From assembly GCF_021730615.1 (NCBI RefSeq), contig NZ_JAJLMN010000001.1, forward strand, positions 2,232,501 through 2,296,500: 64,000 nt of DNA, given 5' to 3'. This stretch comes from Lichenibacterium dinghuense. GTDB taxonomy: Bacteria; Pseudomonadota; Alphaproteobacteria; Rhizobiales; Beijerinckiaceae. The translations under genes were made by a program, and so were the position numbers. The notes below the pieces were generated by a model. It ran no database searches, had not been told where the DNA came from, and saw only the letters and a program-made list of their open reading frames with translations. Of this stretch, positions 1 through 64,000 are shown in pieces; positions within the stretch are counted from its first letter, which is position 1; each line of letters opens with the position of its first letter.

Positions 1-2
1 GG

Positions 3-1991
3 CACGAGGAGCGCAGCCTTGTCGACGTCATCTGGTTCCCGACCGGCGGGGGAAAGACCGAGGCCTATCTTGGCCTCACGGCGCTCGTGATCCTGCTCCG
101 CAGGTTACGTAATCCGGTCGACGCGGGTACCACCGTCCTCATGCGCTACACCCTGCGGCTGCTAACCACGCAGCAGTTCCAGCGGGCGGCGTCGCTCATC
201 TGCGCGCTCGAACTGGTCCGTCGGGAAAATCCGAAGCGTTTCGGTGACCTGCCCATCACCATCGGGCTGTGGCTGGGTTCGTCAGTGACCCCGAACAGGG
301 ACGCCGCCGCCAGCGTGGCGTTCGGCAAGTTGACTTCCGAAGGGGGCGACAACCCCTTCGTGATCCTGTCCTGCCCCTGGTGCGGGATCGACATGGGGCC
401 GCACGACTACGACGGCGCTACCCGCATATTCGGCTACCGGCGCGAGAAGAGGCCGGGCGGGGACCAGCACGTACGCTTCCGCTGCGAGGACCCCGGCTGC
501 GCCTTCTCGACGGCGGATGGATTGCCCCTGGAGGTCGTGGACGAGGGCATCTATCGGGAGCCGCCAACACTACTGATCGGCACCGTCGACAAGTTCGCGA
601 TGATGCCGTGGAACCCCGAGGCACGACACCTTTTTGGCATCGACAACGAGAACGCGGTTACGCCTCCTGAGCTGGTGATCCAGGACGAGCTGCACCTCAT
701 CTCCGGGCCTCTCGGCTCCATGGTCGGCCACTACGAGACCGTGATCGACGAGTTCACGACCCGCGTGGCTGACGGGGTCCGTATCCCCGCGAAGATCGTG
801 GCGTCGACAGCTACGATCGCACGCGCCGGACAGCAGGTGAAAGCTGTCTACGGTCGCGACGCCAAGCTCTTCCCGCCCCAGGGGCTCAGGGCGGGTGAAT
901 CGTTCTTCGCGCGTGAAGGATCCGGGCAGGCTGGCCGCACCTACGTCGGCGTCCTCGCCACGGCCGTTCCCTCGCACGTCACGGCGCAGGTCCGCACTCT
1001 GGCAACCCTGCTCCAGGCTCCCGCTCTCGTGGAGGCGACGACCGGCCTTGACGCGCTTGTCGATCCCTACTGGTCGCTCATCGTCTACTTTAACAGCCTG
1101 CGGGAGCTCGGCCGGGCCTCCACGCTCGTGCAGGCCGACATCCGCGAGTACCTGAACGCGGTCTGGGACCGAATCGGGCTCTCCTTCGAGGCGACCTACG
1201 GCGCCCCGGATCAGCGGCGCTTCATCAACAACTTCGACGAGCTCACCAGCCGGATGCGCAGCAGTGACATCCCGGGCGTGCTGCAGAAGCTCTTTACGGC
1301 GAAGCCGTCCACAGAGACCGTCGACCTCTGCTACGCGACCAACATGATCCAGGTCGGCTTGGACGTGCCGCGCCTCAGCATCATGTCGATCGTCGGTCAG
1401 CCGAAGGGGGCATCGGAATACATCCAGGCTTCGAGCCGCGTGGGCCGCGGGCGCGACAAGCCGGGGCTTGTCATTACCAATTTCAACCCATTCAAGCCTC
1501 GCGACCGGTCACATTTCGAGAGCTTCAGGCCATTTCATGAGAACGCCTACCGGCACGTGGAGCCGACCAGCGTGACGCCTTTCTCGATCCCGGTCTGCGA
1601 GCGTGCCATCCACGCCCTGGCTGTGGCCGTCGTGCGCTTCCGCTACCCGCAGCATCGCGACAGGCCGAACCTTGGGCTGTCGGACGCCGAGCGGAAGGCG
1701 GTGACCGCCATCGTCATGGATAGGGTCGCCCTGGTAGATCGCGACGAGGTGTCGAGGGCGCGCGCCACCCTCGACCGGTTTCTCGACGATTGGCAGCGTC
1801 GGAAACCCCAGAACTACGGAAAGGTGTCCGAGATCCCGGACGATCCGCTGATCTATCCGGCAGGGCGGGCGCTCCCGCAGAACCTCAATCACCTCATCGG
1901 AACGGTCAAGGCGACCGCAACGTCGATGCGGAACGTCGATGCGGACTGCGAGGCCACCCTGGTCTCGGCCTACGCGAGCGGGAGCGTCTGA
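3..1991 (+). CDS. drmA: DISARM helicase DrmA, C-terminal part (5' end outside window)
   Basis: The reading frame is open from the first bases of the window, so the N-terminus is missing. Counting from base 3, a Walker A motif (PTGGGKTEAYLG) lies at about residues 12-23, a split zinc ribbon has Cys at 124, 127, 161 and 166, the DExH box reads DELH at 228-231, and a motif VI-like QASSRVGRGR starts near 475. This SF2 helicase with an inserted zinc ribbon, followed directly by a DUF1998 protein, is the hallmark of the DISARM core, in which DrmA and DrmB restrict incoming phage DNA. Its TGA overlaps the drmB ATG by one base (TGATG), implying translational coupling. The assignment to DISARM is from motifs and gene order; the missing part prevents a full-length comparison. 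Confidence 0.85.
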   Translation, partial: HEERSLVDVIWFPTGGGKTEAYLGLTALVILLRRLRNPVDAGTTVLMRYTLRLLTTQQFQRAASLICALELVRRENPKRFGDLPITIGLWLGSSVTPNRDAAASVAFGKLTSEGGDNPFVILSCPWCGIDMGPHDYDGATRIFGYRREKRPGGDQHVRFRCEDPGCAFSTADGLPLEVVDEGIYREPPTLLIGTVDKFAMMPWNPEARHLFGIDNENAVTPPELVIQDELHLISGPLGSMVGHYETVIDEFTTRVADGVRIPAKIVASTATIARAGQQVKAVYGRDAKLFPPQGLRAGESFFAREGSGQAGRTYVGVLATAVPSHVTAQVRTLATLLQAPALVEATTGLDALVDPYWSLIVYFNSLRELGRASTLVQADIREYLNAVWDRIGLSFEATYGAPDQRRFINNFDELTSRMRSSDIPGVLQKLFTAKPSTETVDLCYATNMIQVGLDVPRLSIMSIVGQPKGASEYIQASSRVGRGRDKPGLVITNFNPFKPRDRSHFESFRPFHENAYRHVEPTSVTPFSIPVCERAIHALAVAVVRFRYPQHRDRPNLGLSDAERKAVTAIVMDRVALVDRDEVSRARATLDRFLDDWQRRKPQNYGKVSEIPDDPLIYPAGRALPQNLNHLIGTVKATATSMRNVDADCEATLVSAYASGSV

Positions 1992-3865
1992 TGAGGTCGG
2001 GGTTCAGAGGGCACTTCGGCAAGGGCAAAGCCAGGGGCGCCCAGATGCAGCCTAGGAAGCTGCCGCGGCGGCGTCCCATACGCAGGTCGCAGGTCATCAG
2101 CCCCTTCGGAATCGGCGCGATCAACGACTTCAGGAACGACGAGGCCCTGATGTGCGCGGGGCTGGACCAGTGGTTCCCGGACGGGGCCGCACTGGATCCG
2201 GCTCTGGTCGTGAACGAAGAGCGGCTGGAGGCGCGCCTTGGGTGCAGCCACTTCAGGAAGCCCCCGGATTTTGGGGAGGGCGAGGGCAGCCCTAAGGTCA
2301 AGATCCCTCATGTCCGCTTTCCGCTGTGGCACTACTGCCCGCGATGTTTCCGCATGGGCAAGACGACGATCTTCGGCGGCCAGCCGCAATGCACGGAGTG
2401 CAAGAGCAAGGCGGGTCACGGCAGGCGGATGATCCCCGTCCGCATCGTGGCCATCTGCGAGCACGGACACATCGAGGACTTTCCGTTCCAGAACTGGATC
2501 GACTGCGCCTGCAGCGACGCCGATCGCAAGCTGTTCTTCAAGGCGGGGCGGAGCGCTGCCAGCCTCGCCGGCATCAAGATAAACTGCGACAAATGCAAGA
2601 AGAGCCGCTCCTTGGCAGGCTCCTTCGACAAGGATGCCCTGACGGGCTACAAGCAGTGCGGCGGCGCCCAGCCCTGGCTGGGCCGCGAAACCGGTGTGAC
2701 AACGTGCGGGCAGGCCCTGCAGACCGTCCAGCGAGGCGGGGCGAACGTCTACTTCCCCCTCGTCACTAGCTCGATTTACATCCCGCCAACACGGACCGCA
2801 GAGGGCGACCTGATCGCCCGAGTTCTCGACAACCCGACCGTGTGGCGCACGCTCACTAGCGTCACGGTGGATGGGAAGGTGCCGAAAGAAGCCTGCGCGA
2901 TGATCGCGGGCGTGTACCAAGTCGATGCCGACGCACTCGCCAAGGCCGTGGCAACCCGTCTCGCGGGATCTGCCGCCCTGGTGGTGGCGACGACCGAGGA
3001 GGAATTTCGCAAACAGGAATACGATGTCCTTAGGAGCGGCGGCGGAAGGCCCCAGGACGACCTGTTCGTGGAACGCATCGAGGGCAGCCGCTACGGCTGG
3101 CTCGGCCGCTTCGTCGCTGGCATCGGTCTCGTTCGCAAACTGCGCGAGACGCGGGTGCATGTCGGATTCTCCCGGCTCATGCCCCAGACGGACCGCGGTG
3201 ATCCGGCCGTCCAGCCACTCGGGATCGCCGATACCATCGATTGGCTCCCAGCAATCGAGGTGCGTGGTGAGGGGATCTTCGTCGAGTTGAGGGCCGACGC
3301 AATAGAGGAATGGCTCAGGGACGGCGTCGCTGGCAAGCGTGTCAGGCCGCTCATCGGCGGGTACAATCACAAGCGGGTCGGGAGGAGGCTGGCGGCAAGG
3401 CCGGTCGACGCGCGGTTCATCATGATCCAGACGCTTGCCCACGCCCTCATCAAGGAGCTGACGTTCACCTGCGGCTACGGCTCCTCGTCGCTGCGTGAGC
3501 GCCTGTACTGCAGTATCGAGATCCCCAAGCAGCCCATGAATGGATTCCTGATCTACACGGCGTCCGGCGATTCCGAAGGCACGCTGGGGGGGCTCGTCGC
3601 GCAGGCGGCGCCCGGACGCTTCGAGACGCTGGTGCACGACGCGCTCGCCAGGGCATCATGGTGCTCGAACGACCCGGTCTGCATGGAAAGTCCTGACGAG
3701 GGGGCGTTCTCGTCTAATCTCGCAGCCTGCCACAGCTGCGTGCTGCTGCCAGAAACGAGCTGCGAGGAGGGTAACAGGCTGCTCGACCGGGCGCTGCTGG
3801 CCGGCACTTTCGACGATCCCGACGTCGGCTTCTTCCGGGATCTCGATTTCTCCTGGGCGCAGTGA
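1991..3865 (+). CDS. drmB: DISARM protein DrmB (DUF1998)
   Basis: This 624-residue protein has the Cys pairs expected of DrmB/DUF1998: CPRC at 116-119, C134/C137, a CEHGHIEDF segment, CDKC, and a C-terminal CHSCVLLPETSC block. DrmB is the partner of the DrmA helicase in DISARM; its biochemical role is coupled to DrmA in binding and restricting DNA. An open frame continues upstream to 1790, but the ATG at 1991 overlaps the drmA stop and gives a normal DrmB N-terminus (SPFGIGAINDF motif shortly after), so I take that start. The stop overlaps the next gene by 4 bases (GTGA). Identification is strong because of both motifs and context. Confidence 0.88.
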   Translation: MRSGFRGHFGKGKARGAQMQPRKLPRRRPIRRSQVISPFGIGAINDFRNDEALMCAGLDQWFPDGAALDPALVVNEERLEARLGCSHFRKPPDFGEGEGSPKVKIPHVRFPLWHYCPRCFRMGKTTIFGGQPQCTECKSKAGHGRRMIPVRIVAICEHGHIEDFPFQNWIDCACSDADRKLFFKAGRSAASLAGIKINCDKCKKSRSLAGSFDKDALTGYKQCGGAQPWLGRETGVTTCGQALQTVQRGGANVYFPLVTSSIYIPPTRTAEGDLIARVLDNPTVWRTLTSVTVDGKVPKEACAMIAGVYQVDADALAKAVATRLAGSAALVVATTEEEFRKQEYDVLRSGGGRPQDDLFVERIEGSRYGWLGRFVAGIGLVRKLRETRVHVGFSRLMPQTDRGDPAVQPLGIADTIDWLPAIEVRGEGIFVELRADAIEEWLRDGVAGKRVRPLIGGYNHKRVGRRLAARPVDARFIMIQTLAHALIKELTFTCGYGSSSLRERLYCSIEIPKQPMNGFLIYTASGDSEGTLGGLVAQAAPGRFETLVHDALARASWCSNDPVCMESPDEGAFSSNLAACHSCVLLPETSCEEGNRLLDRALLAGTFDDPDVGFFRDLDFSWAQ

Positions 3866-4344
3866 GCGAAGCTCCGCCCGACGATGGGGCGCCGAAGAGG
3901 CTGCATCGCGGCGACATTATGAGCCCCGAAACCCGGAGCGCGGTAATGTCGCGCATCCGGGGAAAGGGAACCAAGCCGGAGACGACCATTCAGGCCCGGC
4001 TGGAGGCGAAGGGGGTCGCCTTCGAGATGCATGCCCGCGATCTGCCGGGCCGGCCCGACTTCGTGATGCGGGCGCAGCGGGTCGCGGTGTTCGTGGATGG
4101 CGACTTCTGGCACGGGCACCGGTTCGACGAATGGCGCCTGAAACTCTCGGAGAAGTGGGAGGCCAAGATCACGGCGAACATCGCCCGCGATCGCCGCAAC
4201 AGGACCGCCCTCAGGAAGGCGGGCTGGTCGGTGGTTCGGGTCTGGGAATATCAGGTCAAAGCATCGCCCGCGCGCTGTGTACGCCGCATCGTCGCGGCAT
4301 GCGCGAAGTCCCCACAGGCATCGGTTCCGTCCGATGCCCCTTGA
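3862..4344 (+). CDS. vsr: Vsr-family DNA mismatch endonuclease
   Basis: A 160-residue protein with the Vsr fold signatures: the N-terminal SPETRSAVMSRIRGKGTKPE segment, RPDF with the metal-binding Asp at 66, and DGDFWHGH at 79-86. Vsr nicks DNA at T:G mismatches left when 5-methylcytosine deaminates, so its position directly before a C5-methyltransferase makes sense. It starts at GTG 3862, overlapping the drmB stop by 4 bases, which places it in the DISARM operon; an ATG at 3919 is possible but would cut the conserved N-terminus. Compared with E. coli Vsr, the active-site His64 is Asp here, and the zinc ligands Cys66 and Cys73 are Asp and Phe, so the zinc site seems lost. It could act as a nuclease of the defence system rather than only in repair. 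Confidence 0.85.
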   Translation: MSEAPPDDGAPKRLHRGDIMSPETRSAVMSRIRGKGTKPETTIQARLEAKGVAFEMHARDLPGRPDFVMRAQRVAVFVDGDFWHGHRFDEWRLKLSEKWEAKITANIARDRRNRTALRKAGWSVVRVWEYQVKASPARCVRRIVAACAKSPQASVPSDAP

Positions 4345-4453
4345 TAATCAGCCAAGATCCACAGGAGCTGTTTCCTTCAGGTGTTGTTCGTTGGCAGCCG
4401 ACCTGGCAGCCTGGCTGGTGTAGCTTGACCGAGCGTGGGCAGGGCCTCAGGGG

Positions 4454-5491
4454 GTGGTAGTGGTTCGGACGGTTGATCTCTTCTGTGGAGGAGGCCTCAG
4501 CAGCTGGGGAGCCAGCATGGCCGGCGCCGAGATCGTGGCCGCCGTCGATGCCTGGGATGTCGCCGCGCGCACCTTCAAGCGCAATTTTCCGCACGCGAGG
4601 GTCGTCAACAAGCGCCTCTCCATGGACGCAGGTCCCGAGATCCTCGGCCGGGATATCGGCAAGATTGATCTGCTCATCGCATCCCCCGAATGCACCAACC
4701 ATTCGATCGCGAAGGGAAACAAGCCCCGTGACGAGGAAAGCCGGCGCTCGGGAAACTTCGTCGTTGAGTTCCTTCGGAAGATGGGCAGCTCCGCGCCCCG
4801 ATGGGTCGTCCTGGAGAACGTCACGCCGCTCCAGAACTGGAAAGGCTATGACGGGCTGCTCGGCGGCCTGAGGCTGCTTGGCTACGATGCGGAGCCGGTG
4901 GTGATCGACGCGTCCGAGTACGGCGTGCCGCAGGCGCGCAAGCGGCTCTTCGTGATCTGCGATCAGGAAGCCAAGCCCCGGATGCCAGAGCGGACGCATG
5001 TCGTGCCTGTCACGGCCCGTACCTTCATCCGGCCGTTCGGCACCTGGAAGGCGGGTCCGCTCTTCACGCCGACCCGGTCGGAGAACACGCTGGCCCGCGC
5101 CCGGGTGGGCATCGCCGCGCTCGGCGAGGGAAAGGACTTCCTCGTGATCTACTACGGGTCCGACAAGGCAGGGGGCTGGCAGTCCCTCGACCGGCCGCTG
5201 CGGACGATCACGACGCTTGACCGGTTCGGCCTCGTGCAGTGGCACGAGGGACAGCCCACCCTGCGCATGCTCCAAGTCCCAGAACTCCGTGATGCGATGG
5301 GGCTGGCGCCCCGCAAGCCGGCCCGCGGTCCCAGCGCCAACTTCAAGCTCACCGAGGGTAACCGGCGCGATCAGATCCGCATCATCGGCAATGGCGTGGC
5401 CGCACCGGTCATGACCGCTATCGTGCGCTCCCTGACCACGAATGTTCCGGTCGCCATTTCGACCCTCGCACCGATCGCCGTGGCTGCCTGA
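4454..5491 (+). CDS. DNA (cytosine-5-)-methyltransferase, DISARM DrmMII-like
   Basis: This 345-residue enzyme carries the C5-methyltransferase motifs in order: motif I DLFCGGG at 8-14, motif IV SPEC with the catalytic Cys at 80, motif VI ENV at 121-123, motif VIII QARKRLF at 160-166, and a C-terminal GNGVAAP. It transfers a methyl group from S-adenosylmethionine to cytosine; in class 2 DISARM such an enzyme (DrmMII) marks self DNA. The motif IV dipeptide is SPEC rather than the usual PPC. Start is GTG 4454 (GTG 4460 also possible), 109 bases after vsr. The target sequence cannot be read from the DNA. It is the last gene of the locus in the window. Confidence 0.88.
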   Translation: MVVVRTVDLFCGGGLSSWGASMAGAEIVAAVDAWDVAARTFKRNFPHARVVNKRLSMDAGPEILGRDIGKIDLLIASPECTNHSIAKGNKPRDEESRRSGNFVVEFLRKMGSSAPRWVVLENVTPLQNWKGYDGLLGGLRLLGYDAEPVVIDASEYGVPQARKRLFVICDQEAKPRMPERTHVVPVTARTFIRPFGTWKAGPLFTPTRSENTLARARVGIAALGEGKDFLVIYYGSDKAGGWQSLDRPLRTITTLDRFGLVQWHEGQPTLRMLQVPELRDAMGLAPRKPARGPSANFKLTEGNRRDQIRIIGNGVAAPVMTAIVRSLTTNVPVAISTLAPIAVAA

Positions 5492-6135
5492 CCCGCGGAT
5501 ACCGACACACACGAGCGCGTGGTCGCCGGGATCGACCGGCTGAAGGCCAGCCTCGTCGCGCACCGCGGATGTCCTCGGGGCCGCCTGCTCGCGCCGCTCG
5601 GCGCGTCCGTGCCTTTCATCTCCCCCCACCGCACGCCCAGCAACAATGACGTGTAGCTTGCTCGTGATGCATCCGAGGGGGTCAAAGTTGTATGCCGATA
5701 CCCATCACATAGGGGCCATTCTATACAAATATTCACATGCTACCTTGGCATCAAGGCGGACGACGCGCTGCTGACGTCCAAACAGACAGACATCTGACGC
5801 TTACCGCGGCGACCCACTTGGGCCGTCGCACCTATAGCTCTTTCGTCCGACAAGGGTCGACACCGGCCAGTAGGGTGTCGGCCCGCTCAAGGTCCGGAAG
5901 TGGCGTCTCCAGCTGTTCGGTGATCTGCCTCAACGTCCGCAAGGTGGCGACCCCTGAAAGTCGGGACTTGGCGCGATGCTGCCCTACGCGCCGACGAGGC
6001 GCTGGACTTCCACGGCACGAAGAGCGGTGGTGATGGCACGGGCGCGCGCTACAGCCCGTGGTCCCCCGCCGCGCTCCTGTCGCGTGCGGGGCCGCGTCGG
6101 TGACGGCCCGAGCCGTCGCCATCCCGGACGCCGCC
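5492..6135. other. Intergenic stretch with no confident gene
   Basis: About 640 bases separate the methyltransferase from the recombinase cassette. A short plus-strand frame directly after the methyltransferase (to a TAG near 5656) and a minus-strand frame ending at 5832 give peptides that look partly protein-like but have no recognisable motif and no good start. The part around 5640-5740 is clearly richer in A and T than its neighbours. I read this as decayed DNA at a junction between two accessory modules. Confidence 0.4.
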
Positions 6136-6741
6136 ATGCCCACCCCGCTCACCGATGCCCACCTCGCGCTGCTGCGAGCCGCCATTCACCATCCTGACTG
6201 CCTCCTGATCCCTCCGGACCGCCTGCTCGGCGCCGCCCGGGCCCGCATGGCGGCACGCCTCGTCGCCCTCGGCATGGCCGTGCCCGTCGCCGTCACGGCG
6301 GACGGGCCGAAGTGGCTCGCCGAGCCGGACGGGAGCCCCACCGGTCTCAAGCTCACCGAGGCCGGCCATAGCGCCGCATCGCCGGGGCCGGTGCAGGAAC
6401 CCGCTGCCGTCGTTGGCAGCAGCACCGACGGCCCCGACGCGGCAGGACCGATGGAGGGCATCCCGGGCGGCCTCCGACCGCCGCGGGTCGGCAGTAAGGC
6501 GGCGCTGCTGCTCGACCTCGTCGCTCGGGACGGTGGTGCCACTCTCAACAGCATCGCCGACGCGCTCGGCTGGCAGTGCCACACGGTCCGGGCCGCCCTG
6601 ACCCGCCTGCGCCAGGGCGGGACGCCGATCGAACGCGTGGCGGGGGAGGACGGCCGCAGCCTGTATCGCCTCGCGGTCGCACACCCGCGGCCGAATGAAA
6701 GAGCGATGGGCACCGCTGACGCTCAGGACGGCGCGGCATGA
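6136..6741 (+). CDS. DUF3489 domain protein (winged-helix type)
   Basis: A 201-residue protein. The C-terminal third (GSKAALLLDLVARDGGATLN, then GWQCHTVRAALTRLRQGG) matches the DUF3489 pattern, a predicted winged-helix DNA-binding domain. The N-terminal half (LTDAHLALLRAAIHHPDCLL) is a short helical region seen in relatives. I chose ATG 6136, since the frame upstream is compositionally odd. Its stop overlaps the DUF2924 gene by 4 bases, and that gene overlaps the recombinase, so the three are one translational unit. The likely role is DNA recognition or regulation for the recombinase, but that is inferred from the conserved neighbourhood alone. Confidence 0.8.
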   Translation: MPTPLTDAHLALLRAAIHHPDCLLIPPDRLLGAARARMAARLVALGMAVPVAVTADGPKWLAEPDGSPTGLKLTEAGHSAASPGPVQEPAAVVGSSTDGPDAAGPMEGIPGGLRPPRVGSKAALLLDLVARDGGATLNSIADALGWQCHTVRAALTRLRQGGTPIERVAGEDGRSLYRLAVAHPRPNERAMGTADAQDGAA

Positions 6742-7298
6742 GCGCGGCCCCTCCCCCGCCCTCTCCGGCCGACGCCGCCCGCCTCAGCCCCGAGCCGGGC
6801 CGGGCCGATCAGCAGCTCGCCGCCGACCTCGCCGCCCTGCCCGGCCTCGACCTCGACACCCTGCGCGCGCTCTGGCGCAGGCGGCTGCGCGGCACGCCGC
6901 CCGCCCTGGCGCGCCCGCTGCTGGTGCGGCTGCTCGCCTACCGGCTCCAGGCGCGCGCCTTCGGCGACCTCGACCCCGAGTCGGCCCGAGCGCTCGACCG
7001 CGTCGCAAAGGAGGGCAGCCGCCGACGGCAGGCCGGTGAGGCGCGCTCTGCGGCCGTGCCGCCCGTCGCCCCCGTGCCGCGTCCGACGGGCCTCAAGCCC
7101 GGCACGGTGCTGATGCGCGAGCACGGCGGCGAGACGTATCACGTCACCGTCGTCGCGGGCGGCTTCGCTTGGCGCGGCGCCACCTACGCCAGCCTGTCCG
7201 AGATCGCCCGCGCCATCACGGGCACGCGCTGGAACGGGCCGCGCTTCTTCGGGCTGCGGGAGCCCGCCAAGCGCGGCGGCGACGGGGCTGCGCCATGA
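6738..7298 (+). CDS. DUF2924 domain protein
   Basis: A 186-residue protein with the DUF2924 signatures: LRALWRRRLRGTPPALARPLLVRLLAYRLQ split over residues 43-72, and a C-terminal GTVLMREHGGETYHV followed by WRGATYASLSEIARAITGT. The C-terminal part resembles small DNA-binding domains of the restriction-associated type (a RAMA/SBDS-like impression; not proven). It starts at ATG 6738 inside the end of the DUF3489 gene and ends in an ATGA overlap with the recombinase. Such DUF2924 genes very often accompany large serine recombinases in alphaproteobacteria. The function is unknown. Confidence 0.82.
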   Translation: MSAAPPPPSPADAARLSPEPGRADQQLAADLAALPGLDLDTLRALWRRRLRGTPPALARPLLVRLLAYRLQARAFGDLDPESARALDRVAKEGSRRRQAGEARSAAVPPVAPVPRPTGLKPGTVLMREHGGETYHVTVVAGGFAWRGATYASLSEIARAITGTRWNGPRFFGLREPAKRGGDGAAP

Positions 7299-8914
7299 GC
7301 AGCCTCGCCGACCGCGGTCGCGGTGCGCCCGCCGCGGCCAGCAAGCCGCTCCGCTGCGCCATTTACACCCGCAAGTCGACCGAGTACGGCCTCGAGCAGG
7401 AGTTCAACTCCCTCGACAACCAGCGCGAGGCCGGCGAGGCCTACGTGAAGAGCCAGGCGCACGAGGGCTGGCGCCCCCTGCCAGAACTCTACGACGATGG
7501 CGGCTTCTCCGGCGGCAGCCTGGAGCGGCCGGCCCTGAAGCGCCTGCTCAGCGAGGTCGAGGCCGGGCGGGTCGACGTCGTGGTGGTCTACAAAGTCGAC
7601 CGCCTCACCCGCTCGCTGGCCGACTTCGCCAAGCTCGTCGAGCTGTTCGACCGGCACGGCGTCAGCTTCGTGTCGGTGACGCAGGCCTTCAACACCACGA
7701 GCAGCATGGGGCGCCTCACCCTCAACGTGCTGCTGTCCTTCGCCCAGTTCGAGCGCGAGGTGACGGGCGAGCGCATCCGCGACAAGATCGCGGCGTCCCG
7801 GCGCAAGGGGATGCGCACCGGCGGGCCGGTGCCGCTCGGCTACCGCGTGGTCGACAAGAAGCTCGTGCCCGAACCGTCCGAGGCCGAGACGGTGCGGTCC
7901 ATCTTCGCCCGCTACCTCGCGGCGGGCTCGCTCGGGGCGCTGATGGCCGAGCTCGATGCGGGCGGAATCATCACCAAGGTGAGCCCACGGCGGGACGGCA
8001 GCGTGCGGGGCGGGGTGCGCTTCACCTTGGGCTCACTCGCCGCGCTGCTGAAGAACCGGTGCTACGTCGGCGAGGTGGTGCACAAGGGCCGGCACTTCCC
8101 CGGCGAACACACCGGCATCGTCGATCCCGAGCTGTTCGATGCCGTGCAGAAGCAGCTCGCAACCGGGGCGCGGCGGGCGGGCCAGGACAACCGGGCCGCC
8201 CCTGCCCTGCTGACCGGTCTCATCCGCGACAGCCGCGGCCACCGCATGACGCCGAGCACGGCACAGAAGAAGGGTCTGCACTACCGCTACTACGTGTCCT
8301 CTGTGCTGGCTCAGGGCCGCAAGGCCGAGGCGGGGAGCCGGCCGCGGGTGGCCGCGCCCGACGTCGAGGCGATGGTGTTGGACGCCCTGCGCGGGGCCGG
8401 CCTGATCGCGCCCGACGCGGCGGAGATGCAGGCGGCGTGGCTGGCGGGCGCGGTGTCCGAGGTCGTGGTCCACGCGGACCGGCTTGAGATCGCCCTCCAG
8501 GCCGCTCCGGAGAGCCGTGACGCCGAGACCCTCACCGTGCCCTGGCCGGCGCCGCCGCGACGCCGGCGAGGCATCCTGGGCGCGCCCGAGGACGCCGAGG
8601 TCCGGCCGATCCGGGCCGAGGCGCGGGCGCGCCTCGTGCAGGCCATCGCCGACGGCCGGGCTTGGCTGGCGGACCTCACGTCGGGCAGGGCTCGCGACAC
8701 GCGCTCCATCGCGCTACGGGAAGGCTTCAGCGACCGGCACATCAGGACGACGGTCAACCTCGCCCTGCTGGCCCCCGACATCGTCAAGGCGGCGCTCGAC
8801 GGCACGCTGCCCGACGGCATCGGCGTGGTGCGCCTGGGCGAGGTCGGGATGGGCTGGGCCGAACAGCGCGCCGCGCTGCGGCTGGTGTGGGGACGGCCCC
8901 CACGCTCCAGATGA
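7295..8914 (+). CDS. Large serine recombinase (resolvase/invertase family)
   Basis: This 539-residue recombinase begins with a resolvase domain: YTRKST with the predicted nucleophile Ser28, then SLDNQREA, DDGGFSGG and YKVDRLTRS. A recombinase (PF07508-like) domain follows with GPVPLGYRV and a long C-terminal region. Unlike many relatives, the segment LLTGLIRDSRGHRMTP lacks the zinc-ribbon cysteines. Such enzymes catalyse site-specific integration, excision or inversion through a Ser-DNA intermediate. ATG 7295 is chosen because it overlaps the DUF2924 stop (ATGA); an open frame upstream is antisense-like. No att sites could be identified within the window, so the mobile unit it serves is unknown. 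Confidence 0.9.
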   Translation: MSSLADRGRGAPAAASKPLRCAIYTRKSTEYGLEQEFNSLDNQREAGEAYVKSQAHEGWRPLPELYDDGGFSGGSLERPALKRLLSEVEAGRVDVVVVYKVDRLTRSLADFAKLVELFDRHGVSFVSVTQAFNTTSSMGRLTLNVLLSFAQFEREVTGERIRDKIAASRRKGMRTGGPVPLGYRVVDKKLVPEPSEAETVRSIFARYLAAGSLGALMAELDAGGIITKVSPRRDGSVRGGVRFTLGSLAALLKNRCYVGEVVHKGRHFPGEHTGIVDPELFDAVQKQLATGARRAGQDNRAAPALLTGLIRDSRGHRMTPSTAQKKGLHYRYYVSSVLAQGRKAEAGSRPRVAAPDVEAMVLDALRGAGLIAPDAAEMQAAWLAGAVSEVVVHADRLEIALQAAPESRDAETLTVPWPAPPRRRRGILGAPEDAEVRPIRAEARARLVQAIADGRAWLADLTSGRARDTRSIALREGFSDRHIRTTVNLALLAPDIVKAALDGTLPDGIGVVRLGEVGMGWAEQRAALRLVWGRPPRSR

Positions 8915-8942
8915 GGATGTCCCGGCTGCGCTGGCTGAGGGC

Positions 8943-9365
8943 TCATTCGCTCAAAGGCACGAGGCATCCGTCCGCCCGCACGAGGGCATCTCCGACGATG
9001 TCGTACCGCCCCGGCAGCAGGCTCTCGTAGGGCACGCCGTTCCACACGCCGCCGGGGCGCAGGGCGGCGAAGATGTCGGCGTAGATCCCGTCTGACGTGG
9101 CGCCGCCCCCGGTCAGCACGCGCCGGCCACCGGGTTCCTCGTGGACGTATAGGACCAGGGATCCCTCGCCAGGGCGCGACGCCTCGGCAGCGCTCTTGGC
9201 CCTCCCCAGGCTGCGATGCTGCCCGACATCGGCCGGAGAATGCTCATGGCCCATCGTCGCCCCTCTCACCTCGGCTCGGGCGCGCACCATAGGGTCGACC
9301 TCGGTGGTGGCCATAGCGACGAGGCAAGCTCTCACGTCGGCGCGGAAATGGCCGAGGGCGGCCAT
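8943..9365 (-). CDS. Hypothetical protein downstream of XRE regulator
   Basis: A 140-residue frame with no family I recognise. The C-terminal half (GGVWNGVPYESLLPGRYDIVGDALVRADG) looks like a compact beta-rich domain, while the N-terminal part is less protein-like, so the true start may be one of the internal Met codons. It begins three bases after the stop of the XRE gene, which suggests a two-gene operon. It converges with the recombinase, leaving only 28 bases between the stops. Confidence 0.5.
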   Translation of the reverse strand: MAALGHFRADVRACLVAMATTEVDPMVRARAEVRGATMGHEHSPADVGQHRSLGRAKSAAEASRPGEGSLVLYVHEEPGGRRVLTGGGATSDGIYADIFAALRPGGVWNGVPYESLLPGRYDIVGDALVRADGCLVPLSE

Positions 9366-9368
9366 CAG

Positions 9369-9578
9369 TTATCGACGCCGCACCAGATCCTCAATGTCCA
9401 GCTCGAGAGCGACGGCGATCTTCTGCAGCACGGTCACAGTCGGGTTGCGCACGCCCCGTTCGACCCCGCTGAGGTAGGTCTGATGGACCCGGCTGCGGTC
9501 GGCGAGTTCCTCCTGCGACAGGCCCGCCTCGCGTCGCAGACGCTGCAGGTTCAGCCCGACTCGCCCCCTGACATCCAT
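9369..9578 (-). CDS. Small XRE-family transcriptional regulator
   Basis: A 69-residue protein made almost entirely of one Cro/C1-type helix-turn-helix (GLNLQRLRREAGLSQEELAD, then VHQTYLSGVERG and NPTVTVLQKIAVAL). Its length is typical of controller (C) proteins of restriction-modification systems and of small phage repressors. It is divergent from the PD-(D/E)XK-like gene at 9682, with about 100 bases between, and a small inverted repeat lies there. A role controlling that neighbour is plausible but only inferred. Confidence 0.85.
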   Translation of the reverse strand: MDVRGRVGLNLQRLRREAGLSQEELADRSRVHQTYLSGVERGVRNPTVTVLQKIAVALELDIEDLVRRR

Positions 9579-9623
9579 GGGCGGAGATCAGCGAGTTGAA
9601 CCCGGTCGGCCCACAGCCTATGA

Positions 9624-9638
9624 GTCATAAACGATGAC
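9624..9638. promoter_or_regulatory. Inverted repeat between divergent XRE and PD-(D/E)XK genes
   Basis: GTCAT-N5-ATGAC lies in the intergenic region between the XRE gene and the divergent PD-(D/E)XK-like gene, in a locally AT-richer patch. Its size fits a small Cro-type operator. The arms are only 5 bases, so chance is possible. Confidence 0.35.
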
Positions 9639-9681
9639 GGGGCACCTCTCCGTCCACCGATCCCGCCGAGGTCACGCCAGC

Positions 9682-10236
9682 ATGACGGACGACAGCACCG
9701 CCGAGCGGCAGCCTGCCGCGCTCGGTTCAGACCTCCCGCCGGAGCAGCCCGTCTCGGATCGATCATGGGCGCATCTCGACCGGCTCAAGGTCGGCCGCTA
9801 CGGCGAGTGTTTCGTCAAGATGGCGCTGGTCCGCGCGGGGCTCGACGTGTTCTCGCCCGAGGTCGACGACAAGGCCATCGACCTCGTCATCCGCATCCCG
9901 TCCTCGCCACCGCGCTACCTCGACGTGCAGGTCAAGACCGCGAGGGGTTCCACGGGCTACGTGTTCATGCGCAAGCGCCACTTCACGATCGAGGCGAACC
10001 GCTATCTCGCCCTGGTGCTGCTGAACGAGGGCGACGCGCCCGAGATGTATCTGATCCCGTCAACGGCCTGGCGCGAGCCGCAGTCGCCGTTCTCGTCGCG
10101 CGACTACCCGGGCCTGAAGTCCGAGCCCGAATACGGTCTGGCGCTCACGCCCGCCGCGCTGCAACGGTTGCAGGCGTTTCGGTTCACGGGGCAGCTGGAC
10201 ATGCTGGCGACGGACGGGCCTCTCCACCTCGTCTAA
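9682..10236 (+). CDS. PD-(D/E)XK-like nuclease-fold protein
   Basis: A 184-residue protein with the layout of a PD-(D/E)XK nuclease fold: GRYGECFVKMALVRAG with Glu42, AIDLVIRI with Asp67, and YLDVQVK with a Q-x-K at 83-85. The rest (FTIEANRYLALVLL, YLIPSTAW) resembles the DUF4365-like/Holliday junction resolvase group often annotated as group I intron or defence nucleases. ATG 9682 is chosen over an upstream start because the protein-like region begins there. It could be an orphan restriction nuclease, with the divergent XRE gene as its controller. No methyltransferase is directly beside it. Confidence 0.62.
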   Translation: MTDDSTAERQPAALGSDLPPEQPVSDRSWAHLDRLKVGRYGECFVKMALVRAGLDVFSPEVDDKAIDLVIRIPSSPPRYLDVQVKTARGSTGYVFMRKRHFTIEANRYLALVLLNEGDAPEMYLIPSTAWREPQSPFSSRDYPGLKSEPEYGLALTPAALQRLQAFRFTGQLDMLATDGPLHLV

Positions 10237-10245
10237 GAAGCGGGA

Positions 10246-10264
10246 CGGGCAAAGGTCCTGCCCG
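10246..10264. terminator. Possible bidirectional terminator hairpin
   Basis: CGGGCA-N7-TGCCCG sits in the 43-base gap between the convergent PD-(D/E)XK-like gene and the large terminase gene. No clear T-tract follows, so this is a GC hairpin of moderate strength. Confidence 0.45.
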
Positions 10265-10279
10265 CCCCGAAGCGCGCCC

Positions 10280-11683
10280 TCAAAGCTCGCGGATGCGGGG
10301 CGCGTTATAGACGTCGTCGAAGGCCCAGATCATGAACTGCACCATGCTGTCGACCTGATCGTCGTGCCGGCCGTTCGGGAAGGCCAGCACCTCGGTCTTG
10401 AGATCGTCGAGCCAAGGTGCTTCCGCCGGCAGCCAGACCTTGCCGCCGGCGATGGACGCCGCCTGCGAGAAGGCCCGCATGGTCTTGTCGCCCTCCGGCA
10501 CGATCTCCTGGATCGGGATGGCGGTCGCGTGGCGGAGCTCCTGGATCAGCGAGATGCCAGACGACTTGTCCTCGATCAGCACCAGCTCGGGCTTGTGCCG
10601 CTCGTAGAGCGCCATCACGCGCCCGCGCAGGCTCGGAGCGTCGAGGCGCGCTCGCTGGAGGTCGAGCAGGTAGTAGAAGCCGTCTCGCATCAGCCATGTC
10701 GTGCAGACCGAGTAGTCGTTCAGCTCGCCCGCCTTCGAAGCCGTGTCCCAACTCTGGACAACCGTATCGCCCGGCCGCCGCCGGGGCTCTACGGCGAACC
10801 GCCTGAACCAATCCCAGGCGATCATGTTGCCGCCGGCCGGCACCGGGTCCTGCTGGTACTGGGCTGAAAATCCGTTCGGGCCGAGGTTGGCCTTCATCTG
10901 GTCGAGAACCCGCATTGGCTCGCGCTCGGGATGCAGGAGGTCGCCGGCGCGGCGCTGATGATGGCGACCGAAGCCGATGGGGATCCGCTCCTCCTTCTCC
11001 GCGATCGCGGGCAGGTTGAGATGGGTCCACCCGCCCTTGTCGAGCAGGTGGCCGGCGAGATCGTCGACGTGCAGGCGCTGCATGATGAGCACGAAGGCCC
11101 CTCGCTTCTTGTCGTTCAGGCGCGACGAGACCGTGAGGTCGAACCAGGCCTTCGCGGCCTCGCGCATCGCCTCCGAGTCGGCATCGGACGGCTTCAATGG
11201 GTCGTCGATGATGACGACATCTCCGCCGCGCCCTGTGAGCACGCCGCCCACCGATGTCGCGAGCCGGCCGCCGTGGCGGGTGGTCTGAAACTCGCTTTCG
11301 CTGTTCTTGCGCGGGCTCAACACCGTTCCGGGGAACGTGTCGCGGTACCAGTTCGACGCCATGATGGATCGTGTCTGGTTCGAGAACTCGCCGGCGAGCG
11401 GCTGCGCGTAGCTGGCGCAGATGACTCGCGCCATCGGGTTATGGCCGAGAAGCCAGGCCGGAAACGCTACCGAGCCGAGCAGCGACTTGCCGTTGCGCGG
11501 CGGGAGCGTGATGATGAGATTCTGTGTTTCGCCCCGGGCCACGCCCCCGAGGGCGTGAGACATGGCGTCGATGTGCCAGTTGTGACTGTAGGTGTCGTTC
11601 GGCGAAACCGTGGCGAAGCACTTTCGATAGAAGAAGGCGAGATCGCCGCGCAACGCGGCCCGAAACTGACGCGGGTCGCTCAT
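10280..11683 (-). CDS. Phage terminase large subunit
   Basis: A 467-residue terminase. The ATPase part has a Walker A-like PPRNGKS at 61-67 and a Walker B VVIIDDP ending at Asp160/Asp161. The nuclease part has SWDTAS with Asp313, LIEDKSSG with Glu371/Asp372, and HDDQVDSMVQF with Asp441/442, the RNase H-like metal site. It packages phage DNA into proheads. The length is that of a complete gene of the TIGR01630-type group. It is the last gene of a minus-strand operon and overlaps the DUF5681 gene by 4 bases. No portal, protease or capsid gene follows, so the module is a remnant. Confidence 0.93.
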   Translation of the reverse strand: MSDPRQFRAALRGDLAFFYRKCFATVSPNDTYSHNWHIDAMSHALGGVARGETQNLIITLPPRNGKSLLGSVAFPAWLLGHNPMARVICASYAQPLAGEFSNQTRSIMASNWYRDTFPGTVLSPRKNSESEFQTTRHGGRLATSVGGVLTGRGGDVVIIDDPLKPSDADSEAMREAAKAWFDLTVSSRLNDKKRGAFVLIMQRLHVDDLAGHLLDKGGWTHLNLPAIAEKEERIPIGFGRHHQRRAGDLLHPEREPMRVLDQMKANLGPNGFSAQYQQDPVPAGGNMIAWDWFRRFAVEPRRRPGDTVVQSWDTASKAGELNDYSVCTTWLMRDGFYYLLDLQRARLDAPSLRGRVMALYERHKPELVLIEDKSSGISLIQELRHATAIPIQEIVPEGDKTMRAFSQAASIAGGKVWLPAEAPWLDDLKTEVLAFPNGRHDDQVDSMVQFMIWAFDDVYNAPRIREL

Positions 11684-12090
11684 GGCGCATCCTGCTCCGG
11701 CTCGCCCGGCCCACCGAGCTTCTGCAGGTAGTCAGCGAACATCGCGTCGTCGGCGGCGTCGAGTGCGCCATCCCGCACCTCGGGTTCCGACAGGGCGACG
11801 CCGGTCCGGCCGAGCAGCGCGAGCAGCATCATGCCGGCCTTGGCGTCACCTTTAACGGCCCGGTTGATGAGGCCGATGATCCACAGGTCGAACTTCGACT
11901 TGCGGGTCGAGCGCCCATTGTTGGTGACCGGAACGCTCTCCTGCAGCGCCGCCGTCAACACGGTCTTGAGGTCGAGCGAGCCCTTGGTCCGACCCTTCGG
12001 ATTCCCGGACTGCCCCTTGCGGAACTGCCCCGATTTCGGCGGCTTGCCATAGCCGACCTCATAATCGCCCGTGGGCTTACGCGGCTTCAT
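11680..12090 (-). CDS. DUF5681 domain protein (terminase-associated)
   Basis: A 136-residue protein whose N-terminus carries the DUF5681 signature (GYGKPPKSGQFRKGQSGNPKGR split around residues 13-34). Such proteins usually lie directly before a large terminase and are thought to serve as small-terminase-like or DNA-binding partners; that role is inferred. ATG 12090 is chosen because it is preceded by a good AGGGAG ribosome-binding site. It overlaps the upstream methyltransferase by 14 bases and the terminase by 4. Confidence 0.8.
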   Translation of the reverse strand: MKPRKPTGDYEVGYGKPPKSGQFRKGQSGNPKGRTKGSLDLKTVLTAALQESVPVTNNGRSTRKSKFDLWIIGLINRAVKGDAKAGMMLLALLGRTGVALSEPEVRDGALDAADDAMFADYLQKLGGPGEPEQDAP

Positions 12091-13453
12091 GGTAGCTTTC
12101 TCCCTCTGCAGCGCGGCGCACGGCCGTGGTCTGCGCAAAAGTGGATCCCGTGCCGTCCAGCACGGCCTGGCAGCCGGTGAGCGTCTCCCAACGGCGCACC
12201 GCGACGTCGACGTAGGCCGGATCGAGCTCGATCAGCCGCGCCCGCCGGCCGGCCTTCTCGGCCGCCAGGATGGTCGTGCCCGAGCCGCCGAAGGGGTCGA
12301 GAACGATCTCGCCGCGGCGCGAAACATCGCGGATGGCTTCGGCGACGAGGTTCGTCGGCTTCACGGTCGGGTGCGCGGCGAGGTCGGCCGCACGGCCGGC
12401 GTGGAAGGTGTTCTGCCCGGGAAAGTCCCAGACGTTGGTGCGGTTTCGGCCGTTCTTTCCGAGCGCGACGTTGTTGGTGTGCGGCGCCGATCCGCTCTTG
12501 TAGACGAAGACAAGCTCGTGCTTTGATCGGTATAGTGAGCCCATGCCCCCGTTGTCCTTGTTCCACACGCACAGGTTCTTCAGCTCGGAGTAGACGCCCT
12601 TGGCGGCCGCGAGGACCTCGCCCATGTGGCGCCAGTCCATGCAGACGAAGTGGACGGCCCCGTCTGCGGCGTTGCCGGCCATGAGCTCGAAGGCCGAGCG
12701 CAGGAAGGCTGTGAAGGCGGCCTCGCTCATCTCGCCCGAGGCGGCGGCGAACTCGCGGTGCTTGTTGCGCCCGAGGCCGGACACGTGGCCGGAGATCGGC
12801 ACGTTGTAGGGCGGGTCGGTGAACACCATCGCGGCGCGCTCGCCGACCATCAGCCGCTCGTAGCTGGTCGCCTCCAAGGCCGAGCCGCAGAACAGCCTGT
12901 GCTCGCCCAGGATCCAGACATCGCCGGGCCGCGACACGGCGGGGCCGGGCGCGGACGGCGGCACGGCGTCCTCCGGGGCCGATCCGTCCGCGGCGTCGAG
13001 GATGAGGCCGATCTCGCCGAGGTCGAAGCCGGTCAACTCGAGCTCGAAGTCGAGATCCTGCAACTCGCCGAGCTCGATGGCCAGCAGACCCTTGTCCCAG
13101 CTCGACAGCTCGGCCAGGCGGTTGTCGGCGATGCGGTAGGCGCGCCGCTCCGCCTCCGACAGATGATCGAGACACAAGGTCGGCACGGCCGCGAGGCCGA
13201 GCTGCTTGGCGGCGGCGAGACGTCCGTGGCCGGCGATCACCGTTCCCGTCCCGTCGACCAGGATGGGGTTGTTGAAGCCGAAGCGGCTGATCGACTCGGC
13301 GATGCGCGCGACCTGCTTGGGATCGTGCTTGCGGGCGTTGCGCGGGTCGGGACGCAGGTCCGCGACGCGCCTGGGCCCGATCTTCGGAGCCAGGCCCGCG
13401 AGGGGCGGCCCACTTTTATGGACCTGAGTAGGAGCTTCTTTTCGGCGTGCCAC
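12077..13453 (-). CDS. ParB-domain DNA methyltransferase (phage type)
   Basis: A 458-residue fusion. Residues 30-110 are a ParB/sulfiredoxin-like domain (NNPILVDGTGTVIAGHGRL), and the remainder is an N4/N6 DNA methyltransferase of the beta class, with DPPY at 213-216 before the SAM motif DPFGGSGTT near residue 400. Such ParB-methylase fusions are common in prophages of alphaproteobacteria just before the terminase genes and probably protect phage DNA. GTG 13453 follows a GGAG site and gives the usual N-terminus; the frame continues upstream to 13714 without homology-like sequence. Confidence 0.88.
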   Translation of the reverse strand: MARRKEAPTQVHKSGPPLAGLAPKIGPRRVADLRPDPRNARKHDPKQVARIAESISRFGFNNPILVDGTGTVIAGHGRLAAAKQLGLAAVPTLCLDHLSEAERRAYRIADNRLAELSSWDKGLLAIELGELQDLDFELELTGFDLGEIGLILDAADGSAPEDAVPPSAPGPAVSRPGDVWILGEHRLFCGSALEATSYERLMVGERAAMVFTDPPYNVPISGHVSGLGRNKHREFAAASGEMSEAAFTAFLRSAFELMAGNAADGAVHFVCMDWRHMGEVLAAAKGVYSELKNLCVWNKDNGGMGSLYRSKHELVFVYKSGSAPHTNNVALGKNGRNRTNVWDFPGQNTFHAGRAADLAAHPTVKPTNLVAEAIRDVSRRGEIVLDPFGGSGTTILAAEKAGRRARLIELDPAYVDVAVRRWETLTGCQAVLDGTGSTFAQTTAVRRAAEGESYHEAA

Positions 13454-13482
13454 GATGGTTCTCCGGTGTGAGCGAGGAAAGG

Positions 13483-14160
13483 CTACGGCCGGCCGCGCTT
13501 GCGGACGGTCGTGCGGGGGAGCGTGTCCATGAGCTGGTGGACCGCATTGGTGAGCTCGAGCACGATCGCGACTCGGCCGTGGCGGCTGAAGGCGGCGAGG
13601 CGCTCCGTGAGCAGCCCGATGTCGCCCACGTTGCCGCCGGCCAGCCCCCACTCGTCCGGCCGCGGCCCGCTGTCCGGCCCCACGCTCGCGCCCGCCGGCG
13701 CGATCACGAAACACATGTCTCGCGCCTGCTCGACGAGTTCGCCGTCACGGATGGCGTCGGACAACTCCTCGTCCGACAGGTCGGGGCGGAGCTTCGCAGG
13801 GTCGGTGGCCGCCAAGCGCGCGAAGGCCGCCTCGAGGTCCACGCGGGTGTCGCGCAGGAACAGCACGACCCGGCTCTGGGGCATGCCGCCCCCGAGCAGG
13901 CGCACGCCGACCAGCAGCGCGAGGGCTTGGTAGGGCCGGTAGGCAATCTCGGCGCCCTGCCCCGGCGGCGGGCCGTCGAAGAAGGCCGTGTCGCCGGAGG
14001 CGCGGTCGAACAGGCGCGCCTCGGGTTTGCGGTCGAAGTCGAGCAGGCGCTTGACGTTGGCGCGCAGCACGGCCGCGGGGGTACCCCGGCCGGCCTCGAT
14101 GGCCGTGATGGCCTGCTCGACCTGGCTACGCTTGTATCGCTGGGTGCTGCCGTCGCTCAT
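13483..14160 (-). CDS. Hypothetical protein, first gene of phage remnant operon
   Basis: A 225-residue protein without a family I recognise. The first 50 residues (QRYKRSQVEQAITAIEAGRG) look like a short DNA-binding helical segment, as in phage regulators, followed by an acidic alpha/beta region with no obvious catalytic motif. It lies 29 bases before the ParB-methyltransferase gene on the same strand, so it is likely the first gene of the packaging-module operon. Confidence 0.6.
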   Translation of the reverse strand: MSDGSTQRYKRSQVEQAITAIEAGRGTPAAVLRANVKRLLDFDRKPEARLFDRASGDTAFFDGPPPGQGAEIAYRPYQALALLVGVRLLGGGMPQSRVVLFLRDTRVDLEAAFARLAATDPAKLRPDLSDEELSDAIRDGELVEQARDMCFVIAPAGASVGPDSGPRPDEWGLAGGNVGDIGLLTERLAAFSRHGRVAIVLELTNAVHQLMDTLPRTTVRKRGRP

Positions 14161-14225
14161 GGGAGCGATGTAGCAGTCCCCTATATGGGTGTCTAGTCAT
14201 ACCAATTACGAACGCGCACCGCGCC

Positions 14226-15200
14226 TCACCGGACCTGTGCGATCAGCCACGGGGTGAGCCCGGCCGCCACGACCTTCTCGGCCAGGGCCCGCCCGCTCCA
14301 CACGTGCACGTCGCCCCTGCTCCCGGCGTCGAGCCCGCCCTCGGGCGTGTGGCACAGGAAGAACATGCGGTCGCAAGCGTGGGCGTCGGCCCGCGCCACG
14401 TAGTCGTCGAGCACCGCCTGTCCGGCACGGGATTTGACCTGCACCATCGCCCGTTCGCCCGTGGCGGGCTGCTCGACGAACAGGTCGGCGTCGGCCAGCG
14501 TGCCGCCCAGGCGCGAGCGCCGCCGCCAGCCCAGCGCCGCCAGGGTCAGGTCGGCCAGGATCTCGAAGTCGGTCTCGTGCAGGCCCTTGATCAGCGATTC
14601 CACCGCGTCGACCAGAGCGTGCTCGACCGCCAAAGTGTGCTCGACGGCGTCGTCGGCCCGGCCGTTGATGGCGCGGCACACGGCGTCGATCTCACGCAGC
14701 GAGCAGATCGTGCGCTGATAGGCGCGGACCTGGGTGACGCGCGAGCTCAGGCGGGGGATCAGCAGTTCGTCGTCGAAGATGCTGTGGCAGCTCCAGCCGC
14801 CGATAATGCGGCGCGCCACGACGCCCATGCTGCCGTCCTCAGTCATCCGAAGGTCGACCACCTCGGGCTCAGCGAAGCCCCACCACAGGCGCCCCTCGGC
14901 CAGGGTGATCCAGAGGCAGTCGGGCCCGAGCGTGTACACGTCGCGCAGCTCGCGCATGAGCTGGCCGACCTCGCGGGCTGCGGTGCCGGAGGCGAGCAGC
15001 GTGTCGCGGGCCCCCTCCCAGTCGCCCTTGAGGCAGAGGTCGTGCGGCTCGTGGGGAGCGCCGAAGCGGAGCGTGCCGGTGTCGATGCCGGTTTTAGCCC
15101 AACGGCCGCCGGAGCCGAGGCGGATGAAGCGGGCCTCGGATGGGGCGATGGGCGCGCGCGGGATCGGGGCGGAGGCGAGCGGGGCGGACAGGTCGTTCAT
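14226..15200 (-). CDS. Mrr-like restriction endonuclease with novel N-terminal domain
   Basis: A 324-residue protein. The C-terminal domain has the Mrr-type PD-(D/E)XK layout: a helix with Glu213 (FEILADLTLAALGWRR), LADADLFVE with Asp237/Asp239, and AMVQVKS with Q-x-K at 254-256. The N-terminal domain starts FIRLGSGGRWAKTGIDTGTLRFG and is a conserved module of unknown fold, which may read a modified base, as N-terminal domains of Mrr proteins do. ATG 15200 is chosen because the frame upstream (to 15461) overlaps the divergent regulator. No partner methyltransferase is adjacent, which fits a modification-dependent enzyme. Function is inferred from motifs. Confidence 0.72.
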   Translation of the reverse strand: MNDLSAPLASAPIPRAPIAPSEARFIRLGSGGRWAKTGIDTGTLRFGAPHEPHDLCLKGDWEGARDTLLASGTAAREVGQLMRELRDVYTLGPDCLWITLAEGRLWWGFAEPEVVDLRMTEDGSMGVVARRIIGGWSCHSIFDDELLIPRLSSRVTQVRAYQRTICSLREIDAVCRAINGRADDAVEHTLAVEHALVDAVESLIKGLHETDFEILADLTLAALGWRRRSRLGGTLADADLFVEQPATGERAMVQVKSRAGQAVLDDYVARADAHACDRMFFLCHTPEGGLDAGSRGDVHVWSGRALAEKVVAAGLTPWLIAQVR

Positions 15201-15288
15201 GGGATGGCTCGGTGCTGTGTCGGGCCGGGCGGGATGCGCCGGCCGACGACCACGTCGCTTCCCGTGCGGGGCACAGTCCAGCGGAATG

Positions 15289-15309
15289 ATCCCAAAATGG
15301 GATAATCCC
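15289..15309. promoter_or_regulatory. Two overlapping inverted repeats, probable XRE operator
   Basis: ATCCCA-N3-TGGGAT (15289-15303) overlaps GGGAT-N-ATCCC (15299-15309), so three half-sites of the ATCCC type follow each other. They lie between the divergent Mrr-like gene (start 15200) and the XRE gene (start 15352). This array of half-sites is what a dimeric Cro/C-protein type regulator would bind to control both promoters. Confidence 0.65.
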
Positions 15310-15351
15310 GATCCAGCATGACCCTGCGCGCCATCGACCACTGGCGTGCTT

Positions 15352-15663
15352 ATGGAAAAGACGCTCCGCTCCGACGCCCATACACATCTGTGCGAGTCGT
15401 TGAAGCGGGCCCGCGACGAGGCCGGGCTGACGCAGGCCGCGGTGGCGGAGCGGCTCGGCAAGCCGCAGAGCTACGTGGCCAAGACGGAAAGCGGCGAGCG
15501 GCGGCTGGACGTGGTGGAGTTCGTGGCCCTCGCGCAGGCGCTCGGGGCAGACCCGGCTTCAATGATGGCGTCGCTGGCGCAGGTGACAGCAAGCGCGGGA
15601 AGAAATGGAAATTCGGGCGACGGGCTCATCGGCCCGGAGTGCGACGATGTGACGGCAACCTGA
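15352..15663 (+). CDS. XRE-family regulator divergent from Mrr-like gene
   Basis: About 103 residues, with a Cro/C1 helix-turn-helix in the first 70 (LCESLKRARDEAGLTQAAVA, SYVAKTESGERRL, VEFVALAQALG). The C-terminal 35 residues are low-complexity. It starts at ATG 15352 (an ATG at 15346 is also in frame). The divergent arrangement and the inverted repeats between the genes suggest it represses the Mrr-like nuclease and itself. Confidence 0.85.
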   Translation: MEKTLRSDAHTHLCESLKRARDEAGLTQAAVAERLGKPQSYVAKTESGERRLDVVEFVALAQALGADPASMMASLAQVTASAGRNGNSGDGLIGPECDDVTAT

Positions 15664-15955
15664 TCACCGACAGGCCAGCGGTCAATTTATGTTCCACCTC
15701 CGGGTCGGCCCTGCCCTACGGTGGACGGGCGTCAACCGTCGCTCCTGGCGCAGTCTATGCGCTTGGTCAGGATCATGGCGCTCTTCAGAAGCTTGTTTTG
15801 ATAAACCACGGCATCTTCATCAAGCGCGAGCGGATCATCGTGGCAGCGTTGGTGAGGCGATTACCAAATTTTATCATAGTGATAATACGCTGAAGTGTGG
15901 TTGGCTTAGCGTAGCCACTGATTGATCTCGCGCTCAGCGGCGAAGCGGACAAGGA

Positions 15956-17209
15956 TTAGGCGGGTACCTTTTCCACTCGCTTGGTCCTGCCAGCGCGGTC
16001 AGAGAGCCACTCCAATGCGAGTAGTAGGACAAGCAGGCCACCGATCGCCGTGCCGATCCCTCCCGTTGCCGGCCAGCCACCTCGGTGGTAGCTCACCGTC
16101 CCCAGGATCGATCCGACCGCACCACCGGCGAAGAGGCAAGTCATGTAGACGGCGTTGACGCGTCCGCGGTGCTCGGCCGCGACGCCGAAGATCACTTTCT
16201 GACTCACGACCTGAGTGGTCTGGACTGCAGCATCGATGAGGATCGCCAGCACCGTCAGGACGATCAGGGCCAATGTTCCCGCCCCGGTCCAACAGGAAAC
16301 GAAGAAGGATAGGCTGAGCACTAACATCGCTGCCAAGCTCGTGGCTCGGCTCCGGCCCTGGTCGGCCAGCCGGCCCGCGACGGGGGCCGCCATGGCACCA
16401 CCGGCACCTGCCAGTGCAAACAGGCCGATGCCTTTCTGTCCAAGGTGAAAGCGGTCGGCGAGCAAGAGTGGGACAGCGGTCCAGAACATGTTGAAGGCGC
16501 AGAACATCAGAGCTTGGTAGGCGGCGCGCCATCGTACGGCCGGCATGGTCCGTATCAGCACGACCATCGAGACCAGGATCTGGCCATAGTGGGCCTGAGC
16601 CTTGGGTCGATAGGTGGGCATCATCACGCTCAGAGTGAGCCAGATAACCGCCATCAGGCCGGCCGAGAGCAAGAAGACCGCGCGCCAACCCAGCGCCGCC
16701 GATAGGAACAGGGCCGCGGGCCGCGCCAGCATGATGCCAGTGAGAACGCCCGCCATGACCTTGCCGACTGTCCGGCCTCGGTTGGCGGGCGGGACGAGAT
16801 GGGCGAGAAACGGCAGCAGAACCTGGGCGCCCGTCGAGCACAGCCCCACCGTGAGCGAGGCGGCGAGGAAGACGCCAGCGCCAGAAGCGGTCGCGGCCCC
16901 GACGAGGCCGACCATGGTCAGGCCCACCGTTACCAGCACGAGCCGTTTGTTCTCGACGATGTCGGCCAGCGAGACGAGGAAGAACAGGCCGATGCCGTAG
17001 CCGATCTGGGTCATGCTGACGATCGAGCCCGCAAAGTCGGAGCTGACCCCGATGGCGGGACCGATCTCGGCGACGAGCGGCTGCGCGTAGTAGAGGTTGG
17101 CGATCAGGGCTCCGGCCGCCAAGGTCAGAACGCCCAGGAGGGCCGTCGACGGCTCGCCCGGCCCCTGGTCGATCGCGCTCGTCGGTCGAGGGCGTGATGC
17201 ATTCACCAT
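15956..17209 (-). CDS. MFS transporter
   Basis: A 417-residue major facilitator with about 12 hydrophobic segments. It resembles the inner-membrane exporter type (NLYYAQPLVAEIG in the first helix, GYGIGLFFLVSLADIVENKR at the loop 2-3 region). It probably exports a small molecule by proton antiport. It is monocistronic, lies between the accessory island and the CocE-type hydrolase, and ends close to a long AT-richer non-coding stretch (15664-15955) in which I see no gene. Substrate unknown. Confidence 0.85.
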   Translation of the reverse strand: MVNASRPRPTSAIDQGPGEPSTALLGVLTLAAGALIANLYYAQPLVAEIGPAIGVSSDFAGSIVSMTQIGYGIGLFFLVSLADIVENKRLVLVTVGLTMVGLVGAATASGAGVFLAASLTVGLCSTGAQVLLPFLAHLVPPANRGRTVGKVMAGVLTGIMLARPAALFLSAALGWRAVFLLSAGLMAVIWLTLSVMMPTYRPKAQAHYGQILVSMVVLIRTMPAVRWRAAYQALMFCAFNMFWTAVPLLLADRFHLGQKGIGLFALAGAGGAMAAPVAGRLADQGRSRATSLAAMLVLSLSFFVSCWTGAGTLALIVLTVLAILIDAAVQTTQVVSQKVIFGVAAEHRGRVNAVYMTCLFAGGAVGSILGTVSYHRGGWPATGGIGTAIGGLLVLLLALEWLSDRAGRTKRVEKVPA

Positions 17210-17329
17210 GGTCGCGGATCGCCTTAAATGTTTGAGGGCCTCCTGATCCTGCGACGCTGAAGCCGTGACAGGGCGAACACGGTCCCCGTCGCGATGTTCC
17301 CGACTGCGCGACAGGATTGGAGATGCCGA

Positions 17330-19099
17330 TCAGGTCGTCGCGGCGCCCGCGCTTGGAATGATAGGCAGGAGGAGAGTGCAGGGACGTTCCACGCTGGCGT
17401 GCAGCGTCGTCCTCCCTCCGAACAACGAGGCGGGCCGGTCGCTCGCGTCATCGTGCAGGAAAGGGCCGCAGCCCGTCAGCTCGTTCTTGAAGTTCGAGAG
17501 ACGGCCCCCGCTCTGGCCCGGGTAGATGTAGTCGCATCCGCGGATCGAAAGGCCGACCCTCCACCCCGCCGGGACGACGATGGATGTCGGCAGCATCTCG
17601 ACATCCAATCGGACTGGCTCGCCGGGCGTGAGCGGCTGCTGCTCGTCGTGGGTGTGGTAGGGGCGGTAAGGTAGGCTCAGATCCGGATCGAGCTTGCGAT
17701 GCGAGGCTCGCAGCCAGCCCTGCGCCACCGGCGTGTGCGGGTCGATAGCGCCGATGAATGTCGTCTCCTTGAGGTCGGGAGCGAAGACGCGCAGCACCAG
17801 GAACAGATCCGCATTTTCCGTCGTCGATGAAACCCACAGGCTGGCTGCGATCGGCCCGGTGATCTCTGTCGCCTCCGACAGCGGTGGCGTCAGGAACGTC
17901 AGTCCGTCGCCGAGCGCCTCGAAGTCGCTGGTCTTCGTTTCAGCTGGGGCGGCGGCGTCCAGAGTGCCCCCTGCGAGGTCCAGGTGGAGCGTCGTCCAGC
18001 GGGTGCGCGGGATCGGCCAAGCGTCTTCGCTGCGCGCGGTGAAGTGCTCGCCAGGATGACGGACCTGGAGCAGCACTCGCGGCTGCTTCGCCCAGGTCTC
18101 TCCCTCACCCTTGAGGAAACAGTCGAAGAAGGCGAGTTGGAGTTCTCGACCATAGTCAGTGTAGAAGTGTGTCCAGTGCTCGATGCCGTGAACCTCGAGC
18201 CACTTGTGCTCTGAGGCGGCGCGACCGAAGCCTTCGAAGTTGCCTCTCGGATGCAGACCCTGACCGCCCCAGTTGCCGGCCGACAGGAACGGGACTACGA
18301 CCTTCGACCAATCCGGCGATCGTGCTCTGTGATATTCGTCGTCGAGGGGATGCGAGCGGATCTCGGCGCCGAAATCGCAGCGATTGGCCGCGAGTTCTTC
18401 ATCGGACAGCGTTTGGGGCCCGCAGACGAGTTCACCATGGGCGCGAGAGCGCTTGCCCTTCTCCCCGGCCCCGTATTGCACGGTCTTGACCTGCATGTCG
18501 GACCAATTGGCCCAGAACGTCGACAAGATGCCGCCGTGATGGCTGCCGTCGCGGTAGAAGTCCGCGGCCCCTTCCCAGATGCACATCGCGGCGAGGTGTG
18601 GGGGCTGCAGCGAGGCGACCTGCCATTGGTTGATGCCATAATACGAGATGCCGGACAGCCCGACCTTGCCGCTCGACCAGGGCTGTTCCCCGGCCCATAC
18701 GATGCAGTCGTAGAAGTCCTTCGTCTCGCGCGGCGAGAAATGGTCGATGTGTCCAGGCGAGCAACCGCATCCGCGCGCGTCCACACGGACGACGACGTAG
18801 CCGTGCGGCACCCATTTCTCCGGGTCGACCACCTCCCAGCATTGGTACAGGTTGGATGAGCCGGCCGCGACGTCGGGGTGCTTGGATACCATCAGGTTCC
18901 AGGCGGACGGATAACCGTCCTGGAACGCGAGCCCTTTGGCGTAGGGGCCGTAGCTCAGGATGACCGGGAACCGACCGTCGCCGACAGGGCGGAACACGTC
19001 CGCGCGCAGGACGAGGCCATCATCCGTGGTGATCGGCGCATCCCAATCGATCCGCATGCCGTCGCGGATCTCGGTCCGGTGCTGGCCTTCCGACGTCAT
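17330..19099 (-). CDS. CocE/NonD family hydrolase
   Basis: A 589-residue enzyme of the X-Pro dipeptidyl-peptidase (S15)/CocE group. The alpha/beta hydrolase core has the nucleophile motif GISYYG with Ser152, preceded by VVVRVDARGCG. Asp and His of the triad should lie near SAGNWGGQG and HGIEHW. The C-terminal jelly-roll (PP_C-type) domain starts around residue 370 and contains GPIAASLWVSSTTENADLFL. Such enzymes hydrolyse esters or amides. No signal peptide is seen. It lies alone between the MFS gene and a non-coding gap, and the substrate is unknown. Confidence 0.88.
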   Translation of the reverse strand: MTSEGQHRTEIRDGMRIDWDAPITTDDGLVLRADVFRPVGDGRFPVILSYGPYAKGLAFQDGYPSAWNLMVSKHPDVAAGSSNLYQCWEVVDPEKWVPHGYVVVRVDARGCGCSPGHIDHFSPRETKDFYDCIVWAGEQPWSSGKVGLSGISYYGINQWQVASLQPPHLAAMCIWEGAADFYRDGSHHGGILSTFWANWSDMQVKTVQYGAGEKGKRSRAHGELVCGPQTLSDEELAANRCDFGAEIRSHPLDDEYHRARSPDWSKVVVPFLSAGNWGGQGLHPRGNFEGFGRAASEHKWLEVHGIEHWTHFYTDYGRELQLAFFDCFLKGEGETWAKQPRVLLQVRHPGEHFTARSEDAWPIPRTRWTTLHLDLAGGTLDAAAPAETKTSDFEALGDGLTFLTPPLSEATEITGPIAASLWVSSTTENADLFLVLRVFAPDLKETTFIGAIDPHTPVAQGWLRASHRKLDPDLSLPYRPYHTHDEQQPLTPGEPVRLDVEMLPTSIVVPAGWRVGLSIRGCDYIYPGQSGGRLSNFKNELTGCGPFLHDDASDRPASLFGGRTTLHASVERPCTLLLPIIPSAGAATT

Positions 19100-19609
19100 G
19101 CGGCTCTCCAGGTATCAGGTGGATTTGTCAGGTGTGAGCCGGCTCGGCGCACACCCTTTCGACTCGCCGTGATCGCGCTGCTGCCACATCGGCGAGGATT
19201 GATGCTGTGGTCACACACGAGGGTGTGGGCATGGCCTGAGGATGAATCGGCGGCCGTCAGTGTCGCCGGCTCCGACCGGGCCAACGCGGTTCGAACAGGC
19301 TCATCCGGTCGTGCCCTCCCCCGACGCAATGGGCAGCGCCGGTCATATGCAGAGCCTCAAGGATATAATGCCAAATCTTTAGCATCATCCGCCCCTCCCG
19401 ATGTTCGACCTTAGCGGTCGTTTTGATCACACATCCTAGATCGTCATCGCCTCAACAGGAAGCCTTTTCACGTTTCGTCGGCAGCAGACTTGCCTTAGGT
19501 CATGATGATTGGCGGAGAACGTTCCGGAAGGGTGGAGCCAGATCACAAATGTTGCAATTGGCTCGGTCGAGGGGGCGCTGTGGAGGTTCGCCTCGTCGCG
19601 ATCGCCTGT
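19100..19609. other. Intergenic stretch with no gene seen
   Basis: About 510 bases between the starts of the CocE-type gene and the end of the LLM gene. Several antisense-like frames exist but none has a recognisable motif or ribosome-binding site. The middle (around 19360-19450) is richer in A and T and may hold the promoter of the CocE-type gene. Confidence 0.4.
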
Positions 19610-20716
19610 TCAGGCGACGGCACGGGCGGGCTCCTGCTCACCGGCCTGGATCCGCGGCACCACCTGCTCGGCCAGCAGCACCATCGATCTGCGGGCGAGC
19701 GCCGGGTCCGCCCAGTCGTGCCCGGCATAGAGCATGGTTCCGAACGGGCCCACCTCGTCGCGGAAACTCATCAGCTCATCGGCGACCTTGTCGGGCGTGC
19801 CATAGGTGACGAGCTTGTCACAGACGAAGTCGAGCGTGACGGCCTCGTCAGGCATGTCCCGGCTCGTCTTGAACAGTTCGAGGCGCCCCGCCCGCTTCAT
19901 CTTCGTCAGCATCTGGCTATAGTAGAAGCGGTAGGGGCTGTTCGGGTCCGTGGCATAGGCGCGCGCGGTCGCGGCGTCGTCGGCCACGAAGACGCTGCGG
20001 GCGACCCGCCATGCGGCTGGATCGGCGGACCGGCCGCCCCGCTCGCAGCCTTCGACGTATTTCGGCCAATGGCTCTTCACCCAGCCCGGCATCAGGAAAT
20101 TCGCGGAGATCGGATCCCAGCCGCGAGCCGCCGCCTCGGTGACGCCTTTCGAGAAGGGCGCGACGGCCGTGACGACGATCGGCGGATGGGGACGCTGGAG
20201 CGGCTTCGGCAGGATGCCCTGGCCGATGTCGGCCAGCAGCGTCCGCGCAGTCGACACGGTCCAGAACTTGCCCCTGATGTCATAAGGGGCCTCGCTCTCC
20301 CAGATCTTCAGGATGGTATTGATGCATTCCAGGAACATGGCAGGCCTGTCGGCTTCCATGTTCCCGAAGACTTCCGCGTCCGAAATGAGGCCGCCGGGGC
20401 TGATACCGAAGATCAAACGCCCATCGAGCAGGTGATCGAGCATGGCGATGTTGGCCGCGACGGCGGCGGGATGCGAGTTCGGGAGGTTCACCGTGCCGGT
20501 GCCGAGCTTCATGCGGCGCGTCTTGTCGATCAACGTCGCGATGAACAGCATGCACGACGTGATGTTTTCCGCTTGGTCGGTCGCGTGCTCGCCGACGTAG
20601 CCTTCCGTGAAGCCGAGTTCGTCGGCCAGCACGAAAGCTTCGGCGTCCTCGCGCAGGCATTGGCGCCAGTCTTTGCCGAGGGGATGGATCGGCATAGTGA
20701 AAAAGCCGAGGTTCAT
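19610..20716 (-). CDS. LLM-class flavin-dependent oxidoreductase
   Basis: A 368-residue luciferase-like monooxygenase of the bacterial TIM-barrel type: NLGFFTMPIHP at the start, GYVGEHATDQAENITS, LGTGTVNLPNSHPAAVAANI and DHLLDGRLIFGISPGG. Such enzymes use reduced FMN from a separate reductase to oxygenate small organic compounds; one flavin reductase gene lies at 42307. ATG 20716 is chosen; GTG 20728 is also in frame. It is the last gene of the long operon beginning with the cyclase-family gene at 27335. Its substrate is likely a cluster intermediate, but this is inference. Confidence 0.88.
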   Translation of the reverse strand: MNLGFFTMPIHPLGKDWRQCLREDAEAFVLADELGFTEGYVGEHATDQAENITSCMLFIATLIDKTRRMKLGTGTVNLPNSHPAAVAANIAMLDHLLDGRLIFGISPGGLISDAEVFGNMEADRPAMFLECINTILKIWESEAPYDIRGKFWTVSTARTLLADIGQGILPKPLQRPHPPIVVTAVAPFSKGVTEAAARGWDPISANFLMPGWVKSHWPKYVEGCERGGRSADPAAWRVARSVFVADDAATARAYATDPNSPYRFYYSQMLTKMKRAGRLELFKTSRDMPDEAVTLDFVCDKLVTYGTPDKVADELMSFRDEVGPFGTMLYAGHDWADPALARRSMVLLAEQVVPRIQAGEQEPARAVA

Positions 20717-20833
20717 GGGGTCGCGCACCGGATGTCGGAAGGTCTCCGGCCATAAGGAGCCCGTGGGCCCGCCGCGTAAAATGATAAGAAGTGCTGCGGG
20801 CGATACGGTTTCCTGATGACGATGAGGCCACCC

Positions 20834-21625
20834 TCAGTCTGCGGTCCACCCACCATCGATCAGCAGGGACGAACCCGTCATCAGCGCGGACGCGTCGGAC
20901 GCCAGAAACACCACCGCGCCGGCGAGGTCCGCGACGGTTCCGACGCGCCCGAGCTTGATCTTCGACGTGACGGCGTCGCGGAAGGCGGGATCATCGAGGT
21001 AAGGCCGCGTCATCGGCGTCTCGATGAACGTGGGGCAGAGCGTGTTGACCCGGATGCTTTTCGGTCCGAGTTCGACCGCCATGGCCTTGGTCAGGCCTTC
21101 GAGGGCGTGTTTAGACGCGCAATAGATCGTGCGGTTGGCCGCGCCGACGTGTCCCATCTGCGAGGACATGTTGACGATCGAGCCGGGACGGCCGGCGTCG
21201 AGGAGCCGTCGCACCACGGCCTGGGCACAGAAGAAGGCGGCTCGCAGGTTCAGGCCGAGCACGGCGTCGAAGTCGTCCTCCGAGACTGCGATGAAGGGCT
21301 TAGGGCGGTTCGTGCCGGCGTTGTTGACGAAGACGTCGAAGGGCTGCGCCGCTGCCATTGTTGCCGCGAAGGCCTGGGTGTCCGTCACGTCGACCGGGAG
21401 ACCTTCGGCCTCGCCCCCGGCCGCTCGGATGCCGTCCGCGGCCGCCTCAACCTCGCTCGCGGTGCGCGCCGCCAGCGTAACGTGGGCGCCGGCCTCGGCG
21501 AGCGCGCGGGCGGCGCCGAGGCCGATCCCACGGCCCGCGCCCGTGACGAGCGCCCGCCGCCCGTCCAGGCGGAAGGAGGACAGGACTCCGCCGGGCCCTG
21601 CGGCCCCTCGCGCGTCATGGCTCAT
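20834..21625 (-). CDS. SDR-family oxidoreductase
   Basis: A 263-residue classical short-chain dehydrogenase. It has the nucleotide-binding TGAGRGIG at 28-35, NNAG at 101-104, Ser154/155, and the catalytic YCASK with Tyr168 and Lys172. The C-terminal LIDGGWTAD is typical. It interconverts a hydroxyl and a keto group with NAD(P). It sits between the Liv ATPase gene (28 bases upstream) and the LLM gene on the same strand, so it belongs to the uptake and catabolism operon. Confidence 0.9.
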   Translation of the reverse strand: MSHDARGAAGPGGVLSSFRLDGRRALVTGAGRGIGLGAARALAEAGAHVTLAARTASEVEAAADGIRAAGGEAEGLPVDVTDTQAFAATMAAAQPFDVFVNNAGTNRPKPFIAVSEDDFDAVLGLNLRAAFFCAQAVVRRLLDAGRPGSIVNMSSQMGHVGAANRTIYCASKHALEGLTKAMAVELGPKSIRVNTLCPTFIETPMTRPYLDDPAFRDAVTSKIKLGRVGTVADLAGAVVFLASDASALMTGSSLLIDGGWTAD

Positions 21626-21652
21626 GGAAGACTCCTTTCGGCGCCCGGCCGG

Positions 21653-22390
21653 TCAGACCGAGCAGTAGCGTTCCTGGATCTCGGGGCTCGCCCGGAGCTC
21701 TGACGCCGGTGCGTGATGCACGATTGCGCCCCCGTCGATCACGTATGCCCGGTCGGCGACTTCCAGGGCCAGGGCGACGTTCTGCTCGACGAGCAGGAGC
21801 GTCACGCCCTGCTGGCGCAGGCGCACGAAGAGCTCGAACATCTCATCCACCAGCACCGGCATGATCCCCTCCGAAGGCTCGTCGAGCATGACGAGCTTGG
21901 GCTTGGCGATCAGGGCGCGGGCGATGGCCAGCATCTGCTGCTCGCCCCCCGACAGGGTGACGGCGACCTGGTCGAGGCGCTCGGCGAGGCGGGGAAAGAT
22001 CTCCGCCATCTCGGCGATGGCGGCGGCCTCGCGAGGACGGCCGGCCACGGCCACGAGGCCCAGGCGCAGGTTCTCCTTCACCGTAAGTCCGGGGACGATG
22101 CGTCGCTCCTCGGGGACATAGGCGAGCCCGAGACGGAAACGCGCCTGGGCGGGGCGGCCCAGGAGGTCGATCCCGTCAAATAGCACGCTCCCCCGCGCGC
22201 GGGGCATCAACCCCATGACGGACTTCGGCGTCGTGGTCTTGCCGGCGCCGTTGCGCCCGAGCAGACAGACGATCTCGCCCCGGTTCACGTCGAGGTCGAC
22301 GCCCTGGAGCACGTGGCTCGCCCCGTACCACGCCTGGAGGCCGGCCAAGCGCAGCATCGGAACCACGGGCGCTTCGGAGACCGTGGTCAC
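21653..22390 (-). CDS. livF: Liv-type ABC transporter ATP-binding protein LivF (system 1)
   Basis: A 245-residue ATPase with Walker A GRNGAGKTT, signature LSGGEQQ, Walker B LVMLDEPSEG and the LivF-type H-loop region LLLVEQN. It energises uptake by the hydrophobic amino acid (HAAT) family of importers, here probably of an organic acid. It starts at GTG 22390, overlapping the livG stop (GTGA). A longer frame upstream is an artefact of livG in another frame. Gene symbols reflect family position only, not branched-chain amino acid specificity. Confidence 0.9.
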   Translation of the reverse strand: MTTVSEAPVVPMLRLAGLQAWYGASHVLQGVDLDVNRGEIVCLLGRNGAGKTTTPKSVMGLMPRARGSVLFDGIDLLGRPAQARFRLGLAYVPEERRIVPGLTVKENLRLGLVAVAGRPREAAAIAEMAEIFPRLAERLDQVAVTLSGGEQQMLAIARALIAKPKLVMLDEPSEGIMPVLVDEMFELFVRLRQQGVTLLLVEQNVALALEVADRAYVIDGGAIVHHAPASELRASPEIQERYCSV

Positions 22391-23151
22391 GCCGCCCGCT
22401 CCCCGAGGTAGACGCGCCGGACCGTCTCGTCGCGCCGGATCTCGTCCGGCGTGCCTTCGGCCAGCACTTCGCCGTGGTGCAGCACCAGCAGGCGATGGCT
22501 GATCGCCATGACGAGCTTCATCTTGTGCTCCACCAGGATCACGGTGCGCTCCTCGGCCAGGCTGACGATGAGGCCCATGGTGGCGCGCGTTTCTTCCGGA
22601 CTCATACCGGCGGTGGGCTCGTCGAGCAGCAGCAGGCGTGGCCGGCTCGCCAGAGCCATGCCGATCTCCAAAGCCCTCTGCTCGCCGTGGGCCAGAGCCG
22701 CGGCGGGCTCGTGCCGGCGGTGCCATAAGCCAACGCGATGGAGCAGCGCTTCCGCCTCTTCGGCCGGCCCCGTCAGCCTCGCGCGGGCGCGCCACAGGTC
22801 GAAGCGCGACGCGAGCGCCTGATTGACGACGCGGACGTTCTCGAAAGCTGACAATCGCGGGAACACGTTGGTGATCTGGAACGACTTCGCGATGCCGAGG
22901 CGGGCGAAGCGGTGCTGCGGCAGGCCGGTAATGTCGTTTCCTTCGAAGAGGATTCGCCCGCTCGTGGGCCGGACGCCGCCCGACAGGACGTTGAAGAGCG
23001 TGCTCTTGCCCGCCCCGTTCGGCCCGATGATCGACGTCAGCGCGCAGCGGCGGAAGGACGCCGACACGCCCTTGAGCGCGACGAAACGGCCGAAGGAGCG
23101 ACCGACGCCGTCGGCCACGAGCACGTCGGCAGCGGATGCCGCGGCGCTCAT
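22387..23151 (-). CDS. livG: Liv-type ABC transporter ATP-binding protein LivG (system 1)
   Basis: A 254-residue ATPase with Walker A GPNGAGKST, an AHGEQRALE signature (degenerate from LSGGQ, as usual in LivG) and Walker B LLLLDEPTAGM. It pairs with LivF on the LivHM membrane complex. It overlaps livM by 4 bases at its start (23148-23151) and livF at its end. Confidence 0.9.
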   Translation of the reverse strand: MSAAASAADVLVADGVGRSFGRFVALKGVSASFRRCALTSIIGPNGAGKSTLFNVLSGGVRPTSGRILFEGNDITGLPQHRFARLGIAKSFQITNVFPRLSAFENVRVVNQALASRFDLWRARARLTGPAEEAEALLHRVGLWHRRHEPAAALAHGEQRALEIGMALASRPRLLLLDEPTAGMSPEETRATMGLIVSLAEERTVILVEHKMKLVMAISHRLLVLHHGEVLAEGTPDEIRRDETVRRVYLGERAA

Positions 23152-24134
23152 CGGCCGACCCAGGCGACGACGCTACCCCACAGGCCGCGCCGGAAGAACA
23201 GAACGCAGGCAACAAAGACCGCGCCGACCGCGAGTTGCCAGTGGACGGTCCAGACCGACACCGAAGCTTCCAGCAGCAGGAAGGCCGCGGCCCCGACGAA
23301 GGGACCGAAATAGGTGCCCGCCCCGCCGAGCAGGCACATCATGACGGCGAGTCCCGAGGTGTCGATCGACAGAGTCTCGATCGGCACGATCGACAGCTGC
23401 AGGGCCTGAAGCGCGCCGGCGAGGCCGCAGAAAGCGCCCGACAGCGCGAAGGCGAGGAGCCGTGTCGCCGCGACGTCGTAGCCGGACGCACGGGCGCGGG
23501 CCTCGTTCTCGCGCACGGCTTCCAGCGCCGCGCCGAAAGGCGAGGCGAGGATGCGCGACAGGGCGAACAGCGCCAGGATCACGAAGGCGGCGACGATGTA
23601 GTAGCGTGTGAGCGGAGCGTCACCGTCGAGCGCGAGGCCGGCGACGCGGATGCGCCCGAGGGCTGGCAGCATCAGGCCGTTCTCGCCGCCCGTCACGCCC
23701 GCCGCTTGGTAGAAGGCGTAGTAGACGCATTGGGCGAGTGCCAGCGTCACCATGGAGAAGTATATGCCGCGGGCACGGATCGCGATCGTGCCGAGCGCGG
23801 CTGCCATGGCGAACCCACTCGCTGTACCCGCTGCGAGCGCGAGCCACCACGGCCAGCCGAGGCTCGCGAGCACGATGCCGCAACCGTAAGCTCCCGCCCC
23901 GAACAGCGCCGCGTGGCCGAACGACAGCGCGCCCAGGTAGCCGAACATCAGGTTGAAGCCCACCGCGTAGAGCCCGTAGACCAGGATGCTAGTCGCCAAC
24001 GCGGTGAAGGGCACCAGCGCCGGCATGAGCAGCAGGGCGGCGGCCGCGAGCAGGAAGCGGTGCCGCACTGCCGCCAGCAGCCATGGGGACGTGACGGCCG
24101 CCGCGGGACGCGCGAGGATGGATGAGACCGCCAC
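23148..24134 (-). CDS. livM: Liv-type ABC transporter permease LivM (system 1)
   Basis: A 328-residue membrane protein with about 9-10 hydrophobic segments and the LivM hallmark YGLYAVGFNLMFGYLGALSF near residues 54-73, plus GYDVAATRLLAFALSG. It forms the translocation channel with LivH. It starts with GTG at 24134, three bases after the livH stop. Confidence 0.9.
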   Translation of the reverse strand: MAVSSILARPAAAVTSPWLLAAVRHRFLLAAAALLLMPALVPFTALATSILVYGLYAVGFNLMFGYLGALSFGHAALFGAGAYGCGIVLASLGWPWWLALAAGTASGFAMAAALGTIAIRARGIYFSMVTLALAQCVYYAFYQAAGVTGGENGLMLPALGRIRVAGLALDGDAPLTRYYIVAAFVILALFALSRILASPFGAALEAVRENEARARASGYDVAATRLLAFALSGAFCGLAGALQALQLSIVPIETLSIDTSGLAVMMCLLGGAGTYFGPFVGAAAFLLLEASVSVWTVHWQLAVGAVFVACVLFFRRGLWGSVVAWVGR

Positions 24135-24137
24135 GGT

Positions 24138-25028
24138 TCAGCCGCTCATCAGCCCGGCGCGGCCGAAGAACCCCTGCGGGCGCACCAGCAGCACGACCGC
24201 CATCAGGGCGAAGATCGACACTTTGGCCATCTCGGGCGCGACCAGGGACGTCATCGAGACCACCACGCCCACGACCAGCCCCGCCGCCACGGCGCCCGCC
24301 AGCGATCCCATGCCGCCCACCACGGTCACCACGAAGGCTTCGGCCAGGATCGTCGAGCCCATCTCGGGGGCGACGCCCTGAAGTGGGGCCGCCATCAGGC
24401 CCGCGAGACCGGCGATGGCCGTGCCGATGCCGAACACGGCGAGCCACACGGTGGCGACGTCGACGCCGAGCACGCGCACGATGACAGGATCGCGCGCGCC
24501 AGCGCGGATGATTAGGCCGAAGCGCGTCCGCTCCAGGGCCACCCACAGCGCCAGCAGAACGGCCGCCGTCACGGCCATGACGAACAGGCGATAGAGCGGG
24601 AAGAAGCCGATGCCGATATCGGCCGCGCCCTGCAGCGCGTCGGGCGTGTCGAAAGGCAGGCCCGATTTGCCGAAGGCGATGCGGACCAGTTCGGTGATGA
24701 CGTAGCCAAGGCCGAAGGTCAGCAGCAGTGGGTCGTCGACGCTGCGCCCGTAGAGGGGGCGGATCAGCACCCGCTCGACCGCGAGGCCCAAAAGGCCCAC
24801 GGCGGCCGGCACGACGGCGAGGCTCAGCCAGAAGCTTCCTCCGAGCGTCAGCACCTCGTAGCCCACGTAGGCACCGACCAGGTAGAAGGCGCCGTGCGCG
24901 AAGTTGACCACCGTCAGCATGCCGAAGATGAGAGACAGGCCGACGGCGAGCAGGACGTAGACGGCGCCGAGCGCCAGCCCCGTGAAGAGCTGGAGGGCGA
25001 CGAGATCCCAGGTCAGGCCGTCGAGCAT
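24138..25028 (-). CDS. livH: Liv-type ABC transporter permease LivH (system 1)
   Basis: A 296-residue membrane protein with the LivH hallmark GAVYVLLAVGLSLIFGMLTV near the N-terminus, about 8 hydrophobic segments and a C-terminal LLVRPQGFFGRAG. It is the second channel subunit of the importer. It follows the binding-protein gene by 24 bases. Confidence 0.9.
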   Translation of the reverse strand: MLDGLTWDLVALQLFTGLALGAVYVLLAVGLSLIFGMLTVVNFAHGAFYLVGAYVGYEVLTLGGSFWLSLAVVPAAVGLLGLAVERVLIRPLYGRSVDDPLLLTFGLGYVITELVRIAFGKSGLPFDTPDALQGAADIGIGFFPLYRLFVMAVTAAVLLALWVALERTRFGLIIRAGARDPVIVRVLGVDVATVWLAVFGIGTAIAGLAGLMAAPLQGVAPEMGSTILAEAFVVTVVGGMGSLAGAVAAGLVVGVVVSMTSLVAPEMAKVSIFALMAVVLLVRPQGFFGRAGLMSG

Positions 25029-25052
25029 GACCGCCCCCCATCGTGCCCAAAC

Positions 25053-26300
25053 TCACGCATGGCCGAGCTCCGCGCAGCTGCGGAGGTGGAGTTCGTCGGG
25101 GGCCTCGGTCGACAGGACGGAGAACACATCCTCGGGACTAGCCATGTCCTTCGACTTCGATGTGATGATGAACACCGACTGGACGGCTTGGTGATCACAG
25201 GCCCGGTAATATTCGGGACCCTTGTAGAAGTCGTAGCGGAGCGCCTGCAGCGCGTCCACGACCCGCTCGGTATCGGCCGTACCGGCCGCCTTCACGGCGG
25301 CGAGCACGCTGCGCACGCCGCCGTAGGCCATGCTGCCGTAATCGGTCGGCACACGGCCGCCATTGCGCTGGCGGAACGCGTCGTTGAAGCTCTTCGCCGT
25401 GGGGATGGTGCTCTCCAGCCCCCAATAATAGGACGTGCCGCCGACTACGCCCTCGAAGGCTGCGGGTCCGCCCGCCACCCTCGCGGTATGGACCAGGATC
25501 GGTGTGATGATCTTGATGTTGCGCTTCAGTCCGAAGTCCGCGGCCTGCTTGACGGCGATCTGCTGGTCCCGACCGAAGTTGCAAAGGCACAGGATGTCGG
25601 GCTTGAGCGCCTGGATGCGGGGCATCAGCGTCGAAAAATCCGTGGTGCCGATCGGGTGGCTGATGTCGGCGAGGGTCATGACGCCCATGGCGTCGCCGAC
25701 CGCCTGGAAGCCGCGTACCATCTCGTGCCCATAGGCGTAGTCGGCCGTCAGGTAGACGACCCTCTTGCCAAACCGACCAAAGGCATAGCGGCCCACCGCG
25801 CCCGCGGTCATGTGCGGGTTCAGGGCCTCGTGGAACGTGTAGCGGCTGAAGTCCTTCGCCTCGTTGATGACGTCCGACTGGCTGATCGAATTGAACAGGA
25901 CCTTGCGCTCGCGCGTGATGTTGTTGACCGCGAGCTGAACGGAGGCCGACAGGCCCCCGACGATGAAGTCGACCTTCTCGCTCTCGATCAGCTCCAGCGT
26001 GCGGGTGGCGGCCTCGCCGGGGTTCAGCTTATCGTCCCGCACCAGCAGTTCGGCCTGCCGCCCAGCGAGGCCGCCCGCTTCGTTGAACTGCGCGACCGCG
26101 AGTTGGGCGGCCGCCACCTGGTTCTGCGCTTCGGCGCCGTAGGGTCCCGTCAGCGGGGTCGGGAAGCCGATCCTGATCGGTCGCTCCTGCGCACGCGCGC
26201 TGCGGACGCCGAAAGGCGTCGCCGCGAAAGCGAGGGCGCCGGCCGCGGCCGTGAGCACCGCCCTGCGTCCCACGGCGTCCGACGCGGCTTCGTCCACCAT
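25053..26300 (-). CDS. ABC transporter substrate-binding protein (HAAT family, system 1)
   Basis: A 415-residue periplasmic binding protein. The N-terminus has a Tat-like signal (GRRAVLTAAAGALAFAAT, cleavage near ARAQ), followed by the Leu/Ile/Val-binding-protein-type fold: IRIGFPTPLTGPYG, DDKLNPGEAATRTLELI and LTADYAYGHEM. It captures the substrate for the LivHMGF complex. Relatives next to aromatic pathway genes often bind aromatic or heterocyclic acids, so I suggest the cluster substrate rather than an amino acid. Confidence 0.9.
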   Translation of the reverse strand: MVDEAASDAVGRRAVLTAAAGALAFAATPFGVRSARAQERPIRIGFPTPLTGPYGAEAQNQVAAAQLAVAQFNEAGGLAGRQAELLVRDDKLNPGEAATRTLELIESEKVDFIVGGLSASVQLAVNNITRERKVLFNSISQSDVINEAKDFSRYTFHEALNPHMTAGAVGRYAFGRFGKRVVYLTADYAYGHEMVRGFQAVGDAMGVMTLADISHPIGTTDFSTLMPRIQALKPDILCLCNFGRDQQIAVKQAADFGLKRNIKIITPILVHTARVAGGPAAFEGVVGGTSYYWGLESTIPTAKSFNDAFRQRNGGRVPTDYGSMAYGGVRSVLAAVKAAGTADTERVVDALQALRYDFYKGPEYYRACDHQAVQSVFIITSKSKDMASPEDVFSVLSTEAPDELHLRSCAELGHA

Positions 26301-26372
26301 GCTCCCTCCTCCCGTCTCAATCGGTTCGATCCGTGATGCTCACCTCGCCCCAGCCCGGCTGGGACGATCCTC

Positions 26373-27335
26373 TCATTTGATCGCGAGCGGATTGATGGGC
26401 GAGCCGGTGCCGCCCGTGATGACGAGCGGCGGCCCGCAGAACAGGAACTCGTAGACGCCGTCCGCCGCGCAGCTCTCGGCGAGTTCCTTGACGTAGAACA
26501 TCTCGCCCATCGTCAGGCCGATGGCCGGGATGACCACCCAGTGCCAGGGCTGCTGGACTTCGCTCGTCTCGTTGGGCCGGACCTCGACGCCCCAGGTGTC
26601 CGAGCAGATCGCCGCGATCTCCTTGGCGTGCGACCAGTAGCAGTTCTCGAACCGCACGCCGGGCGCGTCGCCCCCGGCGTAACCACCCCACTGACCTTCG
26701 TGGAGGCAGCGCTCCTGCTGGCCGGTGCGGACGATCACGAAGTCGCCGCGGCCGACCTCGACGCCCTGTGCCTCGGCGGTCGCGTCGAGGTCGTCGTTGG
26801 AGATGGGGTGGCCGTCCTCGAGCCACGGCACGCCCTTGTGGCGCGCCACGTCGAGCAGCACGCCGCGGCCCACCATCTTGGCGCGGGTGTGCTCGATGCC
26901 GAGCTCGCGCACGCCACCGCCGTCCACGAGCTTGGCGTCGAGCCCGTTGTACATCTTGTCGTCGAGGAAGATGTGGCCGAGCGAGTCCCAGTGGGTCGCC
27001 GCCTGCACCGGCATGTTCAGGGCGTCGTCGGCGAAGCGGAGCTTGTTGGTCTCGTCGAACCGACCCGCCACGGCGTCCGTTCCGGTGGCCAGCATCGTGT
27101 GGATCGGGTTCCACCGCCCGCCGAACAGGCCCGTCTGCGGCCCGTGGCGGTCGAGCGGGATGCCCATGGCGAAGACTTGGCCCTTGCGCACCAGCCCGGC
27201 CGCGGCGGCGATCATCTCGGGCGTGACGTGGTTCAGCGTGCCGATCCGGTCGGCCTCGCCCCACCGGCCCCAATTCTTGAGCTTCTCCGCCGCTTCGTAG
27301 ATGGCGGCTTTGCCGGCGCCGATATCGATGGTCAT
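26373..27335 (-). CDS. Cyclase-family hydrolase (kynurenine formamidase-like), long subfamily
   Basis: A 320-residue PF04199-type protein. The metal motif is ATHWDSLGH near residues 108-116, the form used by the long (about 300-residue) cyclase-family enzymes rather than the HxGTHxDxPxH of KynB. Further signatures are GRGVLLDVARHKG and GDFVIVRTG. The family hydrolyses amide bonds or opens rings (formylkynurenine, isatin). ATG 27335 is chosen since the upstream residues look like promoter translation. It heads the long transporter operon and is divergent from the Mo-hydroxylase genes, suggesting a ring-opening or amide-hydrolysis step of the pathway. Confidence 0.82.
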   Translation of the reverse strand: MTIDIGAGKAAIYEAAEKLKNWGRWGEADRIGTLNHVTPEMIAAAAGLVRKGQVFAMGIPLDRHGPQTGLFGGRWNPIHTMLATGTDAVAGRFDETNKLRFADDALNMPVQAATHWDSLGHIFLDDKMYNGLDAKLVDGGGVRELGIEHTRAKMVGRGVLLDVARHKGVPWLEDGHPISNDDLDATAEAQGVEVGRGDFVIVRTGQQERCLHEGQWGGYAGGDAPGVRFENCYWSHAKEIAAICSDTWGVEVRPNETSEVQQPWHWVVIPAIGLTMGEMFYVKELAESCAADGVYEFLFCGPPLVITGGTGSPINPLAIK

Positions 27336-27489
27336 CGTGGTGGGCCTGCTCGGATGTCGGGAAAGGGTCGCGGGCCGCGAGCGATCCTGGCCGGAGCGGA
27401 TGGACGCGCCCGAACGCTGCCGTCCCATCGTCCTCCCTCCCTCGCCCCGCCGTCCGCGGGATCGGGCATCAGCGGCCCGTCTTGTTGAC

Positions 27490-27503
27490 CAATCTATAAA
27501 TAA
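27490..27503. promoter_or_regulatory. Operator-like site A (TTATC-N4-GATAA family, degenerate)
   Basis: CAATC-TATA-AATAA in the divergent promoter region between the cyclase-family operon and the Mo-hydroxylase genes matches 7 of 10 arm positions of the palindrome seen at 30682, 31501 and 39730. It is in an AT-rich pocket within GC-rich DNA. Confidence 0.45.
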
Positions 27504-27565
27504 GTGTGAGATCGCGTCAAGCGACCGATCGAGCGCAGGCGGCGGAAACGATCAAGCGAGGTGTC

Positions 27566-28069
27566 ATGAACGAGGTCGGTGGAAGCGCCGTCGCGGCGCA
27601 GCGGTCGATCAGCGTGAACGGGGTAGAGCGGCGCGTCGCGGCGCCGGATGCCACGCCATTGCTCGCTGTCCTGCGCGATGAGTTCGATCTGCGTTCGGCA
27701 CGCTTCGGCTGCGGGCATGAGCAGTGCGGCGCATGCATGGTGCTCGTCGACGGCGTGCCGCGCTACAGCTGCACGCTGCAGGTCGGAGAGGTGGGGGATC
27801 GCGCCGTCGTCACGGTCGAGGGGCTCGGCACGCGGGAGCGCCCTCACCCGATCCAGACCGCCCTCATCGACGGGCAGGCCGGCCAGTGCGGCTATTGCCT
27901 GTCCGGAATCCAGATCTCGGCAGCAGCGCTGCTCGCGCGGGACCGCGCGCCCTCGCGCCGCGAGATCGTGGAAGCGCTGGAGCCGCACCTGTGCCGCTGC
28001 GGCGCACACAACCGCATCGTCCGGGCGGTCGAATGCGCGGCGAGGGCGATGGCCGGAGCGGATGCATGA
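27566..28069 (+). CDS. Mo-hydroxylase iron-sulfur subunit (NicA/IorA type)
   Basis: A 167-residue protein with two [2Fe-2S] clusters: the plant-ferredoxin-type motif CGHEQCGACMVLVDG ending in YSC, and the C-terminal helical motif GQCGYCLSG with CRCG. This is the small subunit of xanthine dehydrogenase-family hydroxylases of the two-subunit type (nicotinate dehydrogenase, isoquinoline 1-oxidoreductase). It passes electrons from the Mo centre onward. ATG 27566 follows a GAGG site. Its stop overlaps the large-subunit ATG (ATGA). Confidence 0.93.
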   Translation: MNEVGGSAVAAQRSISVNGVERRVAAPDATPLLAVLRDEFDLRSARFGCGHEQCGACMVLVDGVPRYSCTLQVGEVGDRAVVTVEGLGTRERPHPIQTALIDGQAGQCGYCLSGIQISAAALLARDRAPSRREIVEALEPHLCRCGAHNRIVRAVECAARAMAGADA

Positions 28070-30189
28070 TCCCGAACGCGCTGCCCCAGGGGCTCGTCGA
28101 CAACCCGCGTCCCGACCAGTGGGTCGCGTTCACGCCAGACCGCAGGGTGACGCTGAAGAGCGGCAAGGTCGAGCTCGGCCAGGGCATCCTGACGGCACTT
28201 CGGCAGATCGCGGCGGAGGAACTCGACGTCGAGCCGACGCAGGTGGGCCTCGTGTCGGGCGACACAGCGCTGTCGCCGGACGAGGGCTACACGGCGGGCT
28301 CCCTGTCGGTCGAGGTGTCGGGCGCGGCCGTGCGCCTCGTCTGCGCGGAGATCCGGGGGCGGCTGGTCGACGCGGCGGCGGAGCGGCTCGGCGCGGAGCC
28401 CGGCCGGCTGCGGATCGCGGCGGGCGAGGTCGCCGCCGACGGCGAAGCGACGGGGCTCGGCTATTGGTCGCTCGCCCTCGACCTCGCTTCCCCCGTCCCG
28501 GGGACCAGGGCGCCGAAGCGCGTCGAGGAGCACCGCGTGGTCGGCCGGAGTCTCCAGCGCCTCGACCTGCCCGAAAAGGTGTTCGGCAGCCCCTTCGTGC
28601 ACGACATGCGGCTGCCCGGCCTCGTCCACGCCGCCGTGCTGCACCGCCCCTGGCCGGGCGCGCGCCTCGCGAGCCCCGATGCCCTGATCGCCCGCGTGGC
28701 CGGGGCCGGCGTCGCGGTGGTGCGCGACGGCGACTTCGTGGCTTTCGTGTCGGACGGCGAGACCGCGGCCGCCGAAGCGCTCGCCCGCGCCTGGGAGAAG
28801 CTCGCCTGGGACGGCGGCACGCCGCTGCGGCCCGAGCACGGCGAGGCCGGGCGGCTGACGGAACGGCCGACGCGCGACCGCCGCCTCGGCGCGCCCTCCA
28901 TCGCGGACCCGCGGGCCGCCTTCCGCCTGAAGGCGCGCTATTCCCGCCCGTTCATCGCACACGGCGCCATCGGCCCATCCTGCGCGGTCGCGCTGTTCGA
29001 GCGCGGCCGCCTCGACGACGGCCGGCTCGACGTTTGGACGCATTCCCAGGGCGTGGTGCCCCTGCGCGACGCGATCGCCCGGGTCGTCGGGCTCGCGCCG
29101 GACCGCGTGGTGATTCATCACCGGCAGGGTGCGGGCTGCTACGGCCACAATGGCGCCGACGATGCCGCCCTCGACGCGGCGCTGGTGGCCATGCGGCGCG
29201 CCGGCGTCCCGGTGCGGGTGCTGTGGCGCCGAGAGGACGAGATGTCGAGTTCGCCCTTCGGTGCGGCCGGCGTCGTGGAGATCGAGGCCGGCTGCGATCC
29301 CGACGGGCGTCCGCTCGACTGGTCCCTCGACCTGTGGAGCCCCATCCACGGCTCGCGGCCGGGCATGAACGGAGGGGTGAACCTTCTTTCCGCCACGGCG
29401 CTGGCCGAGCCCTGGCCCGGGCCGGAACCCTGCGATGTGCCCGACGAGCGCGGGGGTGGCGCCGTCCGCAACGCCTTCGCGCTCTACGACCTGCCGCCGC
29501 AGGACATCACCCACCATCTCGTTTGGGACCACCCGGCACGGACCTCGTCGATGCGCGGGCTCGGCGCGCTCGCCAACGCCTTCGCCATCGAGAGCTTCAT
29601 CGATGAGATCGCGGTCCGTTGCGGGCGCGACCCCCTGGCCTATCGCCTGTCGCTGCTGTCGGACGGACGGGCTCGCCACGTCCTGGAGCGCGCGGCGGCA
29701 CTGTCGGGGTGGGCGCTCAACGCGCAGGGAGGCACGGGCTCCGGGCGCGGCATCGCATTCAGCCGTTACAAGAACAGGGCCGCCTATGCGGCCGTGGTCG
29801 CGGAGGTCGATGTCGACGACGAGGTGCGGGTGAGGCGGGTCTGGGCCGCGGTCGACGCCGGCCTCGTGGTCAACCCCGACGGAGCCGCGAACCAGGTCGA
29901 GGGGGGCATCATCCAGGCGGCGAGTTGGGCTCTGAAGGAACAAGTGCTGTTCGACGAAGGCCGGGTCGCCACCGCGACGTGGGACCGCTACCCGATCCTG
30001 CGCTTCTCCGAAGTGCCGGAGGTCCACGTGGACTTCGTCGGCGCGGCAGAGCACCCGTCGCTCGGGATCGGCGAGGTGGCCCTCGGCCCCACGGCCGCGG
30101 CGATCGGCAACGCCATCGCTCACGCGCTCGGCGTGCGGGTGCGCGACCTCCCGCTCACGCGCGACCGCGTCATCGCCGCCATGTCCTGA
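28066..30189 (+). CDS. Mo-hydroxylase molybdopterin subunit (nicotinate dehydrogenase-like)
   Basis: A 707-residue molybdenum cofactor subunit. It has the nicotinate-dehydrogenase-type segments KSGKVELGQG near residue 27, GAGCYGHNGADDAALDAAL around 355, and the C-terminal GEVALGPTAAAIGNAI containing the expected catalytic Glu. It hydroxylates a ring carbon next to nitrogen with water as the oxygen source, or oxidises an aldehyde. No FAD subunit gene follows, and the cytochrome c domains fused to the Pseudomonas NicB are absent, so the electron acceptor is unknown. It is translationally coupled to the FeS subunit. Confidence 0.9.
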   Translation: MIPNALPQGLVDNPRPDQWVAFTPDRRVTLKSGKVELGQGILTALRQIAAEELDVEPTQVGLVSGDTALSPDEGYTAGSLSVEVSGAAVRLVCAEIRGRLVDAAAERLGAEPGRLRIAAGEVAADGEATGLGYWSLALDLASPVPGTRAPKRVEEHRVVGRSLQRLDLPEKVFGSPFVHDMRLPGLVHAAVLHRPWPGARLASPDALIARVAGAGVAVVRDGDFVAFVSDGETAAAEALARAWEKLAWDGGTPLRPEHGEAGRLTERPTRDRRLGAPSIADPRAAFRLKARYSRPFIAHGAIGPSCAVALFERGRLDDGRLDVWTHSQGVVPLRDAIARVVGLAPDRVVIHHRQGAGCYGHNGADDAALDAALVAMRRAGVPVRVLWRREDEMSSSPFGAAGVVEIEAGCDPDGRPLDWSLDLWSPIHGSRPGMNGGVNLLSATALAEPWPGPEPCDVPDERGGGAVRNAFALYDLPPQDITHHLVWDHPARTSSMRGLGALANAFAIESFIDEIAVRCGRDPLAYRLSLLSDGRARHVLERAAALSGWALNAQGGTGSGRGIAFSRYKNRAAYAAVVAEVDVDDEVRVRRVWAAVDAGLVVNPDGAANQVEGGIIQAASWALKEQVLFDEGRVATATWDRYPILRFSEVPEVHVDFVGAAEHPSLGIGEVALGPTAAAIGNAIAHALGVRVRDLPLTRDRVIAAMS

Positions 30190-30203
30190 GGCCGACGGGA
30201 GTC

Positions 30204-30641
30204 CTATCCCGCGTCGCGCCGCCGTATCGCCTCTGGAATCGGCAGAGGCCGGTTGGCACTCTGCAGAAACTCGACGGTCGAGAAGACGAGATCCGCGTCG
30301 CCGATGTTCGTGAGGTCGTGGATCTTGGAGTCGCCGGCCGCGTAGGTGGCGTGCTGCGTTTCACCGGCCGCGTAGGTCTTCTCGTAGGTGCTCCCGTCAT
30401 CGTGGTTGGACCGCGCCCGACCCGCCGTGATGGCGGTCCAGAAATAGTCGAGCACGTGCTCGTGGAAGCCGATCCGCTCGCCGGGCGCGAGGCGGATCAA
30501 CCACACCCGCACCCGGTCCGTCTCCGACACGAGCTCCGTCCCCACGCAGCCGTTCCCCCGCGACGCGCGAAGCTCGGCCATCAGCGCTTCATTCATGCCG
30601 GTGGTTTCGGTCCGGTCGCCCAGCGTCATCCCTTGCGCCAC
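30204..30641 (-). CDS. Cupin-domain protein
   Basis: A 145-residue single-domain cupin with PGERIGFHEHVLDYFW (motif 1 with His-x-His) and GDSKIHDLTNIGD (motif 2 region). Start is taken as GTG 30641; ATG 30629 and ATG 30596 are alternatives. It converges with the Mo-hydroxylase gene and is divergent from TetR, with operator-like site B in between. It could be a small dioxygenase, isomerase or sensor; no family member of known function can be named. Confidence 0.75.
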   Translation of the reverse strand: MAQGMTLGDRTETTGMNEALMAELRASRGNGCVGTELVSETDRVRVWLIRLAPGERIGFHEHVLDYFWTAITAGRARSNHDDGSTYEKTYAAGETQHATYAAGDSKIHDLTNIGDADLVFSTVEFLQSANRPLPIPEAIRRRDAG

Positions 30642-30681
30642 GGTCGTGACTCCCCATAGAAGCGGTTGGACACCGCCTTGT

Positions 30682-30695
30682 TTATCAGTTGATCA
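30682..30695. promoter_or_regulatory. Operator-like site B between cupin and TetR genes
   Basis: TTATC-AGTT-GATCA matches 9 of 10 arm positions of the palindrome TTATC-N4-GATAA. It lies 41 bases before the cupin start and 70 before the TetR start, a typical place for autoregulation by a TetR protein. Confidence 0.6.
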
Positions 30696-30764
30696 CCTCT
30701 CTCGGCAGTGTCAAGGCGAAGGCGGGGTCCGTGAGCCCCAGTGAGGGGACGGGCGGACGTGAGC

Positions 30765-31511
30765 ATGGACCCGGTCGAGATCGCGCGTCAGACAAATGCG
30801 CGTCCGGCGAAGAAGAGCTACCGCCGCATGACGCCCGCAGACCGGCGGCGACAGATCATTGAGGCCGCCGTGGCCTATTTCGCCGAAGTCGGCTTCGACG
30901 GGGCGACGCGCGCGTTAGCGGAGCGGCTCGGCGTCACGCAGCCGCTGATCTACCGCTACTTCCCGTCGAAGGACGAACTGATCAAGGCCGTCTACGACGA
31001 AGTCTATATCGGACGCTGGCGTGAAGAATGGCTCGACGCGATCAAGCGACGAGACGTGCCGCTGCGCGATCGGCTGATCGACTTCTACGAGCGCTACACG
31101 GACGTGATCTTCCAGCCGGAGTGGATGCGGATCTACCTGTTCTCCGGCCTGCGTGGGCTCGGCATGAACCGCTGGTGGATCGCTTTTCTGGAGGAGCACG
31201 TGCTCGTCCGGATCTGCGCGGAGATCCGGCACGGCCTCGGGCTGCCGTCGCCGGACCTCGTCCCGATCCAGCCCGCCGAGCTCGAGATCTACTGGCTCTT
31301 CCACGGGGGCGTTTTCTACTACGGCATGAGGAAGCACATGTACGAGGTGACGCCGCACCTGCCGTTGCGCGAGTTCCTGGAGGCCTCGATCGACAGCTTC
31401 CTGGACGGCTTTCCGGCTGCCGTGCAGGCGGCCGTCGGCCAAGGGGATAGGGACGGTGTGGGAGCACCGTCGCCCAGCTTGATCCCGGACGCGCACTCCT
31501 TTATCGATTGA
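30765..31511 (+). CDS. TetR/AcrR-family transcriptional regulator
   Basis: A 248-residue regulator with an N-terminal helix-turn-helix (RRRQIIEAAVAYFAEVGFDG, VTQPLIYRYFPSKDEL) and a long all-helical ligand-binding domain rich in Trp and Tyr. ATG 30765 is chosen; in-frame GTG codons lie just before. It stands between the Mo-hydroxylase and flavin monooxygenase genes, and palindromes of one type occur near four promoters of the cluster, so it is the best candidate regulator of the catabolic genes, probably a repressor released by a pathway intermediate. Confidence 0.9.
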   Translation: MDPVEIARQTNARPAKKSYRRMTPADRRRQIIEAAVAYFAEVGFDGATRALAERLGVTQPLIYRYFPSKDELIKAVYDEVYIGRWREEWLDAIKRRDVPLRDRLIDFYERYTDVIFQPEWMRIYLFSGLRGLGMNRWWIAFLEEHVLVRICAEIRHGLGLPSPDLVPIQPAELEIYWLFHGGVFYYGMRKHMYEVTPHLPLREFLEASIDSFLDGFPAAVQAAVGQGDRDGVGAPSPSLIPDAHSFID

Positions 31512-31514
31512 TAA
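31501..31514. promoter_or_regulatory. Operator-like site C upstream of flavin monooxygenase
   Basis: TTATC-GATT-GATAA is a perfect 5-base-arm palindrome. It overlaps the TetR stop codon and lies 17 bases before the monooxygenase ATG, close to its ribosome-binding site (GGGGAGTGGG). Confidence 0.6.
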
Positions 31515-31531
31515 CCAAGGGGAGTGGGACG

Positions 31532-32746
31532 ATGGCGGCACGGCGCGCATTGGTGGTGGGCGGCTCGATGAGCGGCCTGTTCGTCGCCACGGCGCTGTTG
31601 CAGGACGGCTGGGACGTTCAGGTGTTCGAGCGATCGCCGGTCCCGCTGTCGAGCCGGGGCGCGGGCATCATCGCCCAGCCCCAGGTGCGCCGCACGCTTG
31701 GGGCGCTCGGCCTCGTGGTGCCGGACGGCTTCGGGGTCGACGTGTCCCGGCGCCAAACGCTGGACCGCGCCGGGCGCATCGTCGCCACCGCGACGGATCC
31801 GCTCATCGCCACGTCCTGGAACAGGCTGTTCGGCGTGCTGCGCGCGGGCTTTCCCGACGACCGCTACCACCTCGACCACGATCTCGCGGGCTTGGCCGAG
31901 GACGAGGGGGGCGTGACGGCGCGCTTCGCCCGGCAGGGCGAGGTGCGGGGCGACCTCGTCGTCGGGGCCGACGGCTTCCGCTCCAACGTGCGGAGACTGC
32001 TGTTCCCCACCGTCGAGCCGCTCTACGCCGGCTACGTGGCCTGGCGCGGGCTCGTGGCCGAGGAGGCGCTGCCGCCGGACACGCACCGGGACATGTTCGG
32101 CCATTTCAGCTTCGGGCTGCCGCCGGACGAGCAGATCCTGGGCTACCCGGTGGCGGCCGACGGGAACGAGGCCGGGGCGGGCCGCGGCCGCTACAACTTC
32201 GTCTGGTACCGGCCGGCCGGCACGGACGACCTCGCGCGGCTGCTGACGGACGAGACTGGGCAGACCCACGACATCTCCATCCCGCCTCCGCTCATCGCGC
32301 GGGCTGTGGTGGACGAGATGCGGCGACACGCCGACGCGGTCTTCGCACCCCAGTTCCGGACTCTGATCCGCCTGACCGAGCAACCCTTCCTGCAGCCGAT
32401 CTACGACCTCGAAGCGCCGCGGATGGCCGAAGGCCGCGTGGCGCTGGTGGGCGACGCCGCCTTCGTCGCCCGCCCCCATGTCGGGGCCGGGACCGCCAAG
32501 GCCTGCGACGACGCGATGGCGCTCGCCGCCGCGCTCCGGGCCAAAACCGACCCTCGGGCTGCGCTCGCGCGCTTCGCGGCCGAGCGAGGGCCGGTGGGGG
32601 AGCGCATCGTAGCGCAGGGGCGGCACCTCGGCGCCTACATGACGCGCGACTTCGCGACAGCCGACCAGCGTCTCCGGGCGGAGCGCCACCGCTCGCCCGA
32701 GGCCGTGATGGCGGAGACGGCCCTGCTGCACTTCCTCGCGGCCTGA
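31532..32746 (+). CDS. FAD-dependent monooxygenase, 2,6-dihydroxypyridine 3-monooxygenase-like
   Basis: A 404-residue single-component aromatic hydroxylase. The FAD-binding region reads ALVVGGSMSGLFVATALLQ, the DG motif LVVGADGFRSNVR, and the GD motif VALVGDAAFVARPHVGAG. The middle (AGYVAWRGLVAEE, GRGRYNFVWYRP) resembles the 2,6-dihydroxypyridine hydroxylase and NicC-related branch more than salicylate hydroxylases. It would add a hydroxyl group to an activated ring using NAD(P)H and O2. ATG 31532 has a good Shine-Dalgarno. This is the step expected after Mo-dependent hydroxylation of a pyridine-type ring, but the substrate is unproven. Confidence 0.87.
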   Translation: MAARRALVVGGSMSGLFVATALLQDGWDVQVFERSPVPLSSRGAGIIAQPQVRRTLGALGLVVPDGFGVDVSRRQTLDRAGRIVATATDPLIATSWNRLFGVLRAGFPDDRYHLDHDLAGLAEDEGGVTARFARQGEVRGDLVVGADGFRSNVRRLLFPTVEPLYAGYVAWRGLVAEEALPPDTHRDMFGHFSFGLPPDEQILGYPVAADGNEAGAGRGRYNFVWYRPAGTDDLARLLTDETGQTHDISIPPPLIARAVVDEMRRHADAVFAPQFRTLIRLTEQPFLQPIYDLEAPRMAEGRVALVGDAAFVARPHVGAGTAKACDDAMALAAALRAKTDPRAALARFAAERGPVGERIVAQGRHLGAYMTRDFATADQRLRAERHRSPEAVMAETALLHFLAA

Positions 32747-32751
32747 ATAGC

Positions 32752-32777
32752 CCGCGCCGCCGTGCGCGGCGGCGCGG
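32752..32777. terminator. Bidirectional terminator hairpin
   Basis: An 11-base perfect stem (CCGCGCCGCCG and its complement) with a 4-base loop lies between the stops of the convergent monooxygenase and amidohydrolase genes. There is no T-tract, but the location and symmetry fit a two-way terminator. Confidence 0.6.
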
Positions 32778-32784
32778 CGACCCG

Positions 32785-33858
32785 CTACAGGTTCAGGAGC
32801 CGCTTGGCGTTCCCGCCGCAGATCGCCTCGACCGCGGCTTCGTCGAGCTTCGAGCCGACGATGTGGCCGACCGGGTCGTATTCGCCCATGTCGAAGGGAT
32901 CGTCGGTCCCCATCAGGACGTGGTCGGCGCCGAACAGGGTCACGAGGTTCTCGAGCTGGCCGGGCGTGAACACCACGGAGTCGACGTAGACCTTCTTGAG
33001 GTAGCTCGAGGGCGGGTTGGGCAGGTCGCCTCGGCAGTCCGAGCGCGCTCCCCAGGCATGATCGATGCGGCCCCAATATCCCCCAACGAAGCCGCCGCCG
33101 TGGGCCGCGACGATCTTCAGCGCGGGATAGCGCTCCAGCACGCCGTCGAAGATGAGGTGATGCAGGGCCAGCGTCGTCTCCAGCGGGTTGCCGATCACGT
33201 TGTTGAAGTAGAAGCGCTGGAAGCGCGCCCCCTCGGTGAAGCCGTTGGGATGGATGAAAACTGTCGCCCCGAGTTCCTCCGCGCGCTTCCAGAACGGCTC
33301 GTGGGACGGGTCGGATACCTCGCGCCCGGCGAGCGTGGTCAGGATCTGCACGCCCTTGAAGCCGAGCTCGTTTACGCAGCGGTCGAGCTCCCGCACGGCC
33401 AGTTCGGCGTCCTGCATCGGCACGGTGCCGAAGGCGACGAAGCGGTCCGGCCTTCGGGCGACGAAGTCGCGCAGGCCGTCGTTGACGAGCCGCGCCGCCT
33501 CGGCGCCGACCTCGCCGGATACCGCGTAGCAGCACTGGTTGGGCGTCGGCATGACGAGCTGCATGTCCACCCCCATGGCGTCGAGGTTGCGGATCCTGTG
33601 GTCCTGGTCGAACAGGCGCACCTTCACATCCTCGTCCTGCCGGTCGTTGACGGCGCGCGTTTCCGGCGTCTGCCAGCGGGCGAGCGGGATCGTGTCCATG
33701 TCGAGGTGCGGCTTCAGGAAGGCACCGGCCGCCGCGACCGCGATGTGGGCATGGGCATCGAAGGTGAGGCTTCGCGGGCGGAACTGCCGCCCAGGCTTGT
33801 CGTGGCTACGCGCTTCGGTGGCGACGTAGCGGTTCCAGATCTCGGTCGTTGCGGTCAT
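32785..33858 (-). CDS. Amidohydrolase-family protein (ACMSD-like decarboxylase/hydrolase)
   Basis: A 357-residue amidohydrolase_2 (PF04909) protein: FDAHAHI with the metal His pair near residue 35, VMPTPNQCCYAV, FIHPNG, AHGGGFVGGYWGR and GTDDPFDMGEY with the final Asp. The family includes ACMS decarboxylase, resorcylate decarboxylases and 3,6-dihydroxypicolinate decarboxylase (PicC), so a decarboxylation or ring-product hydrolysis is likely. ATG 33858 is chosen. It is last in line after the second Liv transporter on the minus strand, though a hairpin separates them. Confidence 0.85.
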   Translation of the reverse strand: MTATTEIWNRYVATEARSHDKPGRQFRPRSLTFDAHAHIAVAAAGAFLKPHLDMDTIPLARWQTPETRAVNDRQDEDVKVRLFDQDHRIRNLDAMGVDMQLVMPTPNQCCYAVSGEVGAEAARLVNDGLRDFVARRPDRFVAFGTVPMQDAELAVRELDRCVNELGFKGVQILTTLAGREVSDPSHEPFWKRAEELGATVFIHPNGFTEGARFQRFYFNNVIGNPLETTLALHHLIFDGVLERYPALKIVAAHGGGFVGGYWGRIDHAWGARSDCRGDLPNPPSSYLKKVYVDSVVFTPGQLENLVTLFGADHVLMGTDDPFDMGEYDPVGHIVGSKLDEAAVEAICGGNAKRLLNL

Positions 33859-33884
33859 GGGATGTGATGCTCCTGATATCAGCC

Positions 33885-33910
33885 GCCGTCGACGGTGGAT
33901 CGTCGACGGC
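33885..33910. terminator. Hairpin between Liv system 2 and amidohydrolase
   Basis: GCCGTCGAC-N8-GTCGACGGC, a perfect 9-base stem, lies in the 157-base gap after the second livF and 27 bases before the amidohydrolase start. It may end most transporter transcripts or act as an operator for the amidohydrolase gene. Confidence 0.45.
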
Positions 33911-34015
33911 TGGTCACGCCGCACGAGCGGCGGCGCGCATTCGCGCTGGCCAGCGGCTGGAAGATCCGACCGCTCGCACGAGAGGTGAAGGGACCGGGGC
34001 GGGGCGGCCATCCCG

Positions 34016-34735
34016 TCAGAACACCCCGAGGTGTTGCGCGATCGTCGCCTCGTCGGCGGCGAGCGCCGCGGCCGTGCCGGTGAAGACCACGGAGCCCGTG
34101 TTGATGAGAGCGACGTCGTCACAGAGCTCGAGCGCCAGCTTGATGTTCTGCTCGACCAGCACGATCGACAGGCCTTCGCCCCTCAGCCGTGCGATGATTC
34201 GCCCGACCTCGGCCACGATCTGCGGCGCGAGACCTTCCGAAGGCTCGTCCATCAGGAGCACGCGGGGGTTGGTCATGAGCGCGCGGCCGATGGCGAGCAT
34301 CTGCTGCTCCCCGCCCGACATCAGGCCCGCATGCTGCGACTGCCGCTCGCGCAGGCGCGGAAACATCGCGAAGACCGAGTCGAGCGACCAGGCCACCGGC
34401 GCGTCCTTCGCGGGCCGGCGCGCCGCCACCGCGAGGTTCTCGCGCACGGTCAGGCTGCGGAAGATGCGCCGCCCCTGCGGCACGATCGCGACGCGCCTCG
34501 ACGCCATGGCTTCGGGCGAAGGGCGGCGGACGGTCTCGCCCGCCACGGCGATGCTGCCCCCGCGCGTCTGCACGAGCCCCACGATGGCGTTGAGGCAGGT
34601 GGACTTGCCGGCGCCGTTGCGCCCGAGCAGGCCCAGCAGGCGCCCCGCCCCGAGGCGCAGCGACACGCCGTGCAACACGTGGCTGTCGCCGTAGAAGGCC
34701 TGGACGGCGGACAGGGCGAGGATGTCAGTGGCCAA
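34016..34735 (-). CDS. livF: Liv-type ABC transporter ATP-binding protein LivF (system 2)
   Basis: A 239-residue ATPase with Walker A GRNGAGKST, signature MSGGEQQ, Walker B VLLMDEPSEGL and IVLVEQN. No ATG or GTG precedes the family N-terminus; TTG 34735, inside the last codons of livG, is the best start, overlapping by 11 bases. It drives the second HAAT-type importer of the cluster. Confidence 0.88.
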   Translation of the reverse strand: MATDILALSAVQAFYGDSHVLHGVSLRLGAGRLLGLLGRNGAGKSTCLNAIVGLVQTRGGSIAVAGETVRRPSPEAMASRRVAIVPQGRRIFRSLTVRENLAVAARRPAKDAPVAWSLDSVFAMFPRLRERQSQHAGLMSGGEQQMLAIGRALMTNPRVLLMDEPSEGLAPQIVAEVGRIIARLRGEGLSIVLVEQNIKLALELCDDVALINTGSVVFTGTAAALAADEATIAQHLGVF

Positions 34736-35474
34736 GGTACACCTCGCGGGTGCGCGGGTCGGCGACGACGTCGGCGCGGGAGCCTTCCACGACCACCTCA
34801 CCGAAGTTGAGCAGGGTGATCCGGTCCGCGAAGCCCAGCGCGACATCCATGTCGTGCTCGATCATCAGCACGGTGACGTCACGCGGGATCTCCGACAGCA
34901 GGCGCGCGATGTCGTGGCGCTCGTCGCTCGACAGGCCCGCGAAGGGCTCGTCGAGCAGCAGCACCTTCGGTTCCTGCGCCAGCGCCATGGCGATCTCGAT
35001 GCGCCGACGCTCGCCGTAGGAGGTTTCGGACAGGAGCCGATGCCTGAGGTGGGCGAGGCCGACGCGGGCCAGGGCGGCCTCGGCCCGCTCGGCGAGGGCA
35101 TGCTGGCGGTCGAGCGAGACGAAGGGATTCCAGCGCAGCGGGGACAGGCCGAGCAGCGCCAGCGTGACGTTGCGCAGGATCGTGTCCGCGCCGAACAGCG
35201 TGATGATCTGGTAGGTGCGGGCGAGGCCGAGGTGGGCGCGCGCCCGGCTCGGCTCCCGCGTGATGTTTTGCCCCATCAGCGAGATCGTGCCGCTCGTCGG
35301 CCGGAGGTCGCCGGTGATCTGGTTGAACAGCGTCGTCTTGCCCGCGCCGTTCGGCCCGATGATCAGGCGACGCTCGCCGGGCTCCACGGTCATGTCGACG
35401 TCACGGGTGACCTTGAGGCCGCCGAAGTTCTTGCTGAGGCCGCGGATGGCGAGGGCGCTCGTGGACGCGGTCAT
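34725..35474 (-). CDS. livG: Liv-type ABC transporter ATP-binding protein LivG (system 2)
   Basis: A 249-residue ATPase with Walker A GPNGAGKTT, YGERRRIEIAMAL in the signature position, Walker B VLLLDEPFAGL and VLMIEHDMD. ATG 35474 overlaps the livM stop by 4 bases. The very long frame upstream of this start is antisense to other frames of livM and is not used. Confidence 0.9.
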   Translation of the reverse strand: MTASTSALAIRGLSKNFGGLKVTRDVDMTVEPGERRLIIGPNGAGKTTLFNQITGDLRPTSGTISLMGQNITREPSRARAHLGLARTYQIITLFGADTILRNVTLALLGLSPLRWNPFVSLDRQHALAERAEAALARVGLAHLRHRLLSETSYGERRRIEIAMALAQEPKVLLLDEPFAGLSSDERHDIARLLSEIPRDVTVLMIEHDMDVALGFADRITLLNFGEVVVEGSRADVVADPRTREVYLGH

Positions 35475-36508
35475 CGGCCCGCCTCGGCGCGGACGCGCAG
35501 TTCGCGGGGCTGCTCGGAGGCTCCCTCGGATGCCGGCACCTCCGCCTTCCCAGGCCCGCACAGGCCGCGGTAGGCGGAGCGGACGAGCCGGGCCGTGCCT
35601 GGCACGAGCCCTTCGGGCATGAAGCTGATGATCAGCACGAAGACGATGCCGAGGACCATGTTCCACCGCTCGACGTAGGCGCTGACCACGTTCTTCATGA
35701 TCACGACGAGGGCGGCTCCCACGACGGGGCCGGCCAGGGTCGCGGTACCGCCCGAGATGACCATCAGCAGCACTTCGGCGGAGCTCTGCAGCGACATCAC
35801 CTGAGGGCTGATGAACTGGTTGTAGTAGACGAACAGCAGGCCCGCGACCGCGCTCCAGAAACCCGACAACGTGAAAGCTAGGAAGCGGATCGTCCACACG
35901 TCGAAGCCCAGCGCGCTCATGCGGCGGGGCTGGTCGCGCGTGCCGCGCAGGCTCGCCCCAAAGGGCGAGCGCACGAACAGCACCATGGAAGCCGCGCAGA
36001 CGAGGAAGGCCAGCAGCGTCAGCCAGTAGAAGGCCGACGGGTCGGCGAGGCTCAGGCCCAAGGGCGACGGCCGGTCCGCCACCGTGACACCGTTGTCGCC
36101 GTTGGTGAGGCTGGCCCAGCGATAGGTGAGGCCCCAAAGGATCTGGCCCAACGCCAGCGTGATCATGAGGAAGCCGATGCCCGTCGCCCTGAGCGACAGC
36201 ACGGCGAACAACGCCGACATCAGCACCGTGACGACGAGCGCTGCCAGCACGGAGGCGAGTTGGCCCTGGCCGGACGCGAGGAGAAGGCCGGCCGTGTAGC
36301 CCGACACGCCGAACAGGGCGGCGTGGCCGAGCGAGGTGAGACCCGCGTAGCCCACGAGCACGTTGAGCGCGAGCGCGAAGACGGCGTAGAAGAGGATCTG
36401 CGTGGCTATGTTGACGTAATAGCTGTCCGCCAGCCACAGGGGCAGCGTGGCCAGCGCCGCCGTGCCGAGCAGCAGGGCTACGCCCTGGATGACGTTCACG
36501 CGGCTCAT
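35471..36508 (-). CDS. livM: Liv-type ABC transporter permease LivM (system 2)
   Basis: A 345-residue membrane protein with the LivM motif YAVFALALNVLVGYAGLTSL, about 9 hydrophobic segments, and a cytoplasmic charged C-terminus (about 35 residues, VPASEGASEQPRE) longer than that of system 1. It overlaps livH and livG by 4 bases each. Confidence 0.9.
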   Translation of the reverse strand: MSRVNVIQGVALLLGTAALATLPLWLADSYYVNIATQILFYAVFALALNVLVGYAGLTSLGHAALFGVSGYTAGLLLASGQGQLASVLAALVVTVLMSALFAVLSLRATGIGFLMITLALGQILWGLTYRWASLTNGDNGVTVADRPSPLGLSLADPSAFYWLTLLAFLVCAASMVLFVRSPFGASLRGTRDQPRRMSALGFDVWTIRFLAFTLSGFWSAVAGLLFVYYNQFISPQVMSLQSSAEVLLMVISGGTATLAGPVVGAALVVIMKNVVSAYVERWNMVLGIVFVLIISFMPEGLVPGTARLVRSAYRGLCGPGKAEVPASEGASEQPRELRVRAEAGR

Positions 36509-37368
36509 AGCGCCACCCGCCCGAGCAGGCCTTGCGGGCGCACCAGAAGCACGATCAGCATCGGCAGGAACAGGATGACGTAGGACAGATCCGGAAGCAT
36601 GGCCTGCCCGAAGTTATAGAGAAAGCCGATCAGAAGACTGCCGAGCAGGGCGCCGACGAGGCTGCCCGCCCCGCCGAGGATCACCACGATCAGCGCCAGC
36701 GGCAGCATGTCGGCGTCGAGGCCCGGATAGACAGACAGGATGGGTGAGCCGACCACGCCCGCGAAGCCGGCGAGGCCCGCGCCCAGGCAGAAGACGAACG
36801 TGAACAGACTGGACACGCGGATGCCCATGGCGCGGGCGATGGGCGCGTCATCGACGCCGGCGCGGATCATCGCGCCGAGCCGAGAGTGCTCGATCAGCAG
36901 CCAGAGGGCGGCCGCCACCGCGACGGCGAGGACCACGACGGCGAGCCGATACAGTGGCACGGTGGTCCCGAGCGCGGCGACGCTGCTCCGCAGACCCGCC
37001 GGGGTGCCGGGTTGGATGGGATCGCCAGTCCAGATCATGAGGCAGAGATCGGCGACGATGAACGAGAGGCCCAGAGTCAGAAGCACCTGGGCAAGCGGCT
37101 GGCCCGCGAGGCGCCGCAACAGGACGCGCTCGACGAGCCCACCCACGATCAGCGTCACGCCGGCCCCGGCCAGGGCGGCCAGCCAGAAATCGTATCCGCG
37201 TTGCGCCAGGCTCGCGCCCACATAGGCGCCGAGCATGAAGAACGAGCCATGCATCAGGTTGGGGATGCGCATCAGGCCGAAGATGAGCGAGAACCCGGCC
37301 GACAGGAGAAACAGCAGACCACCGAAGCTTATGCTGTTGATCGTGAGCAGCGACCACATGTCGATCAC
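36505..37368 (-). CDS. livH: Liv-type ABC transporter permease LivH (system 2)
   Basis: A 287-residue membrane protein with the LivH motif GGLLFLLSAGFSLIFGLMRI at the N-terminus and LLVRPQGLLGRVAL at the C-terminus, about 8 hydrophobic segments. It overlaps the binding-protein gene stop by 4 bases. Confidence 0.9.
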   Translation of the reverse strand: MIDMWSLLTINSISFGGLLFLLSAGFSLIFGLMRIPNLMHGSFFMLGAYVGASLAQRGYDFWLAALAGAGVTLIVGGLVERVLLRRLAGQPLAQVLLTLGLSFIVADLCLMIWTGDPIQPGTPAGLRSSVAALGTTVPLYRLAVVVLAVAVAAALWLLIEHSRLGAMIRAGVDDAPIARAMGIRVSSLFTFVFCLGAGLAGFAGVVGSPILSVYPGLDADMLPLALIVVILGGAGSLVGALLGSLLIGFLYNFGQAMLPDLSYVILFLPMLIVLLVRPQGLLGRVAL

Positions 37369-38603
37369 TCCAAGTTCTTCGCAGGCGGGCTGTCTTTCGC
37401 GTAGACCGGCTCCTTGAGGAATGTGGCCGGATCATAGGTCCAGAACTGGCTGACCTTCTCGTAGGTCTTGACGGTGGCGTTGACGAGCTTGCCGCCCTGC
37501 CGCTCGCAGCGCCTCACGAAGACATCGCCCACCACGTTGCCGTATGTGTCGAAGGTGAAGGGCCCCCGCGGCGTATCGGTCAGGGAAAGGCCCTTCAGGG
37601 CCGCCATGAAGGCGTCCTTGTCATCCGTCTTGCCGCCGAGTTTGGCGATGGCACCCTCGACGCATTGACCGGCGATATACATGCCGGCCGAGTATGCGCC
37701 GGGCACGACGCCGTAATCCTTGTCCATCGCCGCGACGAAGCGCTTGTTGCTGTCCGACCCGTAGTCGGAGGTGTAGAAAGTCGACGAATAGGCGCCGACG
37801 GCCTCGTCTCCGAAGCTTTTCAGCAGCGCGTCGTCGAAGGCCGTCCACCCGCCGGTGACCGGCACCTTGCCCTTGAGGCCGACGTCAGCGTAGGCGCGCA
37901 GGAACTTCAGTGGGTTCGAGCCTGCGAAGCCCGTGAAGACGCCGTCGACCTGACCGATCTGGGCGATGAAGGGCGTGAAGTCCGGGGCGTTCAGCGGCGG
38001 CCACAGCTTGCGCACCACCTTGCCGCCCTCGTCCTCGAAGACGCGCTGGAACGCGGACACCTGCTCGTAGCCGAAGGCAAAGTCTTCGGAGATCGTCGCC
38101 ACGCGCTTGAGGTGCATCTCCTTCAGGGCGTAGTCGGCCATGACGTGCGAGCACTGGCCCGAACTCGCGGCCGGGCGGACCACCCATGGGTTGACATGCC
38201 GCTGCGTGACGTCCTCCGCCGCCGCGAGGCTGATCAGCGGAACCTTGCGGGCGCGGACGTAGTCCGTGACGGCCAGCAATTCGAAGGCGGCGAGCGGCCC
38301 CAGGATGACGCCGACCTTGTTGCGCTCGACGAGTTCCTGCGCCTTGGTGCGAGCGCCCGCCGGGTTTCCGCCTGTGTCGGCCGCAATGAGCTCCACGGCA
38401 CGGCCGGCGAGCGTGGAGCCTTTCTCCTTCAGGAAGGTCGCGAGGCCCTGTTCCATCTGCAGGCCGCCCTGCGCCAGCGGCCCCGTGCGGACCGTGAGCA
38501 GCCCGATGCGAAACGGCTCGGCCTGCGCGCGCAGCACCGCCGGCATCGCCACGACGGCGCCCGCGGCGAGTCCGCCTTTGAGGATCTGGCGGCGTGTGGT
38601 CAT
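37365..38603 (-). CDS. ABC transporter substrate-binding protein (HAAT family, system 2)
   Basis: A 412-residue binding protein with a twin-arginine signal (TTRRQILKGGLAAGAVV, cleavage near LRAQA), then FRIGLLTVRTGPLAQGG and a type I periplasmic-binding fold. ATG 38603 is chosen because the Arg pair then sits at the N-terminus. It precedes livHMGF of system 2. It is only moderately similar by eye to the binding protein at 25053, so the two systems probably take up different compounds of the same pathway. Confidence 0.9.
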   Translation of the reverse strand: MTTRRQILKGGLAAGAVVAMPAVLRAQAEPFRIGLLTVRTGPLAQGGLQMEQGLATFLKEKGSTLAGRAVELIAADTGGNPAGARTKAQELVERNKVGVILGPLAAFELLAVTDYVRARKVPLISLAAAEDVTQRHVNPWVVRPAASSGQCSHVMADYALKEMHLKRVATISEDFAFGYEQVSAFQRVFEDEGGKVVRKLWPPLNAPDFTPFIAQIGQVDGVFTGFAGSNPLKFLRAYADVGLKGKVPVTGGWTAFDDALLKSFGDEAVGAYSSTFYTSDYGSDSNKRFVAAMDKDYGVVPGAYSAGMYIAGQCVEGAIAKLGGKTDDKDAFMAALKGLSLTDTPRGPFTFDTYGNVVGDVFVRRCERQGGKLVNATVKTYEKVSQFWTYDPATFLKEPVYAKDSPPAKNLE

Positions 38604-38724
38604 GGTGTCCTCCCCCGACATGCGCGGCGCCTTTTGGCGTCCGCGTCCTCATCGTGGCCCACCGGGGATCCGGGGGCTGCTTCCGACCTGCCACCACCGT
38701 AGAAGCGGGCTTCGCGCGTACAAA

Positions 38725-39657
38725 TTATATGATCGCGCCCGCCCGATCAGATTGCGTGATGGCTGTGCCGCCTTCCGCCCGACGTGCCATCCCGGCACGG
38801 GCTTCGAGGACGCGGCACACGGCCGCCGTGTCGAGGTCCGCGAAGCCGCGCGCGAGTGCGTCGTCGTAGACCGGGGCGCTCGCCTTGAAGAGGGGAGCGT
38901 CGACGCCGAGTTCGGCCGCGAAGCGCCCGATGACGTCCATATCCTTCTGCCACGTCGACACTTTCATCGTCGCGGGCTCGTAGACATCCTCGGCCATCAT
39001 GGGCGCGCGCAACGCGAAGACGCGGGAGTTGCCGACGCCGGCTCCGACGAGCTTGACGATCTGGTGCGGGTCCAGCCCGGCCCGCATGCCCAACACCATG
39101 GCCTCGGCCGAAGCCACGTTGTGGATCGCCACGAGGAGGTTGGCGACGAGCTTCATGCGCGTCCCGTTGCCGAAAGCGCCGAGGTCGTGGGCTTCGCGCG
39201 CGAGGTCGGCGAAGGCGGGCATCATCTCCGCAACCGCGGCCGCCTCGCCGCTCGCGTAGAAGACCAGGTCCTTCACCTTGGCCTGGGCGCCCGTGCCGGA
39301 GACGGGGCAGTCGAGCGGGCGGTGGCCGGCCCTCGACAGGACGTGCGCGAAGGCGAGCTTGTCCTCGAGCGCGAGGGTGCTGGCGTCCGCGACGACCCGC
39401 CCCTCGGCCCCAGATGCCACCACCGCGGCCGCCGTCGCGGCCGCGGCTGCGGCGCTCGGCAGACTGGTGAGGATGAGCGGCGCGCGCCGGGCCAGGTCAG
39501 CGACGTCCGCCGCAGGAGCCACCCCGTCCGCCTCGGCCTCCGCGCGACGCGCCTCGCTCACATCGAAGCCGACCACATCCCAGCCCGCGGCGACGAGGTT
39601 GCGGGACATCGCACCTCCCATGATGCCGAGGCCGATGATCCCAATGCTGCCCTTCAT
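38725..39657 (-). CDS. 3-hydroxyisobutyrate dehydrogenase-like NAD(P)-dependent oxidoreductase (copy 1)
   Basis: A 310-residue beta-hydroxyacid dehydrogenase. The N-terminal Rossmann motif is GIIGLGIMGGAMSRNL, the substrate motif DCPVSGTGAQAKVKDL, and the catalytic Lys lies in GNGTRMKLVANLLVAI. It oxidises a 3-hydroxy acid (or reduces the semialdehyde). It lies first on the minus strand before the second transporter operon, divergent from a paralogue at 39759. Confidence 0.88.
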   Translation of the reverse strand: MKGSIGIIGLGIMGGAMSRNLVAAGWDVVGFDVSEARRAEAEADGVAPAADVADLARRAPLILTSLPSAAAAAATAAAVVASGAEGRVVADASTLALEDKLAFAHVLSRAGHRPLDCPVSGTGAQAKVKDLVFYASGEAAAVAEMMPAFADLAREAHDLGAFGNGTRMKLVANLLVAIHNVASAEAMVLGMRAGLDPHQIVKLVGAGVGNSRVFALRAPMMAEDVYEPATMKVSTWQKDMDVIGRFAAELGVDAPLFKASAPVYDDALARGFADLDTAAVCRVLEARAGMARRAEGGTAITQSDRAGAII

Positions 39658-39729
39658 GGCCCCGCCTCCCGCTGTCCCGTGACGCGCCGTGATCGCGCTT
39701 GTCGTGCTTACGGAGCATGATATCGTTTT

Positions 39730-39743
39730 TTATCGATAGATAA
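39730..39743. promoter_or_regulatory. Operator-like site D between the two dehydrogenase genes
   Basis: TTATC-GATA-GATAA is a perfect palindrome 15 bases before the start of the plus-strand dehydrogenase and 73 before the minus-strand one. It is the best match to the site family shared with 27490, 30682 and 31501. Confidence 0.65.
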
Positions 39744-39758
39744 ATAGCGGAGTGATCG

Positions 39759-40658
39759 ATGCACGTCGGAATCATAGGACTCGGCCGGATGGGGCAGGCT
39801 ATGGCCGAAAGGCTGCATGAGGCCGGGCACGTGATCGTGGGATGGAACCGTACGCCCGGTCGGCTGGATGGAAGCGTGGGCGAAGAGGCCGCGAGTCCGC
39901 GCGCGCTCGCCGACGGGGTCGAGGTCATCATATCCATGCTGACCGACGCCGCCGCGATCGAGGCCTGCTATCACGGGCTGGACGGCGTCCTGTCGGCGCC
40001 GCTGGCCGGCAAGCTCGTGATCGAGATGAGCACCGTACGCCCGGAGGTCGAGGTCGCGCTCGCCCGGTCCGTGGCCGAGCGCGGCGGGGCCTTCGTGGAA
40101 TGCCCCGTCGGGGGGAGCGTCGGGCCGGCGCGGAGCGGCAGCCTGCTCGGCCTCGCCGGAGGAACGGACGAGGACGTAGCGCGGGCCCGCCCCGTGCTCG
40201 ACGCGCTGTGCCGCCGGGTGGAGCATGTCGGCCCCGTCGGATCCGGCGCCAGCATGAAGCTCGCCATCAACCTACCCCTGCTCGTCTTCTACCAAGCGCT
40301 CGGTGAGGCCCTGACACTGTGCCGCCACCTCGACCTCGATCCCGGATGGCTGGTCGGCTTCTTCTCCGAGACGTCCGGAGGCGCCAACGTGCTGAAGGGG
40401 CGAGGGCCGGCCATCGCCGAGGCGCTGGCGGGGGGTGCACCGGCGACCACCTTCGACGTGGCATCGATCCGGAAGGACCTCCGCACCATGGTGGCCGAAG
40501 CGGGATCCCTCGGAGCCAGGCTGCCGCTCGCCGAAGCCACGCTGGCGGTCTACGACGAGGCTGCCTCGGCGGGCTGGGACGCGCGGGACGGGGCCGCGCT
40601 GCCCTCGTTCTGGCGGACGCGCCACCGACCCGCCGACGGCGCCGTCACGGCGCCGTGA
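39759..40658 (+). CDS. 3-hydroxyisobutyrate dehydrogenase-like NAD(P)-dependent oxidoreductase (copy 2)
   Basis: A 299-residue relative of the protein at 38725: Rossmann motif GIIGLGRMGQAMAERL, substrate motif ECPVGGSVGPARSGSL, and catalytic Lys in GSGASMKLAINLPLLV. It probably handles a different 3-hydroxy acid or a glyoxylate/succinic semialdehyde-type substrate. Its 3' end overlaps the convergent carboxymuconolactone decarboxylase-like gene by 14 bases. Confidence 0.88.
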   Translation: MHVGIIGLGRMGQAMAERLHEAGHVIVGWNRTPGRLDGSVGEEAASPRALADGVEVIISMLTDAAAIEACYHGLDGVLSAPLAGKLVIEMSTVRPEVEVALARSVAERGGAFVECPVGGSVGPARSGSLLGLAGGTDEDVARARPVLDALCRRVEHVGPVGSGASMKLAINLPLLVFYQALGEALTLCRHLDLDPGWLVGFFSETSGGANVLKGRGPAIAEALAGGAPATTFDVASIRKDLRTMVAEAGSLGARLPLAEATLAVYDEAASAGWDARDGAALPSFWRTRHRPADGAVTAP

Positions 40659-41199
40659 ACGGCTCGGGAGCACCGGCGGGCAAGGGAACCTCGAAGGCCT
40701 GGATCGTCATGGAGATCAGGCCGTAGTAGCCGAGCACGCCGACGAGGTCGACGACGCCGACGCGGCCCAGCTCCGCGACGGCGCCCGCGAAAGTCTCGTC
40801 GGAAACGCGACGGTCGCGCAGCAGCTCGACGGCGAAGCGGTAGACGGCGCGCTCGTCCGCGGCGGCGAAGCCGGGCTCCCGGCCGAGCCGGATCGCCTCG
40901 ACGACCTCGGGATCGAGCCCGGCCGCCAGCGCGATCGGGGCGTGGACGGCCCATTCGAAGCCGGCCCGCCAATGCGCGCCGGTGACCACGATGGCGAGTT
41001 CGGACAGGCGGGCCGGCAGGCTCGTGCCGTAGCGGCAGAAGGCGCCCAGCGCCTGCGCTTTGTCGGCCAGGCCCGGGCTGTTGACCCAGACGCGGAGCGG
41101 CCCCTCCACGACACCCCGCGGACCCGCCAGGATGGCGTCGTAGACGCGGCGCCCCTCGGGCGGCAGCGTCGCGGGATCGATGTCGTCGAGGCGCGGCAT
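40645..41199 (-). CDS. Carboxymuconolactone decarboxylase-family protein
   Basis: A 184-residue AhpD/CMD-like all-helical protein (LSELAIVVTGAHWRAGFEWAVH, then GREPGFAAADERAVYRFAVELL). The CxxC of AhpD peroxidases is absent at the expected place; instead the motif is AHWRAGFEW with a His, as in decarboxylase-like members. ATG 41199 is chosen. It is the third gene of a flavin reductase - Gfo/Idh - CMD operon. A decarboxylase or lactone-related role in ring-product breakdown is inferred. Confidence 0.8.
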   Translation of the reverse strand: MPRLDDIDPATLPPEGRRVYDAILAGPRGVVEGPLRVWVNSPGLADKAQALGAFCRYGTSLPARLSELAIVVTGAHWRAGFEWAVHAPIALAAGLDPEVVEAIRLGREPGFAAADERAVYRFAVELLRDRRVSDETFAGAVAELGRVGVVDLVGVLGYYGLISMTIQAFEVPLPAGAPEPFTAP

Positions 41200-41239
41200 G
41201 GTGGTCTCCGGAAGGCGCGGGGGCCGGTGTCGAGCGGCG

Positions 41240-42235
41240 TCAGGCTTCGACCGCGACGGGCTGGTTCTCCGCGGCCGAGCGGCACACGGCTTCCAGCACG
41301 GCGACGTTGCCGACCTTCTGCCCGTCGGTGAACGGGTAGGGCGACCCCGTTTCGGCGGCCCGTGCGAAGGTTTCGAGCCCGGCCCGCACCGTGTCGGTCC
41401 AGGGATAGTCGCGCGTTTCGCGGCTGCCATCGCGGCGCTGAAGGGTGAAGCTCGTCGGGCCCGGCGTGTCGGGGTGGGTGTGGTTGCGGATCTCGATCCA
41501 GCCCTCGGAGCCGAAGATCGTCAGGCCGATGTACATCGGCGTCACCAGGATGGCGTTAATGTAGCCCGTCGCCCCGGACGCGAAGCGCATCAGCACCGAG
41601 ATGACGTCGCCCGTGTGGCGGTAGGCGACGCGGCTCGCGGTCGCGGCATAGACTTCGGCGACGGGCCCGATCAGGTCGAGGTAGAGGTCGGTGAGGTGGA
41701 TGCCCATGGCCGTCATGCCGGCGGCGGGCGCGTCGCGGGGGGAGGCCCGCCAATCGCCTTCGGGCACATGCGCGAGCTTGTCGTGGCTGAAATTCGCCTC
41801 GGCGTGCATGATCGTGCCGATGGCCCCTTCGCGCAGCAGGCGCCGGGCTTCGCCGATCGCCGCCTCGTAACGCCGCTCGTGGCCGATACCCAGCATCACC
41901 CCCGCATCGCGGCAAGCCGCGACGGAGCGCTCAGCGTCGGCGCGGGCGAGGCCGAGCGGCTTCTCGCAGAACACGTGCTTGCCGGCCCGCGCAACGGCCT
42001 CGACCTGCGCCGTGTGGAGCGCGTGCGGCGTCGCCAGGATGACGGCCCCGATCCCAGGGTCGGACAGCACCTCCGACAGGTCGGACGCGAAGCCGACGCC
42101 GTGCTCGGCCGCGAACGCGGCGCGGGCGGGGTCCCGGTCGACGGCCCTGACGATGCGCAGAACCTCGGATCCGGCCATACGCCGGATGATGTGCTGGCCC
42201 CACCACCCGAGCCCGACGACGGCAGCATCGATCAT
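41240..42235 (-). CDS. Gfo/Idh/MocA-family oxidoreductase
   Basis: A 331-residue protein with an N-terminal Rossmann domain (DAAVVGLGWWGQHIIRRM), the CEKPLG motif with the catalytic Lys near residue 95, and a C-terminal alpha/beta domain with GMTAMGIHLTDLYLD. It oxidises or reduces a hydroxy or imino group with NAD(P). Its place between flavin reductase and CMD-like genes suggests a role in the same pathway; the substrate is not evident. Confidence 0.86.
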   Translation of the reverse strand: MIDAAVVGLGWWGQHIIRRMAGSEVLRIVRAVDRDPARAAFAAEHGVGFASDLSEVLSDPGIGAVILATPHALHTAQVEAVARAGKHVFCEKPLGLARADAERSVAACRDAGVMLGIGHERRYEAAIGEARRLLREGAIGTIMHAEANFSHDKLAHVPEGDWRASPRDAPAAGMTAMGIHLTDLYLDLIGPVAEVYAATASRVAYRHTGDVISVLMRFASGATGYINAILVTPMYIGLTIFGSEGWIEIRNHTHPDTPGPTSFTLQRRDGSRETRDYPWTDTVRAGLETFARAAETGSPYPFTDGQKVGNVAVLEAVCRSAAENQPVAVEA

Positions 42236-42306
42236 CTGTTGGTTTCCTCAGGAGTCGGCCCGCGGCCGGCATGGGAAGGCGGGCTCGCGGCCGCCATCGC
42301 GGGGTG

Positions 42307-42825
42307 TCACGCGTCGGCGGACAGCGGCAGGTGCGTGCCGTAACGGCCGCCGGCGAAGACCAGAGGATCGCCATCGCGGTAATGCGCCCTGACCACCCGC
42401 CCGACGAAGATCACGTGGTCGCCGCCCTCGATCGTGCTCTCGGTCCGACATTCGAAGATGGCCAGACTCGCGTCGAGCATGGGGCAGCCGCCGATGCCGG
42501 GGCTGAAGTCCACGCCCTCGAACTTGTCGTGCCGCGGCGTGGCGAAATGGCGGGACACGTCGGTCTGCCGGCTCGACAGGACGTTGACGACGAAATGGCC
42601 CGAACTCTTGAAGCGCTCCAGCGAGGGGGCGAGCAGGCGAAGGCTCCACAGGACCAGCGGCGGGTCGAGCGACACCGCGGTGAAGGAGTTGGCCGTGAGC
42701 CCCTCATATCGGCCGTCCATCTGCGTCGTGACCACGGTCACGCCGGTGGCGTAACGCCCGAGCGCGTTCCGGAGGAGGCGCGGGTCGGCGCCGGCCTGGT
42801 CGAGGGGAAGGGATGTCATCGTCAT
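42307..42825 (-). CDS. Flavin reductase-family protein
   Basis: A 172-residue HpaC/FMN-binding split-barrel protein (LRNALGRYATGVTVVTTQ, GLTANSFTAVSLDPPLVL, HVIFVGRVV). It supplies reduced FMN or FAD to two-component oxygenases. The only clear partner in the window is the LLM-class enzyme at 19610; the flavin monooxygenase at 31532 is of the single-component type. It is first in its operon and divergent from a LysR gene. Confidence 0.88.
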   Translation of the reverse strand: MTMTSLPLDQAGADPRLLRNALGRYATGVTVVTTQMDGRYEGLTANSFTAVSLDPPLVLWSLRLLAPSLERFKSSGHFVVNVLSSRQTDVSRHFATPRHDKFEGVDFSPGIGGCPMLDASLAIFECRTESTIEGGDHVIFVGRVVRAHYRDGDPLVFAGGRYGTHLPLSADA

Positions 42826-42916
42826 GGCGGCAAGCTAGGCGCCATGCCGAGGAACGAAAAATGATTGTTTCTTCTTATCTGCATCAGAAAATCGGATGAG
42901 CCGCGGGTAGACTGCG
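42826..42916. promoter_or_regulatory. Divergent promoter region, LysR-type control likely
   Basis: The 91 bases between the flavin reductase and LysR starts hold an AT-rich core (about 42855-42895) with TGAT and ATCA half-sites and several T-N11-A possibilities, as usual for LysR operators. No single box stands out. Confidence 0.4.
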
Positions 42917-43855
42917 ATGGTTGGGACGCTTCAAGACATCAGGCTCTTCGTCGCTGCCTATGAGGAGCGGTCGTTCACGGCGGCGGGCCAGCGCGAGAAC
43001 GCGACGCAGTCGGGCGTGTCCCAGCACATCCGCAAGCTGGAGGAGCGATTTCGGATCAACCTGTTCACGCGCGACAAGGGCCGCATCACGCCGACGCCCG
43101 CCGGCGACAGCTATTACCGCTGCGCCCTGGACGTGCTCCGCGCCCATGACGCCGCCACCAAGGTGGCCCAGACTTTTGCGACGGGCCTCGCGGGCGACGT
43201 GGTGGTGGGCCTGATGCCGACGATGACGCGCTGTGTCCTGGCGCCCGCATTGGCCGCCTTCAGCGACGCCCATCCCAACGTGTCGCTGCGCATCGTCGAG
43301 GGCTACAGCGGGACGCTGACCAAGCTCGTCCAGGCGGCCGAGCTCGACTTCGCCGTCCTGCCCGCGACGGCCGGCTTCGTGGGGCTCCGGAGCCGCCACT
43401 ACCTGACCACGCCCGAGGTGCTGGTCGGTTCGAAGAGCCATGCCGGCCGCCGCAGCCTCGACCCGGTCCGCGCCCGCGACCTCGGGCCGCTCCGATTGGT
43501 GGTGCCGAGCCGCGTCAACACGCGGAGGATGACGATCGACCGCTATTTCGATTCCAACGGCGTCAAGATCGAACGCCTGATCGAGCTCGACGCCATGCTG
43601 GGGACGCTGGATCTGGTCGGCCGCTCCGATTGGGTGGCGGTGCTGCCCGGGATCATGATGGCGGGCGACGCGGAACCCGAGAACCTCGTCATCAACCCGC
43701 TCTCGGCGCCGGTCCTCAAGCTGGATCTCGTGGTGGTGGAGCCGACCCACCGCACCCTGTCCCCCCCGGCCGATGCTTTCCTGGCGCGCCTCGTCGAGGA
43801 GGGGCGGCGGCTCAACGCGCGCTGGGACGATGCGGGCGCAGGCTGCGCTCCCTGA
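42917..43855 (+). CDS. LysR-family transcriptional regulator
   Basis: A 312-residue LysR regulator: N-terminal winged helix (DIRLFVAAYEERSFTAAGQR, SGVSQHIRKLEERF, PAGDSYY) and a C-terminal co-inducer domain. It is divergent from the flavin reductase operon and is its likely activator. The co-inducer may be an aromatic or ring-cleavage product. Confidence 0.92.
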   Translation: MVGTLQDIRLFVAAYEERSFTAAGQRENATQSGVSQHIRKLEERFRINLFTRDKGRITPTPAGDSYYRCALDVLRAHDAATKVAQTFATGLAGDVVVGLMPTMTRCVLAPALAAFSDAHPNVSLRIVEGYSGTLTKLVQAAELDFAVLPATAGFVGLRSRHYLTTPEVLVGSKSHAGRRSLDPVRARDLGPLRLVVPSRVNTRRMTIDRYFDSNGVKIERLIELDAMLGTLDLVGRSDWVAVLPGIMMAGDAEPENLVINPLSAPVLKLDLVVVEPTHRTLSPPADAFLARLVEEGRRLNARWDDAGAGCAP

Positions 43856-43893
43856 TTGCGGCCCGACGGCGACCCTCGAGAGGTCAAGGAGCC

Positions 43894-44655
43894 TCACGCC
43901 GCCTGGAGGAAGCCCTCCACGGTCCGCGCGAACAGCTCCGGCTGCTCGGCGCAGGCCTGATGCGCCGCCGCGGGGATGACCGACAGGGCCGCGCCAGGGA
44001 TGCCGTCGGCGAGGGCGCGCGCCATGGCGGGCGTCGTCGCCTCGTCGGCCTCGCCGACCACGACCAGGGTCGGGCATGCGATCCGCGCGAGGCAGGGTGC
44101 GATGTCGTAGCCCAGGATGGCCTCGCAGCAACCGAGGAAGCCCTCGGCCGGCGTGGCCGCAATGGATTCCGCGAAGCGGCGCACCAGCCCCGGGTTCGCA
44201 GCACGGAACTCCGGCGTGAACCAGCGGGCGAGGGTGCCGTCGACGACGGCCTCCGTCCCGCCGGCGCGGACGGCGTCCATGCGGGCCCGCCAGCCGGCGT
44301 GCAGGGCTTCCGGATAGCCGGCGGTGGTGTCGGCAGCGACGAGGCGGGCGACGAGGTCGGGGCGGTCGAGCGCCAGCGTCAGCCCGACCATGCCGCCGAG
44401 CGACACCCCGACCCAAGCCGTCCCGGCGGCCCCGAGCCCGTCGAGGAGCTCAGCCGCGTCCCCCGCAAGCTCCGCCATCGCGTAGGGCCCGTTCGGGGCG
44501 GGGCTCGCGCCGTGCCCGCGCAGGTCGAGCCGCAGCACGCGGTGGCGCCGGGCCAGCCGCGCCGCGAGGTCGTCGAAGAGCGTGAGGTTGCTCGCCAGCG
44601 AATGGGCGAGCGTGACCCAGGGCCCGTCCCCCTCGATCCTGTGGTGCAGCCTCAT
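43894..44655 (-). CDS. Alpha/beta hydrolase (3-oxoadipate enol-lactonase-like)
   Basis: A 253-residue hydrolase with the nucleophile elbow GVSLGG (Ser85), HSLASNLTLFDDL at the oxyanion region, RLDLRGHG, and a C-terminal His in AAAHQACAEQ. It resembles PcaD-type enol-lactonases and N-formylmaleamate deformylases. It is last in the minus-strand operon after the histidinol dehydrogenase-like gene (34 bases). Hydrolysis of a lactone, amide or C-C bond in a ring-cleavage product is likely. Confidence 0.87.
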   Translation of the reverse strand: MRLHHRIEGDGPWVTLAHSLASNLTLFDDLAARLARRHRVLRLDLRGHGASPAPNGPYAMAELAGDAAELLDGLGAAGTAWVGVSLGGMVGLTLALDRPDLVARLVAADTTAGYPEALHAGWRARMDAVRAGGTEAVVDGTLARWFTPEFRAANPGLVRRFAESIAATPAEGFLGCCEAILGYDIAPCLARIACPTLVVVGEADEATTPAMARALADGIPGAALSVIPAAAHQACAEQPELFARTVEGFLQAA

Positions 44656-44689
44656 CGCCCTGCCCTTCCGTTCCCGACCGCGGAGACCT

Positions 44690-45979
44690 TCACCCGTCGT
44701 TCCGGCCCCCGTAGCGCCGCACGCGGATGTCGGCCTGCTCGGCGTGGCCGACGAAGCCCTCGAGCCGGCACAGGCGCGCGCAGCGCTCGCCGACGGCCGC
44801 GCTCGCGGCGTCGGTCGTGACTCGCTGGTAGGTGCAGGTCTTGAGGAACTTGCCGACCCAGAGCCCGCCGGTGTAGCGCGCGGCCTTGCGGGTCGGCAGC
44901 GTATGGTTGGTGCCGATGACCTTGTCGCCGTAGGCCACGTTGGTGCGGGGCCCGAGGAACAGCGCTCCGTAATTGGTCATGCGGGCGAGGAAGAAGTCCG
45001 GGTCGCGCGTCATCACCTGGACGTGCTCCGAGGCGATTCGGTCGGCCTCGCGCACCATCTCCTCGTCGTCCGCGCAGACGATCACCTCGCCGTAGTCGGC
45101 CCAGGACCGGCCCGCGAGGTCGGCCGTGCCGAGGGTGCCGAGTTGACGCTCGATCTCCGCCATCGTGTCGCGCGCGAGCTTCTCGGAGGTCGTCAGCAGG
45201 ACCGCGGGCGAGTTGATGCCGTGCTCCGCCTGGCCCAGGAGGTCGGTCGCGCAGATCTCGCCGTCGACGCTGTCGTCGGCGATCACCAGGGTCTCGGTCG
45301 GACCGGCGAAGAGGTCGATGCCGACGCGCCCGAAGAGCTGGCGCTTGGCCTCGGCCACGAAGGCGTTGCCCGGACCCACCAGCATGTCGACCGGGGCGAT
45401 CGTTTCCGTCCCGAGCGCCATGGCGGCGACGGCCTGGACGCCGCCGAGCACGTAGATCTCGTCGGCGCCCCCGAGGTGCATGGCGGCGACGATCGCGGGG
45501 TGAGGCTCCCCGCCGAAGGGCGGCGCGCAGGCGACGACGCGCCCCACCCCCGCCACCTTGGCGGTGACCACGCTCATATGCGCGGAGGCCACCATCGGAT
45601 ACTTGCCGCCGGGGACGTAGCAGCCGACCGCCGCGACGGGGATGTGCCTGTGGCCGAGCACGACGCCCGGCAGCGTCTCGACCTCCACGTCCGCCATGGA
45701 GGCGCGCTGGGCCCGCGCGAAGTTCCGCACCTGGTCCTGGGCGAAGCGAATGTCGTCGAGGTCGCGGGCGGACACCCGCGACAGGGCCCGCTCCACCTCG
45801 CCTTCCGACAGGCGAAAGCTGTCCGGCGACCAGCGGTCGAACTTCGCCGACAGGTCGCGCACGGCCGCGTCGCCCCGTGCGCCGACGTCGGCCAGGATGC
45901 CTTCCACCGTGGCCCGCGTCGCGGCATCTGCGGCGGCTGCGGCCTCCGCGTCCCGGCCGCGCTTCAGATATCGTGCCAT
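44690..45979 (-). CDS. Histidinol dehydrogenase-family catabolic dehydrogenase (HpsN-like)
   Basis: A 429-residue zinc-dependent alcohol-to-acid dehydrogenase of the HisD family ([75 protein letters not shown]). It is set in a catabolic cluster without any his genes and resembles the HpsN (sulfopropanediol 3-dehydrogenase) branch, so I do not assign it to histidine synthesis. It would oxidise a primary alcohol through the aldehyde to a carboxylate with 2 NAD+. It follows the GlcG/HbpS-like gene by 34 bases. Confidence 0.85.
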
Positions 45980-46013
45980 CGCTTCCCTCCCATGGTCCCG
46001 GTCGTCGCGCTCC

Positions 46014-46448
46014 TCAGCGCACCCGGCAGTCGGGCTCCAGGCCCGTCGCGGCGATGGCTGCGACGGCGCAGGTCTCGTCGTTGTCCGACGTGTCTCCGCT
46101 GACGCCGACGGCGCCCACGATCTCCCCGTCCTGCCGCACCAGCACGCCGCCGGGGACCGGGATCATCCGCCCGGAGGAAGCAGCCGCGAGCGCCCCGAAG
46201 AACACCGGTGCGGACGCGGCTCTCTCGGCCAGCGCACGGGATGGCAGGCCCATGCCCAGCGCTCCCCATGCCTTGCCCAGGGCGATCTCGAAGCGCAGGA
46301 TTCCCGAGCCGTCGCTCCGCTTGGCCGTCTTGACGTGCCCACCCGCGTCCAGGACCACGACAGTCAGGGGTGCGAAGCCGCGCGCGACGCCTTCAGAAAG
46401 GCAAGCTTCGGCGATCCTGTCCGACACAGCCAGGGAAAGGCTCGACAT
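46014..46448 (-). CDS. GlcG/HbpS-family protein
   Basis: A 144-residue single-domain protein with the PF03928 features [30 protein letters not shown] and [20 protein letters not shown]. The family includes haem-binding HbpS, GlcG and corrinoid-adaptor-type proteins; many members in catabolic operons have no known role. ATG 46448 is chosen. It lies between the MFS carrier and the HisD-family gene. Confidence 0.82.
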
Positions 46449-46707
46449 GATCACTCCTGACGTCCCGGGATGCGGACGACTGCACACGCCGGATGCGTTA
46501 CGCCGCGCAGCTCTCCGCCGCGCCGGTAAGGTGACCTCGACCTATCGTGAGCCCCCCCCGCGCACGAAATGATCGTTCCTGATCCCCCTCATCAACAAAG
46601 ATGATGCGGCAGCGCCGTCGAACAAATTCCTATGTCGCCGCTCGACTCAAACCCGGTCGGGCCTGCATGCCGCCGCACCCTTGAGGTCTTCTTTCGAGAA
46701 CGGCACA

Positions 46708-48114
46708 TCACGGACGTCGGGATATTTCCCCGCCGATACCACCGAGCGTCGCGGGAATGATCAGGGTGGCCGGCGCGCCGTCGTCCCGCAGCGTTTCGAG
46801 GCGGCGGTTGCGGCTCTCGATCCCGAAGAACAACACGACAACACTCTGGATCACGAGCAGCCCGATCATCAGGTCGAGCACACCGGCGACACCGTAAGCG
46901 TTGAACAGCCAGACCACGAGGAAGGGCGTCACCACCGTGGCGCCGCGGCCGAGCGTGTTGCAGAGCCCGGAGGCGCGCAGCCGCACCTCGGTCGGGAACA
47001 GCTCGGGGATGTAGATGCCGAATAGCAGGGCCACGAGCACGTAGATCGGGATCGTCAGGGCGAAGCCGACCAGCGTCAGCGCCACGGGGTCGGACACCGC
47101 CGGGTAAACGATGGCCAGGGCGGAGGCCAGCAGCGAGGCGCCGATGATAGTCGGCTTGCGCCCCCACCGGTCGGCGGTCAGCGCGCCGATGCCGGAACCG
47201 ACCGGGGCACCCAGGCCCATCAGCAGCGCGAAGCCGGACGATTGCGCGACACTGAGCCCCTGCTTGACGAAGAAGGTCGGCAGCCAGGCCACGAAACCGT
47301 AAAGCACCGTGTTGATGACCACCAAGCACAGGCATCCGACCAGCAGGCGCGACAGCAGCGGCGGCGCGAACAGCGTTCCGAGGCTCGCCGGCACTCCTAC
47401 GGGCAGAACGGGGGCTGGCGGGGGGAGCGGACCCGTCGCCGCCTCGGCTTCGCGCTCGATGGCCGTGAGCAAGGCTTCAGCCTCGTCGGTGCGACCGACG
47501 CTTTCGAGCCAGCGCGGCGACTCGGGCAGGCTCTTGCGGGCGTACCAGACGACGAGGCCGCCCAGCCCGCCGATGACGAACATGGCACGCCAGCCGAAGG
47601 CCGGGATGATCAGCCAGCCGACGAGCGAGGCGATGGGCAGGCCCGTTACCACGAACACGGCCATGAGTCCCAGCCAACGGCCGCGCGACCGGGCCGGCAC
47701 GAACTCGGTCAGCGTCGAGTAGCCGACGACGTTCTCGGCCCCGAGCCCGATGCCGATGACGAAGCGCAGGACGATCAGCACTTCCATGTTCGGCGCGAAG
47801 GCGGCCGCCAGCGAGGCGAGGCCGAAGACGAGCAGGTTGGCTTGGTAGGTGAAGCGACGGCCGTACCGGTCGCCGAGGAAGCCCGTCATGAACGAGCCGA
47901 CCATCATGCCCACGAAGGTGGCCGACACGAACAGGGCGTTCTGCCCCATCGTCGAGAACCCGCCCTTCAACGTCGCCCCCAGCACGGTGCCGGCCGTGTA
48001 GATGTCGAAGCCGTCGAAGAACATCCCGACGCCAATGAGCCAGATGATCCGGTGGTGGAACCTGCCGATGGGCAGCCTGTCCAGGCGGCCCCCTGCGTTC
48101 ACCGCGTCCGTCAT
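46708..48114 (-). CDS. MFS transporter, aromatic acid:H+ symporter/sugar porter type
   Basis: A 468-residue 12-helix carrier with MFS signatures FLGDRYGRRFTYQ after helix 2, ESPRWLESVGRTDEAEALL before the central loop, TADRWGRKPTII between helices 8 and 9, and ELFPTEVRLRASG. This pattern fits the AAHS/sugar porter group, which takes up aromatic acids. It begins the operon MFS - GlcG-like - HisD-like - alpha/beta hydrolase, although a 259-base gap to the next gene holds no further gene. Confidence 0.88.
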   Translation of the reverse strand: MTDAVNAGGRLDRLPIGRFHHRIIWLIGVGMFFDGFDIYTAGTVLGATLKGGFSTMGQNALFVSATFVGMMVGSFMTGFLGDRYGRRFTYQANLLVFGLASLAAAFAPNMEVLIVLRFVIGIGLGAENVVGYSTLTEFVPARSRGRWLGLMAVFVVTGLPIASLVGWLIIPAFGWRAMFVIGGLGGLVVWYARKSLPESPRWLESVGRTDEAEALLTAIEREAEAATGPLPPPAPVLPVGVPASLGTLFAPPLLSRLLVGCLCLVVINTVLYGFVAWLPTFFVKQGLSVAQSSGFALLMGLGAPVGSGIGALTADRWGRKPTIIGASLLASALAIVYPAVSDPVALTLVGFALTIPIYVLVALLFGIYIPELFPTEVRLRASGLCNTLGRGATVVTPFLVVWLFNAYGVAGVLDLMIGLLVIQSVVVLFFGIESRNRRLETLRDDGAPATLIIPATLGGIGGEISRRP

Positions 48115-48224
48115 GACGATGTCCTCCCGTCAGATTGTAGTGGAGGCACCCGTCTTGGCGCGGGCCGGCTCTCCGGTTGGGGTGCCGGGCGGCGCGAGGA
48201 GGTCCTTCCCCGCGCCTCCAGATG

Positions 48225-49754
48225 TCAGTTGAGGCGCCCCTGGCCCGCCGTGTCGCGGTACCAGTCGAAGTCGCGGCGGTCGGCGGTGCCGAGCATCACG
48301 CTCTTGACCTCGAAGTGGTCGTCGAAGCTTTCGGTGCCGAACTCCCTGCCGATGCCGCTGTCGCCGACGCCGCCCCACGGGGACGCGGGGTCGAGGCGAT
48401 GGTGGTCGTTGATCCACACGATGCCGGCCTTGACCGCCCCGGCGACGCGGTGGGCGCGGGCGACGTCGCGCGTCCTGACCGCCGCGGCAAGGCCGAAGGG
48501 CGAGTCGTTGGCGAGGCGCAGCGCCTCCTCCTCGGTCTCGAAGCGTGTGACTGAGGTGAAGGGGCCGAACACCTCCTCCTGGAAGATGCGCATGTTCGCC
48601 GACACGTCGGCGAAGACGGTGGGCTCGACGAAGTAGCCGCCCTCGTGGCCCGGCACGGTCGCGGCGATGCCGCCGGCCACCAGTCGCGCGCCCTCGCCGT
48701 TGCCGTAGCCCGCGTAGCTCAGCACGCGGTCGCGCTGCCTGCCCGAGATGACGGGGCCGAGCTGGGTCGAGGGGTCGAAGGGGTCGCCGATGCGGATCGA
48801 CTTGGCCTTGGCCGCGAGCTTCTCCACGAACTCGTCGTAGACCGAGGCCTGGACGATGTGGCGGCTCGCGCAGACGCAGGTCTGGCCCGCCCCGATGAAG
48901 GCGCCGAAGGCCGCGTAGTTCACCGCCTGGTCGACGTCGAAGTCGTCGAAGACCATGACCGGGGTCTTGCCGCCGAGTTCCATCGTCTGGTGGGCGAAGA
49001 CGCGCGCCGCCGCAGCGCCGGCGATGCGCCCCGCCTCGGTGCCACCGGTCAGCACGAGCTTGTTGATGTCGGGGTGCTCGGCCAGGTGCTTGCCCGTGGT
49101 GGGCCCGAGCCCCAGCACCACGTTGAACACGCCCTTCGGCAGACCCGCCTCGCTGAAGATCTCCGCGAGCTTGAGCGTTGTCAGGGGCGTGTACTCGGAC
49201 GGCTTCACCACGGTGGTACAGCCTGTCGCCAGCACGGCGGCCAGCGACTTGCACATGATCATCAGCGGATGGTTGAAGGGCGTGCAGTTCGCGACGACGC
49301 CGATGGGCTTGCGCAGCGTGTAGTTCAGGTACGGTCCCTCGACCGGGATGACGCTGTCGCGGCGCGCGAGGGCGAGGCCGGCGAAGTAGCGGAAGAAGTC
49401 GGGCAGGCGCGCGAGCTGGGCGCGCGTCTCATTGACGGGCCGGCCGTTGTTGAGCGTTTCCAGCCGGTAGAGCGCGTCGAGGTTGGCCTCGAAGGCGTCA
49501 GCCATGCGGTTCACCAGGCGGGCGCGGGCGCGGATGTCCATCCCGCCCCACTCGCGACCCTCGAAGGCGGCCCGTGCGCTCTTCATGGCGCGGTCGACGT
49601 CGTCCGGGCCGCTGTTCGGGATCCGGGCGATAACCACGCCAGTCGCCGGATTGCGGACGTCGATCATCTCGCCCGTGCCGGCTTCGATCTCGGCACCGTC
49701 CACGAAGTTGCCGTGCTCCTCGACCCGTCCGGCCGCCTTGTCGAGCGCGTTCAT
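48225..49754 (-). CDS. Aldehyde dehydrogenase
   Basis: A 509-residue NAD(P)+-dependent aldehyde dehydrogenase with Asn161 (CTPFNHP), Glu259 (ELGGK) and the catalytic Cys293 (GQTCVC). Full length and all key residues are present. It oxidises an aldehyde to an acid. It lies just after the GntR gene (57 bases) and before the MFS operon on the same strand. Its substrate is probably a semialdehyde formed by the cluster's alcohol dehydrogenases. Confidence 0.93.
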   Translation of the reverse strand: MNALDKAAGRVEEHGNFVDGAEIEAGTGEMIDVRNPATGVVIARIPNSGPDDVDRAMKSARAAFEGREWGGMDIRARARLVNRMADAFEANLDALYRLETLNNGRPVNETRAQLARLPDFFRYFAGLALARRDSVIPVEGPYLNYTLRKPIGVVANCTPFNHPLMIMCKSLAAVLATGCTTVVKPSEYTPLTTLKLAEIFSEAGLPKGVFNVVLGLGPTTGKHLAEHPDINKLVLTGGTEAGRIAGAAAARVFAHQTMELGGKTPVMVFDDFDVDQAVNYAAFGAFIGAGQTCVCASRHIVQASVYDEFVEKLAAKAKSIRIGDPFDPSTQLGPVISGRQRDRVLSYAGYGNGEGARLVAGGIAATVPGHEGGYFVEPTVFADVSANMRIFQEEVFGPFTSVTRFETEEEALRLANDSPFGLAAAVRTRDVARAHRVAGAVKAGIVWINDHHRLDPASPWGGVGDSGIGREFGTESFDDHFEVKSVMLGTADRRDFDWYRDTAGQGRLN

Positions 49755-49811
49755 GCTGTCCTCCCTTATTGTCGTTCGAGCGTCCGGCGGGTGCGCGGGA
49801 CGCGGGTCACG

Positions 49812-50468
49812 TCAGTTCACGATGGCGGCGCGCGACAGCGCCGCCAGGATCCGTTTTTCTGCCTTGGCGACGTGGTCCCGCACCAAGCGCGCAGCGGTAC
49901 GGGCGTCCCGCGCCTGTACGGCGTCGATGATGGCGACGTGCTCGGCGACGAGTTGCGCGGGGTCGCGGCCCCGGATGCCGGACAGGCTCGCCCGGGTCAG
50001 CCGGTCCGATTGCTCGATGAGTTCGCGCGCCGCACGGGCCATGCGGCGGTTCCCGCTCGCGGCGGCGAGGGCGGCGTGGAAGTCGCGGTTATAGGCGATG
50101 AAGGCGTCGTGCTCGCTGTCATCCGCGAAGCTGCGGAAGGCGTCGAGCCCGTCGAGTGTCTCCGCCGAGGCAGCCTCACAGGCTTCGGCGACGCAGGCCG
50201 GCTCCAGCGCCTGGCGAAAGCGCAGGAGGTCGCGGGCGTCCGAAACTGACACGGCGTTGACCCGGTAACCCTGCCGCGGGAGCACCGTGACGAGCCGCTC
50301 CTGTTCGAGCCGCAGAAGCGCCTCGCGGACCGGCTGGCGGCTGACCTCGAAGCGCGCTGCGAGGTCGGCCTCCCGCATGTCCTCCCCCGGCGCTAGGCGG
50401 CAGAGAAGGATCTCGGACCGGATGGCGGCGTAGACGTTGTCGCGGAGGGAGGATGGCTTGTCGTTCAT
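49812..50468 (-). CDS. GntR-family regulator (FCD type)
   Basis: A 218-residue regulator with an N-terminal winged helix (NVYAAIRSEILLCRLAPGED, FEVSRQPVREALLRLEQERL) and an FCD ligand domain with metal-binding residues (RDFHAALAAASGN, AEHVAIIDAV). It is the first gene before the aldehyde dehydrogenase and divergent from an alpha/beta hydrolase. ATG 50468 is chosen; the frame upstream is promoter sequence. It likely represses both directions through the palindrome at 50474. Confidence 0.92.
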   Translation of the reverse strand: MNDKPSSLRDNVYAAIRSEILLCRLAPGEDMREADLAARFEVSRQPVREALLRLEQERLVTVLPRQGYRVNAVSVSDARDLLRFRQALEPACVAEACEAASAETLDGLDAFRSFADDSEHDAFIAYNRDFHAALAAASGNRRMARAARELIEQSDRLTRASLSGIRGRDPAQLVAEHVAIIDAVQARDARTAARLVRDHVAKAEKRILAALSRAAIVN

Positions 50469-50473
50469 ACAGG

Positions 50474-50487
50474 ATGCAAAATGGCAT
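50474..50487. promoter_or_regulatory. Candidate GntR operator
   Basis: ATGC-AAAATG-GCAT is an inverted repeat 5 bases before the GntR start, in the 120-base divergent region to the alpha/beta hydrolase at 50589. The surrounding AT-rich run (to 50515) fits overlapping promoters. Confidence 0.45.
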
Positions 50488-50588
50488 TGCTGAAATATCA
50501 CGTCAAGTGAAATGCACGACTTCCGCATCGTGCGCTTCCAGCCTATCGTCGCTGGCAGCGGGGGTTCCCTGTCGATCAGGAGAGCGGA

Positions 50589-51365
50589 ATGGACGAGGTT
50601 TTTGCGCGGGGCACGGTGTCGGTTTCGCTCAGTGGCGAGGGGCCGCCGCTCTGGCTGTTCCACTCGCTCCTCGCGGATCGGGACAGCTTCGCCGCCGTGC
50701 GCGGACCTTTGTCCGAGCGGTTCGCCGTCCACCTGCCCGAGCTGCCCGGCTTCGGGGCGTCATCACCCGTTCCGGGCGGCCTGGCCGCCGTCGCCGACCG
50801 CATGGCCGACGCGCTGCGGGACCGGGGCGGCGAAACTCCCGTCGTGCTGGGGAACGGCTACGGCGGGTTCGTGGCGCTGCAGATGGCCATCCGGCATCCC
50901 GGCCTCGTGCGCGGCCTCGTGCTGGCCGACTGCGGGGCGTGCTTCTCCGAACCCGGACGTCAGGCCTTCCGCGCCATGGCGGCCGGCGTCGAGGCGGGAG
51001 GGCCGGCGAAGATCGCCGATGTCGCCATGCGCCGCCTCTTCGCGCCCGAGTTTCAGGACACGCATCCGGACCTGATGGCGGGGCGGCGCGCCGCCTTTCT
51101 CCGAACCGCTCCGGACGTGCTCGTCGCGGCCTGCCATGCTCTGGCGACGCTCGACCTCAGGGCGGAAGCCGGGCAGGTTCGCGTCCCGGTGCTCGTGCTG
51201 GTCGGCGGGCAGGACGAGGCGACGCCGCCGGCCATGTCCCAGGAACTCGCCGCCCTGCTGCCGGATGCCCGACTCGCCGTGCTCGACGGCTGTGCCCACG
51301 TGCCCCAGCTTCAGGACCCGGCGGCTTTCCTCGCCGCGGTCGAACCCTTCCTGGCGGGGCAATGA
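50589..51365 (+). CDS. Alpha/beta hydrolase-fold protein lacking the usual nucleophile Ser
   Basis: A 258-residue alpha/beta hydrolase with LWLFHSLLADRDSF, HLPELPGFGASS and a C-terminal GCAHVPQLQDP containing the triad His. The nucleophile elbow, normally GxSxGG, reads GNGYGG, with Gly90 in place of Ser. The fold is otherwise complete, so it may use another mechanism or bind rather than hydrolyse. It is divergent from the GntR gene and converges with the second cyclase-family gene. Confidence 0.82.
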   Translation: MDEVFARGTVSVSLSGEGPPLWLFHSLLADRDSFAAVRGPLSERFAVHLPELPGFGASSPVPGGLAAVADRMADALRDRGGETPVVLGNGYGGFVALQMAIRHPGLVRGLVLADCGACFSEPGRQAFRAMAAGVEAGGPAKIADVAMRRLFAPEFQDTHPDLMAGRRAAFLRTAPDVLVAACHALATLDLRAEAGQVRVPVLVLVGGQDEATPPAMSQELAALLPDARLAVLDGCAHVPQLQDPAAFLAAVEPFLAGQ

Positions 51366-51469
51366 ACGAGGCCCGGCGAGAGCCGTCCAGTCGGGCGCGT
51401 CATGCCGTCCCGGTTCGACCGCTTCGCGATGCGAGGACGGGCTTCGCGGGAAGCGCCGCGCGGTCTTCC

Positions 51470-51506
51470 GATCCGCGATCCGGCTTGTTCAGCCTGATCG
51501 CGGATC
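51470..51506. terminator. Hairpin between convergent hydrolase and cyclase-family genes
   Basis: GATCCGCGATC-N15-GATCGCGGATC, a perfect 11-base stem, lies in the 139-base gap and runs into the stop codon of the cyclase-family gene. The right arm is itself part of CTGATC-GCG-GATCAG. It may end transcription from both sides. Confidence 0.5.
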
Positions 51507-52284
51507 AGTCCGCGTCCATGATGGCGACGGCCCGGCACCAGCCGGCGGAGGCCCGCTCGATCTTCACCGGCAGGCAGCTCACCGTGAAGCCCGTCGCCGG
51601 CAGCTGTTCCAGGTTGTGCAGCTTCTCGATGTGGCAGTAGCCGGTGTGGCGCCCGGCCTTGTGCCCTTCCCAGATCAGGGAGGCGTCGCCCGTCTCGGCA
51701 TACTTCTTCGCCGTGTGCACGAAGGGCGCATCCCAGCTCCATCCGTCGGTGCCCGTCACCCGCACGCCGCGGTCGAGGAGGTACATGGTCGCGTCGTAGC
51801 CCATGCCGCAGCCGCTCGCGACGTAGTCGTCCTGCCCGAAACGCAGGCCCGCCGCGGTGTTGACGACGACGATCTCCAGCGGGCTGAGCGCGTGGCCGAT
51901 GCGTTTGAGTTCTGCCTCAACGTCCGCCGGGGTGGCGACGTAGCCGTCCGGGAAGTGCCGGAAGTCGAGTTTGACCCCGGGCTGCAGGCACCAGTCTAGC
52001 GGGACCTCGTCGATCGTCATGGATCTCTCCCCCCGGTTCATGGTCGGGTGGTAATGCCAGGGCGCGTCGAGATGGGTGCCGTTGTGGGTCGAGATGGCGA
52101 CGCGCTCCACCGCCCAGCCGGCGCCGTCGGGCAGATCCTCTCCTTTCAGGCCCGGGAAGAAGCCGAGCAGGCCGGGCAGCGAGGCCCTGTGGTCGATGTA
52201 CTCGATCGAGGGCTTCTGGATCGGCGGATCCGCCGGGATGTCGTTCGCGAGCGGGACCGAGAGGTCGATGATCCTGCGGGCCAT
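51505..52284 (-). CDS. Cyclase-family hydrolase (kynurenine formamidase-like), short subfamily
   Basis: A 259-residue PF04199 protein with the canonical metal motif STHNGTHLDAPWHYH near residues 65-79, and GCGMGYDATMYLLDRGVRVT. It hydrolyses an amide or cyclic bond with Mn or Zn. The gene overlaps nothing and lies 26 bases after the fumarylacetoacetate hydrolase-family gene on the same strand. It is only distantly related to the long cyclase-family protein at 26373, so two different hydrolytic steps are likely. Confidence 0.87.
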   Translation of the reverse strand: MARRIIDLSVPLANDIPADPPIQKPSIEYIDHRASLPGLLGFFPGLKGEDLPDGAGWAVERVAISTHNGTHLDAPWHYHPTMNRGERSMTIDEVPLDWCLQPGVKLDFRHFPDGYVATPADVEAELKRIGHALSPLEIVVVNTAAGLRFGQDDYVASGCGMGYDATMYLLDRGVRVTGTDGWSWDAPFVHTAKKYAETGDASLIWEGHKAGRHTGYCHIEKLHNLEQLPATGFTVSCLPVKIERASAGWCRAVAIMDAD

Positions 52285-52310
52285 GGCGTGTTCTCCCTTC
52301 AGCTCCGGCT

Positions 52311-53294
52311 TCAGTTCTGGCGCTCGACCCTGTTCCTGAGGACGCCGATCCGTTCGACCTCCAGTTCGATCTCGTCGCCGTGTTCGAGGAAGCGGCCCGT
52401 CTCCAGGCCGCAGCCATTCCCCACCGTGCCCGAGCCGATGAACTCGCCGGCGAACAGCGTCTCGTCCCGCGACATGTGGGCGATGATCTCCTCGAAGGAG
52501 AACAGCATGTCGCGCGTGCGGTTGGTGCAGCGGGTCTCGCCGTTGACTCGCGCCGTCATGGCGAGGTCGTAGGGATCGCCGATCTCGTCGGGCGTGACGA
52601 TCCAGGGGCCGAGCACGTTGGCGCCGTCGAAGCTCTTGCCCTTCGCGGGACCGAGGCGGCCGGCCATCTCGCGCATCTGCTGGTCGCGGGCCGAGAAGTC
52701 GTTGAAGATCGTGTAGCCGAAGACGTGGTCCCGCGCCGCGGAGGCGGAGATGTCCGTGCCCGTCCGGCTGAGGAAGATCCCGAACTCCAGCTCGTAGTCC
52801 ATCACGCGGCTGTAGCGCGGCCAGCGCACGGTGGTGTTCGGTCCCCGCACGATGAGCCGGTTGGTGATGTAGTAGATCGGCATCTGCCGGTACACGTCGG
52901 CCAGCGGCGGCAGCGGCTCGGCATCGATCCGTGCGCGGGCCTCCGCGTCGTCCCCCGCGGCGAGGTGCATCGCCCCGCGCCCGGACTGGCGGATGTGCGT
53001 CTCGAAGCTCATGCCGTCGCGCATCTGGCGCGGCTCCGGCACGGGCGCCAGGAGCTCGACGTCGCGGAGCTCCGCCGATAGGTCCTCGTCCCGCCCCCGA
53101 TCGTCGAACAGGCGCCGCGCCCGGTCGAGGCCTGCCGGGCCGGCGTCGATGAGGTCCAGCATCGATCCGAACGGGTGTGCGCCGTCCCCGGCCCGCCCGG
53201 CCGCGGCGGCGAGGTCGAACAGGCGGTCGTCCGGCCCGTGCACGATCCCGATACGGATCTCGCCGCCCCGGCGATAGGTCGCCAGCTTCGTCAT
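52311..53294 (-). CDS. Fumarylacetoacetate hydrolase-family protein
   Basis: A 327-residue FAH-fold enzyme: RDGMSFETHIRQSG, the metal site DYELEFGIFLSRTG, FGYTIFNDFSARDQQ, and GSGTVGNGCGLETGRFL. The family cleaves C-C bonds, hydrates or decarboxylates oxo-acids from aromatic degradation. ATG 53294 is chosen. It is divergent from the Tau-type ABC operon, with an AT-rich palindrome in between, and precedes the short cyclase-family gene. Confidence 0.9.
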   Translation of the reverse strand: MTKLATYRRGGEIRIGIVHGPDDRLFDLAAAAGRAGDGAHPFGSMLDLIDAGPAGLDRARRLFDDRGRDEDLSAELRDVELLAPVPEPRQMRDGMSFETHIRQSGRGAMHLAAGDDAEARARIDAEPLPPLADVYRQMPIYYITNRLIVRGPNTTVRWPRYSRVMDYELEFGIFLSRTGTDISASAARDHVFGYTIFNDFSARDQQMREMAGRLGPAKGKSFDGANVLGPWIVTPDEIGDPYDLAMTARVNGETRCTNRTRDMLFSFEEIIAHMSRDETLFAGEFIGSGTVGNGCGLETGRFLEHGDEIELEVERIGVLRNRVERQN

Positions 53295-53311
53295 CCCCGT
53301 CCTCCCTTGCG

Positions 53312-53323
53312 AATATATATATT
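53312..53323. promoter_or_regulatory. AT-rich palindrome in divergent promoter
   Basis: AATATATATATT, a perfect 12-base palindrome in very GC-rich surroundings, lies 17 bases before the FAH-family start and 63 before the ABC binding-protein start. It may be a -10 region and/or the operator of the GntR protein encoded at 54337. Confidence 0.45.
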
Positions 53324-53386
53324 TTGCGCTTCTATGCAGAAACGCGGAAGGGCTCGCTGTCAAGGGCTCGCCGGAGGGAGGACGAC

Positions 53387-54340
53387 ATGGCCAAGCATCT
53401 GGGCCCGGCCGGGCTGCTCGCGCTCCTCGCGCTCCTCGCCGGCGGTCCCTTCTCCGGCGGCATCGCGGCGCGTGCCGGCACGCCGCTCGCGATCGGCTGC
53501 ACGGCGACCACCGACTGCGCTTCGGCGGCCCTCGGCGTCGAGGACGGCATCTTCGCCCGCCACGGCCTCGATGCCACCCTGACCCTGATCGGCCTCAACT
53601 CGAACATTCCGGCGGCCCTGATGTCGGGCTCGCTGCAGATCGGTGGACCGACGCCCTCCGTGTTCCTGCAGGCGGTCGACGGCGGGCTCGACCTCGTGGG
53701 CGTGGCGGGCGCCTCCTCCACCTCGCCCGCGACCGCCGACACGGCCGCCACCGTGGTTCGGGCCGGCGAGACCGTGAAGAGCGCGCAGGACTTCGTCGGC
53801 AAGAAGGTCGGGGTGCCGGGCATCGGCGCCTTCCTCGACGTGCTGTTCCGGCGCTGGCTCATCGGGCACGGCGTCGACCCCGCCAAGGTGTCCTTCGTCG
53901 AGGTGACGTTCCCGACGATGAACGACGTGCTGAAGTCGGGATCCGTCGACGCCGTCGTCACGGCGGAGCCGGTGCTGGGGCGGATCGTCAGGGCCGGCAC
54001 CGGCACGGTGGCGGCCGAGTTCCTGGCCGATGTGCCGCCGAAGGAGCCGCAGATCCTCTATGCGGCGACGCGGGCCTGGGCCGAGGCCAACCCGAAGACC
54101 GTCGCCGACTTCCGGGCGGCGATCGCCGAGGCCGCGAGTGCCGTCAACGCCGACCCCGACCGGGCGCGCGCCGCCCTGTCGCGCTTCACCAAGCTGCCGC
54201 TCGACCTCGTCAGGACCATGAAGGTTTCGGTGTCGGACCCGGTCCTCACCGAGCCGGGCCTCGCCTGGTGGGTGGATACGATGAAGAAGCAGGACATGCT
54301 GCAGGGCAGCCTAGATGTGAAGGCGCTGCTCGTCCCGTGA
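53387..54340 (+). CDS. ABC transporter substrate-binding protein (NMT1/TauA/SsuA type)
   Basis: A 317-residue binding protein with an N-terminal signal peptide (GPAGLLALLALLAGG, cleavage near ARAG) and the NMT1/Tau-type fold: GVEDGIFARHGLDATL, ALMSGSLQIGGPTPSVFLQA, SVDAVVTAEPVLGRI. It binds an organic substrate such as a sulfonate, aromatic acid or pyrimidine precursor. ATG 53387 follows a strong GGAGGGAGGA site. It ends in a GTGA overlap with the GntR gene. Confidence 0.88.
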   Translation: MAKHLGPAGLLALLALLAGGPFSGGIAARAGTPLAIGCTATTDCASAALGVEDGIFARHGLDATLTLIGLNSNIPAALMSGSLQIGGPTPSVFLQAVDGGLDLVGVAGASSTSPATADTAATVVRAGETVKSAQDFVGKKVGVPGIGAFLDVLFRRWLIGHGVDPAKVSFVEVTFPTMNDVLKSGSVDAVVTAEPVLGRIVRAGTGTVAAEFLADVPPKEPQILYAATRAWAEANPKTVADFRAAIAEAASAVNADPDRARAALSRFTKLPLDLVRTMKVSVSDPVLTEPGLAWWVDTMKKQDMLQGSLDVKALLVP

Positions 54341-55053
54341 CCGCCACCGCATCTACGGGCGAGGTCGGCCGAGCGCGGGAAGCGCGCGCAGAGGAGACGC
54401 TTGGCGAGCGCGCGGCGTCGCTGATCGAACGCGACATCCTGTCGGGCGCGCTGGCCCCGGGGCTCCGCCTCGGCGTGCACGCGCTCTCGGGCGCCTACGC
54501 GATCGGCACGACGCCGGTGCGCGAGGGGCTGTCACGGCTGGTCGCGCGCGGCATCGTCACCGCCGTCGGGCAGCGAGGCTTCCGCGTCGCCGACGTGAGC
54601 CGCGCCGATCTCGAGGACATTACGCGCGTGCGCGTCCTCGTCGAGACCGAGGCGCTGGCCACGTCCATGGCTCGCGGTGGCGACGCCTGGGAGGTCGGCA
54701 TCGTGGCGGCGCTCCACCGCCTGCGGCTCTGCCTGGAGCGCGCCCCGGAGGGGATGGCGGAAGGGTCGGAGGAGTTCGACCGCTGCCACAGGCAGTTCCA
54801 CCGCGCCCTCCTGGCCGGCTGCGGCTCGGCGCGGCTGCTCGCCCTCCACGACGACCTTTACGCGCAGGCCTACCGGTACCGGCGGGTGATGATGAACCGC
54901 CTCGGGGCGCCGGAGCGCTTCCTCCAGACGCACGAGGCGCTCGCCGAACTCGTGCTCGCGCGGCAGGCCGAGGCCGCGCAGGAGGGCCTCGCACGCCACC
55001 TCGATCAGACGCTGGCGACCGTCTACGGCGAAGGCGCGGAGGGCGCGGCGTGA
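54337..55053 (+). CDS. GntR-family regulator (FCD type) within ABC operon
   Basis: A 238-residue regulator: winged helix (ASLIERDILSGALAPGLRLG, GTTPVREGLSRLVARGIVTA) and an FCD domain (CHRQFHRALLAGCGS, THEALAELVLARQ). It starts with GTG overlapping the binding-protein stop and ends in a GTGA overlap with the ATPase gene, so it is translated as part of the transporter operon. It probably senses the imported compound and controls the operon and the divergent FAH-family gene. Confidence 0.9.
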   Translation: MTATASTGEVGRAREARAEETLGERAASLIERDILSGALAPGLRLGVHALSGAYAIGTTPVREGLSRLVARGIVTAVGQRGFRVADVSRADLEDITRVRVLVETEALATSMARGGDAWEVGIVAALHRLRLCLERAPEGMAEGSEEFDRCHRQFHRALLAGCGSARLLALHDDLYAQAYRYRRVMMNRLGAPERFLQTHEALAELVLARQAEAAQEGLARHLDQTLATVYGEGAEGAA

Positions 55054-55919
55054 GGATCTCTTCGCGGACTGCCACCGCGGATGCGCGGGCGATCGACGAG
55101 GGGCGGGCTCCAGGCTTCGCAGCACCCGCCGCCGTGGGTGCCCCGAGCGGCGCCGGTCCCGAACCGTTGATCGCCTTCTCGGGCGTCCGCCTCGACCTCC
55201 AAGGCCGAACCATCATCGCCGGGCTCGACCTGACGATCCGGCGGGGCGAGGTGGTGTCGGTCGTCGGCCCGTCCGGCTGCGGCAAGACCACGGCGCTGCG
55301 GCTCGCGGCCGGCCTCGTCCGGGCGAGCGCCGGCAGCATCCTCTACCGCGGCAGGCCGGTCACGGCGCCGCGCCGCGACATCGCCATCGTGTTCCAGGAC
55401 TACGGGCGCGCCCTCCTGCCCTGGCGCACGGCCGCCGGCAACGTCGCCCTGGCGCTCGAAGCCGGCGGCGTGCCGCGGGCGGAGCGGGCCGGCCGCATCG
55501 ACGCGCTGCTGACCAGGGTCGGCCTCGCCGGCCAGGGCGACAAATATCCGTCGCAGATGTCGGGCGGCATGCAGCAGCGCCTGCAGATCGCGCGCTGCCT
55601 CGCCCAGGAGCCGGGCGTCCTGCTGATGGACGAGCCCTTCGGCGCGCTCGACGCGATGACGCGCCAGGGCCTGCAAGACGAGATGCTGTCCATCGTCGCC
55701 GACACGGGCGCGACGGTGTTCTTCGTGACCCACGACCTCGAGGAGGCCGTCTACCTCGGGGACCGCGTGATCGGCCTCCTGCCCCACCCGGGCCGCGTCG
55801 GGCTGACGCTCGACGTCGACCTGCCACGGCCCCGCGACCAACTCGCGACGCGGGAGCATCCGGAGTTCCTGCGGCTCCGCCGCGCGCTGTTCGACTTCAT
55901 CCACCAAGCTGAAGGATGA
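55050..55919 (+). CDS. ABC transporter ATP-binding protein (TauB/SsuB/NitD type)
   Basis: A 289-residue ATPase with a 45-residue N-terminal extension, Walker A GPSGCGKTT, Q-loop VFQDYGRALLPW, signature MSGGMQQR, Walker B VLLMDEPFGALDAM and H-loop FFVTHDLEE. It starts at GTG 55050 overlapping the GntR stop; the extension means a later start is possible but no good ribosome-binding site is seen there. It energises the two permeases that follow. Confidence 0.92.
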   Translation: MRISSRTATADARAIDEGRAPGFAAPAAVGAPSGAGPEPLIAFSGVRLDLQGRTIIAGLDLTIRRGEVVSVVGPSGCGKTTALRLAAGLVRASAGSILYRGRPVTAPRRDIAIVFQDYGRALLPWRTAAGNVALALEAGGVPRAERAGRIDALLTRVGLAGQGDKYPSQMSGGMQQRLQIARCLAQEPGVLLMDEPFGALDAMTRQGLQDEMLSIVADTGATVFFVTHDLEEAVYLGDRVIGLLPHPGRVGLTLDVDLPRPRDQLATREHPEFLRLRRALFDFIHQAEG

Positions 55920-55923
55920 CGCC

Positions 55924-56685
55924 ATGCCGGACGCCGTGCTGAAGGGCCTCGCCGTGCCGGCCGCGCTCCTCCTCGCCGCCGAGGTGGCCCTGAGGGCGAC
56001 GGGCCTCCGCAGCGACGCCTTGGCGCCGCCGAGCGCGGTCCTGTTCGCGCTCATCGGCGCGCTGCGCGATGGGTCGATGCTGGCCGCCACGGGGCAGACG
56101 CTGTACGGCGCGGCGCTCGGCCTGGTGGTCGGGGGTGCGGTCGGCCTCGCACTCGGCATCCTCCTCGGCCTCAGCCGCCCCGCCGACCGGCTGCTCGAAG
56201 TCACGGTCGAGGCCGTCCGTCCCATCCCGTCGATCGCGCTGATCCCCATAGCCCTGCTGGTGCTCGGCTTCGGCCCCGGCATGGAGATCGCCATTGTGGC
56301 CTTCTCCTGCGTTTGGCCGATCCTGATTCTGGCCCGCGCCGCCGTCGCGGGCGTCGAGCCGCAGTTGCTGGAAGTCGCGCGAGCGCTGGGCCTGTCCTTC
56401 GGGGCGCGCGTGGTCAAGATCGTGCTGCCCGCCGCCCTGCCCCGCCTCCTCGTTGCGCTCCGGGTCGCGGTCGGCGTCGCCCTGGTGGTGGCCGTCACGG
56501 TCGAGATCGCCGCCGATCCCCGCGGCCTCGGCAACGCCATCATGGTGGCCGAGCAGGCGCTCCAGCCGGCCCTGATGCTGGCCTACCTGCTCTGGATCGG
56601 CCTCATCGGCTTCGCCCTCAATGCGGCGCTCGGCGTCGCGCAGGGGCGACTGCTCGGGCCGGCCGCCGCGGGGGCGCGGCCGTGA
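55924..56685 (+). CDS. ABC transporter permease 1 (SsuC/TauC type)
   Basis: A 253-residue membrane protein with about 6 helices and the EAA-like loop EVARALGLSFGARVVKIVLP. It begins 5 bases after the ATPase gene. The operon encodes two different permeases, so the channel is probably a heterodimer, unlike the homodimer of SsuC or TauC. Confidence 0.9.
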   Translation: MPDAVLKGLAVPAALLLAAEVALRATGLRSDALAPPSAVLFALIGALRDGSMLAATGQTLYGAALGLVVGGAVGLALGILLGLSRPADRLLEVTVEAVRPIPSIALIPIALLVLGFGPGMEIAIVAFSCVWPILILARAAVAGVEPQLLEVARALGLSFGARVVKIVLPAALPRLLVALRVAVGVALVVAVTVEIAADPRGLGNAIMVAEQALQPALMLAYLLWIGLIGFALNAALGVAQGRLLGPAAAGARP

Positions 56686-57449
56686 GGGCGCTCCGGCGCG
56701 CCCTGTGGCTGCTCGCGAGCCTGATCGTCGCGGCGGGCTTCGTGGGACTCTGGCAGGCGGTCGCCGACCATCGCCTCATCTCGCCCGTGTTTCTGCCCGG
56801 GCCGGACCGCGCCTGGGCGGCGCTGCTGCGCGGCTTCGAGCGGGGCACGCTCACCGCCAACCTCCTCGGCACGGTCGAGCGCATGGTGCTGGGCTGGATC
56901 CTCGCCTCCGCGGTCGGCGTCGCCCTCGGGGCAGTGATCGGCACCTCGCCCCGCCTTCGGGCCTATCTCGGGCCCCTGCTGGAGTTCCTGCGCCCCCTGC
57001 CCGCCTCGGCCCTGATCCCCGTCGCGATCGCGGTGCTCGGACTGTCGGACGGGATGGTGCTCGCCGTCGTCGCCTTCGGCTCGCTCTGGCCGGTGCTGCT
57101 CGCGACCGTGCACGGCTTCGCCTCGGTCGAACCCCGCCTCTACGAGGTGGCCCGCGCCCTGCAGCTGTCCCGGGCGGCCACCGTCGCCCGCATCGCCCTC
57201 CCCTCCGCCGGCCCGGACATCCTCGCCGGCATGCGGCTCGGGCTCACGGTCGCGCTGATCCTGGCCGTAGTCTGCGAGATGCTGGCCGCGCGCGAGGGCC
57301 TGGGTAACTGGATCCTGCTGTCGGCCCGCTCCTTCAGAGCGCCCGATCTTTATGCCGGCGTGATCGTCCTCGGCGCGGTCGGCTACGGCAGCTCGGCGCT
57401 GCTCGCCGCTCTGGAGAGGCGCGTCCTGGCCTGGAGGTCGTCCCCATGA
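56682..57449 (+). CDS. ABC transporter permease 2 (SsuC/TauC type)
   Basis: A 255-residue membrane protein with about 6 helices and the EAA-like loop EVARALQLSRAATVARIALP. It starts at GTG 56682 in a GTGA overlap with permease 1. It is similar in layout to permease 1, suggesting an old duplication. It is the last gene of the operon. Confidence 0.9.
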   Translation: MRALRRALWLLASLIVAAGFVGLWQAVADHRLISPVFLPGPDRAWAALLRGFERGTLTANLLGTVERMVLGWILASAVGVALGAVIGTSPRLRAYLGPLLEFLRPLPASALIPVAIAVLGLSDGMVLAVVAFGSLWPVLLATVHGFASVEPRLYEVARALQLSRAATVARIALPSAGPDILAGMRLGLTVALILAVVCEMLAAREGLGNWILLSARSFRAPDLYAGVIVLGAVGYGSSALLAALERRVLAWRSSP

Positions 57450-58082
57450 AGGATGGTCTCAAGCGAGATCCCGATGTCGCTCTGAGAAACTGCCTTCGAC
57501 CCACGCACGACAGGATCGTGTCGGGGACGTCGGGCTGATCGGCGTCGCACCACCGAATACCGGCAAAGGGTGCTCCGCATACGGGGTGACCTGAGCGCCT
57601 GCGGTCGCTCCCTGATCGCAGCAGATCATTCCCTGATCGATCGAAAAGCTTCCCTGATCCGCCAAGCAGGGAAATGGCATCCTAACCTGCTGCCGCGGAA
57701 CGGTTATCGACCGCGCTCTCGTGCCCAGGATGGCTCTGGTGGCGCGTTTTCCCTGCTGTTTCCCGCGTGGCAGGGAATGCAGGATACCGGAGACGAGGTT
57801 TGTCGCGACTGCGCACCCCACCAACGTTTTCAATTACTTAGATGACGCAATACTGGGCCACTCCCGGCTCGTGTCAGCATAAAGTCAGCAAGCGATAGAG
57901 CTGGATCAGCCGGCGAGCCGCGACGATCCACCGCTTCCCTCGTCCGCGCGAGATCTCGCGCCACGGCCAGCGCCTACTCGCGGGCACATGGGAAGACGGC
58001 GGCGAGCCGGCGCCGGGCCGGGGCATCCGTATCCAGGACTGGCTCGTGGGCCTGCACGGCGTCCCCTGATTGGCGCCCCATT
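57450..58082. other. Non-coding stretch, probable mobile-element scar
   Basis: About 630 bases after the ABC operon. It contains three direct copies of TCCCTGATC with a 21-base period and several CAGGGAA/TTCCCTG words further on. An open frame from 57570 to 57845 spans this part; it reads three seven-residue repeats beginning SLI. Similar SLI-repeat translations occur in non-coding parts of many alphaproteobacterial mobile regions, as far as I recall, so I do not call a gene. The rest (57850-58080) shows nothing clear. Confidence 0.4.
57609..57659. repeat. Direct repeat TCCCTGATC x3, 21-base period
   Basis: Exact copies of TCCCTGATC begin at 57609, 57630 and 57651. The spacing is exactly 21 bases, two turns of the helix, so the sites lie on one face of the DNA. 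Related TTCCCTG or CAGGGAA words occur at about 57667, 57748 and 57770. Confidence 0.7.
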
Positions 58083-58346
58083 GTGACAATCGAGGCCTCC
58101 GACATCATCAAGCTGCTGCGCGAACTCGGGCGCTCCGACCCGACCTGCCGCACCATGGCGGAATGGGCCGACCACGCCAGCACGCCGGTGCTGGAGGTCT
58201 GCCACGAAGCCCTGACCAAACTCGCCGCCGAGAAGGCGCGGCTGGCAAAGGTTGTCGAGGAGATGCTCGCGGCCGTGTCGGTCGGGACGGAGATGGGGAT
58301 TGAGGGTGACCAAGTGCTCTATGACAGCGGTCCGTCGGCGCCTTGA
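58083..58346 (+). CDS. Small hypothetical protein
   Basis: An 87-residue protein starting at GTG 58083, predicted to be mostly helical (SDIIKLLRELGRSDPTCR, EALTKLAAEKARLAKVVEEM). No family is recognised. The Leu/Ala/Glu pattern in the middle could form a short coiled coil. The composition is protein-like and the reading frame has normal third-position GC. Confidence 0.55.
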   Translation: MTIEASDIIKLLRELGRSDPTCRTMAEWADHASTPVLEVCHEALTKLAAEKARLAKVVEEMLAAVSVGTEMGIEGDQVLYDSGPSAP

Positions 58347-58371
58347 TCGATTGAACCCTCGCCGCAGTGGC

Positions 58372-58581
58372 TCAATGGCTGTAATGCCGCACCGCTCCAT
58401 CGAAGCCGACGTACCGGCGATGCTCTCCGGGCCTGATGTGGCCCGCGTGGCAGATTCTACGCCCAGTCTTGCGGACCCGGTGACACCCGTTGGCGTCCAG
58501 CGCTCCCGGATGAGCGTCGGCCGTGATTAGCAGTAACGCGAGCACCAGCATTGAGATGGTGATGAGGCAGGGAAAGCGCAT
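58372..58581 (-). CDS. Small secreted YHYH-type domain protein
   Basis: A 69-residue protein with a signal peptide (LITISMLVLALLLITADA) followed by HPGALDANGCHRVRKTGRRIC. This matches the H-x-G-x-x-D-x-x-G-C-H...RKTG...CH pattern of the YHYH/excalibur-like calcium-binding-type domain that often sits at the end of secreted nucleases. The final YHCH is altered to RICH. It is divergent from a DNA/RNA non-specific endonuclease whose start lies only 80 bases away. Confidence 0.65.
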   Translation of the reverse strand: MRFPCLITISMLVLALLLITADAHPGALDANGCHRVRKTGRRICHAGHIRPGEHRRYVGFDGAVRHYSH

Positions 58582-58660
58582 ACGGAACTCCGGGCAACTC
58601 TAACCCGGAGTAGCATTGTGTCGCCTTGCCGTCAGCCGGTCGCCGCGCGACTATCTGCCT

Positions 58661-59455
58661 ATGCTCGACGCCCTGCTCTGCGCGTTCCACCTCCACTGCG
58701 CGCACCCCCGGGTGCCGAAGCCCCGCCCCGCCGCGCCGGCAGCGTCCGCCACAGCCTGCCCGGAGGACTTCGTGGGCGGCCGCCCGCCGCGTGTGGTGAA
58801 CCCCAAGGTCGCCGTCAGCACCTATCCGCTCTGCCTCGCCGGCTTCGCCACATTGTTCTCCGGCGTGACTCGCACGCCGGTCTACTCGGCCGAGCACCTC
58901 ACGGCGGCCCGGATCGAGGCGGCGCGGGGCATGGTGCGGGTGGACACATTCCATCCCGAGCCAAGGCTGCCCGTCGACGTCCGCAGCGAGCTGAGCGACT
59001 ACCGCCGGAGCGGCTACGACCGAGGCCACATGGCCCCGAACGGCGACATGGGCGACGCGGCGAGCCAGGGTGACAGCTTCAGCCTGGCCAACATGGTCCC
59101 GCAGAACCACGCCAACAACGCGGGCCTGTGGTCGGCCATCGAGGAGGCGACCCGGAATACGGCCGTGACGGACGGCGAGGTCTACGTGGTGACGGGCCCG
59201 CTCTACCAAGGTGCCGACATCGCCGTGCTGCAGGACCGCGTCTATGTCCCGACCGGGATCTGGAAGGCCGTCTACGACCCCGTCCCGAACCAAGCTGGCG
59301 CCTATGTGGCCGACAACAGGCCGGGGTGGGACTACCGGCGTGTCTCGATCGACGAGTTGACGAAGCTGACCGGCGTCGACCCGTTTCCGGCACTCCCCGC
59401 CGGCGTCAAGGCCGCGGCGCCGGACCTGCCGCCGCCGACCCGCGGCCGCTACTGA
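58661..59455 (+). CDS. DNA/RNA non-specific endonuclease (NUC1/EndoG type)
   Basis: A 264-residue beta-beta-alpha-metal nuclease with DRGHMAPNGD at 120-129 (catalytic His123) and NMVPQNHANNAGLWSAIEE, whose Asn and Glu bind Mg. It degrades DNA and RNA without sequence preference. The N-terminus has a short hydrophobic, Cys-rich start but not a classical signal peptide. ATG 58661 is chosen; TTG 58616 is in frame. The next gene follows by 13 bases. It could serve nutrition or defence against foreign DNA. Confidence 0.9.
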   Translation: MLDALLCAFHLHCAHPRVPKPRPAAPAASATACPEDFVGGRPPRVVNPKVAVSTYPLCLAGFATLFSGVTRTPVYSAEHLTAARIEAARGMVRVDTFHPEPRLPVDVRSELSDYRRSGYDRGHMAPNGDMGDAASQGDSFSLANMVPQNHANNAGLWSAIEEATRNTAVTDGEVYVVTGPLYQGADIAVLQDRVYVPTGIWKAVYDPVPNQAGAYVADNRPGWDYRRVSIDELTKLTGVDPFPALPAGVKAAAPDLPPPTRGRY

Positions 59456-59468
59456 GGAGAGCAGCGCC

Positions 59469-59732
59469 ATGGCCGACGCCTTCAAACCCTTCGCCGACGA
59501 CGCAGGCGCGCTGACGATCGGCGGCCTCACGGTCGAGAACGGCACCGACCGCGTCAGCCTGTCAGGCTCCCTCGATCTCGCCCGCGACAGCCAGGGGCTG
59601 GACCACGCCAGGGCGCTGCGGGCCACGCTCGACGGCGTCATCACTGCCCTGGAAGCCGAGAAGAACCTACCGGCGCGGGCGGCTGTCCCGAAGGCGGCGT
59701 CGGTGACGCAAAAGAAAAACCCGTTCGCGTAG
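59469..59732 (+). CDS. Small conserved hypothetical protein after nuclease
   Basis: An 87-residue protein with a two-part pattern: TIGGLTVENGTDRVSLSGSLDL then HARALRATLDGVITALEAEK. This layout recurs in a family of short alphaproteobacterial proteins without known function. It lies 13 bases after the nuclease gene with a GGAG site, so it is co-transcribed and could be a partner or inhibitor; that is speculation. Confidence 0.65.
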   Translation: MADAFKPFADDAGALTIGGLTVENGTDRVSLSGSLDLARDSQGLDHARALRATLDGVITALEAEKNLPARAAVPKAASVTQKKNPFA

Positions 59733-59746
59733 CGGCGGACTTCAGC

Positions 59747-59947
59747 TCACCCCTCCCCGAATCGCCGCGCTACCTGCTCGGGCCGCCGAGCCGGAGCTCC
59801 CCGCTCCGCAGCTTCGGCCTCCGCCTGTGCCACCGGGATCAGCGTGCCGATGAATGCTCGGAGCTTCGGGGAGCCGGCATTCTGAGCTCGATCAGCGAGA
59901 GCCCGGAGGTCATTCAGGATCTCGCGGAGAGCGGGCGCGTCGGGCAT
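59747..59947 (-). CDS. Small hypothetical protein cut off from its promoter by IS630
   Basis: A 66-residue helical, Ala/Glu/Arg-rich protein (ALREILNDLRALADRAQNAG, FIGTLIPVAQAEAEAAERG). No family recognised. ATG 59947 is taken as the start; a longer frame reaching to 61009 runs antisense through the transposase and is an artefact. The IS630-family element begins just 8-15 bases before the ATG, and a promoter-like sequence for this gene lies on the far side of the element. Confidence 0.55.
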   Translation of the reverse strand: MPDAPALREILNDLRALADRAQNAGSPKLRAFIGTLIPVAQAEAEAAERGAPARRPEQVARRFGEG

Positions 59948-59955
59948 CCGAGAGT

Positions 59956-61096
59956 TGTATAGCCCGATTCCGTGAGGATGCGGGGTTGACGGCGGGGTCG
60001 CTTTCGATTCGGTTTTGTGTCGATGATCAAGCGCCATTTCCTGAGCAAGGACGATCGTGCGCGGCTGACGGGCATCGCGCGGGATGGGCTTGAGGAGCAT
60101 CGGGTCGCCCGGCGCGCCAACGCGATCCTTTTGTTGGACAAGGGCTGGAGTTGCGAGCAGGTTTCGGAGGCTCTCCTCCTGGACGACGACACGATCCGGA
60201 GCTGGTTCAAGGTTTATCGCGAGGGCGGCGTACCGGCTCTGGCGCGCTTCGACTTGGCGGGCGGGCACCGCGCCTTGACGGTGGAGCAGCTCACGGCCCT
60301 GAAAGCCTGGGCCACGGAGGCGCTTCCGGCGTCGACACGCGCGATCGGTCATCACATCCGGACGACGTATGGCATGTCGTACACGCGATCCGGTTTGATC
60401 AAGCTGATGGCGGCGCTGGATTTTGTCTGGCGCAAGCCTGACCTTGTGCCCTCGCATCTCGACCTTGCGGCGCAGGAAGCGTTCATCGAGCAGCATGAGC
60501 GGCTCCGCAACGGCCTTGGGGCCGACGAAGCGATCGTCTACGGCGATGCCGTTCACCCGACCCATCAGACGCGACCGGCGGGCGTGTGGATGCCGCGTGG
60601 CGCCGACGTCGCGGTTCCTGCGGCGTCGGGCCGTGATCGCATGAACATCCATGGTGTGATCGACCTGGAGACCGGCGCGACGCGGATGAAGGAAGTGCTT
60701 TCGGTCGATGCGCAAAGCACGATCGAGCTTCTGACCTCCATCGAGAACGCCTACACGACGATGCGTCGGATCCATGTCTATCTGGACAACGCCCGCTATC
60801 ATCATGCCCGTGCTGTTCAGGATTGGATGAGGCAACCGGGACGGCGCATCGTGCTTCACTTCATCCCGAGTTACTGCCCTCACCTCAACCCGATCGAGCG
60901 GCTCTGGGGCGTGATGCACCAGAACATCACCCACAACCGGTACTATGCCACATTCAAGGACTTCGCGGAGGCGATCCTGACATTCCTCAAGGAAACGGTC
61001 CCGAAGCACTTCAGTCGCTTCTCATCCCGAATCACCGATAACTTCCGCATCCGAGACCCAAAGGATTCTCGGGTCGTCGCGTCGTAGATGTATAGC
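59956..61096 (+). mobile_element. IS630-family insertion sequence (ends approximate)
   Basis: The element encloses a complete IS630-type transposase. TGTATAGC occurs at both edges (59956-59963 and 61089-61096), consistent with insertion at a TA target. Partial inverted similarity is seen inside the ends (CCCGATTCC at the left against GGATTCTCGGG at the right), so the exact terminal repeats could not be fixed. The remainder between ends and gene is short, as is usual for this family. Confidence 0.7.
60023..61087 (+). CDS. IS630-family transposase
   Basis: A 354-residue transposase with an N-terminal helix-turn-helix (GWSCEQVSEALLLDDDTIRS) and a DDE domain: Asp175 (VYGDAVHPTH), Asp255 (VYLDNARYHH) and Glu292 (HLNPIERLWG). 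All three catalytic residues are present and the frame is intact, so it may be active. ATG 60023 is taken; GTG 60017 is in frame. Confidence 0.93.
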   Translation: MIKRHFLSKDDRARLTGIARDGLEEHRVARRANAILLLDKGWSCEQVSEALLLDDDTIRSWFKVYREGGVPALARFDLAGGHRALTVEQLTALKAWATEALPASTRAIGHHIRTTYGMSYTRSGLIKLMAALDFVWRKPDLVPSHLDLAAQEAFIEQHERLRNGLGADEAIVYGDAVHPTHQTRPAGVWMPRGADVAVPAASGRDRMNIHGVIDLETGATRMKEVLSVDAQSTIELLTSIENAYTTMRRIHVYLDNARYHHARAVQDWMRQPGRRIVLHFIPSYCPHLNPIERLWGVMHQNITHNRYYATFKDFAEAILTFLKETVPKHFSRFSSRITDNFRIRDPKDSRVVAS

Positions 61097-61116
61097 GCGG
61101 CGCCGAATGGTGACAA
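61089..61116 (-). promoter_or_regulatory. Promoter-like sequence interrupted by IS630 insertion
   Basis: On the minus strand TTGTCA, a 16-base spacer and TATACA form a near-consensus sigma70 promoter pointing at the element. If the element is removed at the TGTATAGC repeat, the promoter ends about 9 bases before the ATG of the 66-residue gene, or a little more if part of the repeat is native. So the insertion seems to have separated promoter and gene. Confidence 0.5.
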
Positions 61117-61187
61117 GATTGACAGCCGAGCGCGGTGCCGCCGTGCGGAGCCCGCGGTCCGGCGGGGCGCCTCCGGCCGGGCCGCGG

Positions 61188-61436
61188 TCACGCGGCAGGG
61201 CTTGGCTGCTGAGCGATGACCTCGAGGGTCACGCGGACATCGCAGAAGGCCTCTCCGTGCTCCCCTCGGATGCGACAGCCGTGCCGAGCAGGTCGGAAGG
61301 CATGAGCTTCGGACAAAACGTCGAGCACGATGGCCACGGCCTGCTCTCTGGCCTCGCCCAGCGTCGCGAAGACCTCGCCGTGTTCGTCGGGTATGGACGA
61401 TAAATCGTCGTACAAATCGAAGTAGAACCGCAGCAT
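61188..61436 (-). CDS. DUF6894-type small protein
   Basis: An 82-residue protein starting LRFYFDLYDDLSSIPDEHGE with a following ATLGEAREQAV, which is the pattern of the short DUF6894 proteins abundant in Rhizobiales and Methylobacteriaceae (a beta hairpin, D/E-rich turn, then helix). A good GGAGG site precedes the ATG. The function is unknown; such genes are often stress-related or multicopy. Confidence 0.75.
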   Translation of the reverse strand: MLRFYFDLYDDLSSIPDEHGEVFATLGEAREQAVAIVLDVLSEAHAFRPARHGCRIRGEHGEAFCDVRVTLEVIAQQPSPAA

Positions 61437-61523
61437 TGCAATCCTCCATCGCTACAACGAGGATGGAGGACGCCGAACGCGGTTCAAGCTGAAGCCGAGT
61501 GCGGCACTTTGGTTTTCAGGCCC

Positions 61524-61631
61524 ATGCGCTACGTCGCCCTCATCCTTCTCTTGCTCCTCTCCGGCTGTGCGTCGCCGGGAGGGGTGCCCTACAGGGTGAT
61601 CGATGTGACGAATGCGGGGCGGGCGCCGTGA
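61524..61631 (+). CDS. Tiny lipoprotein (35 residues)
   Basis: A 35-residue reading frame beginning MRYVALILLLLLSGCASPGG: a hydrophobic signal segment and a perfect lipobox (LSGC, Cys15), followed by only about 20 residues. It would be anchored to a membrane by a lipid. Such minimal lipoproteins are easily missed; entericidin- or lysis-type proteins look like this, but no family assignment is possible. It ends 4 bases before the convergent gene at 61635. Confidence 0.55.
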   Translation: MRYVALILLLLLSGCASPGGVPYRVIDVTNAGRAP

Positions 61632-61634
61632 GGG

Positions 61635-61844
61635 TCAGTTGACCGTCCGCGTGACTCGACTCGGCATGATGTGCCTGATGGCCTCAAGGCTCTCCGCCAC
61701 ATCGTATGCATCCTGGATGTCGAAGCCGACCTGAGGAACGCCGTCGAGCACGACGACAGTGTCCGTGCCGTCGTAGACCACGGCGTAAGTTTCCTCTCCG
61801 ACCCGCATGACGTCGTAGAATTCGGGGGTGGGCTTGTCGGGCAT
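61635..61844 (-). CDS. Small hypothetical protein
   Basis: A 69-residue acidic protein (EETYAVVYDGTDTVVVLDGV, FDIQDAYDVAESLEAI) with an alternating beta pattern and a C-terminal helix. ATG 61844 is preceded by a GGAG site. No family is recognised. It converges with the tiny lipoprotein gene. Confidence 0.6.
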   Translation of the reverse strand: MPDKPTPEFYDVMRVGEETYAVVYDGTDTVVVLDGVPQVGFDIQDAYDVAESLEAIRHIMPSRVTRTVN

Positions 61845-61904
61845 GGCGAAGTCTCCGGCAAAGGAAGCTACTCCTTCAACCGATGAGCGCAACAGCCCAC
61901 GCCT

Positions 61905-62151
61905 TCAACACCCCTCCTGCTCCGCCACCACGAGGCACGTCAGGTCGGGCCGACCCCGCCTCGCGTCCTCGGCCCGGATCGCGGCGAGGACAGGCATCAG
62001 CGCCGCTGCCGAGCGTCCCACCAGGGATGCGGCCTCGCCGTAGGTGACGACGCGCCGGGCCCGCGCCAGCCGTTCCAGCTCGGCGCGGATCGCGGCCTTG
62101 TCGCGGGAGAGGTGGCCGGTCGATAGGGGAGGCTATCTCACCCCTTGCCAT
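61905..62151 (-). pseudogene. Probable frameshifted small gene
   Basis: From about 62132 to 61905 the minus strand encodes a protein-like peptide (SRDKAAIRAELERLARARRV, TYGEAASLVGRSAAALM, EDARRGRPDLTCLVV) typical of a short alphaproteobacterial family with a TYGExA helix-turn pattern. That frame has no ATG, GTG or TTG start before an in-frame TAG at 62133. A neighbouring frame starts with ATG at 62151 (MARGEIASPIDR) and would join it through a one-base shift near 62120. I read it as a gene with a frameshift, or one with a rare start codon. Confidence 0.45.
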
Positions 62152-62167
62152 CCTGCCGTGTCCCCTA

Positions 62168-62190
62168 TTTGATTTCGTAACGTAATCAAA
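62168..62190. promoter_or_regulatory. Inverted repeat upstream of Cys-rich protein gene
   Basis: TTTGATT-N9-AATCAAA is a perfect 7-base-arm inverted repeat, AT-rich in GC-rich DNA, ending 11 bases before the ATG of the gene at 62202. Its location suggests an operator or a core promoter. Confidence 0.5.
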
Positions 62191-62201
62191 CAGACGCGGC
62201 C

Positions 62202-62882
62202 ATGAACCTCGGGACAGCGGCGAAGCGCCCCCGCCACCTCGTCGACTGGCCGCTGGTGCTGGTCGACGTCGAATGCTCGCTGTGCCCGCGCCTCGGGCGT
62301 TACCGGCTCGCGCGCCTCGCCGAGCGCTACGGCGCCGCGGTGCCGCTCGCCCGCCTCCTGGAACTCATTGCGGCGGATTGCACCCTGATGAAGCCCGGCG
62401 AGAAACCGCGCCAGTACGAGGCTCGCTGCGGGATCCGCTACGTCGTGCCGCCGGCCGAGCCGCTGCCAGCCGATGCGCCGGCTCGGGCCGGGGAATCTCG
62501 CACAGGACCGTCGGAAGGCACTAAGCGCAAGCGCCTCGGCCCCGACGGGCCGCCGCCGACGCTCGGCCAAGTGCGCCGGCAGGGATGCATCGGCATCTCG
62601 GCCAAGTGCCTCAGCCTGTGGCAGGGCCACACCTGCCACCACACGGTGACGCTGCCGCTCGATGGGCTCGGGGTGTCCGACGACGAGGTGTTTCTGGACC
62701 TGTGCCGATCGCTGCGGCTGGTCTGCCCCCGCTGCGGCGGGCGGAAGATGCACGTCGTGCCGCTGTGGCCCGACGTCCGCCAGAAGCGCGCGGCGAGCCT
62801 GGGCGTCGACACGCGTCCGACTATGCCAGGCGCTTCGCCAGGGCCTCGACTGCTGAAAGCGGGAGAGCCGCCGACGGTGTGA
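62202..62882 (+). CDS. Cys-rich hypothetical protein (putative zinc ribbon)
   Basis: A 226-residue protein. The N-terminal part has CSLCPRLGRYRLARLAERYG and ADC, a possible zinc-binding site with a following helix, and the C-terminal part has CHH in GHTCHHTVTLPL and CPRCGGRKM, a second zinc-ribbon-like site. The middle is Pro- and charge-rich. Similar proteins without known function occur in Methylobacterium-type genomes, by my recollection. DNA binding is possible. It has no obvious operon partner. Confidence 0.7.
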   Translation: MNLGTAAKRPRHLVDWPLVLVDVECSLCPRLGRYRLARLAERYGAAVPLARLLELIAADCTLMKPGEKPRQYEARCGIRYVVPPAEPLPADAPARAGESRTGPSEGTKRKRLGPDGPPPTLGQVRRQGCIGISAKCLSLWQGHTCHHTVTLPLDGLGVSDDEVFLDLCRSLRLVCPRCGGRKMHVVPLWPDVRQKRAASLGVDTRPTMPGASPGPRLLKAGEPPTV

Positions 62883-63308
62883 GACCGTGTTAAGGCGTGC
62901 GAGGACACGTCCGGCAACGATCCCTGTCGGAAGGTGATGGTCGCCGTCGGCGTCGCAGCAGTTGCGGCTCGGCGCCCGCACGGCGCCGGCTCAGTGCCAT
63001 CCTCATCGCCGACTCTGCCTCACTTCGCGCGGTCGCGCTCGCACATGCGGCGGACCACGTAGCCGCCAGTTCACAACAGCCCCAAGCTCGTCGGCCGCCG
63101 GAACCGTCGCTCGCGTCCGGCCCGTTCCCCTGTCCCGTGATGCGGAGATTAACTCTGTCGGAAGACGGGACGTGTCTCGCCGGTCCTCTCGACCAGGATG
63201 ATCCTATGATGGATGCCGGCAGGAGGCTTGGGCGGCCGACGCCGGCGTGTTCGCCTCAACCCGGCGGCGGACCGCTCCGAGCATCCCACACAGGCGGAGG
63301 CTCCCCAC
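62883..63308. other. Intergenic stretch with no gene seen
   Basis: About 425 bases before the acyltransferase gene. Nothing protein-like or palindromic stands out. An ATG at 63213 is in frame with the acyltransferase, so the final 95 bases may be coding. Confidence 0.4.
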
Positions 63309-64000
63309 TTGCGTTCCTCTCGGGAAGACACGCGGCATCGCCTCCTCAGCCTCGAGGCCGGCCGCTTCGTCGCCGCCGTCCTGGTGGCGTGCTTCCATTT
63401 CTCCTTCGCTTTCGTGAACCTCCGCGGCGTGCCGGTCTTCGGCATGGCGTTCAGGGGCGGTCACGCAGGGGTCGAATTCTTCTTCGTCCTCAGCGGGTTC
63501 ATCATCTTCTTCATCCATCGGGGGGATTTGGGGCGGAAGGGCACGCTCGGCTCCTTCGCCGTCAAGCGCTTCACGCGGATCTATCCCGTGTTCTGGATCA
63601 TCTGGATCCCGCTTCTCATCGGGTTCCTCGCGCCTCTGGGCCTCGGCGGCCACCGTGTGATCGACGCGGCCGACCTCGTGCTCGACGGCCTGCTGCTCCC
63701 CACCGACGGGGATGGGATCATACAGCAATCCTGGACGCTTCGGCACGAAGTGGTCTTCTACGCCCTCTTCGCGGTCGCGATCTGGAACCTGCGGATCGGA
63801 ACGGCGGTGTTGGTCGCCTGGCAAGGGGCGGTGCTGATCGTCGGCACAGCCTGTTCCGGCACGCTTCCGCAGGCCCTCATGCCCTTCTTCTACATCTACA
63901 ACATCGGGTTCGGCCTCGGCATCGCCACGGCCTGGGCGGCCGACCGCTGGAGACCGTCCCGCCCCGGAACGATCGCGCTCGCCGGTCTCGCCTTCTTCGC
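63309..64000 (+). CDS. Acyltransferase family 3 membrane protein (3' end outside window)
   Basis: The frame is open to the end of the window. The product has the acyltransferase_3 (OafA/NodX-type) hallmarks: LSLEAGRFVAAVLVACFHFS at the start of helix 1, GVEFFFVLSGFIIFF, FAVKRFTRIYPVFWI with the Arg, and SWTLRHEVVFYALFA with the Glu expected in the active site. It is an integral membrane O-acyltransferase for polysaccharide or lipid modification. TTG 63309 has a GGAGG site 9 bases ahead; ATG 63213 is in frame and would add 32 residues with no family similarity. Confidence 0.85.
   Translation, partial: MRSSREDTRHRLLSLEAGRFVAAVLVACFHFSFAFVNLRGVPVFGMAFRGGHAGVEFFFVLSGFIIFFIHRGDLGRKGTLGSFAVKRFTRIYPVFWIIWIPLLIGFLAPLGLGGHRVIDAADLVLDGLLLPTDGDGIIQQSWTLRHEVVFYALFAVAIWNLRIGTAVLVAWQGAVLIVGTACSGTLPQALMPFFYIYNIGFGLGIATAWAADRWRPSRPGTIALAGLAFF

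Follow-up and report, generated by a model that had tools for sequence, protein, structure and literature searches.

Genes and candidate operators of the cluster

The window, a stretch of 64,000 nucleotides from the genome of Lichenibacterium dinghuense, contains a catabolic gene cluster with a tetR gene and four palindromic sites, O1 to O4 (Table 1). The initial annotation had named a cupin and a TetR protein; the latter name is upheld by the TetR_N profile (PF00440, E=5.2e-16, 58.6 bits at a Pfam cut-off of 24), while the former rests on a match below the Pfam cut-off. The longer reading of the 2Fe-2S subunit, from 27506, matches Fer2_2 with E=4.7e-23. The closest solved chain to the monooxygenase is 2,6-dihydroxypyridine hydroxylase (2VOU, E=4e-53), the amidohydrolase matches ACMSD (E=5.9e-53), and the cyclase is 66% identical to a cyclase adjoining tetR on an Ancylobacter plasmid. 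The likeness of the enzymes to dihydroxypyridine hydroxylase, to ACMSD and to a cyclase that is itself uncharacterised points to an aromatic or N-heteroaromatic substrate. No pathway is named, because relatives carry different sets of genes. The cyclase raised the possibility of auxin (isatin) catabolism, on which a literature search gave nothing decisive. The ABC transporter genes at 21653-26300 may be co-transcribed with the cyclase gene, and the second transporter and amidohydrolase genes at 32785-38621 with the dehydrogenase gene at 38725-39657.

Table 1. Coordinates of the genes and predicted operators in the window.
Feature	Position	Strand	Basis or score
Branched-chain-amino-acid-type ABC transporter genes, downstream of cyclase	21653..26300	-	Pfam
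Cyclase-family protein, proposed O1 target	26373..27335	-	Cyclase E=1.3e-19
Operator O1	22-bp frame 27482..27503, core 27486-27499 (TGACCAATCTATAA)	.	matrix 26.0, third in window
2Fe-2S subunit, molybdenum hydroxylase, proposed O1 target	27566..28069	+	Fer2_2
Molybdopterin-binding subunit	28066..30189	+	MoCoBD_2 E=5e-45, MoCoBD_1
Small cupin-like protein, proposed O2 target	30204..30641	-	Cupin_2 E=0.092, weak, under Pfam cut-off
Operator O2	30678..30699, core 30682-30695	.	9/10 arm bases; matrix 25.3
tetR, 248 aa, proposed repressor	30765..31511	+	recognition helix TQPLIYRYF
Operator O3	31497..31518, core 31501-31514	.	perfect site; matrix 28.7
FAD-dependent monooxygenase, proposed O3 target	31532..32746	+	closest solved chain 2VOU
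Second ABC transporter and ACMSD-like amidohydrolase, downstream of 38725-39657	32785..38621	-	Pfam
3-hydroxyisobutyrate-dehydrogenase-like, proposed O4 target	38725..39657	-	NAD_binding_2, NAD_binding_11
Operator O4	39726..39747, core 39730-39743	.	perfect; matrix 34.5, best in window
Second 3-hydroxyisobutyrate-dehydrogenase-like, proposed O4 target	39759..40658	+	NAD_binding_2 E=3.2e-35

The distances to start codons bear out the original description of the sites as directly upstream of genes. O1 lies where the cyclase and Mo-hydroxylase genes diverge, 66 nt upstream of the 2Fe-2S subunit ATG (27566) and 150 nt upstream of the cyclase ATG (27335, minus strand), and overlaps the -10 element of a predicted minus-strand sigma-70-like promoter (27520-27491); no such promoter was found at O2, O3 or O4. 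O2 is located between the cupin-like gene, whose start is 40 nt away, and tetR, 69 nt before its ATG or 45 nt before an alternative GTG. O3 runs across the tetR stop codon, its end lying 17 nt short of the monooxygenase ATG, and O4 lies between the two divergent dehydrogenase genes, 15 nt before one ATG and 72 nt before the other.

An AlphaFold2 model of TetR (mean pLDDT 81.0) consists of helices only, with the separate C-terminal domain of the TetR-family fold, and was matched in Foldseek by TetR-family chains with moderate TM-scores of about 0.5-0.6. With O2 and O3, tetR is flanked by predicted operators of its own, as in its relatives.

Occurrence of the palindrome in window and genome

The arms of TTATC-N4-GATAA are matched at ten of ten positions at 31501 and 39730, at nine of ten at 30682 and at seven of ten in the register starting at 27490, exactly as initially counted. 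Whether chance was as unlikely as first supposed depends on the class of match. At up to three mismatches there is no excess in the 64-kb window (39 places at a shuffle mean of 35.7, with 25 of 100 shuffles reaching at least 39), so a match of 7/10 proves nothing by itself. The perfect word occurs at just two places in the 6.1-Mb genome, both inside the cluster; at up to one mismatch there are ten places, three of them in the cluster, against one for a reversed control word of identical composition, and at up to two mismatches 193 against 102. The signal resides in the near-perfect class of matches, and within this genome the motif is not equally common elsewhere.

Scoring was carried out with a 22-bp operator matrix trained on the sites of relatives only, in which the two dyad arms are conserved around a free N4. 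The O1-O4 promoters are the top four of the window (25.3-34.5), compared with a highest score of 17.1 in 30 simulated windows. The matrix moved the fourth site by 4 bp: the register 27490 scores -2.4 and 27486 scores 26.0, which corrects the position first given for O1, although only 7/10 arm bases match there.

Outside the cluster, the genome holds seven further places with up to one mismatch, six scoring 3.8-16.6 and one 27.0, above O1 and O2. This last place was considered as a member of a wider regulon; it lies directly against an insertion element, another copy of which is in the window, and was taken as chance. At L006, a further place scoring 18.3 lies near one of the six low-scoring places. 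A longer pattern with up to three mismatches gave seven places in the genome, including O3 and O4; since it misses O1 and O2, weak distant targets may still exist.

Association with TetR relatives and covariation with the recognition helix

Eighty loci were fetched solely by similarity to TetR (39-63% identity). Sites with up to one mismatch occur within 3 kb of tetR in 68 of them (reversed pattern, 2) and within 1.5 kb in 40 (reversed pattern, 1). None of 21 control loci around other TetR genes, matched for the distance of about 1.5 kb, has such a site, and one reaches a matrix score of 22.8. Among 11 plasmid loci outside the matrix training, all nine with the same recognition helix score at least 30.0, and neither of the two with another helix does. 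Six of the 80 loci lack a site with up to one mismatch, four of which (L042, L087, L112, L113) share the core helix; L012, L156 and L167 have the same core helix and low matrix scores in the DNA examined.

In a reverse search over 385 genomes, three combine a perfect 16-bp motif with a TetR match of E<=1e-30, and all four motif places in these three are at most 1.4 kb from the TetR-matching gene. Sixteen other genomes of the class sample have a TetR match; the perfect 16-bp motif is absent from 13 of them, as it is from the L. dinghuense genome itself. In genomes that lack a close TetR relative, single perfect sites do turn up, and at least one was present in 26 of 60 relatives. In other bacteria the motif likewise occurs next to tetR and to catabolic genes of the same families; in Microvirga lenta (L041), a perfect site precedes the monooxygenase start by 24 nt, comparable to O3. 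Relatives carry paired sites at fixed spacings upstream of genes, frequently 46-47 or 75-86 bp.

The bases of the motif also vary with the recognition helix. Taking the contacted base pair from the contact of Pro39 in the Tet repressor, G is found there in both half-sites in nine of the 11 proteins with Ala or Ser at the equivalent position, and in one of the 52 with Pro (L013). Only five pairs are independent, of which three to four agree and none is opposed, too few for significance. We consider it somewhat more likely than not that one helix residue has repeatedly changed the operator code of this uncharacterised TetR clade (Pro-T, Ala/Ser-G), and that the clade governs, through one conserved 22-bp operator, modular oxidative catabolic islands of Mo-hydroxylase, cyclase, flavin monooxygenase, histidinol-dehydrogenase-like and transporter genes in Alphaproteobacteria and some Betaproteobacteria. 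If so, the clade is a naturally occurring set from which to learn how the specificity of TetR proteins changes. The covariation between residue 39 and base 2 allows a direct mutational test of TetR specificity. The operator consensus would yield a predicted target list for this clade, which is present in many soil and marine bacteria next to oxidative catabolic genes; an inducer, once found, would help to name the pathway.

Proposed regulation and comparison with known systems

Because the same sites accompany the repressor's relatives in many other bacteria, the four palindromes are very probably docking sites of the adjacent TetR-type repressor. With a probability of roughly 0.88, TetR would be a dedicated local repressor of the cluster with a regulon of four promoters. 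The initial proposals of TetR as best candidate binder and of one regulon across 12 kb gain support from the accompanying motif, its shifts with the helix and the recurring catabolic families. A TetR dimer would bind the 22-bp operator (consensus TWATTTATCRNNYGATAAATWA) at the cyclase/Mo-hydroxylase, cupin-like/tetR, monooxygenase and divergent dehydrogenase promoters, and, on or beside the core promoter, would block RNA polymerase. O2 would provide autoregulation of tetR, and a pathway compound is expected to occupy the C-terminal domain and release the repressor.

It is improbable that TetR binds these sites and activates at all or some promoters. The paired sites of the relatives would suit activation too, and HapR/LuxR-type regulators, near by profile, both activate and repress; yet the ends of O3 and O4 close to start codons and the overlap of O1 with a predicted -10 suit blocking. 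Ownership of the motif by another co-occurring regulator, such as the LysR protein at 42917 or a global factor, is very unlikely. A companion would be carried along, the loci having been selected by TetR, and the LysR gene family is present in 11 compared loci (at least 40% identity in five). No other regulator family, however, approaches the frequency of tetR there, the sites directly precede tetR in several gene contexts, the usual LysR site is unlike a dyad of this kind, and the motif varies with the TetR recognition helix at the position which that helix residue would contact. That conserved AT-rich promoter words or chance produced the sites, with TetR uninvolved, is scarcely credible: such words do occur near promoters and three mismatches give no excess, but two conserved arms around a free N4, the unenriched reversed word and the control loci free of near-perfect sites all speak against it.

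As a genetic switch, the TetR repressor proposed here is of an ordinary kind, and its binding sequence seems to be undescribed; a search of open-licence PMC papers found no description of the 22-bp operator. The curated NCBIfam equivalog cut-offs of three known regulators are not reached: TetR scores 37.6 bits (cut-off 265) for the Tet repressor, 28.3 (368) for RutR and 25.1 (350) for LuxR/HapR/OpaR. By profile, LuxR, HapR, OpaR and SmcR are the nearest relatives with solved structures (E 3.8e-12), and they recur among the top fold matches, but their recognition helix differs. Variant operators, for instance the one at L014, resemble the RutR box TTGACC-N4-GGTCAA. RutR, another TetR-family protein, represses a catabolic operon and has a palindrome of about 16 bp (PMC10891134).

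The AmtR box of Corynebacterium, tttCTATN6AtAGat/aA (PMC2723105), has the TAT-N6-ATA half-site spacing that the repressor here would use, and AmtR structures are among the fold matches of the TetR model. It differs in a conserved C/G beside the core (CTAT-N6-ATAG, here TTAT-N6-ATAA) and AmtR has Ala at the helix position where TetR has Pro; AmtR governs nitrogen starvation, whereas the sites here adjoin catabolic genes, which does not fit an AmtR. The Tet repressor belongs to the same family, and tetO (TCTATCATTGATAGG; PMC9736018) shares the GATA half-site. Compared with tetO, the half-sites here are one base further apart, the outer base is A instead of G, long T/A-rich flanks are conserved and the gene context is catabolic. 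TetR keeps the equivalents of Arg28, Gln38, Pro39 and Tyr42, which read GATA in the Tet repressor (PMC7102968, PMC2723105), and its GATAA half-site is probably read in much the same way.

Palindromes in the window and in the whole genome

The initial annotation had placed TTATC-N4-GATAA palindromes at four promoters of the catabolic cluster and proposed the TetR protein of the cluster as their binder. O3 and O4 (candidate operators, see table) are indeed perfect, and O2 carries a single mismatch. The fourth site exists, but the register assigned to it, 27490, lies four bases too far downstream and has three mismatches, a class for which no excess over shuffles was found in the window.

Scoring was performed with a symmetric matrix built from 157 distinct sites of 80 loci in other genomes, with the window left out (consensus TWATTTATCRNNYGATAAATWA). 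O1 gave the third-highest window score with this relatives-only matrix and is therefore regarded as real. The best non-overlapping score after the top four was 8.6, and 30 first-order Markov windows had a mean maximum of 7.5 (highest 17.1). The 21 control loci around other TetR genes reached top scores of 22.8 and 17.8, so a single score in the low twenties does not prove a site.

Candidate operators and associated features (scores from the relatives-only matrix)
Feature	Position	Score	Description
O1	27486	26.0	between cyclase and Mo-hydroxylase genes
O2	30682	25.3	between cupin-like gene and tetR
tetR	30765-31511 (+)		proposed repressor, 248 aa, helix TQPLIYRYF
O3	31501	28.7	before monooxygenase gene
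O4	39730	34.5	between divergent dehydrogenase genes
Downstream genes	40645-45979		carboxymuconolactone-decarboxylase-like, Gfo/Idh, flavin reductase, LysR, hydrolase, histidinol-dehydrogenase-like
LysR gene	42917		within downstream genes
Insertion-element-like stretch	59957-61096		356-codon reading frame
Tandem tetR genes, locus L014	1501-2787		both copies within one 507-codon open frame
Tandem tetR genes, genome G165, contig C42	56990-58266		same TetR clade

A whole-genome scan (6.1 Mb), proposed with the motif, found O3 and O4 to be the only perfect copies. With at most one mismatch there were 10 places, three of them in the cluster, versus one for a reversed word of the same composition; with two mismatches the counts were 193 versus 102, so the signal resides in the near-perfect class. 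Of the seven near-perfect places elsewhere in the genome, a single one scored high; it adjoins, on contig C4, a 99.8% identical copy of the window's insertion-element-like stretch, whose frame, from a reading of its translation, looks like an IS630-type transposase.

Sites at loci selected by TetR similarity

After alignment of the TetR protein with five relatives, loci of other genomes were chosen by TetR similarity alone. The best 80 of 213 loci encoding a relative were analyzed (up to 20.7 kb each, 1.416 Mb in total, some close kin included). Of these 80 loci, 74 contained a near-perfect site (up to one mismatch) and 49 a perfect one. Such near-perfect sites numbered 196, versus 10 for the reversed pattern, so that about one in 20 may be chance. 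Within 3 kb of tetR they were present in 68/80 loci (reversed pattern 2/80), which supports the interpretation that the TetR encoded among the palindromes is their regulator, and within 1.5 kb in 40/80 (reversed 1/80); none was found in the 21 control loci, similar in size to the 1.5-kb comparison. By crude ORF calls, 146 of the 196 sites are intergenic, though 91% of the DNA was called coding, and 179 are located in the 300 bp preceding an ORF start (a raw count, with no chance expectation beside it). The commonest named neighbours were cyclase, acyl-CoA-dehydrogenase-like flavin monooxygenase, Mo-hydroxylase FAD subunit, TRAP transporter and histidinol-dehydrogenase-like genes, and tetR. Outside the matrix training, 59 plasmid records matched the TetR protein, and 11 of the 20 listed were examined: all nine loci with helix TQPLLYRYF had best sites of 30.0-38.9, and of the two with another helix one peaked at 17.0 and the other did not exceed 15. 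Four annotated Rhizobium records have sites in the gap separating cyclase from tetR, and further ones behind tetR.

No site with at most one mismatch was found in six of the 80 loci. Two of them, L046 and L117, differ in the helix and show variant palindromes; the remaining four (L042, L087, L112, L113) are siteless despite having the window's core helix. L012, L156 and L167, also with this core helix, scored low within the fetched DNA, and the genome of L012 has a perfect site about 2 kb from the TetR gene, beyond the fetched locus. The helix is thus not an exceptionless predictor of a nearby site. Three Telmatospirillum members, L112, L113 and L099, carry the helix TQPLLYRYFADK with unchanged core; the best scores near their tetR genes were 16.2, 11.3 and 13.8, none of them a good site.

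Fourteen named genomes that encode a clade member contain 33 perfect sites, and 12 of these belong to the fetched TetR loci, which make up about 0.3% of the DNA. Two of these genomes lack a perfect site, and the Telmatospirillum genome among them contains five, none in its TetR locus. In the window's own genus, five genomes have no close relative of the TetR protein (E at best 1.7e-11) and contain 0, 0, 0, 1 and 1 perfect sites. A lone perfect site means little, since 26 of 60 relatives searched have at least one. Among 385 genomes sampled from the class, the perfect 16-bp motif occurred in 47 and a TetR match (E<=1e-30) in 17, our own genome counted. Both occurred together in G274, G368 and G446, where all four motif places are no more than 1.4 kb from the TetR gene. 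The motif was present without a TetR match in 44 genomes, and the perfect 16-bp form was absent from our own genome and from 13 of the other 16 with a TetR match.

Gene content and predicted regulation

The window's gene families recur around tetR in loci L053, L058 and L091: histidinol-dehydrogenase-like, SDR, cyclase, flavin reductase, amidohydrolase, Gfo/Idh, hydroxyisobutyrate-dehydrogenase-like, two-subunit Mo-hydroxylase and ABC transporter. The window's monooxygenase is nearest to 2,6-dihydroxypyridine hydroxylase, and its amidohydrolase to ACMSD. Comparison of sequences supports the prediction that the cluster is a local TetR-type regulon. O1 overlaps the -10 of the predicted cyclase promoter, and the distance from the end of the site to the start codon is 17 nt for O3 and 15 nt for O4; a bound TetR dimer would occlude RNA polymerase, and a pathway compound would relieve this. 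O2 would mediate autoregulation of tetR. If the two runs of ABC transporter genes are operons, a reading based on spacing and direction only, O1 and O4 would control them as well. No matrix site was found among the downstream genes, though the same families carry the motif in relatives; the LysR there may control them.

Sites in relatives (e.g. L080, L083, L111, L152) are often paired at preferred spacings of 46-47 bp or 75-86 bp. Such pairing hints at cooperative binding; in the window, by contrast, each of the four promoters has a single site.

Proposed operator recognition and known repressors

In the Tet repressor, Arg28, Gln38 and Tyr42 act on G+2, A+3 and T+4 (PMC7102968), and Pro39 contacts two adjacent thymines (PMC2723105). 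The positions taken as equivalent in the window's TetR are Arg49, Gln59, Pro60 and Tyr63; among 112 proteins, the window's included, these residues were found in 110 (R), 109 (Q), 99 (P) and 99 (Y). For covariation, the set was thinned to 72 proteins below 80% identity. A matrix that ignored position 2 detected a site for 63 of them, and the nine siteless ones were dropped. G in both halves accompanied Pro in 1/52 and Ala or Ser in 9/11 (Fisher p 2e-8, kinship ignored), the exception being L013, with Pro and yet G in both halves. The Pro39-equivalent residue changed at least eight times on the best tree, five changes being forced by well-supported branches; of five independent pairs, three to four fit the pattern and none runs against it, a number too small for significance.

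In AmtR (PMC2723105), Ala stands in place of Pro39, G is tolerated for T at the contacted base, and the CTAT half-sites are six bases apart instead of five. The window's candidate operators have the half-site spacing of AmtR, and share with tetO its GATA half-site (PMC9736018).
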